Part shown: positions 1-20,718 of the stretch, one piece after another | Numbering within the stretch: the first letter of the stretch is position 1 | How the letters are laid out: each line of letters begins with the position of its first letter | IMG/VR virus record: IMGVR_UViG_3300033149_001484 | Span: 1-20,718 of that record | Length of the DNA: 20,718 nucleotides | Direction: 5' to 3' (one strand) | Source: a virus | Notes under the pieces: generated by a model | Database searches by the model: none | What the model was told of the DNA's origin: nothing | What the model saw: the letters and a program-made list of their open reading frames with translations, nothing else | Position numbers and translations under genes: made by a program

Positions 1-569
1 AGCTTGCGGACCTTAGAAGCCACATACCGAGGAAGCCACATATCATATTTCCACGGTTCGCTGGTAGCGCTGGGCATTTCCGGCAAACCCTTGTCGGCTA
101 TCCTCCACTTGTACCTAGGCTTTTTACCCTGGCACAACCTCCGGCACTCCATTACGCTCTTCCTGATAGCATCCTCGTAGGGTTGCAGATTCACCCCGCA
201 ATATATCAGAACCATACTAGTTAGATCATGGGGTTGGTTACTTGCCAGTAGATGACCTGCCAACAACGTATCGCGAACCTTACCCCAATCCCAGGGGAAA
301 CTCATGTCGTAATCCGCAAACAGCAGAGACAACCCCATATAGTCGAATTTGGGATTCTGTAAAACTAGTGTATCTGCTCTGGTTATCATCCGACGGATAG
401 TCAGCAGATCTCTGCGCTTAGCTTTGACCATACGAGTCATCGGGTTAACCGACCATTCCCACCAGTAGTTCTCCCCGGCTTCCGTGGCTATCGTAACCAG
501 GAACGGTCTGGCGCCATGCCACAGATCCAACCCGGTCGTCTCGGTATCTAGGCTAATTACCCCCGCCAT
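1..569 (-). CDS. Family A DNA polymerase, N-terminal 3'-5' exonuclease part (incomplete)
   Basis: The 189 visible residues form a DnaQ-like proofreading exonuclease; the gene runs off the left edge. Motif Exo I is ISLDTETTGL (D8, E10), Exo II is LVLQNPKFDYMGL (N72, D76), and a further acidic residue is D100 in VRDTLLAGHLL. The stretch NQPHDLTSMVLIYCGV is typical of phage family A polymerases, in which this domain precedes the polymerase domain. The polymerase palm lies outside the window, so a stand-alone exonuclease remains possible. The ATG at 569 is preceded by AAGGA at 8-base spacing and overlaps the end of the upstream HNH gene by 17 bp, suggesting coupled translation. By context it is the replicative polymerase of the element (inference). 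Confidence 0.8.
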   Translation of the reverse strand, partial: MAGVISLDTETTGLDLWHGARPFLVTIATEAGENYWWEWSVNPMTRMVKAKRRDLLTIRRMITRADTLVLQNPKFDYMGLSLLFADYDMSFPWDWGKVRDTLLAGHLLASNQPHDLTSMVLIYCGVNLQPYEDAIRKSVMECRRLCQGKKPRYKWRIADKGLPEMPSATSEPWKYDMWLPRYVASKVRK

Positions 570-1149
570 TATAATAATCCTTCATAGTTTGTGGTGTCTC
601 GTATTTCGGTGGGTACTCCTTACCGTTCAACACCAACCGCCAACTACTCCAGTCAGCCATCGGCCCGTCGTATGAGACTGGGGGCTCTAACCCTGCTTGG
701 TGCAACACCCTTTCCCCATGTTGTATTATCGCGGTAAACTTGCGTTGGCTAACCTTGCCTTTCTCCAGCAGTGATCCCAGTCGATTACGATGGATATAGT
801 TGTGACAGCAATGACACAGTGGGACAGCCTCTACATAGGTCATCCTACCCACTAGATAGTCTATTTCATAGACTTCATGGGCCTCCAACCACTGCCGAAA
901 CTTAGCGTTGTGTTTATACACACCACAAGCTATGCAGTGATAATGAGTAGAGCGGTATGCGGCTTGCCTAGTGGTATTCCACCACTTAGCACCAAGTATC
1001 TCGCGTGGGGCTACACCGAACATAGGTTCCGGAATGCCCGGCAGTAAAAGTATCTCAGGTCTTTTTTGCCAGCCGGATTTTCTTGAGAGCTTTATTCTTT
1101 GCACACTCTCCGCTAAGCGACTTGATAGGTCTATTCGTCGTTTTGCCAT
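553..1149 (-). CDS. HNH endonuclease-like protein
   Basis: A 198-residue protein with an HNH/zinc-binding core in its middle. It has CIACG (C72, C75), then AHEVYEIDY (H91, E92), then LCHCCHNYIH (C112, C115, H116, H120). The upstream stretch GVAPREILGAKWW followed by an Arg/Tyr-rich helix is a pattern I associate with phage HNH-like proteins. Such proteins may nick or cut DNA, but no activity can be claimed here. An earlier in-frame ATG at 1212 is rejected because MAKRRIDLSSRLAES at 1149 resembles the N-terminus of the candidate SSB protein (MAKRKSILADRLSQS). The start has only a weak GGGGA site. It overlaps the preceding zinc-binding ORF by 95 bp in another frame. Confidence 0.72.
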   Translation of the reverse strand: MAKRRIDLSSRLAESVQRIKLSRKSGWQKRPEILLLPGIPEPMFGVAPREILGAKWWNTTRQAAYRSTHYHCIACGVYKHNAKFRQWLEAHEVYEIDYLVGRMTYVEAVPLCHCCHNYIHRNRLGSLLEKGKVSQRKFTAIIQHGERVLHQAGLEPPVSYDGPMADWSSWRLVLNGKEYPPKYETPQTMKDYYNGGGN

Positions 1150-1249
1150 TAGTAGTCCCCATAACACGGCAGATACAGGACTGCCCATTACTAGCCACTC
1201 CCGTACCACCACAGGCTATACATAACCGCTTCATTTTCGTTTTTGCCAT
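1055..1249 (-). CDS. Small DnaJ-like zinc-knuckle protein
   Basis: A 64-residue basic protein. Residues 9-26 read CIACGGTGVASNGQSCIC, a CxxCGGTG plus CxC arrangement like half of a DnaJ-type zinc finger, followed by a Lys/Arg-rich tail. It probably binds one zinc ion and perhaps nucleic acid or a partner protein (inference). The ATG at 1249 has AGGAG at suitable spacing (AGGAGATACG-ATG). The longer frame upstream is rejected because that extension shows no recognisable protein character. The tail overlaps the HNH start by 95 bp, much more than other junctions here, so one boundary may be wrong. It is the first gene of the zinc-HNH-polymerase group after a 258-bp gap. Confidence 0.6.
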   Translation of the reverse strand: MAKTKMKRLCIACGGTGVASNGQSCICRVMGTTNGKTTNRPIKSLSGECAKNKALKKIRLAKKT

Positions 1250-1260
1250 CGTATCTCCTG

Positions 1261-1495
1261 GGTAAGGGTCCGGCCGGGTCGCGAGAAGCCGAACCACGCG
1301 CCAACATCTACCTGAACCAAATGCCCTAATGGGATGCGACTCCCAAACGTTCGGCTTCGACGTGGGGTGTCCGCCAAACGTACAACCGCAAAGTGGGATT
1401 GTGCTTTGCAAATCCTCCTCCGATAGGCCAACCGGCTCCGGGATATGTGACGGCTACTACCAGAGGTTTTACCCCACTTCTTGTTGTTAGGGCAA
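1261..1495 (-). other. Non-coding gap with inverted repeats and a weak promoter candidate
   Basis: The 258 bp between the candidate SSB gene and the zinc-knuckle gene have no convincing ORF. The strongest structure is a perfect 10-bp inverted repeat, GAAGCCGAAC at 1285-1294 and GTTCGGCTTC at 1349-1358, which could close a roughly 54-nt multi-branched loop. A smaller hairpin, GCAAAG/CTTTGC, lies nearby, as do two ACGTTTGG copies when read on the minus strand. A weak minus-strand promoter candidate is TTGCCC (1490-1495), 18 bp, TAAAAC (1466-1471). It could be a structured 5' leader of the zinc-HNH-polymerase mRNA or a small RNA; the sequence alone cannot decide. Confidence 0.3.
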
Positions 1496-1507
1496 CTAGG
1501 GCATGTA

Positions 1508-2617
1508 CTAGATTACCTTTAGTTTGTCCCAAGAAACCAGAGTTGTATAGAGTTTACCCGTATCCAGGTTCTTCACCCTACAAGTTCTATCCCGCTTATT
1601 AACGGTTTTGACCTCCACTTCCACGTCGGATTTTGCCCCCTGGGGGCGATAACCACACACATCACCCACCTCAGGTTCGAACTGTTCTTCTTCCTTATCC
1701 TGCTCTTCCTCATTTTCTGATCCCCCACTCGCTTCGATAATGGCTTGCGCTACCATCGTCCAGGTGTCAAATTCGTCTGGATCTAAATCCAGAGTCTGCG
1801 CTAGTTTCGTTAGTTGGGTTACCGCATCATCACCTTCCTGACCTTCCTCACTGTCGGCTGTTAACGCCAATTTTAACAGTTCCTCCGGAGTTAATTCCTC
1901 CGTATCACTACCATCGGCACTGCCACCAGCGCCATTATCAATACCACCGTCATCATCGACCTCATCTGATTCGAGCTCGGTGATCTCATCCGGTTCGGGT
2001 TCCTCATCTACCTCATCCCCATCATCATCGGGTTCGTAGTCCTCCAGACCCTTGTTGCCGTACCAGTTTTCCCAGGTTCTCTGTTCAGGATAATTCTCAT
2101 TAGGGGTACTCCCACTAGTACCAAACTTGAAGTAAACCCCAGATTCTTCCAATGCTTCCAGGATAGCCCCCAAGCTCTCTTCATCCGACATGCCGGTAGT
2201 GTCCGCCCCTAACTTGCGAAACTCATTCAGCAACTGTTCAATACGGCTATCGAAGTCTACTACTTCGCCCTGCGAATTAGTTGTATCACAGAGCGGAATC
2301 GTCATGCTGGTGCGTTGCCCCACCACCTCGACGGACTGTGGGGGTAAAGCCACTACCTTACCATCCACGAATGAACTGGGAGTCCAGGTAAACTTCCCCT
2401 TGGGCTCAACCACTATACCAGCCATATAAACGAACTGCTTACCCTTGTTGGGTCCACTTTGGTACTCCCCAATATGGCCATCGACGAATTTGGCAATACC
2501 ACCCTTGATTCCTGGTGGTAAGTCAATGTACTCCTGATTGTAGACAGTCTCATCGTTAGCGTGGTTTTTCAGCGATTGGCTCAACCGGTCGGCTAGTATA
2601 CTCTTACGCTTTGCCAT
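1508..2617 (-). CDS. Candidate phage single-strand DNA binding protein with acidic linker
   Basis: A 369-residue protein in three parts. Residues about 25-115 look beta-rich (YIDLPPGIKGGIAKFVDG, then GPNKGKQFVYMAGIVVEPKG) and suit an OB-like fold. Residues about 190-325 are extremely Asp/Glu-rich low complexity. The last 55 residues (EVGDVCGYRPQGAKSDVEVE to the C-terminus) look like a small SH3/KOW-like barrel. The candidate SSB role rests on the N-terminal pattern, the acidic tail (acidic tails mediate partner binding in many SSBs) and its place between polymerase and Sak4-like genes. No classical SSB signature is present. The start at 2617 has AGGAG 8 bases upstream. It might instead be another DNA-binding or scaffold protein. 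Confidence 0.6.
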   Translation of the reverse strand: MAKRKSILADRLSQSLKNHANDETVYNQEYIDLPPGIKGGIAKFVDGHIGEYQSGPNKGKQFVYMAGIVVEPKGKFTWTPSSFVDGKVVALPPQSVEVVGQRTSMTIPLCDTTNSQGEVVDFDSRIEQLLNEFRKLGADTTGMSDEESLGAILEALEESGVYFKFGTSGSTPNENYPEQRTWENWYGNKGLEDYEPDDDGDEVDEEPEPDEITELESDEVDDDGGIDNGAGGSADGSDTEELTPEELLKLALTADSEEGQEGDDAVTQLTKLAQTLDLDPDEFDTWTMVAQAIIEASGGSENEEEQDKEEEQFEPEVGDVCGYRPQGAKSDVEVEVKTVNKRDRTCRVKNLDTGKLYTTLVSWDKLKVI

Positions 2618-2702
2618 GATAGGCGCTCCTGTGGTTATAGTTAGAACACGGACACATCAACGCTAAGAATAGGTTATAGCACCTAATCCTATTAGATACT
2701 TA

Positions 2703-3563
2703 CTACTGGTCCCCCTGTATTATAGTTGCAATCTTATCATACGTAGGGTCCACAATGCTATCCGGTAATTTTACCCCCGGGGGCACTCGGAACCCCGTCA
2801 GATACACCGGATGCGGCCCTACCCGTAAACAATACTCCACTCCCCCGGTTTTCTTGCTGAACGTCTTCTCCTTTTTGCCGATTTTGATAGTTTGTTCTTC
2901 AGTAATCTCCCTTATATACGTCTGGCAGATATAGTCACAGGCCCCGTTCAACCAGCTTGCTACACTGGGGGTTAACGCACTACCGACAGTGGGCGTAATA
3001 ACCTCACTCTCACTTTCATCGTTAAAATTCCGCTCATGGGCGATAACTACTGTATTCACCCCCATATTGGATAGACCAAGTATCTCCTTCAGGCGCTGCT
3101 TAGTCTGTATCCCGCAAGTACCCCAGTCTTGCCTTTGGGCGATACCCCACGTCTTCTGAATAGGTATTTCCCCCAGCCCTAGTATCTCCTTCAGTAAAAT
3201 ATCCTGCAAGCCTCCCGCAGTATCCAACACCACGGTCTTATACCCGTCCTTCTCCACCATCAGTGGCACCGTGCCAAGATCACTACTAGAGTTCACCGGC
3301 AGAAAGTGGATACTCATAGACTTTCCCCGCAGAAACAACTCGTATCGCTTGTCGTCCAGTAACTCCCAACTAGTGCAAACGGACCTAACGCCTTCCTCCG
3401 TCCCCAGCAACAGTAAGGGTTTGGGAAAAGTGCATGCCAGTCGAGTCTTACCTGTCTTTCCCTGACCATACACACTTAGACGAATACCCTCACCTAACCT
3501 CTGCCTGACAGCTACCTGTTTCTTGGACGGTCGCTTGGCTACCTGCTTTCTAACTTTTACCAT
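2703..3563 (-). CDS. Sak4-like RecA-fold ATPase (recombinase)
   Basis: A 286-residue P-loop ATPase. Walker A is GQGKTGKT (33-40) and Walker B is KTVVLDTAGG (about 109-118). The helix TRLACTFPKPLLLLGTEEG is typical of the phage AAA/Sak4 family, RecA-like proteins that work in single-strand annealing or strand exchange, usually beside an SSB-like protein as here. An Arg/Lys-rich N-terminus (MVKVRKQVAKRPSKK) precedes the core. The in-frame ATG at 3596 is rejected because GGAGAGGGAAT places the ribosome at 3563. A promoter-like pair lies just upstream at 3602-3630. It may alternatively act as a DNA-repair or packaging ATPase. Confidence 0.8.
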   Translation of the reverse strand: MVKVRKQVAKRPSKKQVAVRQRLGEGIRLSVYGQGKTGKTRLACTFPKPLLLLGTEEGVRSVCTSWELLDDKRYELFLRGKSMSIHFLPVNSSSDLGTVPLMVEKDGYKTVVLDTAGGLQDILLKEILGLGEIPIQKTWGIAQRQDWGTCGIQTKQRLKEILGLSNMGVNTVVIAHERNFNDESESEVITPTVGSALTPSVASWLNGACDYICQTYIREITEEQTIKIGKKEKTFSKKTGGVEYCLRVGPHPVYLTGFRVPPGVKLPDSIVDPTYDKIATIIQGDQ

Positions 3564-3601
3564 TATTCCCTCTCCGGTACTTGAGCACCTTGTCACATAT
3601 A

Positions 3602-3630
3602 GTTATAGTTCCTGGGCTTCGCATTATCAT
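3602..3630 (-). promoter_or_regulatory. Promoter candidate for the Sak4-like gene
   Basis: On the minus strand ATGATA (3625-3630) and TATAAC (3602-3607) are separated by 17 bp. They match the sigma70 consensus at 4/6 and 5/6 positions. The predicted start lies near 3595, about 30 nt before the ATG at 3563. A small hairpin, TCCGC-GTA-GCGGA, lies just upstream. Confidence 0.4.
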
Positions 3631-3644
3631 CCGCGTAGCGGAGC

Positions 3645-4694
3645 TTATTCGTCGTCTAATTCTCTGAATAATTGCTCTCTACGCACCAACCCGACAGTAT
3701 TCCCCGTGTCAAGGTACCCATCGAGATCGGTAGTTCCATTCATCGGGGAACTCAGTGGATTATAGACGCCGTATGGGTATCTATAGTGAATCCCCCTATA
3801 CTGACCTCCGGGCTTGGACATAATCTGATACCACACATATAGTTGCTCCAGAATTGGTATGAGAAACTCGCACTCGAACCGCTGTATATCCAACTTAGTG
3901 ATCTGTATTTTCCAGCGATAAAAGTATTTCTCAGCATTGGGGGCGATCACCTGGTCTCTCAGGCGGTTATAGAAGTGCTCCTCTGTTTCCTCCGGCTCCG
4001 CCTTACTTATGCTACCATCCTTGCGCCGGTAGACTTTCTCCTTACGCCGTCTAATACTACCCTCCCCACCGCTCAGGGGTCTTCGCACTACATTATATAA
4101 AGCGCCTCTTGGCTTCCTTAGACAACCATAGTTGCGCAATGCCACCATATAGAACATCAGTTGAAGGTCAAACTTAAGTTGTCTCTGCAGTAGTTCCTCA
4201 TCTACCATACCCTTAGTCTTATTTTCCCAGAGATAGACGCTCTTATTGATTGTACATACTCTATCCCACTTACCCCGCAAAAAAACAGTTTTACCTGACC
4301 ATAACTTATATGGTATCTTAAATACTTCCTCAGTCAGTAGTGGTTTCACCTTATTACGGTTGTGATAATTCTTCCAGTAATCCAGATAGACCGGGAATTG
4401 TATCTTGCAGACCTGATACCAACGATCGATGTTTTCTTGTTCCAGCGGAAACCTGACACATAGCACGCTAACGTAGCTTTGCAGATCGGTTTCCCAATCG
4501 CTCTCAGCGGCTTCGCAAACATGCCACATATTGCCGTATTCTAGCGGAGCACTAAATGTATCCGGTACATCCAGCCCCTCTAGGTACTTTACCCTAAACC
4601 GTTCCCTACACACCAGGAAGTCCCCCAGCATACTCTGAGTTACCCCGTCTACTTCCGGTCCCTTCCACAGGGGATTATTCGTGAGATTTGGCAT
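3645..4694 (-). CDS. PD-(D/E)XK nuclease, Cas4/RecB-like
   Basis: A 349-residue nuclease of the PDDEXK_1/RecB-like class. The N-terminal stretch VTQSMLGDFLVCRERFRVKY matches the 'S-fxxCxxkf' helix of this family, followed by LEYGNMWH. Catalytic motifs are GKWD (D144), ENKTKG (E157, K159) and the QxxxxD helix RQLKFDLQ. These enzymes resect or trim DNA ends with a divalent metal, and in phages often sit with annealing or RecA-like proteins, as here. Cys30 is the only clear Cys in the Cas4-like position; a full four-Cys Fe-S set is not obvious. The start at 4694 has AAGGAG 6 bases upstream. A promoter candidate lies at 4720-4749. Confidence 0.82.
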   Translation of the reverse strand: MPNLTNNPLWKGPEVDGVTQSMLGDFLVCRERFRVKYLEGLDVPDTFSAPLEYGNMWHVCEAAESDWETDLQSYVSVLCVRFPLEQENIDRWYQVCKIQFPVYLDYWKNYHNRNKVKPLLTEEVFKIPYKLWSGKTVFLRGKWDRVCTINKSVYLWENKTKGMVDEELLQRQLKFDLQLMFYMVALRNYGCLRKPRGALYNVVRRPLSGGEGSIRRRKEKVYRRKDGSISKAEPEETEEHFYNRLRDQVIAPNAEKYFYRWKIQITKLDIQRFECEFLIPILEQLYVWYQIMSKPGGQYRGIHYRYPYGVYNPLSSPMNGTTDLDGYLDTGNTVGLVRREQLFRELDDE

Positions 4695-4719
4695 CTGCTA
4701 CTCCTTGTTTGGTTATACG

Positions 4720-4749
4720 ATTATACGAATTGTTTAACGCACTATACAA
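4720..4749 (-). promoter_or_regulatory. Promoter candidate for the PD-(D/E)XK nuclease gene
   Basis: On the minus strand TTGTAT (4744-4749), 18 bp, then TATAAT (4720-4725), a perfect -10 box. Predicted transcription starts near 4713, a short leader before the ATG at 4694. This implies the nuclease can be expressed independently of the UDG/RuvC genes upstream. Confidence 0.5.
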
Positions 4750-4765
4750 ACACGAATCCTCTCTG

Positions 4766-5323
4766 TTATAGCCGATCCAGTTCCCACGCTATCTCCTGAA
4801 GGGTAGCTATACACCGTTTGATGGCTAGTGGTTGCTTGACGGCTTCCATGCGCCTAATAGCCGCCGGGTGCACTATAGTGTAGATACCCCCAAACGAGTA
4901 GTTCGCCAGCAACTTACCCGTCCAGCCTTTTGCTAATTTTCCTATGTTCAGGAGAATTCTGGGCTTGGCAATCTCACAGAATTCTACCAGCCGATCCTGA
5001 CAAGCTATGATGGCTTCCTTTGAGGGTTCCCCAGTGCCTTCCTTCTTGGCTTTCTTGGGATAGCACGCCACTAGATTAGTCAATACCCACCGTGTCTTAG
5101 GTCTAGTCCGGAAGCCATCTACTATAATCACGTCTAATAGCTTGCCCGCTGGGCCAACAAATGGCCTACCTCTTACGTCTTCACTAACTCCAGGGGCCTC
5201 ACCTACCATTAGCACCTCACACGGTAGCTTTCCCCGTGCTAGTACTATTCTGGTCCTCTCTTGAGCCAAGTCACATTTCCTACATTCAGCCCATCTCCGT
5301 TTATGCAGTTGATACGGTGTCAT
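4766..5323 (-). CDS. Uracil-DNA glycosylase, family 4 (Fe-S type)
   Basis: A 185-residue enzyme that removes uracil from DNA, starting base-excision repair. Motif A is VGEAPGVSED (40-49), followed by GRPFVGPAGKLLD. Motif B is VHPAAIRR (H152). Four Cys suit a 4Fe-4S cluster: C14 and C17 (CRKC), C87 (TNLVACYP) and C108. This is the full family 4 signature. The in-frame ATG at 5425 is rejected. The ATG at 5323 follows AGGAG formed at the stop codon of the RuvC gene, 14 bp away, whereas the longer form would overlap RuvC by 88 bp. It likely limits uracil in viral DNA or feeds recombination (inference). Confidence 0.88.
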   Translation of the reverse strand: MTPYQLHKRRWAECRKCDLAQERTRIVLARGKLPCEVLMVGEAPGVSEDVRGRPFVGPAGKLLDVIIVDGFRTRPKTRWVLTNLVACYPKKAKKEGTGEPSKEAIIACQDRLVEFCEIAKPRILLNIGKLAKGWTGKLLANYSFGGIYTIVHPAAIRRMEAVKQPLAIKRCIATLQEIAWELDRL

Positions 5324-5337
5324 GCTACACAAGTCTC

Positions 5338-5919
5338 CTATTTCGTATCGGCGGTTCTCCAACAATACTCCGCGATGAGCAGAGCATCGCAAACGGCCAT
5401 CTGAATGTACTTTGGTTCCCTCCATAATTCCAGATCTGGAAATAGTTCCTCCGCAAACCGCCGCAATCGTCCCTTAAACTGCCCTTGAGTTTCTGTATAT
5501 CTATAGCCTACCCGGGGCTTACCGGCACTGGTTAGTCCAACTGATATACGTTGCTTTTTTCTGGTAGGAATACCCAGCCCGGCTTGCCAATCCTGCGGCC
5601 TGACTTCCTGAAGGGAAATACCCATCGCCGTTATTGCCATGGCTATCCGTTCACAGTTCACACCAAATGTAAACGCACTAGCGACGCCCATCTGTGGTGA
5701 TGAATGATTCTTCTCTACCATAGCTATACACGTACAGGGACGGTATCCACTGTCAAATTGCCGTAACCATTCCACGATGGCTTGCCTAGTCCCTACCCCT
5801 CTCGACAACACGAGGTATGGTTGGGCAACGTCTGAACGTACCCAACCATCCCGACCCAGCGCAACTAGACCACCGTTACTACCTGGGTCCCCGCCGATGA
5901 ATGTAGTTGGTTTAGTCAT
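5338..5919 (-). CDS. RuvC-like Holliday junction resolvase
   Basis: A 193-residue RNase H-fold nuclease. The first acidic motif is IGGDPGSNGGL (D11), the second is CIAMVEKNH (E69), and the C-terminal motif is VCDALLIAEY (D178). Between them lies EVRPQDWQAGLGI, a strong signature of phage and bacterial RuvC-like resolvases. It probably cuts four-way junctions from replication or recombination, possibly before packaging. The ATG at 5919 overlaps the previous small gene by 8 bp, so the two are probably coupled. Its length is close to E. coli RuvC. Basic residues 119-152 could contact DNA. Confidence 0.87.
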   Translation of the reverse strand: MTKPTTFIGGDPGSNGGLVALGRDGWVRSDVAQPYLVLSRGVGTRQAIVEWLRQFDSGYRPCTCIAMVEKNHSSPQMGVASAFTFGVNCERIAMAITAMGISLQEVRPQDWQAGLGIPTRKKQRISVGLTSAGKPRVGYRYTETQGQFKGRLRRFAEELFPDLELWREPKYIQMAVCDALLIAEYCWRTADTK

Positions 5920-6112
5920 TTGAAGGGAACTCCACTCGTAATATCTCCCCGTCGATTCGGATACTAACTCTCGTAACTCCGTAACTCGGGGCTGTGTTAC
6001 GGATTTGTTGGGCCATTATATGGGGCATGCAATTGTAGTGGGTCCCCCGGACCAACCGGAGTTTGCGGCGTGCAAACCACTTCTCCCAGGGGTATTTTCT
6101 CGGTGCCGACAT
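5912..6112 (-). CDS. Small conserved protein, unknown function
   Basis: A 66-residue protein, MSAPRKYPWEKWFARRKLRL onward, with a Trp/Arg-rich N-terminus, RGTHYNCMPHIMAQQIRNTA, then two short strands (VTRVSIRID, EILRVEFP). It resembles a small protein I recall from many phages, function unknown. The ATG at 6112 is chosen over 6130 because TAGGAGAATCAGA gives a good ribosome site directly upstream. It is the first gene after the divergent promoter region and overlaps RuvC by 8 bp. Confidence 0.65.
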   Translation of the reverse strand: MSAPRKYPWEKWFARRKLRLVRGTHYNCMPHIMAQQIRNTAPSYGVTRVSIRIDGEILRVEFPSND

Positions 6113-6154
6113 TCTGATTCTCCTACGCATTGGGCTACCCGTAGCCGTTGACCT

Positions 6155-6183
6155 ATTATAAACGATTGTTAGGCTGTCCGAAA
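6155..6183 (-). promoter_or_regulatory. Promoter candidate for the RuvC/UDG transcript
   Basis: On the minus strand a perfect TATAAT lies at 6155-6160. The -35 at 17 bp (TTTCGG, 6178-6183) is poor. Predicted start is near 6148, about 35 nt before the ATG at 6112. With a perfect -10 and weak -35, an activator might be needed. Confidence 0.4.
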
Positions 6184-6201
6184 CCCCGTCTGACCCCCAT
6201 T

Positions 6202-6271
6202 AAAATTTTCCGAAAAATTTTCCATTACCCCCTTTACCGTAAGTCAAATAGTGATTATACTACGTATACGT
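6202..6271. repeat. A/T direct repeats and palindrome element, upstream copy
   Basis: AAAATTTTCC occurs at 6202-6211 and 6214-6223. These are followed by CGTAAGTC (6238-6245) and TACTACGTATACGT (6258-6271), whose last ten bases form the perfect palindrome ACGTATACGT. Similar parts recur in the same order after the next gene at 7937-8004. The palindrome overlaps the -10 box of a plus-strand promoter, so it is a plausible operator or DNA-binding site (inference). Confidence 0.5.
6233..6261 (+). promoter_or_regulatory. Distal plus-strand promoter candidate for the ParB-like gene
   Basis: TTTACC (6233-6238), 17 bp, TATACT (6256-6261); matches 4/6 and 5/6 to sigma70 consensus. Predicted start is near 6268 inside the ACGTATACGT palindrome, so binding there would be expected to block it. 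Confidence 0.4.
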
Positions 6272-6300
6272 CGGGGTCTACTTACTTATTATTACTTTAG

Positions 6301-6348
6301 TAATATATAAGGTAGAAGAGGCGGTAATATACGAGGTAGAAGAAACAT
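6301..6348. repeat. Imperfect 24-bp tandem repeat in the leader
   Basis: Two adjacent units (6301-6324 and 6325-6348) share TAATATA and AGGTAGAAGA with a few mismatches. They lie in the divergent promoter region between the two plus-strand promoter candidates. They could be a protein-binding repeat. Nothing else coding is evident in the 336 bp from 6113 to 6448. Confidence 0.5.
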
Positions 6349-6363
6349 GAATTCCAATGGGGG

Positions 6364-6392
6364 TTTACTTTGGTGTACTGATAGGTTATAAG
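6364..6392 (+). promoter_or_regulatory. Proximal promoter candidate for the ParB-like gene
   Basis: TTTACT (6364-6369), a 17-bp spacer, and TATAAG (6387-6392) match sigma70 consensus at 4/6 and 5/6. Predicted start near 6399 leaves a leader of about 50 nt before the ATG at 6449. The same TTTACT -35 is used at 8063. Confidence 0.5.
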
Positions 6393-6448
6393 TATGTTGA
6401 ATGTACTGTGTAACGTAAACCGTTTCTTCAATTTTTGGGAGACCTGTC

Positions 6449-7879
6449 ATGGTGACCAAACGTAAGTCCGCTGGTAAGTCTACTGGTGGTAAATCCAAGT
6501 ACCCCAACGTCAAAGTCTCTGTGTGTGCCGGTAAGGATTCCTTATCGGCTACTCGTTGCAAAGAGTTGCTTGGGTGGCAATCCGATACCGACGATAGTTT
6601 CGGGAATGATTTCTTGTTGAAGGATACTCTAGGGGTCAAGACCCGTTGCAACAATAATCTAACCAATCGTCCGCTACGCATGGGGGACGTAGCTAGACTA
6701 CAACAAGAGCATCTACGTAGACGGTGGCACCTGAATGGTGAGCCGATCATCATTGGCGAAACCGGTGCGGTCCTTAACGGTCAACATAGTATGATTGCCC
6801 TAGTACTAGCTGCACAAGCGTGGAAAGAGGGTCTGGCACCCGGTTGGAAGACTGAACCCACCATGGACAAGGTTGTAGTCTACGGTGTTGATGAGACAGA
6901 TCACGTAGTCAACACCATAGACACCTGCCGATCACGCACATTAGCTGATGTGCTCTACCGTAGTAGCCGATTCGCCGAGTTACCAAAGGGGGATAAGGAC
7001 AAAGTCTCCAAGATTACGTCATGGGCGATAAAGCTCTGTTGGAGTCGTCTAGGCATAGCTAATGCCTACGACATTCGCACCACCCTTAGTGAGCAGGTAG
7101 ACTTCCTGGAAAGACACCTCAAGCTGATAGAGTGCGCTCAGCATGTCTATGAAGACACCGCCGATGATCGTACAATCTCCAAGGTAGTCTCCCCCGGCAC
7201 ATTGGCCGGACTACTCTATCTGATGGGTTCATCCTCTACTATCCCAGAGGAATACTATCATGCCGATAATCCCAGCGAAGCCGACCTTAGTTGGGATAAC
7301 TGGGGTAAAGCCACCGAATACATGACATTGCTTATGGGGGACTCGCCCAGGACGATGGCTGTGAGGCGTGCCCTAATTAACCTTACAAGTGAGGGGGAGG
7401 GAGCCAACCTAACCGAGAAAATATCCACGGTTATTCTAGGTTGGTTGTCCTACATTAGCAACGACTCACCGGTTAAGAGCAAAGATCTCAAGCTGTCCTA
7501 CGAAGTGGACGATGAAGGATTCCAGACCCTAGTAGATTTGCCCCTCATAGGTGGAATTGACACTATGGGTTTGCACGATGATCCGGAACCCACCGACGAC
7601 GAAATAGAAGATATTGAACAACGCAAGAAGACGGTACAGGACAAGAAGAGGGGCAAACCTACTACCCCCGAACCGACGCGCGGGTCATCGGACCCTACCC
7701 TAGGAGCTCGGGTGTGGGTGCCAACAAAGTCCGGTAACAGCTACTGGGAGGGCACACTAGTAGCATTGTCCGGTCAGGAGGCACGGGTCAAGGTCGGTCC
7801 CGGTCAACCGGGGGCGGGGATCACCCGGAGGGTGCCCCAGCACCAGCTACACCTCCAGGACCCCACGGCAGCCAAGTGA
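6449..7879 (+). CDS. ParB/DGQHR-like domain protein
   Basis: A 476-residue protein. Residues about 65-125 (NNNLTNRPLRMGDVARLQQE, RRRWHLNGEPIIIGETG, LNGQHSMIA) match the ParB/Srx-like 'GQHR' fold, in which the usual GQHR-L is here GQHS-M. The middle (150-360) is helical and unassigned. The C-terminus is acidic (DDDEIEDIE-like), then ends in a small SH3/Tudor-like module (RVWVPTKSGNSYWEGTLVAL). Start ATG at 6449 has GGGAG 7 bases upstream. ParB-fold proteins bind DNA sites or act as nucleases or nucleotide-dependent switches. Repeat elements flank this gene, but no partner ParA is visible. Function remains unproven. Confidence 0.6.
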   Translation: MVTKRKSAGKSTGGKSKYPNVKVSVCAGKDSLSATRCKELLGWQSDTDDSFGNDFLLKDTLGVKTRCNNNLTNRPLRMGDVARLQQEHLRRRWHLNGEPIIIGETGAVLNGQHSMIALVLAAQAWKEGLAPGWKTEPTMDKVVVYGVDETDHVVNTIDTCRSRTLADVLYRSSRFAELPKGDKDKVSKITSWAIKLCWSRLGIANAYDIRTTLSEQVDFLERHLKLIECAQHVYEDTADDRTISKVVSPGTLAGLLYLMGSSSTIPEEYYHADNPSEADLSWDNWGKATEYMTLLMGDSPRTMAVRRALINLTSEGEGANLTEKISTVILGWLSYISNDSPVKSKDLKLSYEVDDEGFQTLVDLPLIGGIDTMGLHDDPEPTDDEIEDIEQRKKTVQDKKRGKPTTPEPTRGSSDPTLGARVWVPTKSGNSYWEGTLVALSGQEARVKVGPGQPGAGITRRVPQHQLHLQDPTAAK

Positions 7880-7900
7880 CCTCTCCCAACCCGACATTCC

Positions 7901-7931
7901 ACCCGCCCAAGACCTCCTGGGCGGGTTTTTT
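7901..7931 (+). terminator. Intrinsic terminator after the ParB-like gene
   Basis: A perfect 9-bp stem, ACCCGCCCA (7901-7909) with TGGGCGGGT (7918-7926), an 8-nt loop, and a six-T run at 7926-7931. This is a textbook rho-independent terminator 22 bp after the stop codon. The same stem and loop length reappear at 9534-9559 without the T run. Confidence 0.9.
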
Positions 7932-7936
7932 CGTGG

Positions 7937-8065
7937 ATTTTCCCGGAAATTTTTGGAATTTTCCCGGAAATTTTTGGCGTCGTAAGTCTTTACTACATAT
8001 ACGTTTATAATAATTGCCCCCAACTATTTTCCAGAAAATACTAAAATAGCCGCCCCCAGCTATTT
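7937..8065. repeat. Direct repeats and palindrome element, downstream copy
   Basis: A perfect 20-bp direct repeat lies at 7937-7956 and 7958-7977 (core TTTTCCCGGAAATTTTTGG, period 21). CGTAAGTC (7981-7988) and TACTACATATACGT (7991-8004) follow, echoing 6238-6271. Next comes a 14-bp pair, GCCCCCARCTATTT at 8016-8029 and 8052-8065, then the inverted repeat TATTTTC-CA-GAAAATA (8025-8040). The block lies just upstream of the promoter at 8063. It may be an operator, a partition-like site or a replication element. Confidence 0.6.
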
Positions 8066-8090
8066 ACTTCGATCGATACTAGTGTATAAT
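8063..8090 (+). promoter_or_regulatory. Promoter for the accessory gene run
   Basis: TTTACT (8063-8068), 16 bp, then a perfect TATAAT (8085-8090). Predicted start near 8097 gives a 51-nt leader to the ATG at 8148. It follows a strong terminator, so it likely begins a new transcript through the small ORFs. Confidence 0.55.
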
Positions 8091-8147
8091 AGGGGCAGAC
8101 GAAGGGAAACGAGACAACTCAAATCAAAACTAAGGAAAGAGACCAAG

Positions 8148-8357
8148 ATGACACAAGCGCAAACCAAATTGGAGGCGGCCAAAACCAACCTAGGAAGGAC
8201 TCTCGCAGAGTGTAACAGAATCAACGCGGAGTGGTTGGCGACCCGTGCAAAATGGGGGAAAGCCATCGCAGAGGCCCTCGCGGAGTGGTCCGATGCCCAA
8301 GCGAAGTGGGAAGAGGCCATCGCGGAGTGGGAAAAGGATAAGGAAGCAAACTCGTAA
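8148..8357 (+). CDS. Small Trp-periodic helical protein (copy 1)
   Basis: A 69-residue, almost entirely helical Ala/Glu/Lys/Trp-rich protein. Trp recurs at 7- or 11-residue spacing (INAEW, RAKW, LAEW, QAKW, IAEW), as in a heptad/hendecad coiled coil with Trp in the core. There is no membrane segment or signal peptide. The GTG at 8082 is rejected since it lies in the -10 box; the ATG at 8148 follows AAGGA with an 11-base spacer. It resembles the proteins at 8770 and 9141. Its stop codon lies inside the AAACTCGTAACC intergenic motif. Function unknown; coiled-coil assembly or host-factor binding are possibilities only. Confidence 0.65.
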   Translation: MTQAQTKLEAAKTNLGRTLAECNRINAEWLATRAKWGKAIAEALAEWSDAQAKWEEAIAEWEKDKEANS

Positions 8358-8420
8358 CCAACCAACCGGTGTGGCCTATGTATGGCTGTACCACTCACAC
8401 CTATCTGGAGGATTGTACCG
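8348..8420 (+). repeat. Intergenic cassette, divergent copy
   Basis: Begins with AAACTCGTAACC (8348-8359), identical to the later cassettes, and ends with a CTGGAGGA ribosome site, but the middle differs and lacks the CCCGCCCA hairpin. Here the TAA of the preceding gene is the second TAA of the motif, a frame different from the other copies. Confidence 0.5.
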
Positions 8421-8711
8421 ATGAAAGCCTATCTTGAGACTAGAAGCCAATCTGCAAAAGGGTCATTCCCGCATCAGGGGCCAGATACGTACGTTGCGGT
8501 CCAAATAGTCCCAAATGGGGCGAAACCCCTAGTGGCCCTCAACAGAAACGTAGCCGCCATGAGGGGTATCGAGATCATCTATTGTGGGGAGGGTTATCGG
8601 AACCGCCAGAAAACAAGCAGGAGTATGTTACGGGCGGCACTGGAAAAGGGGCAACGTATCGTCAACGAGGTCAATGGAAATCCTGAAACCAATGGCCCGA
8701 CGGCGATGTAA
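8421..8711 (+). CDS. Small conserved protein, unknown function
   Basis: A 96-residue protein, mixed alpha/beta. The core TYVAVQIVPNGAKPLVALNR is followed by GIEIIYCGEGY, then a helix rich in Arg/Ser/Ala (RQKTSRSMLRAALEKGQR). It looks like a compact globular domain rather than the helical repeat type of its neighbours. The start at 8421 (CTGGAGGATTGTACCG-ATG) is preferred over an in-frame ATG at 8382 with no ribosome site. The stop TAA is the first element of the following intergenic cassette. I do not recognise a function. Confidence 0.6.
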   Translation: MKAYLETRSQSAKGSFPHQGPDTYVAVQIVPNGAKPLVALNRNVAAMRGIEIIYCGEGYRNRQKTSRSMLRAALEKGQRIVNEVNGNPETNGPTAM

Positions 8712-8764
8712 ACTCGTAACCACAACACCCGCCCAGGGACAGGTGGGCATAACCTAGGAGGAAA
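8707..8764 (+). repeat. Intergenic cassette with hairpin, copy 2
   Basis: TGTAAACTCGTAACC, then CACAACACCCGCCCAGGG, CAGGTGGGC, ATAACCT and AGGAGG. The hairpin GCCCA (8731-8735)/TGGGC (8744-8748) has an 8-nt loop. Nearly identical to 9514-9575. It supplies the stop codon of the gene before and the ribosome site of the gene after. Confidence 0.75.
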
Positions 8765-8769
8765 AAACG

Positions 8770-9057
8770 ATGACTCACGAAACGAGAAAAACCGAATTGG
8801 ACGTGATCGACGATGAATTGGCCATGGCTGAAGAGCGAGAGCGCGAGGCTGGCCTGAAGTCGTGCGACGCTGGCATGAAGTGGAAAGACGCCCGCGATGA
8901 GTGGAAAGCGAACCCCACCGAACAAGCCCTGGCGGCCATGAGAGAAGCCGACGCGGCGTGGAAAAGGGCCGAGCAGGAATGGGACGATGCCTACGCGGAG
9001 TGGGAACGCGCGAGCACGGCATGGGCCGAGGCTGACGAACACCTGGCAACCTTGTAA
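8770..9057 (+). CDS. Small Trp-periodic helical protein (copy 2)
   Basis: A 95-residue highly charged helical protein. Its C-terminal half has Trp every seven residues: DAAW, EQEW, YAEW, STAW. An earlier pair (MKW, DEW) has the same spacing, separated by a 20-residue Ala-rich interval. The stretch AYAEWERA resembles the AIAEWEKD part of the first copy, so the two are probably paralogues. It starts at ATG 8770 with AGGAGG 8 bases upstream and ends in TGTAAACTCG. No enzymatic motif, Cys pair or membrane segment is seen. A parallel or antiparallel coiled-coil oligomer is likely (inference). Confidence 0.65.
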   Translation: MTHETRKTELDVIDDELAMAEEREREAGLKSCDAGMKWKDARDEWKANPTEQALAAMREADAAWKRAEQEWDDAYAEWERASTAWAEADEHLATL

Positions 9058-9115
9058 ACTCGTGACTGAGGACACCGTCCAAGGGCAGGCGGGTGGGTAT
9101 AACTCAGGGAGAAAA
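9053..9115 (+). repeat. Intergenic cassette, copy 3 (divergent)
   Basis: TGTAAACTCGTGACTG then ACACCGTCCAAGGGCAGG, GGGTATAACTCAGGGAG. It aligns with the other cassettes but with scattered changes that weaken the hairpin. The preceding gene again ends at the TAA of TGTAAACTCG. An extra 25 bp precede the next ATG. Confidence 0.65.
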
Positions 9116-9140
9116 AGTGATAACTCATAAGGAGGACAGC

Positions 9141-9512
9141 ATGATCCATGACAACTTTAACGAGCGAACATTCCGCAAGATGCGCCGTGTGGCTGATCTT
9201 ATGCACACGGAACTCGCGCAAGCCGCCGAACTGCCGGCGACTCAAGCCCACATCAGCACCCACTTAATCGAGAGGGAGAAGGAGACCCGCACGGACTTGG
9301 AGGCGGCCCAGGTCCGCGCAGAGGCGGCCCGCGCAGAGACAAGAGAAGCCTACAGGGATTGGTGCGAGACTCGTACCACTGAGGCCTACCAACAGTGGGT
9401 CGAGGCCGACGCGGCACGCAGAAGGGCCGACGCGGAATGCAAGAGGTCCCGCGCAAAATGGGCTAGGGCCGATAAAGCACTAATCGAGGCCGCCAGACGG
9501 AAAAGGCTGTGA
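9141..9512 (+). CDS. Small Trp/Ala/Arg-rich helical protein (copy 3, extended)
   Basis: A 123-residue protein. The N-terminal part (to about residue 55) is unlike the other copies; the C-terminal 70 residues are a long Ala/Arg/Glu helix with spaced Trp (YRDW, YQQW, RAKW) and ADAARRRADAECKR repeats. The ATG at 9141 follows a perfect AAGGAGG at 5 bases, so the in-frame ATG at 9093 is rejected. Unlike its neighbours it ends in TGA just before the TGTAAACTCG cassette. It is basic rather than acidic. It is probably a member of the same family with a grafted head; function unknown. Confidence 0.62.
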   Translation: MIHDNFNERTFRKMRRVADLMHTELAQAAELPATQAHISTHLIEREKETRTDLEAAQVRAEAARAETREAYRDWCETRTTEAYQQWVEADAARRRADAECKRSRAKWARADKALIEAARRKRL

Positions 9513-9513
9513 A

Positions 9514-9575
9514 TGTAAACTCGTAACCACAACACCCGCCCAGGGGCAGGTGGGCGGGTATAACCTGGAGGGAAA
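9514..9575 (+). repeat. Intergenic cassette with full hairpin, copy 4
   Basis: TGTAAACTCGTAACC and CACAACACCCGCCCAGGG are identical to the copy at 8707 apart from one base in the loop. The hairpin is a 9-bp stem, ACCCGCCCA (9534-9542)/TGGGCGGGT (9551-9559), with an 8-nt loop, matching the terminator at 7901 but with TATAACC instead of T residues after it. Ends in CCTGGAGGG. Confidence 0.78.
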
Positions 9576-9586
9576 GGGTAATCGCT

Positions 9587-9796
9587 ATGAACGCAAGACA
9601 GGCGCACCAGCTGCAGGTCGGGGACAAGGTCCAAGTATACTTCGGCACATCACTTCGCCGAGCGGTGATCCGACATATTGAATGGCCACACTTCTGGGTC
9701 TACACTATCCTCCTGAGTGGGCGAGAACACACACAACGGAGTCGATACACCGCACTGTACGCCGATTCCCCGGATGCGCGACCGTTCGGCAAATAA
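9587..9796 (+). CDS. Small SH3-like beta protein
   Basis: A 69-residue protein: QLQVGDKVQVYFGTSLRRAV, then IRHIEWPHFWVYTILLSGRE. Several alternating hydrophobic strands and 'VGDKV' suit a small SH3/KOW-like barrel. ATG at 9587; AAGGG and a farther GGAGGG lie upstream. It begins right after the last repeat cassette. Function unknown; small barrels of this type often bind nucleic acid or peptides. Confidence 0.5.
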   Translation: MNARQAHQLQVGDKVQVYFGTSLRRAVIRHIEWPHFWVYTILLSGREHTQRSRYTALYADSPDARPFGK

Positions 9797-9820
9797 CTAG
9801 TCTCTAGGCTAAAGACACTA

Positions 9821-9840
9821 TTTTCCACCACACCGGAAAA
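9821..9840 (+). promoter_or_regulatory. Hairpin covering the ribosome site of the HTH gene
   Basis: TTTTCC (9821-9826) and GGAAAA (9835-9840) form a 6-bp stem with an 8-nt loop. The right arm contains the only Shine-Dalgarno-like bases (GGA) before the ATG at 9846, so this stem could hide it. Confidence 0.35.
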
Positions 9841-9845
9841 GAAAC

Positions 9846-10046
9846 ATGACACCAACTCAAGCGGCTAAGGTCATAGGATGTAGCCCGGGACAAGTCCGTA
9901 CGCTGATTCGCACGGGCAAGATCCAAGCCACGGTCTATGCGATGCCGGGAGGTATCTACTATGACATTACCCCCCGTGAAGTCAACCGCTATAAGACCCA
10001 GCCACAGAAGCAGGGTTGGCCTCGTGGTCAATCCCGGCGCATCTAA
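9846..10046 (+). CDS. Excisionase/MerR-like helix-turn-helix protein
   Basis: A 66-residue DNA-binding protein. MTPTQAAKVIGCSPGQVRTL is a textbook HTH of the MerR/excisionase class, followed by a strand-turn wing (AMPGGIYYDITPREVNRYKT) and a basic tail. These proteins bind DNA as directionality factors or small regulators. No integrase is in the window, so a regulatory role is equally likely. The ribosome site GGAAAAGAAAC is weak and lies in a hairpin. The helicase gene starts 23 bp after the stop. Confidence 0.72.
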   Translation: MTPTQAAKVIGCSPGQVRTLIRTGKIQATVYAMPGGIYYDITPREVNRYKTQPQKQGWPRGQSRRI

Positions 10047-10069
10047 CTAACCGAGACAGGAGTAACAAG

Positions 10070-12007
10070 ATGAAAAAATCAGAGATTAGAGTCGGCGGTT
10101 GTTACATCGCCAAGATCAACAACAAGTTGACCACGGTTAGGGTAGATACTCTACGGGAACAGTCCCACAATAGTAGGACCACTACCGTCTATGATGTCAC
10201 TAACCTCACGACTGGACGTAGTACTACCTTCCGGTCTGCCGCAAGGTTTCGTCGCCCGGCCGCCCGTCATGGTTCTGCGACTCCATCCTTATCACAGACC
10301 TTATCACAGCGACTCGCTAAGAGGCACGATGACAGTCCGCAACGACACGATCACATCGTGGTTCGCGCCTACGCCGGCACAGGAAAGACATTTACGCAGA
10401 TCGTCGGCGTGGCTTGGGCGTACGGCCAGTCCGTCTGGCCGGAAATCCAAGCGGGTATTGCCGGGATGGTGGGCATCGACCCCGAAGAATTTGAGATAAC
10501 GCCGTCCGACGAACAACAAGCTGTCTGGGATGCCTTTGCGGAGAGTAAGGGTGAAACAACTAGTATCGTGTATTGCGCCTTCAACAAGAGTATAGTTACG
10601 GAGTTTAGCGTACAGTGGGGGTGGCTGGTGCAACTACTCCAGTCCGTAGGTGTCAATCTCCGCTTCGCTACTATCAATAGTCTAGGGAGCCAAGCTGTCT
10701 ACCAACATTACGGCAGGATGCGGATCGACAAAGACAACGTGGAGAAGGTCATCGCTCGTTTGCTGAACGAGGATATTTGGGATCTGAGACGGGGGCAACA
10801 GACCCTCCTAAAGGCTACGGTCAAATTAGTAGATATGGCCAAGCTGACTCTGGCTGGATGGGATGAAAAACACGGGTTTTCGCCCCAAGAGGTAACGGAT
10901 GATGTGCTAGACAGACTATGCAGTCAATACGACATCGAGACTAACGGAGCTAGAGAGAGAGTATATCCCCTAGTCCGGGATGTGCTGCAGGAATGTATGG
11001 AACCCAAAAGTTTTATTGACTTTAACGACCAAAACTGGCTCCCAATTATTAACGACCAATCAGTCGCCAAAGCGGATCTGGTGTTAGTCGATGAAGGGCA
11101 AGATCTCAACCGCTGCAAACAGGAGTTCTGCCGTCGCATTGCCGGTACTCGTGGTCGTATGGTGCTGGTTGGTGACGTGAACCAAGCTATCTACGGTTTC
11201 GCCGGGGCCGACGTGGATAGCATCCCACGCATGGAGCAGCTACTAGGGGTGACCAAACCTCTGACGTTGTCGGAGACCCGTCGTTGCTGTCAAGCGGTAG
11301 TTCGGGAAGCACAACAGATTGTCCCTGGTTTCCGCGCGCACCCTGATAACCCCGAAGGTCTGGTGCGCACTCTGTCGGTCGACAAGTACACCAAAGAAGT
11401 TACTGACGGAGATATGGTGCTGTGTAGAGTCAACGCCCCACTAGTCTCTCAAGCTCTACGGCTAATTAAGGATGGTCGTAAGGCAGTTATCCGAGGACGA
11501 GACTTCGGAACCACCTTGCAAAACTTCGTTAAGAGGATAAAGGCCACAACCATAGAAGGCTTGTTAAGCGCGGTGGATAAATGGGTTTCGAAAGAATCCG
11601 TCAAGGAGGGGCGCAAAAAATTCCCCAGTGAGGCACGCATCCTAGCCATCCAGGATCGGGGCGACTGCATTCACGCTTTCGCAGAAGATGCCGAAACCAT
11701 TGAAGATATTATTACCAAGATGACCCTAGTATTCGCCGGGAAAGTCTGCCCCAAATGCGGAAAGCATTACGGAGAAGAGACAGCGAAATGTTATACGTGC
11801 AAAGCAATGCTGGTAACCCCTCAAGGTGTCCTGTTCAGCAGTGTGCATAAGGCTAAGGGATTAGAGGCAAATCGGGTATTCATCTTCCTGAAAGATGCCC
11901 CGATGCCTCACCCTATGGCTAAGTTGTCGTGGGAGCGCCAACAGGAAGTCAACCTAAAGTATGTAGCTATCACCAGGGCCAAAAGAGAACTGGTTTATGT
12001 TAACTAG
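10070..12007 (+). CDS. UvrD-like superfamily 1 helicase with N-terminal domain and zinc ribbon
   Basis: A 645-residue ATP-driven DNA helicase. Walker A is AYAGTGKT (100-107), motif II is VLVDEGQD (338-345), motif III is GDVNQAIYGFAGA (368-380), motif V is SVHKAKGLEA (591-600) and motif VI is YVAITRAKRE (631-640). Two additions stand out. Residues 1-62 form a separate small beta domain (EIRVGGCYIAKINNKLTTVR, then TNLTTGRSTTFRSAARF). A four-Cys zinc ribbon (C560, C563, C574, C577) sits just before motif V. The ATG at 10070 with AGGAG 7 bases upstream replaces the in-frame ATG at 10016, which would overlap the HTH gene. It may unwind DNA in replication or recombination with the minus-strand module. 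Confidence 0.88.
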   Translation: MKKSEIRVGGCYIAKINNKLTTVRVDTLREQSHNSRTTTVYDVTNLTTGRSTTFRSAARFRRPAARHGSATPSLSQTLSQRLAKRHDDSPQRHDHIVVRAYAGTGKTFTQIVGVAWAYGQSVWPEIQAGIAGMVGIDPEEFEITPSDEQQAVWDAFAESKGETTSIVYCAFNKSIVTEFSVQWGWLVQLLQSVGVNLRFATINSLGSQAVYQHYGRMRIDKDNVEKVIARLLNEDIWDLRRGQQTLLKATVKLVDMAKLTLAGWDEKHGFSPQEVTDDVLDRLCSQYDIETNGARERVYPLVRDVLQECMEPKSFIDFNDQNWLPIINDQSVAKADLVLVDEGQDLNRCKQEFCRRIAGTRGRMVLVGDVNQAIYGFAGADVDSIPRMEQLLGVTKPLTLSETRRCCQAVVREAQQIVPGFRAHPDNPEGLVRTLSVDKYTKEVTDGDMVLCRVNAPLVSQALRLIKDGRKAVIRGRDFGTTLQNFVKRIKATTIEGLLSAVDKWVSKESVKEGRKKFPSEARILAIQDRGDCIHAFAEDAETIEDIITKMTLVFAGKVCPKCGKHYGEETAKCYTCKAMLVTPQGVLFSSVHKAKGLEANRVFIFLKDAPMPHPMAKLSWERQQEVNLKYVAITRAKRELVYVN

Positions 12008-12020
12008 CCAACCGCCACGA

Positions 12021-12046
12021 CTATAGGTATAAACACCTATAGGTAT
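12021..12046 (+). repeat. Repeat/hairpin before the gene at 12071
   Basis: CTATAGGTAT occurs at 12021-12030 and 12037-12046. The bases between them produce an inverted repeat, TATAGGT-ATAAAC-ACCTATA, and the second copy contains the palindrome ACCTATAGGT. It lies just before the ribosome site; operator or leader hairpin are both plausible. Confidence 0.5.
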
Positions 12047-12070
12047 GAACCCGAGAAAGGAACAATGACA

Positions 12071-12646
12071 ATGAAACTTTCCGTTCCCGATGATGTAAAC
12101 GTCTTCGACCGCGACCTCAAGATCATTACGGTCAGAAACATCACGGAAAAGGGGATCGCACGATACCTGAAAAAAGTGCCGGGCAGACGTTACGATTTTC
12201 TACAATCCGCCGCGGAAACCGGAATTGCCATAACGCCATATCTTGCCTTTCGCATGTCCCCGGAGGATACCGCCAACGTACAGAAGGCGGTTGATGGTCG
12301 AGAGACGCATGGCGGTAGGGTACTCACACGAAAAAAATTAGAAGAGCAGTTGCGGCCCACTCCCGGGAAGGTCTACTACAGGGCAACCATCATCCGGGGT
12401 GCTTCAAGAACATTCCAGACGTCACTGAGTGAAACCAGACAAGCCTACCTACTTGAAAATGAGATCGGCACACAAGTCGTAATAGACGCCCAGTACCTGA
12501 AAATTGTGCGATACCGTTGGCCGGGCGCAACGGTCGCATTTGCCGACGACGAGACCCAAATCTGTTTTTTCACTGATGATTGCATGACCAATTGCGTAGG
12601 CGTCGCTATGCCGTTGAAATCTCATCAGCCAATCGTGATCTTGTAA
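12071..12646 (+). CDS. Hypothetical protein, 191 aa
   Basis: I do not recognise this protein. It begins MKLSVPDDVNVFDRDLK, has a helical middle (MSPEDTANVQKAVDGRE), then a beta-rich stretch with GKVYYRATIIRGASRTFQTS that could be a small barrel, and a Cys-containing C-terminus (CFFTDDCMTNC, spaced C-x6-C-x3-C). No signal peptide or membrane segment is seen. Two ATGs, 12065 and 12071, compete; the AAAGGA at 12056 is 3 bases from the first and 9 from the second, so the second is preferred. It precedes two very small ORFs, probably on the same transcript. Confidence 0.6.
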   Translation: MKLSVPDDVNVFDRDLKIITVRNITEKGIARYLKKVPGRRYDFLQSAAETGIAITPYLAFRMSPEDTANVQKAVDGRETHGGRVLTRKKLEEQLRPTPGKVYYRATIIRGASRTFQTSLSETRQAYLLENEIGTQVVIDAQYLKIVRYRWPGATVAFADDETQICFFTDDCMTNCVGVAMPLKSHQPIVIL

Positions 12647-12659
12647 TGGGAGGATTATG

Positions 12660-12914
12660 ATGTCTCAAACACAACAACCCTCAGTAGAGGTCCAATCCAC
12701 GGGGACCCGAATCATCCCGACCCATAAAACCTGTCAACGCGAACGTATGTTGGATCGGCAGGGCAGGGCTATCCACTGTAAAGCCAAGGGCTACGCCCAA
12801 TTCACTCTAGGCGTACCTCTCTGCCGTAAGCACTTTCTGGAGTTGCTTGAAGTTATCAACTTCCAGATGGGTAGATCATTTGCGCGAAAGGGAGATCCCA
12901 ATGACAATGACTAA
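12660..12914 (+). CDS. Small putative zinc-binding protein
   Basis: An 84-residue protein with HKTCQRERM (C25), AIHC (C40) and LCRKHF (C55, H58), a CCCH pattern suggesting one zinc site. The C-terminal helix is FLELLEVINFQMG. Two adjacent ATGs (12657, 12660) follow GGGAGG; spacing of 6 favours the second. It overlaps the next ORF by 14 bp. Function unknown; zinc-dependent nucleic-acid or protein binding is a guess. Confidence 0.55.
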   Translation: MSQTQQPSVEVQSTGTRIIPTHKTCQRERMLDRQGRAIHCKAKGYAQFTLGVPLCRKHFLELLEVINFQMGRSFARKGDPNDND

Positions 12915-13071
12915 ACCGCTACCAGTCAAGTTGTTCTTTTGGGTACGTGGGAACAAGCACATCCAATACCTAGCAGTAAATCATCGTTGGGTATTCTGCC
13001 CCACCCTTGAGATAGCCCGCAATTATGCCCGAAAACACGGATACGATGGAATCAAAATCCAACCCATTTAA
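12901..13071 (+). CDS. Very small hypothetical protein, 56 aa
   Basis: MTMTKPLPVKLFFWVRGNKH onward: two strands, then an amphipathic helix LEIARNYARKHGYDGIKIQ. It resembles a mini alpha/beta module. Its ATG at 12901 has GGGAG 6 bases upstream, located within the end of the previous gene, and overlaps it by 14 bp, which argues for coupled translation. I do not recognise it. It ends just before the 13082 repeat region. Confidence 0.5.
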   Translation: MTMTKPLPVKLFFWVRGNKHIQYLAVNHRWVFCPTLEIARNYARKHGYDGIKIQPI

Positions 13072-13081
13072 GCCTAGAAAT

Positions 13082-13193
13082 CGCAAGAGCGCAAGGAAGC
13101 CCTAACCTGCGCTCTTGCGCTCTTGCGCTCTTGCGCTCTTGGATAACACCGTAAGAGCGCAAGAAAGTAAGAAAGTAAAAAAAGTTGTTAGGG
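13082..13193. repeat. 8-bp tandem repeat with interlocking hairpins
   Basis: Four exact tandem copies of GCGCTCTT lie at 13109-13140. Inverted copies lie on both sides: CGCAAGAGCGCA (13082-13093) pairs perfectly with 13108-13119 (12 bp), and 13129-13140 pairs perfectly with AAGAGCGCAAGA (13153-13164, 12 bp). An outer pair, CCCTAAC (13100-13106) and GTTAGGG (13187-13193), encloses the second hairpin but sits in the loop of the first, so the foldings compete. A-rich repeats follow. It could be an iteron-like origin, an operator cluster or a structured RNA. Confidence 0.7.
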
Positions 13194-13386
13194 ACGGTTT
13201 AATCAGGAAAACCACCACCAAAAACCACCACTAAACACCCCCCTACTCGTATACGGGGGTGGAGAGATCCCGGTTTCCAAGTAGAACTTATTATATATAG
13301 AGAGGGGAGACGGAAGAATATAACACTGTAAGAAAGTATAAAAAAGTAAGGACGTAACATTGAAGAGAAGACGGAGATAACGTGTC
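13167..13386. other. A-rich non-coding stretch with further repeats
   Basis: Part of the 315-bp gene-free gap from 13072. GTAAGAAAGTA followed by an A run and GT occurs at 13167-13185 and again at 13328-13347. AAAACCACCAC occurs at 13208-13218 and 13221-13231. A hairpin, CACCCCC (13236-13242)/GGGGGTG (13255-13261), has CGTATACG in its loop. TATATATAG near 13290 is A/T-rich and easy to melt. No strong promoter with a clear -35 is seen before 13387. Together these suggest a replication or regulatory locus (inference). Confidence 0.4.
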
Positions 13387-13686
13387 ATGACCCACAAGAT
13401 GGTAACCGATAAGGCCATAGAACAGGTCAGAAAGTCTCTAACTGAATTATGGTATAGAGAGGGATTTGCCGAGACCGAACAAGCCCTCTGCCATCTAGCT
13501 ATGCCGCTACTGCGCAGTCAGAGCAGTCAGAGTAATTGTGAGCATCGCAGGGCGGGAGCCATCTTATTGGGCGACTACCTGTTCTGCCGCCGACAAATGG
13601 GCATGCCAAACAGACTAGCCCTCAAAACCGTTTTGCGACCAATTCCAGACCCCAAGCCGGGGGAAGGGGGGAACACACTATACTAG
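13387..13686 (+). CDS. Hypothetical protein, 99 aa
   Basis: MTHKMVTDKAIEQVRKSLTE and a second helix rich in Leu/Ala (FAETEQALCHLAMPLL), then SQSSQSNCEHRRAGAILLGD and CRRQMGMPNRLALKTV. Mostly helical with a basic C-terminal third. The ATG at 13387 follows GGAG by 10 bases. A repeated CAGTCAGAG encodes the SQSSQS stretch. It is the last plus-strand gene before convergence. No function recognised. Confidence 0.5.
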   Translation: MTHKMVTDKAIEQVRKSLTELWYREGFAETEQALCHLAMPLLRSQSSQSNCEHRRAGAILLGDYLFCRRQMGMPNRLALKTVLRPIPDPKPGEGGNTLY

Positions 13687-13689
13687 TTC

Positions 13690-13962
13690 TCCCCAGCCGC
13701 AACAGTGCTACCAAACCTGGTGCCAGGTAGCCCCATCTATCCACCCGGTAGTAGGGGGTCTTTCTACGTGCCCGTAGCAGGCCTATTTAGGCCTTGCGTG
13801 GCGGAAGGCTATAGTGTCCGACCACAATCCTTGCGACGCCCGTACGGGGCTGCTAGGTGCCTCTACGGGCGTATTTGGGGGCAGGGGCGTGCCCTGATAG
13901 ATCCTCTACCCCCCGCAAGCTGGGATGGGAGTAACAGCACCCCACTATATTAGGGGGTAGAG
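13690..13962. other. Convergent intergenic region rich in hairpins
   Basis: Between the ends of the plus-strand and minus-strand genes lie several perfect inverted repeats: ACCTGG-TG-CCAGGT near 13718; AGGCCTA (13779-13785)/TAGGCCT (13788-13794); ACGCCCGTA (13836-13844)/TACGGGCGT (13864-13872); CAGGG-GCGTG-CCCTG near 13882; CTCTACCCCC (13904-13913)/GGGGGTAGAG (13953-13962). None has a long T run, so they are not standard terminators, although some may help end the two converging transcripts. A structured RNA is possible. An 82-codon ORF here lacks a ribosome site and is not called. Confidence 0.4.
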
Positions 13963-14702
13963 GGTAATACCCAAGGCCCCCCACTAGCCTGCCACGGTAC
14001 CACACCCAAGTGGGCCTGTCTAGTGCGGTCGGTTAGTAGCTCCTGGCTAAGTTCTGTACAGCCGGGATCACAGTGGGGGTGCATCTGGTGATGACCGATG
14101 ATACTCCTGGAGTAGATCGGCCGTAGCCCCAGACCTTGCGTAAGGCATAGTGCAAACCACCTATCCTCCGCCGACGGTGCCGTGAATTCCTCATCATTAC
14201 CACCGACGGTATATAGATCGGTTCGGTATAATGATCCCAGAAAGAATAATGGTCTCCGTCGTTGGGGACTTACATATACCTGCAACTTGTCACCGTATCC
14301 TCTCCCTTTGGGGTCGGACACCATCTGTCCCTGCTTATCTACGTTGATTACGGTTGCCAGCAGAAAGTACCCCGGTCGTAGATCGCTACATAAATGATCG
14401 ATACACCGGGGACTGTGGTGGATTACATCATCCGACTGACATATTAGGATTGTCCCCTTAGCTGCACGATAGGCCACATTCCGGGCGATGGCGGGATTGC
14501 GATAGCTCGGTTCTCGCTCTATGCGGATGTAGTTCACTCCCGGGAATTCCCCGCACACCTTACGAGTGCCGTCACCGGGGGAGCCATCGTCCACCACGAT
14601 TACTTCGTAGGGTAAGGACACTACCTGCTGGAAAATACTGGTGAGGGTGTTCTTGAGTAACTCCGGTCGGTCGTAAGTCGCAATACAAATGCTACACTTC
14701 AT
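13950..14702 (-). CDS. GT2-family glycosyltransferase
   Basis: A 250-residue GT-A fold sugar transferase. The N-terminus MKCSICIATYDRPELLKNTL and VIVVDDGS bind the nucleotide sugar; the metal-binding DXD equivalent is CQSDDV. ARNVAYRAAKG and FFLGSLYRTDLYTVGGNDEEF are characteristic further on. It is clearly a paralogue of the N-terminal half of the 18622-17297 protein (shared GGNDE, IGHHQ, ASGGPW), without the methyltransferase. Its ATG shares a base with the stop codon of the C-terminal radical SAM frame (TAATG), showing tight coupling. GGAG lies 8 bases upstream. Acceptor unknown. Confidence 0.82.
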   Translation of the reverse strand: MKCSICIATYDRPELLKNTLTSIFQQVVSLPYEVIVVDDGSPGDGTRKVCGEFPGVNYIRIEREPSYRNPAIARNVAYRAAKGTILICQSDDVIHHSPRCIDHLCSDLRPGYFLLATVINVDKQGQMVSDPKGRGYGDKLQVYVSPQRRRPLFFLGSLYRTDLYTVGGNDEEFTAPSAEDRWFALCLTQGLGLRPIYSRSIIGHHQMHPHCDPGCTELSQELLTDRTRQAHLGVVPWQASGGPWVLPSTP

Positions 14703-14807
14703 TACAGGAACTCCGGATGGTTGACACCCTCGATTAACGGACGGAGAATCTGGTTATAACTCTCATAGTAGCACTTCCGGCAAGGTACCCGGAACAACTT
14801 ACGTTTT
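14702..14807 (-). pseudogene. Displaced C-terminus of the split radical SAM/SPASM-like gene
   Basis: In a frame shifted by one base relative to the upstream ORF, this stretch encodes RKLFRVPCRKCYYESYNQIL and ends NHPEFL, a CxxC-containing tail typical of the end of radical SAM/SPASM proteins. Removing one A from the four-A run (plus-strand T run 14804-14807) would join the two frames into one protein of about 318 residues. The stop TAA overlaps the next ATG (TAATG) as expected of the true gene end. Sequencing error, mutation or programmed +1 shift cannot be told apart. Confidence 0.65.
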
Positions 14808-15659
14808 ACGTTCCGGTCCGTATATCTCACGTAGGTTGAACGCACTACCCATCCGAAGTTGCTTAGGCATGTCCCGAATACCGTTGTCCAGGGCATATTG
14901 AGCGCCGCAACATAGGTACATGTCAAAATTGGGATCTATGACGGGTTTGATGTATCCGATGACGCATGTCTTGGAGGGTGTGGGTCGGTCTCTGTGCTGG
15001 TAGATTACCCTCTTGTCTATTCCCGATAAGTACTGTCTGACCCTGTCTAAATCTACTAGTTGAGCGTTAAACAGATCGGCTACCAGCCTGACGTGCGTGA
15101 ACTTTTCGTCGTTGGCAAATTCCACCAGTTCACGAATGCGTCGATAGTTAGGGTGCGGAGATACTACATAAGAAAACGCCCAATCGACCAACGGTCCCCT
15201 GTTGATAGCTCCCTCTATAGTTTCCAACCATTTGGGGGTCACTTCCTGCTCATCGCTGCAACTTATACGGCACCAGACCATCTTACTAAAATCGTGTTTC
15301 TCTAGCTTATCTAGTAGAAAACCATTAGACACTAGGCCGATGGAAATACCACACTCCTTGAATTGCCGTAACATATCGGACAAACCGGGGTGGCATAATG
15401 GTTCTCCACCACCAGTGATAGTTACAGTCTTGCAACCTAGTTGAGCCAGTTCCCTGATGATAGTCAGCGACTTATCAATAGGCATGGTGGCTTGTTTGTT
15501 TCGATCCCGACAGGAACAAAACGTACAGTTTCGGTTACAGATATTTGTGGGCATCCATTGGACATGAACGGGCAATAATTCAGTCACACCTTCAGCATTC
15601 AGAAATAGCTTCGGAGGAATATAATCAGCAGCGCTATAACTTGCGCGTATATCAGTCAT
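14799..15659 (-). CDS. Radical SAM enzyme, SPASM-like (main reading frame)
   Basis: A 286-residue protein as read. The 4Fe-4S/SAM site is CNRNCTFC (C41, C45, C48), and the SAM-binding GGE motif is ITGGGEPLCHP (81-91). A C-terminal Cys set (CVIGYIKPVIDPNFDMYLCC) suits an auxiliary cluster as in SPASM proteins. The ORF stops at a TAA right after NLREIYGPERKT, where the family would continue to a final CxxC; that piece lies in the next frame. The ATG at 15659 overlaps the preceding gene by 8 bp with AGGA upstream. Radical SAM enzymes of this sort modify peptides, sugars or nucleotides; the substrate is not evident. Confidence 0.8.
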   Translation of the reverse strand: MTDIRASYSAADYIPPKLFLNAEGVTELLPVHVQWMPTNICNRNCTFCSCRDRNKQATMPIDKSLTIIRELAQLGCKTVTITGGGEPLCHPGLSDMLRQFKECGISIGLVSNGFLLDKLEKHDFSKMVWCRISCSDEQEVTPKWLETIEGAINRGPLVDWAFSYVVSPHPNYRRIRELVEFANDEKFTHVRLVADLFNAQLVDLDRVRQYLSGIDKRVIYQHRDRPTPSKTCVIGYIKPVIDPNFDMYLCCGAQYALDNGIRDMPKQLRMGSAFNLREIYGPERKT

Positions 15660-16536
15660 AGTTGGTTATCCTGGCCTTCGGCGGTAAGACTTCTAGGATC
15701 GTCCTAGTGAGCGTGGTTATTTGGTGTGTCACATTATTAGGGGTGAGCGTAGTTTTGGGTCCACGGGCAGTCCCGGAGCCTCCAAACCAGTGAATACCAT
15801 AACAGTTGTCCGGTAGTTTACAATCCCACCTAAATATCTTATGTGTCTCTCTCCAATCGAATGGGTATACAGTTTCGTCCGGCACTCTAGCTATACATAG
15901 GGGAGTATACTTGTCCATAAACCTGGCAATAGTTTTGTGCGCTCCTTGGTTAGTCGTATGGTATTTTCCAGTGCCCGCTAACCTATAAAGTACTTCTACC
16001 CCATATTTCTGGTAGCCTACGTAACTCTCGTCTGTTCGTTGGGCTTCCTGATAAACATCTTGAAACAACAGGTTACCCGGCGATGTCCCAAAGAACCCTA
16101 TAGCCATGAATCCTCGCTCTACACAGAAAATGACATCCTGGGTATTAGCTTTTTCACCCCTTGTCGTTGTTAGGTTATCTAGGGACCTGCGCCATAGAAT
16201 ATCCATATCGGCATACCAACCTCCTCGACTAGCTAGGGTTTTCCACTGGTACAGGTCACAAGCATAAGCCGGGGGCATACCCATCCAGTCCCCCGAAGTC
16301 TCGTGAATGATGCCTAAGTCATCTAGCCGCTCCCGCCAATCGAACCCCGCATATTCCTCATCCGCTGCGATGTCTTCCTCCCACCGGCCCCGTTGAATAT
16401 CTTCCTCGTGGGTTGGTTGGCAGAGATAAATCTTCCAATTGGGGTGGAATACCCTAAATGATGCCAAGGTTAGCCATCGCAACCAGGACATACGGCCTTG
16501 CCAATAGAACGATATGATGTTCGGAATCTTGCTCAT
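15652..16536 (-). CDS. GT32-like glycosyltransferase with DXD motif
   Basis: A 294-residue protein: IPNIISFYWQGRMSWLRW start, ACDLYQWKTLASRGGWYADM with DMD (110-112), and a late YGIHWFGGSG. This order matches the Gly_transf_sug/GT32 class, in which DXD binds the metal and sugar nucleotide. It ends in a basic tail. It overlaps the previous gene by 4 bp (ATGA) and the next by 8 bp. Cytoplasmic: no signal peptide or membrane segment. Donor and acceptor are unknown. It is one of two such enzymes here (the other is at 18636). Confidence 0.75.
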   Translation of the reverse strand: MSKIPNIISFYWQGRMSWLRWLTLASFRVFHPNWKIYLCQPTHEEDIQRGRWEEDIAADEEYAGFDWRERLDDLGIIHETSGDWMGMPPAYACDLYQWKTLASRGGWYADMDILWRRSLDNLTTTRGEKANTQDVIFCVERGFMAIGFFGTSPGNLLFQDVYQEAQRTDESYVGYQKYGVEVLYRLAGTGKYHTTNQGAHKTIARFMDKYTPLCIARVPDETVYPFDWRETHKIFRWDCKLPDNCYGIHWFGGSGTARGPKTTLTPNNVTHQITTLTRTILEVLPPKARITNYD

Positions 16537-17300
16537 GGTAGTTTCCCGGCCGATGGTCTACATAGTTTTTCGGCCGATGGTCCATTAGCAGCTTTTCGCG
16601 ACTCGATTATTTTGACGGTATTAGCTAGGTGCTCCAGCCATCGACTAACACGTTCACCATTATCTATCCGTGGGGTTACCCTACCACACCAGTTCCAACC
16701 GACGCGGTTATTTTCTGGTAAACCTTCCGGCCCTAGATGGAGTACTTCCCACGGTGGTCTAATCTTCTTGTCGGGCGGGTACCGTTGTTCAAAATCTGAA
16801 TCTCCCCCACCGCAATGCGGCCAACAACTTGTATGCCACGGGGGGTTAATCGCGCTAGCATGGAATATCTGACAGTACCCCGAGAACTCTCCCGGTCTCG
16901 TAGGACTAGGGTATTGCTCCCAATCAGTGACGGGACAACGGATAAACTCTCTGGGGGTTTCTACTATCCGGCGTATCGGAGCATACAGGCAAGATCGATC
17001 CATCACTGGGATCTGAATGCTATCGGGTAGGACTATATCAGCATCCCAAACGCAAATCCAACCATCCCTACCTAACTCATCGAAGCCCTGCTCTATAGCC
17101 GCCCCCTTGTTAAACGCCGCCCCTCGATCGTAGAAAATATCCGTGACTAATAGATTCACCCCATAACTGAAAGCTATCTGCTGTGTCTGTTTGTCTCTGG
17201 TGGATGTGACTACCAGGGTTTGCTCAAAATGCCTCCGGTTGCGGGGCAATGTATAGGCTAGAAAGTCATCGTACTCCACACAGACGGTTAGTGACTTCAC
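16533..17300 (-). CDS. GT-A glycosyltransferase-like protein, GTG start
   Basis: A 255-residue GT-A protein: KSLTVCVEYDDFLAYTLPRN, FNKGAAIEQGFDELGRDGW, then WDADIVLP with DAD (86-88). The C-terminal half has Trp/His/Pro and GGGDSDFEQR typical of family A/galactosyltransferase-like folds. The GTG at 17300 is chosen because GGAGG lies 7 bases upstream and GTGA overlaps the stop of the preceding gene; the ATG at 17321 would sit across this ribosome site. Its tail contains a near repeat, GPSAEKL and RPSAGKLP, from duplicated CGGCCGATGGTC DNA. Function: sugar transfer, specificity unknown. Confidence 0.72.
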   Translation of the reverse strand: MKSLTVCVEYDDFLAYTLPRNRRHFEQTLVVTSTRDKQTQQIAFSYGVNLLVTDIFYDRGAAFNKGAAIEQGFDELGRDGWICVWDADIVLPDSIQIPVMDRSCLYAPIRRIVETPREFIRCPVTDWEQYPSPTRPGEFSGYCQIFHASAINPPWHTSCWPHCGGGDSDFEQRYPPDKKIRPPWEVLHLGPEGLPENNRVGWNWCGRVTPRIDNGERVSRWLEHLANTVKIIESRKAANGPSAEKLCRPSAGKLP

Positions 17301-18622
17301 GGTAAATCCTCCAGATTCCACAACCCCAAGCTCTTATCCTGAAACGACGGATAACTTTCCCGGCAATCTTCGTTAATTAGCTCTACCGGTTCCGGGAAGT
17401 TGAACGGTGGGGCTTGTAGATTGTAGGGTCTCCACCTGCCCGTCTCATGTGACTGAATCACCCTACCGTTACCGTGCCTGGGGAAAGTGGTGCTAAGTAA
17501 CCACTTGGCTCCATTCTGCCTGAAGTTGCGGATAGCCCTGGATATATCTCCAGAACAGAGGTGTACTAGGCAATCTCGACACAATATCAAGTCCGCTTCG
17601 GGTAGGTGATCCTGTAATATGTCCGAACAATGAAACTCTCCCCAGTCCTCCGAGTTGAGTTGCTCGATAATTTCCGGCACGATGTCAACCCCAAGGTATC
17701 GTACGTCGTGTAATTCCATCCTCCGTATCCAATGACAATCACCACAGGGGGCGTCTAGTAGAGTCTTCACACCTAACCTGTCAAGTAGGTTCGGGATGGC
17801 TTGTCTAATTACTTTGGTGGCCTCTAGGGATGAACCTTCCCCGCTACGTGATTCCGTACCGCCCCAGATATTCTTCTGGTATATCTGCTTGAATATTTCC
17901 TGGTGAGACGTTAGCCAAGGGCCACCACTGGCACACCAGGGTATTTCGCCCCGTTCCGCCTGTTCCCGTTTTGTCTTAATGAGTTTACGGTTGATTATCT
18001 CGCCCCTCCTATTAACCGACACGGGATGCCATTGGTGGTGTCCAATCGGATAATCCAGGTAGACAGGTGTAAGTCCTCTACCTTTAGTCAGACAGTCCGC
18101 AAGCCATTGATCCTCACATGCGTGACCGGCCATAAAATCTTCGTCGTTACCGCCGATAGCATACAGGTCTTCACGGAACAAAGCGCCAAGGAAGAATAGC
18201 GGGGCTTGTCTCTCCTTCCCGGTAAACACACCACGTATCTTTCCATCCGGGCCTAGACAATCCACATGGGCGAACACACAGTACCCAGGTGCCAGTGCGT
18301 CAATCAGGGAGTCTATGGTATCCCGGTTGGTATGTACCACATCGTCACTTTGGAGAATTGTGATCGGACCTTTAGCCATCCGATAGGCCACATTGCGAGC
18401 ATGGGATGGATTGCGGGGTATGGGCTCTCGGTCTATGTGGTGATAGACGGTATCGTAGTTGGTGCATATAGCCCTATTCTCATCGGACTGCAACGAACCA
18501 TCGTCCACCACAATCACCTCCGGATTGTGTTTGGTGTGCTGTCGGTGGATACTTTCCAAGGTCCGTTTGAGTAGCCGGGGACGGTTGAACGTAGCCATAC
18601 AGATTGACACGTCGGGAGTCAT
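17297..18622 (-). CDS. GT2 glycosyltransferase fused to a class I SAM methyltransferase
   Basis: A 441-residue two-domain enzyme. Residues 1-236 are a GT2 domain (VSICMATFNRPRLLKR, VIVVDDGS, ILQSDDV at 89-95, YAIGGNDEDF, IGHHQWHP) closely like the 250-residue protein at 13950. Residues about 237-441 are a Rossmann methyltransferase: KNIWGGTESRSGEGS, then TLLDAPCGDCHWI (motif I), YLGVDIVPE and ADLILCRDCLVHL. The fusion suggests sequential transfer and methylation of one glycan (inference). ATG at 18622 has AGGA 7 bases upstream. It overlaps the next gene at GTGA. The GT2 domain likely duplicated with or from the stand-alone copy. Confidence 0.83.
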   Translation of the reverse strand: MTPDVSICMATFNRPRLLKRTLESIHRQHTKHNPEVIVVDDGSLQSDENRAICTNYDTVYHHIDREPIPRNPSHARNVAYRMAKGPITILQSDDVVHTNRDTIDSLIDALAPGYCVFAHVDCLGPDGKIRGVFTGKERQAPLFFLGALFREDLYAIGGNDEDFMAGHACEDQWLADCLTKGRGLTPVYLDYPIGHHQWHPVSVNRRGEIINRKLIKTKREQAERGEIPWCASGGPWLTSHQEIFKQIYQKNIWGGTESRSGEGSSLEATKVIRQAIPNLLDRLGVKTLLDAPCGDCHWIRRMELHDVRYLGVDIVPEIIEQLNSEDWGEFHCSDILQDHLPEADLILCRDCLVHLCSGDISRAIRNFRQNGAKWLLSTTFPRHGNGRVIQSHETGRWRPYNLQAPPFNFPEPVELINEDCRESYPSFQDKSLGLWNLEDLP

Positions 18623-18635
18623 TTGCCGTTCCTGT

Positions 18636-19358
18636 TTATCGTGTGCGCATAATCAGTAACTTGTGTATCAGCAGGGGACTTTGGTGCCACTTGGATACAG
18701 GTAGGGTTATTTCCCTATTATGTCGATACATGAAGTAAGAGTGGTTAAGTCCAAATAGTAGGCTGTGTTCCTCCAGATGGTCCCAGAATTCCCCTGGTTG
18801 AAAGAAAGTTTCCACCGAATTATCAATCTCAATAGGTAAGAAAGTCTTCAGACACGCCCTAACGGCCCCAGGATACTCGGGTACAAAGTGACTCAAGACG
18901 CCTTCCCCTAGTGCCGCCCAGTTAAGAGTAGACGGGAGGTCGTGTTTCAGTTTGTAGTTGATTCTCCCTAACCACTCATAAGCCACCTCCTGAGTACAGT
19001 AGATATAACCGTTCATAACTCGCAATGGTAGATTTGTCCACTGGGCGTAGATAACGGAAGCATCTCTGGGATACAACTCAAGCAATCTAGCCGGGTCTTG
19101 TAGACCGATGGTGTCTGCATCTACCCAGAGACCTCCATGCTTGGCTAATAGGGCAGCACGATACACGTTGGCCCTATAGGTCGGACTGGCCGGTAGTCCC
19201 CTGAAGTTAGTATGAATAGTCTCAACATCTAAATACTGTTCTAGGTTCTCAGGTGTAACTAGGGTGTAGGTAGACTGTTCGCAAACCTTGCGCATAGATT
19301 CGATACAGACATCGATATAGTGGGGTCGCCGGCCTTCCCAGTAGCTCCAGACGTTCAT
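18636..19358 (-). CDS. GT32-like/capsular glycosyltransferase with DXD motif
   Basis: A 240-residue protein: MNVWSYWEGRRPHYIDVCIE, then TYRANVYRAALLAKHGGLWV followed by DAD (80-82), the metal/sugar-nucleotide site of the GT32/capsular-synthesis class. The C-terminal half is less conserved (ALGEGVLSHFVPEYPG, LLFGLNHSYFMYRH). It starts at ATG 19358 with GGAG 5 bases upstream and overlaps the previous methyltransferase by 4 bp. A gap of 13 bp separates it from the fusion protein downstream. No signal peptide. Substrate unknown. Confidence 0.75.
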   Translation of the reverse strand: MNVWSYWEGRRPHYIDVCIESMRKVCEQSTYTLVTPENLEQYLDVETIHTNFRGLPASPTYRANVYRAALLAKHGGLWVDADTIGLQDPARLLELYPRDASVIYAQWTNLPLRVMNGYIYCTQEVAYEWLGRINYKLKHDLPSTLNWAALGEGVLSHFVPEYPGAVRACLKTFLPIEIDNSVETFFQPGEFWDHLEEHSLLFGLNHSYFMYRHNREITLPVSKWHQSPLLIHKLLIMRTR

Positions 19359-19897
19359 AGTTGCTCCATATCTAAAGCATCAAATGCTAGAATTAGGTGC
19401 TTTGCCCTAGTGCCGTTGTTCAGGGGCCTCTCTACTATTAACCTTTCGGAGGGTGTTGTGTGGATTGTCCAGCTACTTATATCTTCCTCTGTAACGTCAT
19501 AATGTATGTCGCTTGGAGGACAATCCAACCAACCTAGTGGGAAACTCAGGATAGCTGAATGGGATACCCTAATAACTTCGCTAAAAGCCTGCTGTTGCAT
19601 TGGTCCTAAATGCTCCCACACTTGGAGGGCCACCACACAATCGTAGGCTTTATCAGCTATGGGCCAGGGGACAACTCTAGCATCATGCCTATAGCGAATC
19701 TGGGGTTGGGTATCAGGTAGATCCATAACGTCGGAACCAACAAAAATTGGGTCAATTGCCCCAATCTCCAACAGCGTCTGGGGGTTACGGGACATAACCA
19801 TCCGATGCACTTCCCGGAAATACTCCCAACGTCCGGAGTAATATACTAGATGTTTGACTAGCTTGTGGTATTGCTCATAGCTTATCGGTTCAATCAT
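19355..19897 (-). CDS. Class I SAM-dependent methyltransferase-like protein
   Basis: A 180-residue protein. TLLEIGAIDP (about 41-50) is a motif I-like SAM site, and AYDCVVALQVWEHLGPMQQQ fits motif II/post-II of the Methyltransf_11 class. It lacks a strict GxGxG, which suggests a diverged or specialised member. It overlaps genes on both sides by 4 bp (ATGA), a pattern of translational coupling. It may methylate a sugar or lipid-linked intermediate made by its neighbours. It is short compared with full-length families but complete in frame. Confidence 0.7.
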   Translation of the reverse strand: MIEPISYEQYHKLVKHLVYYSGRWEYFREVHRMVMSRNPQTLLEIGAIDPIFVGSDVMDLPDTQPQIRYRHDARVVPWPIADKAYDCVVALQVWEHLGPMQQQAFSEVIRVSHSAILSFPLGWLDCPPSDIHYDVTEEDISSWTIHTTPSERLIVERPLNNGTRAKHLILAFDALDMEQL

Positions 19898-20709
19898 TGT
19901 AAGTATTTCCAGGGTTGGTTAGTCCGGGGTAACTTGTCGTAGACTTCGTATCGTCCCGCCTTTACCCGTGGACTATCCTGAAGAGAATCTAGGTTGGTTA
20001 CGCTAATATCGTCTATTTCCTCCGAGTCAATACGTCCCTCCAGTGATAATGGCACACCACAACGAGGACACCATCGGTTAATTTGGTCCTGATAGTCGCT
20101 TAATGGCCTCCGCCAACAATCAGGCCCTACAGGTAATCCACCCGGACCACCTAGGAGCATATCCCAAGCACCAGCTACCTCACAGAAGAATAGTCCCTTG
20201 GGCGTGATGGTCCCCGACCACCTGGTTTGTAACCAGCAATTTCTTATTAGTTGTTTCCGCGAGACTTCGTTATGTACTATATCTTTGATCGCCACCAAAA
20301 CGGGTGTATGCTTAACCCGACCGTCGTGCTTATTGTTGTTGACGAATCCAAACGTTTCCCTTATCAACTTAGCGTACTTAGTCTTCTGCCAGGACAATCC
20401 GGTCCATAACCCCCGGTGTCTTCTGTTCGGGATAGCTACAGCCATTACCCTACATATCTCGGAGAACATGGGGTGTAGTAGGGGTTCTCCACCTATAATA
20501 CCAACTACCTTATTCGACACCCTTTGAACGGTTGGGGGGCTCTTGGTCGGGAAGTCTTTGAGGGCTTGCGCGGCGCAATCAAACTGCGCTAGAGACATAT
20601 AGTAGGGCTCCCGGAAATGACCGATGAAACGAGTGCAGTTAGAGCATTGCCGATTACACGCATTGGTTATGTCGATCTGGATACACCATTGGTCTTTCGG
20701 ATCTATCAC
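19894..20709 (-). CDS. Radical SAM enzyme with C-terminal Cys motifs
   Basis: At least 271 residues. The radical SAM site is CNRQCSNC (C18, C22, C25) after WCIQIDITNA; the GGE motif is IGGEPLLHP (72-80). The C-terminus has FFCEVAGAWDMLLGG and a WCPRCGVPL zinc or cluster-like pair. It differs from the 15659 protein in layout, so it is not a simple duplicate. A GTG at 20709 with AGG upstream is a fair start, but the frame stays open to the window edge, so an earlier start is possible. It heads the visible part of the operon; it may install an unusual group on a sugar, peptide or base. Confidence 0.78.
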   Translation of the reverse strand: MIDPKDQWCIQIDITNACNRQCSNCTRFIGHFREPYYMSLAQFDCAAQALKDFPTKSPPTVQRVSNKVVGIIGGEPLLHPMFSEICRVMAVAIPNRRHRGLWTGLSWQKTKYAKLIRETFGFVNNNKHDGRVKHTPVLVAIKDIVHNEVSRKQLIRNCWLQTRWSGTITPKGLFFCEVAGAWDMLLGGPGGLPVGPDCWRRPLSDYQDQINRWCPRCGVPLSLEGRIDSEEIDDISVTNLDSLQDSPRVKAGRYEVYDKLPRTNQPWKYLQ

Positions 20710-20718
20710 AATAAACCT

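Follow-up and report, generated by a model that had tools for sequence, protein, structure and literature searches.

What do the enzymes of a viral gene block that combines two radical SAM enzymes with glycosyltransferases (GTs) and methyltransferases (MTs) modify? The block lies in a 20,718-base virus record, the whole of which was analysed (hereafter the window) and handled as a fragment of a genome. A sequence-only reading had listed four possible products, namely a decorated surface glycan, glycosylated virion proteins, a modified peptide or hypermodified DNA bases, among which the gene context across relatives favours glycosylated virion proteins. Glycosylation of phage particles has been described for few isolates, with the direct evidence coming from mycobacteriophages; the reports of capsid and tail tube glycosylation cited in PMC12363180 and PMC11600133 include the phages Corndog, Che8 and Myrna. 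In Corndog and the cluster J mycobacteriophages, blocks of GT and MT genes are located among head genes (PMC4351075, PMC3706429).

Gene content and layout of the cassette

The cassette comprises eight tightly spaced genes that run along the minus strand from position 20709 to 13950 in the order rSAM1, MT1, GTcaps, GT2-methyltransferase fusion, GTx, GT32-like, rSAM2 and GT2 (Table 1). Most junctions are overlaps of 1 to 25 nt (in order: 4, 4, a gap of 13, then 25, 4, 8 and 1 nt), and the start codon of GT2 overlaps the stop of the rSAM2 remainder (TAATG). Domain searches and the junctions confirmed the close packing and the domain tally, with two radical SAM enzymes, five domains of the GT type and two of the MT type. 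Family matches are weak for MT1 and for the GT32-like gene, and GTx is without any. The terminal GT2 and the GT2 half of the fusion are paralogues. Because the promoter and terminator scan, in which the number of sites was not above that of shuffled sequence, was uninformative, the limits of the operon were set by gene spacing.

A hydropathy scan revealed no hydrophobic segment of membrane-helix length in any cassette protein, the highest 19-residue value being 1.26. Likewise, no membrane GT, flippase, polymerase, lipid-linked transferase or nucleotide-sugar synthesis gene was found in the cassette. In lacking membrane components and nucleotide-sugar biosynthesis, the block is unlike a host polysaccharide (O-antigen or capsule) locus, a match to which was one of the results that the sequence-only reading had named as speaking against it.

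Table 1. Coordinates of the cassette genes and their context in the window
Feature	Position	Strand	Evidence or remark
rSAM1, twitch-type radical SAM, putative sugar dehydrogenase/epimerase	19894..20709	-	Pfam Radical_SAM weak, E 0.014; relatives
MT1, class I SAM-dependent methyltransferase	19355..19897	-	Methyltransf_11 E 4e-4, marginal (at cut-off)
GTcaps, Caps_synth/DXD glycosyltransferase	18636..19358	-	Caps_synth E 4e-11
GT2-methyltransferase fusion	17297..18622	-	Glycos_transf_2 E 1e-15; phrog_3382 methyltransferase half E 4e-54
GTx, GT-A-like glycosyltransferase	16533..17321	-	DAD motif; homology to GT half of L152 fusion
GT32-like DXD glycosyltransferase	15652..16536	-	DMD motif; score below Pfam cut-off
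rSAM2 N-terminal part, ends at frameshift stop	14799..15659	-	radical SAM core E 3e-15; C232-X17-C250
rSAM2 out-of-frame remainder, CX2C and C-terminal helix	14702..14799	-	in frame in relatives
GT2, family 2 glycosyltransferase	13950..14702	-	E 8e-17
UvrD-type helicase	10016..12007	+	context; convergent with cassette, likewise in G018
Replication/repair module (polA exonuclease, HNH, SSB-like, Sak4, PDDEXK, UDG, RuvC-like)	3..5919	-	

The cassette at the end of a tail operon

When viral contigs were scanned with single sequences, taken from the GT2-MT fusion, the GT32-like protein, rSAM2 and rSAM1, no relatives were found, whereas scans based on alignments did find some; searches of phage records with GTx, the GT32-like protein, GTcaps and MT1 gave no matches. 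One contig retrieved by scanning with the rSAM1 alignment, L101, shares its last 114 nt without a mismatch with the start of the window's minus strand, and the two would most simply be parts of one genome. Read toward the cassette, L101 has tail genes, among them one for a tape-measure protein (PHROG E 3e-69), then a GT termed GT0 and then rSAM1, and GT0 is homologous to the GT located immediately upstream of the cassette in the 80-kb relative G018.

The whole window aligns collinearly with G018, in which tail genes are followed by the cassette, a convergent UvrD gene and then ParB-like, RuvC, UDG, PDDEXK, Sak4, SSB-like, HNH and polA genes; the replication/repair module of the window corresponds to G018 35.4-46 kb, and the window's contig ends inside polA. 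The core order of the cassette, which follows the tape-measure gene, is kept in G018. Because this order is kept at 38-58% protein identity (rSAM1 58%, GTcaps 47%, GT2-MT 44%, GTx 49%, GT32 38%), the grouping of the cassette goes beyond chance. The position and relatedness of rSAM2 and the small MT differ between the window and G018, and from sequence comparison these two look like exchangeable cassette parts. Another recovered locus, L047/L093 (G001), is an exact fragment of G018 and was dropped as an independent locus.

Because tail genes precede the cassette on L101 and the window is collinear with G018, we place the cassette at the 3′ end of the structural (tail) operon. The replication genes converge on it and are not upstream of it, so that its earlier description as lying beside a replication module was misleading. 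The proposal of a single operon at 13950-20709 holds with respect to close packing, but the operon runs past the window into a GT and then the tail genes on L101.

Twitch-type radical SAM enzymes

The Pfam match of rSAM1 is weak, and its radical SAM identity is secured because its relatives support it. The cluster motif CX3CX2C (C18, C22 and C25) and the first auxiliary pair (C158-X17-C176) occur in all 38 sequences of the family, and the following CX2C (C214-X2-C217) was detected in 34 of the 38 by a position-limited motif search that included fragments; both late-CX2C cysteines are invariant columns of the alignment. The profile of the 38 sequences matched BtrN along its length with an E-value of 8e-4, and the columns of C158 and C176 coincided with BtrN cysteines. 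The predicted model of rSAM1 (pLDDT 92) had SpeY (E 7e-8) and then BtrN (E 2e-4) as its top PDB matches with TM-scores of about 0.4-0.5, the score against SpeY being only about 0.5, and the structural alignments to twitch enzymes showed 14-17% identity. By profile and predicted fold, rSAM1 thus resembles the twitch radical SAM sugar and aminocyclitol dehydrogenases SpeY and BtrN.

BtrN oxidises an aminocyclitol hydroxyl, with a four-cysteine auxiliary cluster as the likely electron acceptor (PMC9012708), and HygY, according to a title cited in PMC10991966, is an epimerase of the twitch type in which a dehydrogenase activity is latent. The likeness of rSAM1 to these enzymes comprises the fold, the radical-cluster motif and four conserved twitch cysteines; unlike SpeY, BtrN and HygY, which act on small molecules in antibiotic biosynthesis, rSAM1 is known from sequence and a predicted fold. 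Because of this likeness, an oxidised or epimerised sugar would be the likeliest product of rSAM1.

In this contig as assembled, a one-base frameshift interrupts rSAM2 at an AAAA run near 14804; the conserved C-terminus with its CX2C is then read in another frame up to 14702, whereas it is in frame in relatives. The family shares CX3CX2C, C-X17-C and a later CX2C, and in both radical SAM families the cysteine pattern matches a four-cysteine twitch cluster. For the rSAM2 relative in L010, the model (pLDDT 93) had as its nearest folds the sugar and nucleoside enzymes DesII and BlsE together with the peptide maturases SuiB and SkfB, and DesII and BlsE fit about equally to SuiB.

Cellular homologues of rSAM1 have epimerases, nucleotidyltransferases and GTs as neighbours. 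Flagellin was found in all 16 genomes tested that carry a cellular rSAM1, on the same contig in only some of them; because many of these taxa are commonly flagellated, this link was kept as a lead only.

Radical SAM genes in structural operons of relatives

In all viral rSAM1 loci with sufficient downstream flank, a GTx homologue was located within 4 kb downstream on the same strand. The loci counted for this pair are the window, G018, L095, L096, L097, L098, L099 and L100, of which L099 and L100 resemble one virus. A fusion of rSAM1 and GTx into a single protein of 585 residues occurs in the distant locus L152, a contig of a bacterial genome with small, phage-like genes. In L099 and L100 the pair is flanked by portal and head-morphogenesis genes and precedes the major capsid gene, and in L098 it adjoins a tape-measure gene.

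Relatives of rSAM2 are located between a head-tail adaptor and the major tail protein in L009, L010 and L013 (L030 is syntenic) and downstream of the major head protein in L016, L018 and L034; others have different tail genes nearby. A recognised head or tail gene lay within 10 kb in 13 of the 26 nearest rSAM2 loci, a count based on scanned representatives rather than on every ORF. As a general observation, operon position is only correlative, and module borders collect extra genes.

Comparison with known systems

The cassettes of mycobacteriophages (Corndog, Che8 and Myrna, and Omega and Ariel of cluster J) resemble the present one in carrying soluble GTs and a methyltransferase amid head and tail genes. 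With Ariel the likeness includes homology between the MT half of the fusion and gp17, whose gene belongs to a GT/GT/kinase/MT block that follows the gene for the major capsid protein. The annotation of the Ariel block is without a radical SAM gene, whereas the present cassette has two of the twitch type, and it further differs from the mycobacteriophage cassettes in its several unrelated GT families. For mycobacteriophages, evidence of modified capsid and tail tube proteins is published, as cited in the sources given above.

In the uncultured podovirus ctQWt234 (MW202801), a capsid-adjacent block of rSAM, GT, dioxygenase (PhyH), MT, NodB and GT genes closely follows the MCP gene; its rSAM is homologous to rSAM2, homology being shown for that rSAM only. 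No rSAM1-GTx pair was found there, and the function of that block is putative. The glycan clusters of T4-like cyanophages and pelagiphages likewise hold rSAM, GT and/or MT genes in a single block, but they also encode sugar-nucleotide enzymes and their gene order is unlike that of the window. Among cultured phages, Synechococcus phages SynMITS9220M01 (MT408532) and S-SCSM2R (PQ898602) have a comparable rSAM-GT block. That no named system has this exact content, as the earlier reading had stated, holds within the literature and sequence searches made. In our search of the open-access literature, we found no paper that links radical SAM enzymes to virion glycosylation, although this absence does not prove novelty. 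The cassette would work like those of the mycobacteriophages, with radical SAM chemistry added.

Discussion

Our best explanation, which we consider reasonably probable, is that the cassette is expressed late and glycosylates the phage's own virion proteins with the participation of radical SAM sugar chemistry. Two features that characterise virion-glycosylation cassettes are present: phage-encoded GTs occur together with a methyltransferase in one block, and this block is placed in or beside virion structural genes. A virion protein is favoured as the acceptor because of this position, the soluble enzymes and the precedent. The acceptors would be capsid proteins of the same phage or proteins of its tail tube or minor tail parts; on these the soluble GTs would build a short glycan from host nucleotide sugars, which the methyltransferases may then O-methylate. 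With GTx as its partner, rSAM1, as a twitch enzyme of the BtrN/SpeY/HygY kind, would use a 5′-deoxyadenosyl radical and thereby oxidise a carbon of a sugar or epimerise it. The second tailoring enzyme would be rSAM2, which differs from one relative to another and is interrupted in the present contig.

Alternatively, the cassette might change the surface glycan of the infected host and in this way mask receptors or exclude superinfection. Host polysaccharide loci typically contain GTs of the GT2 and Caps_synth families, cellular rSAM1 homologues have the epimerase, nucleotidyltransferase and GT neighbours named above, and for pelagimyophages, whose rSAM gene cassettes lie in a host-recognition region, a role in host lipopolysaccharide has been proposed for such GT/rSAM clusters (PMC7029224). 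Considering that the block is without the membrane functions listed above, and that its location behind the tail operon and in the head/tail operons of relatives suits particle proteins more than an early host takeover, we regard this explanation as unlikely. The peptide product, in which the radical SAM enzymes would modify a virion peptide directly by RiPP-like cross-linking or epimerisation and the GTs and MTs would act on the same protein, is compatible with SuiB and SkfB being among the nearest solved folds of rSAM2 and with the Cys-containing minor tail proteins that L101 encodes ahead of the cassette (6979-8842). A domain for precursor recognition was not identified, the matches of rSAM1 are to enzymes of carbohydrates and it is fused to or paired with a GT, and the fit of rSAM2 to DesII and BlsE is about as good as that to SuiB; direct peptide modification is accordingly very improbable in our estimation.

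The main caution comes from hypermodified DNA bases, on which the enzymes might extend a glycan: beside polA, G018 has genes for a thymidylate synthase-like protein, a radical SAM protein, TAGT (TET-associated glycosyltransferase) and a 5-hmdU DNA kinase helical domain. The window's contig stops in polA, which leaves the equivalent region beyond the contig edge. However, the hypermodification module of G018 belongs to the replication side of that genome and is separated from the cassette by about 27 kb. Of the 28 cassette-bearing records searched, the 27 besides G018 (several of 42-78 kb, many of them fragments) contain neither the HMUDK nor the TAGT family, and no base-activating gene (hmdU kinase, TAGT or modified TS) was found inside the cassette. 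With the cassette following tail genes here and residing within head/tail operons in relatives, hypermodified DNA, which the earlier reading had retained among its products, is less likely as a product, and we consider it distinctly unlikely that the cassette enzymes act on it.

Returning to the glycosylation of virion proteins, a more specific proposal, to which we give somewhat less than even credence, is a phage-specific arrangement in which virion proteins come to bear an oxidised or epimerised sugar through the joint action of a dedicated GT and a radical SAM enzyme of the twitch type, sometimes in one polypeptide, with cellular counterparts in the glycan loci of bacteria. If true, viruses would make a radical-SAM-tailored glycoprotein. 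The virion-glycosylation theme would then be extended to uncultured phages, with radical SAM sugar chemistry added to it. Sequence data may be screened for such systems with the rSAM1-GTx pair as a compact marker, and the homologues of the pair that bacteria carry in their glycan loci hint at a broader, uncharacterised family of radical SAM glycan-tailoring enzymes.

Further features of the window and its collinear relative

Between positions 8082 and 9512 of the window, three small predicted proteins rich in Trp, Ala and Glu share similar repeated helical patterns and are possibly paralogues. The UDG and RuvC-like genes overlap by 88 nt, and this gene order was also found in G018, the 80-kb relative collinear with the whole window. 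Within the cassette of radical SAM, glycosyltransferase and methyltransferase genes, rSAM2, the second radical SAM gene, is disrupted at an AAAA run by a one-base frameshift, which could reflect either faulty sequencing or a genuine loss. The G018 cassette ends with a B12-binding radical SAM gene that has no counterpart in the window's cassette.

Coordinates of the features (L159 and L161 are pieces of G018)
Feature	Location	Strand
Trp/Ala/Glu-rich protein	8082-8357	+
Trp/Ala/Glu-rich protein	8770-9057	+
Trp/Ala/Glu-rich protein	9093-9512	+
UDG gene (pair, 4766-5919)	4766-5425	
RuvC-like gene	5338-5919	
rSAM2 frameshift	14799-14810	
Pre-peptidase C-terminal domain protein	G018 40.8-42.3 kb (L161 829-2325)	
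Hypermodification module	G018 46.3-50.5 kb (L161 6346-10458)	
B12-binding radical SAM gene	L159 18483-19841	

Host and modification systems

One G018 protein carries a bacterial pre-peptidase C-terminal domain and weakly matches the planctomycete extracellular signal family, which hints at a possible planctomycete host. Adjoining polA, G018 also encodes a DNA-hypermodification module (5-hmdU DNA kinase helical domain, TET-associated glycosyltransferase, radical SAM protein and thymidylate synthase-like gene); since this module is separate from the cassette, a single genome may hold two distinct radical SAM/glycosyltransferase modification systems.

Bacterial homologues of rSAM1, the first radical SAM gene of the window's cassette, are widespread (loci L102-L158; Desulfovibrionaceae, Selenomonadaceae, Lachnospiraceae, Brachyspira, Gastranaerophilales and others), frequently forming the N-terminal portion of 400-600-residue proteins surrounded by glycan genes. 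Flagellin was present in all 16 tested genomes with such homologues, which suggests a possible role for them in flagellin glycosylation.
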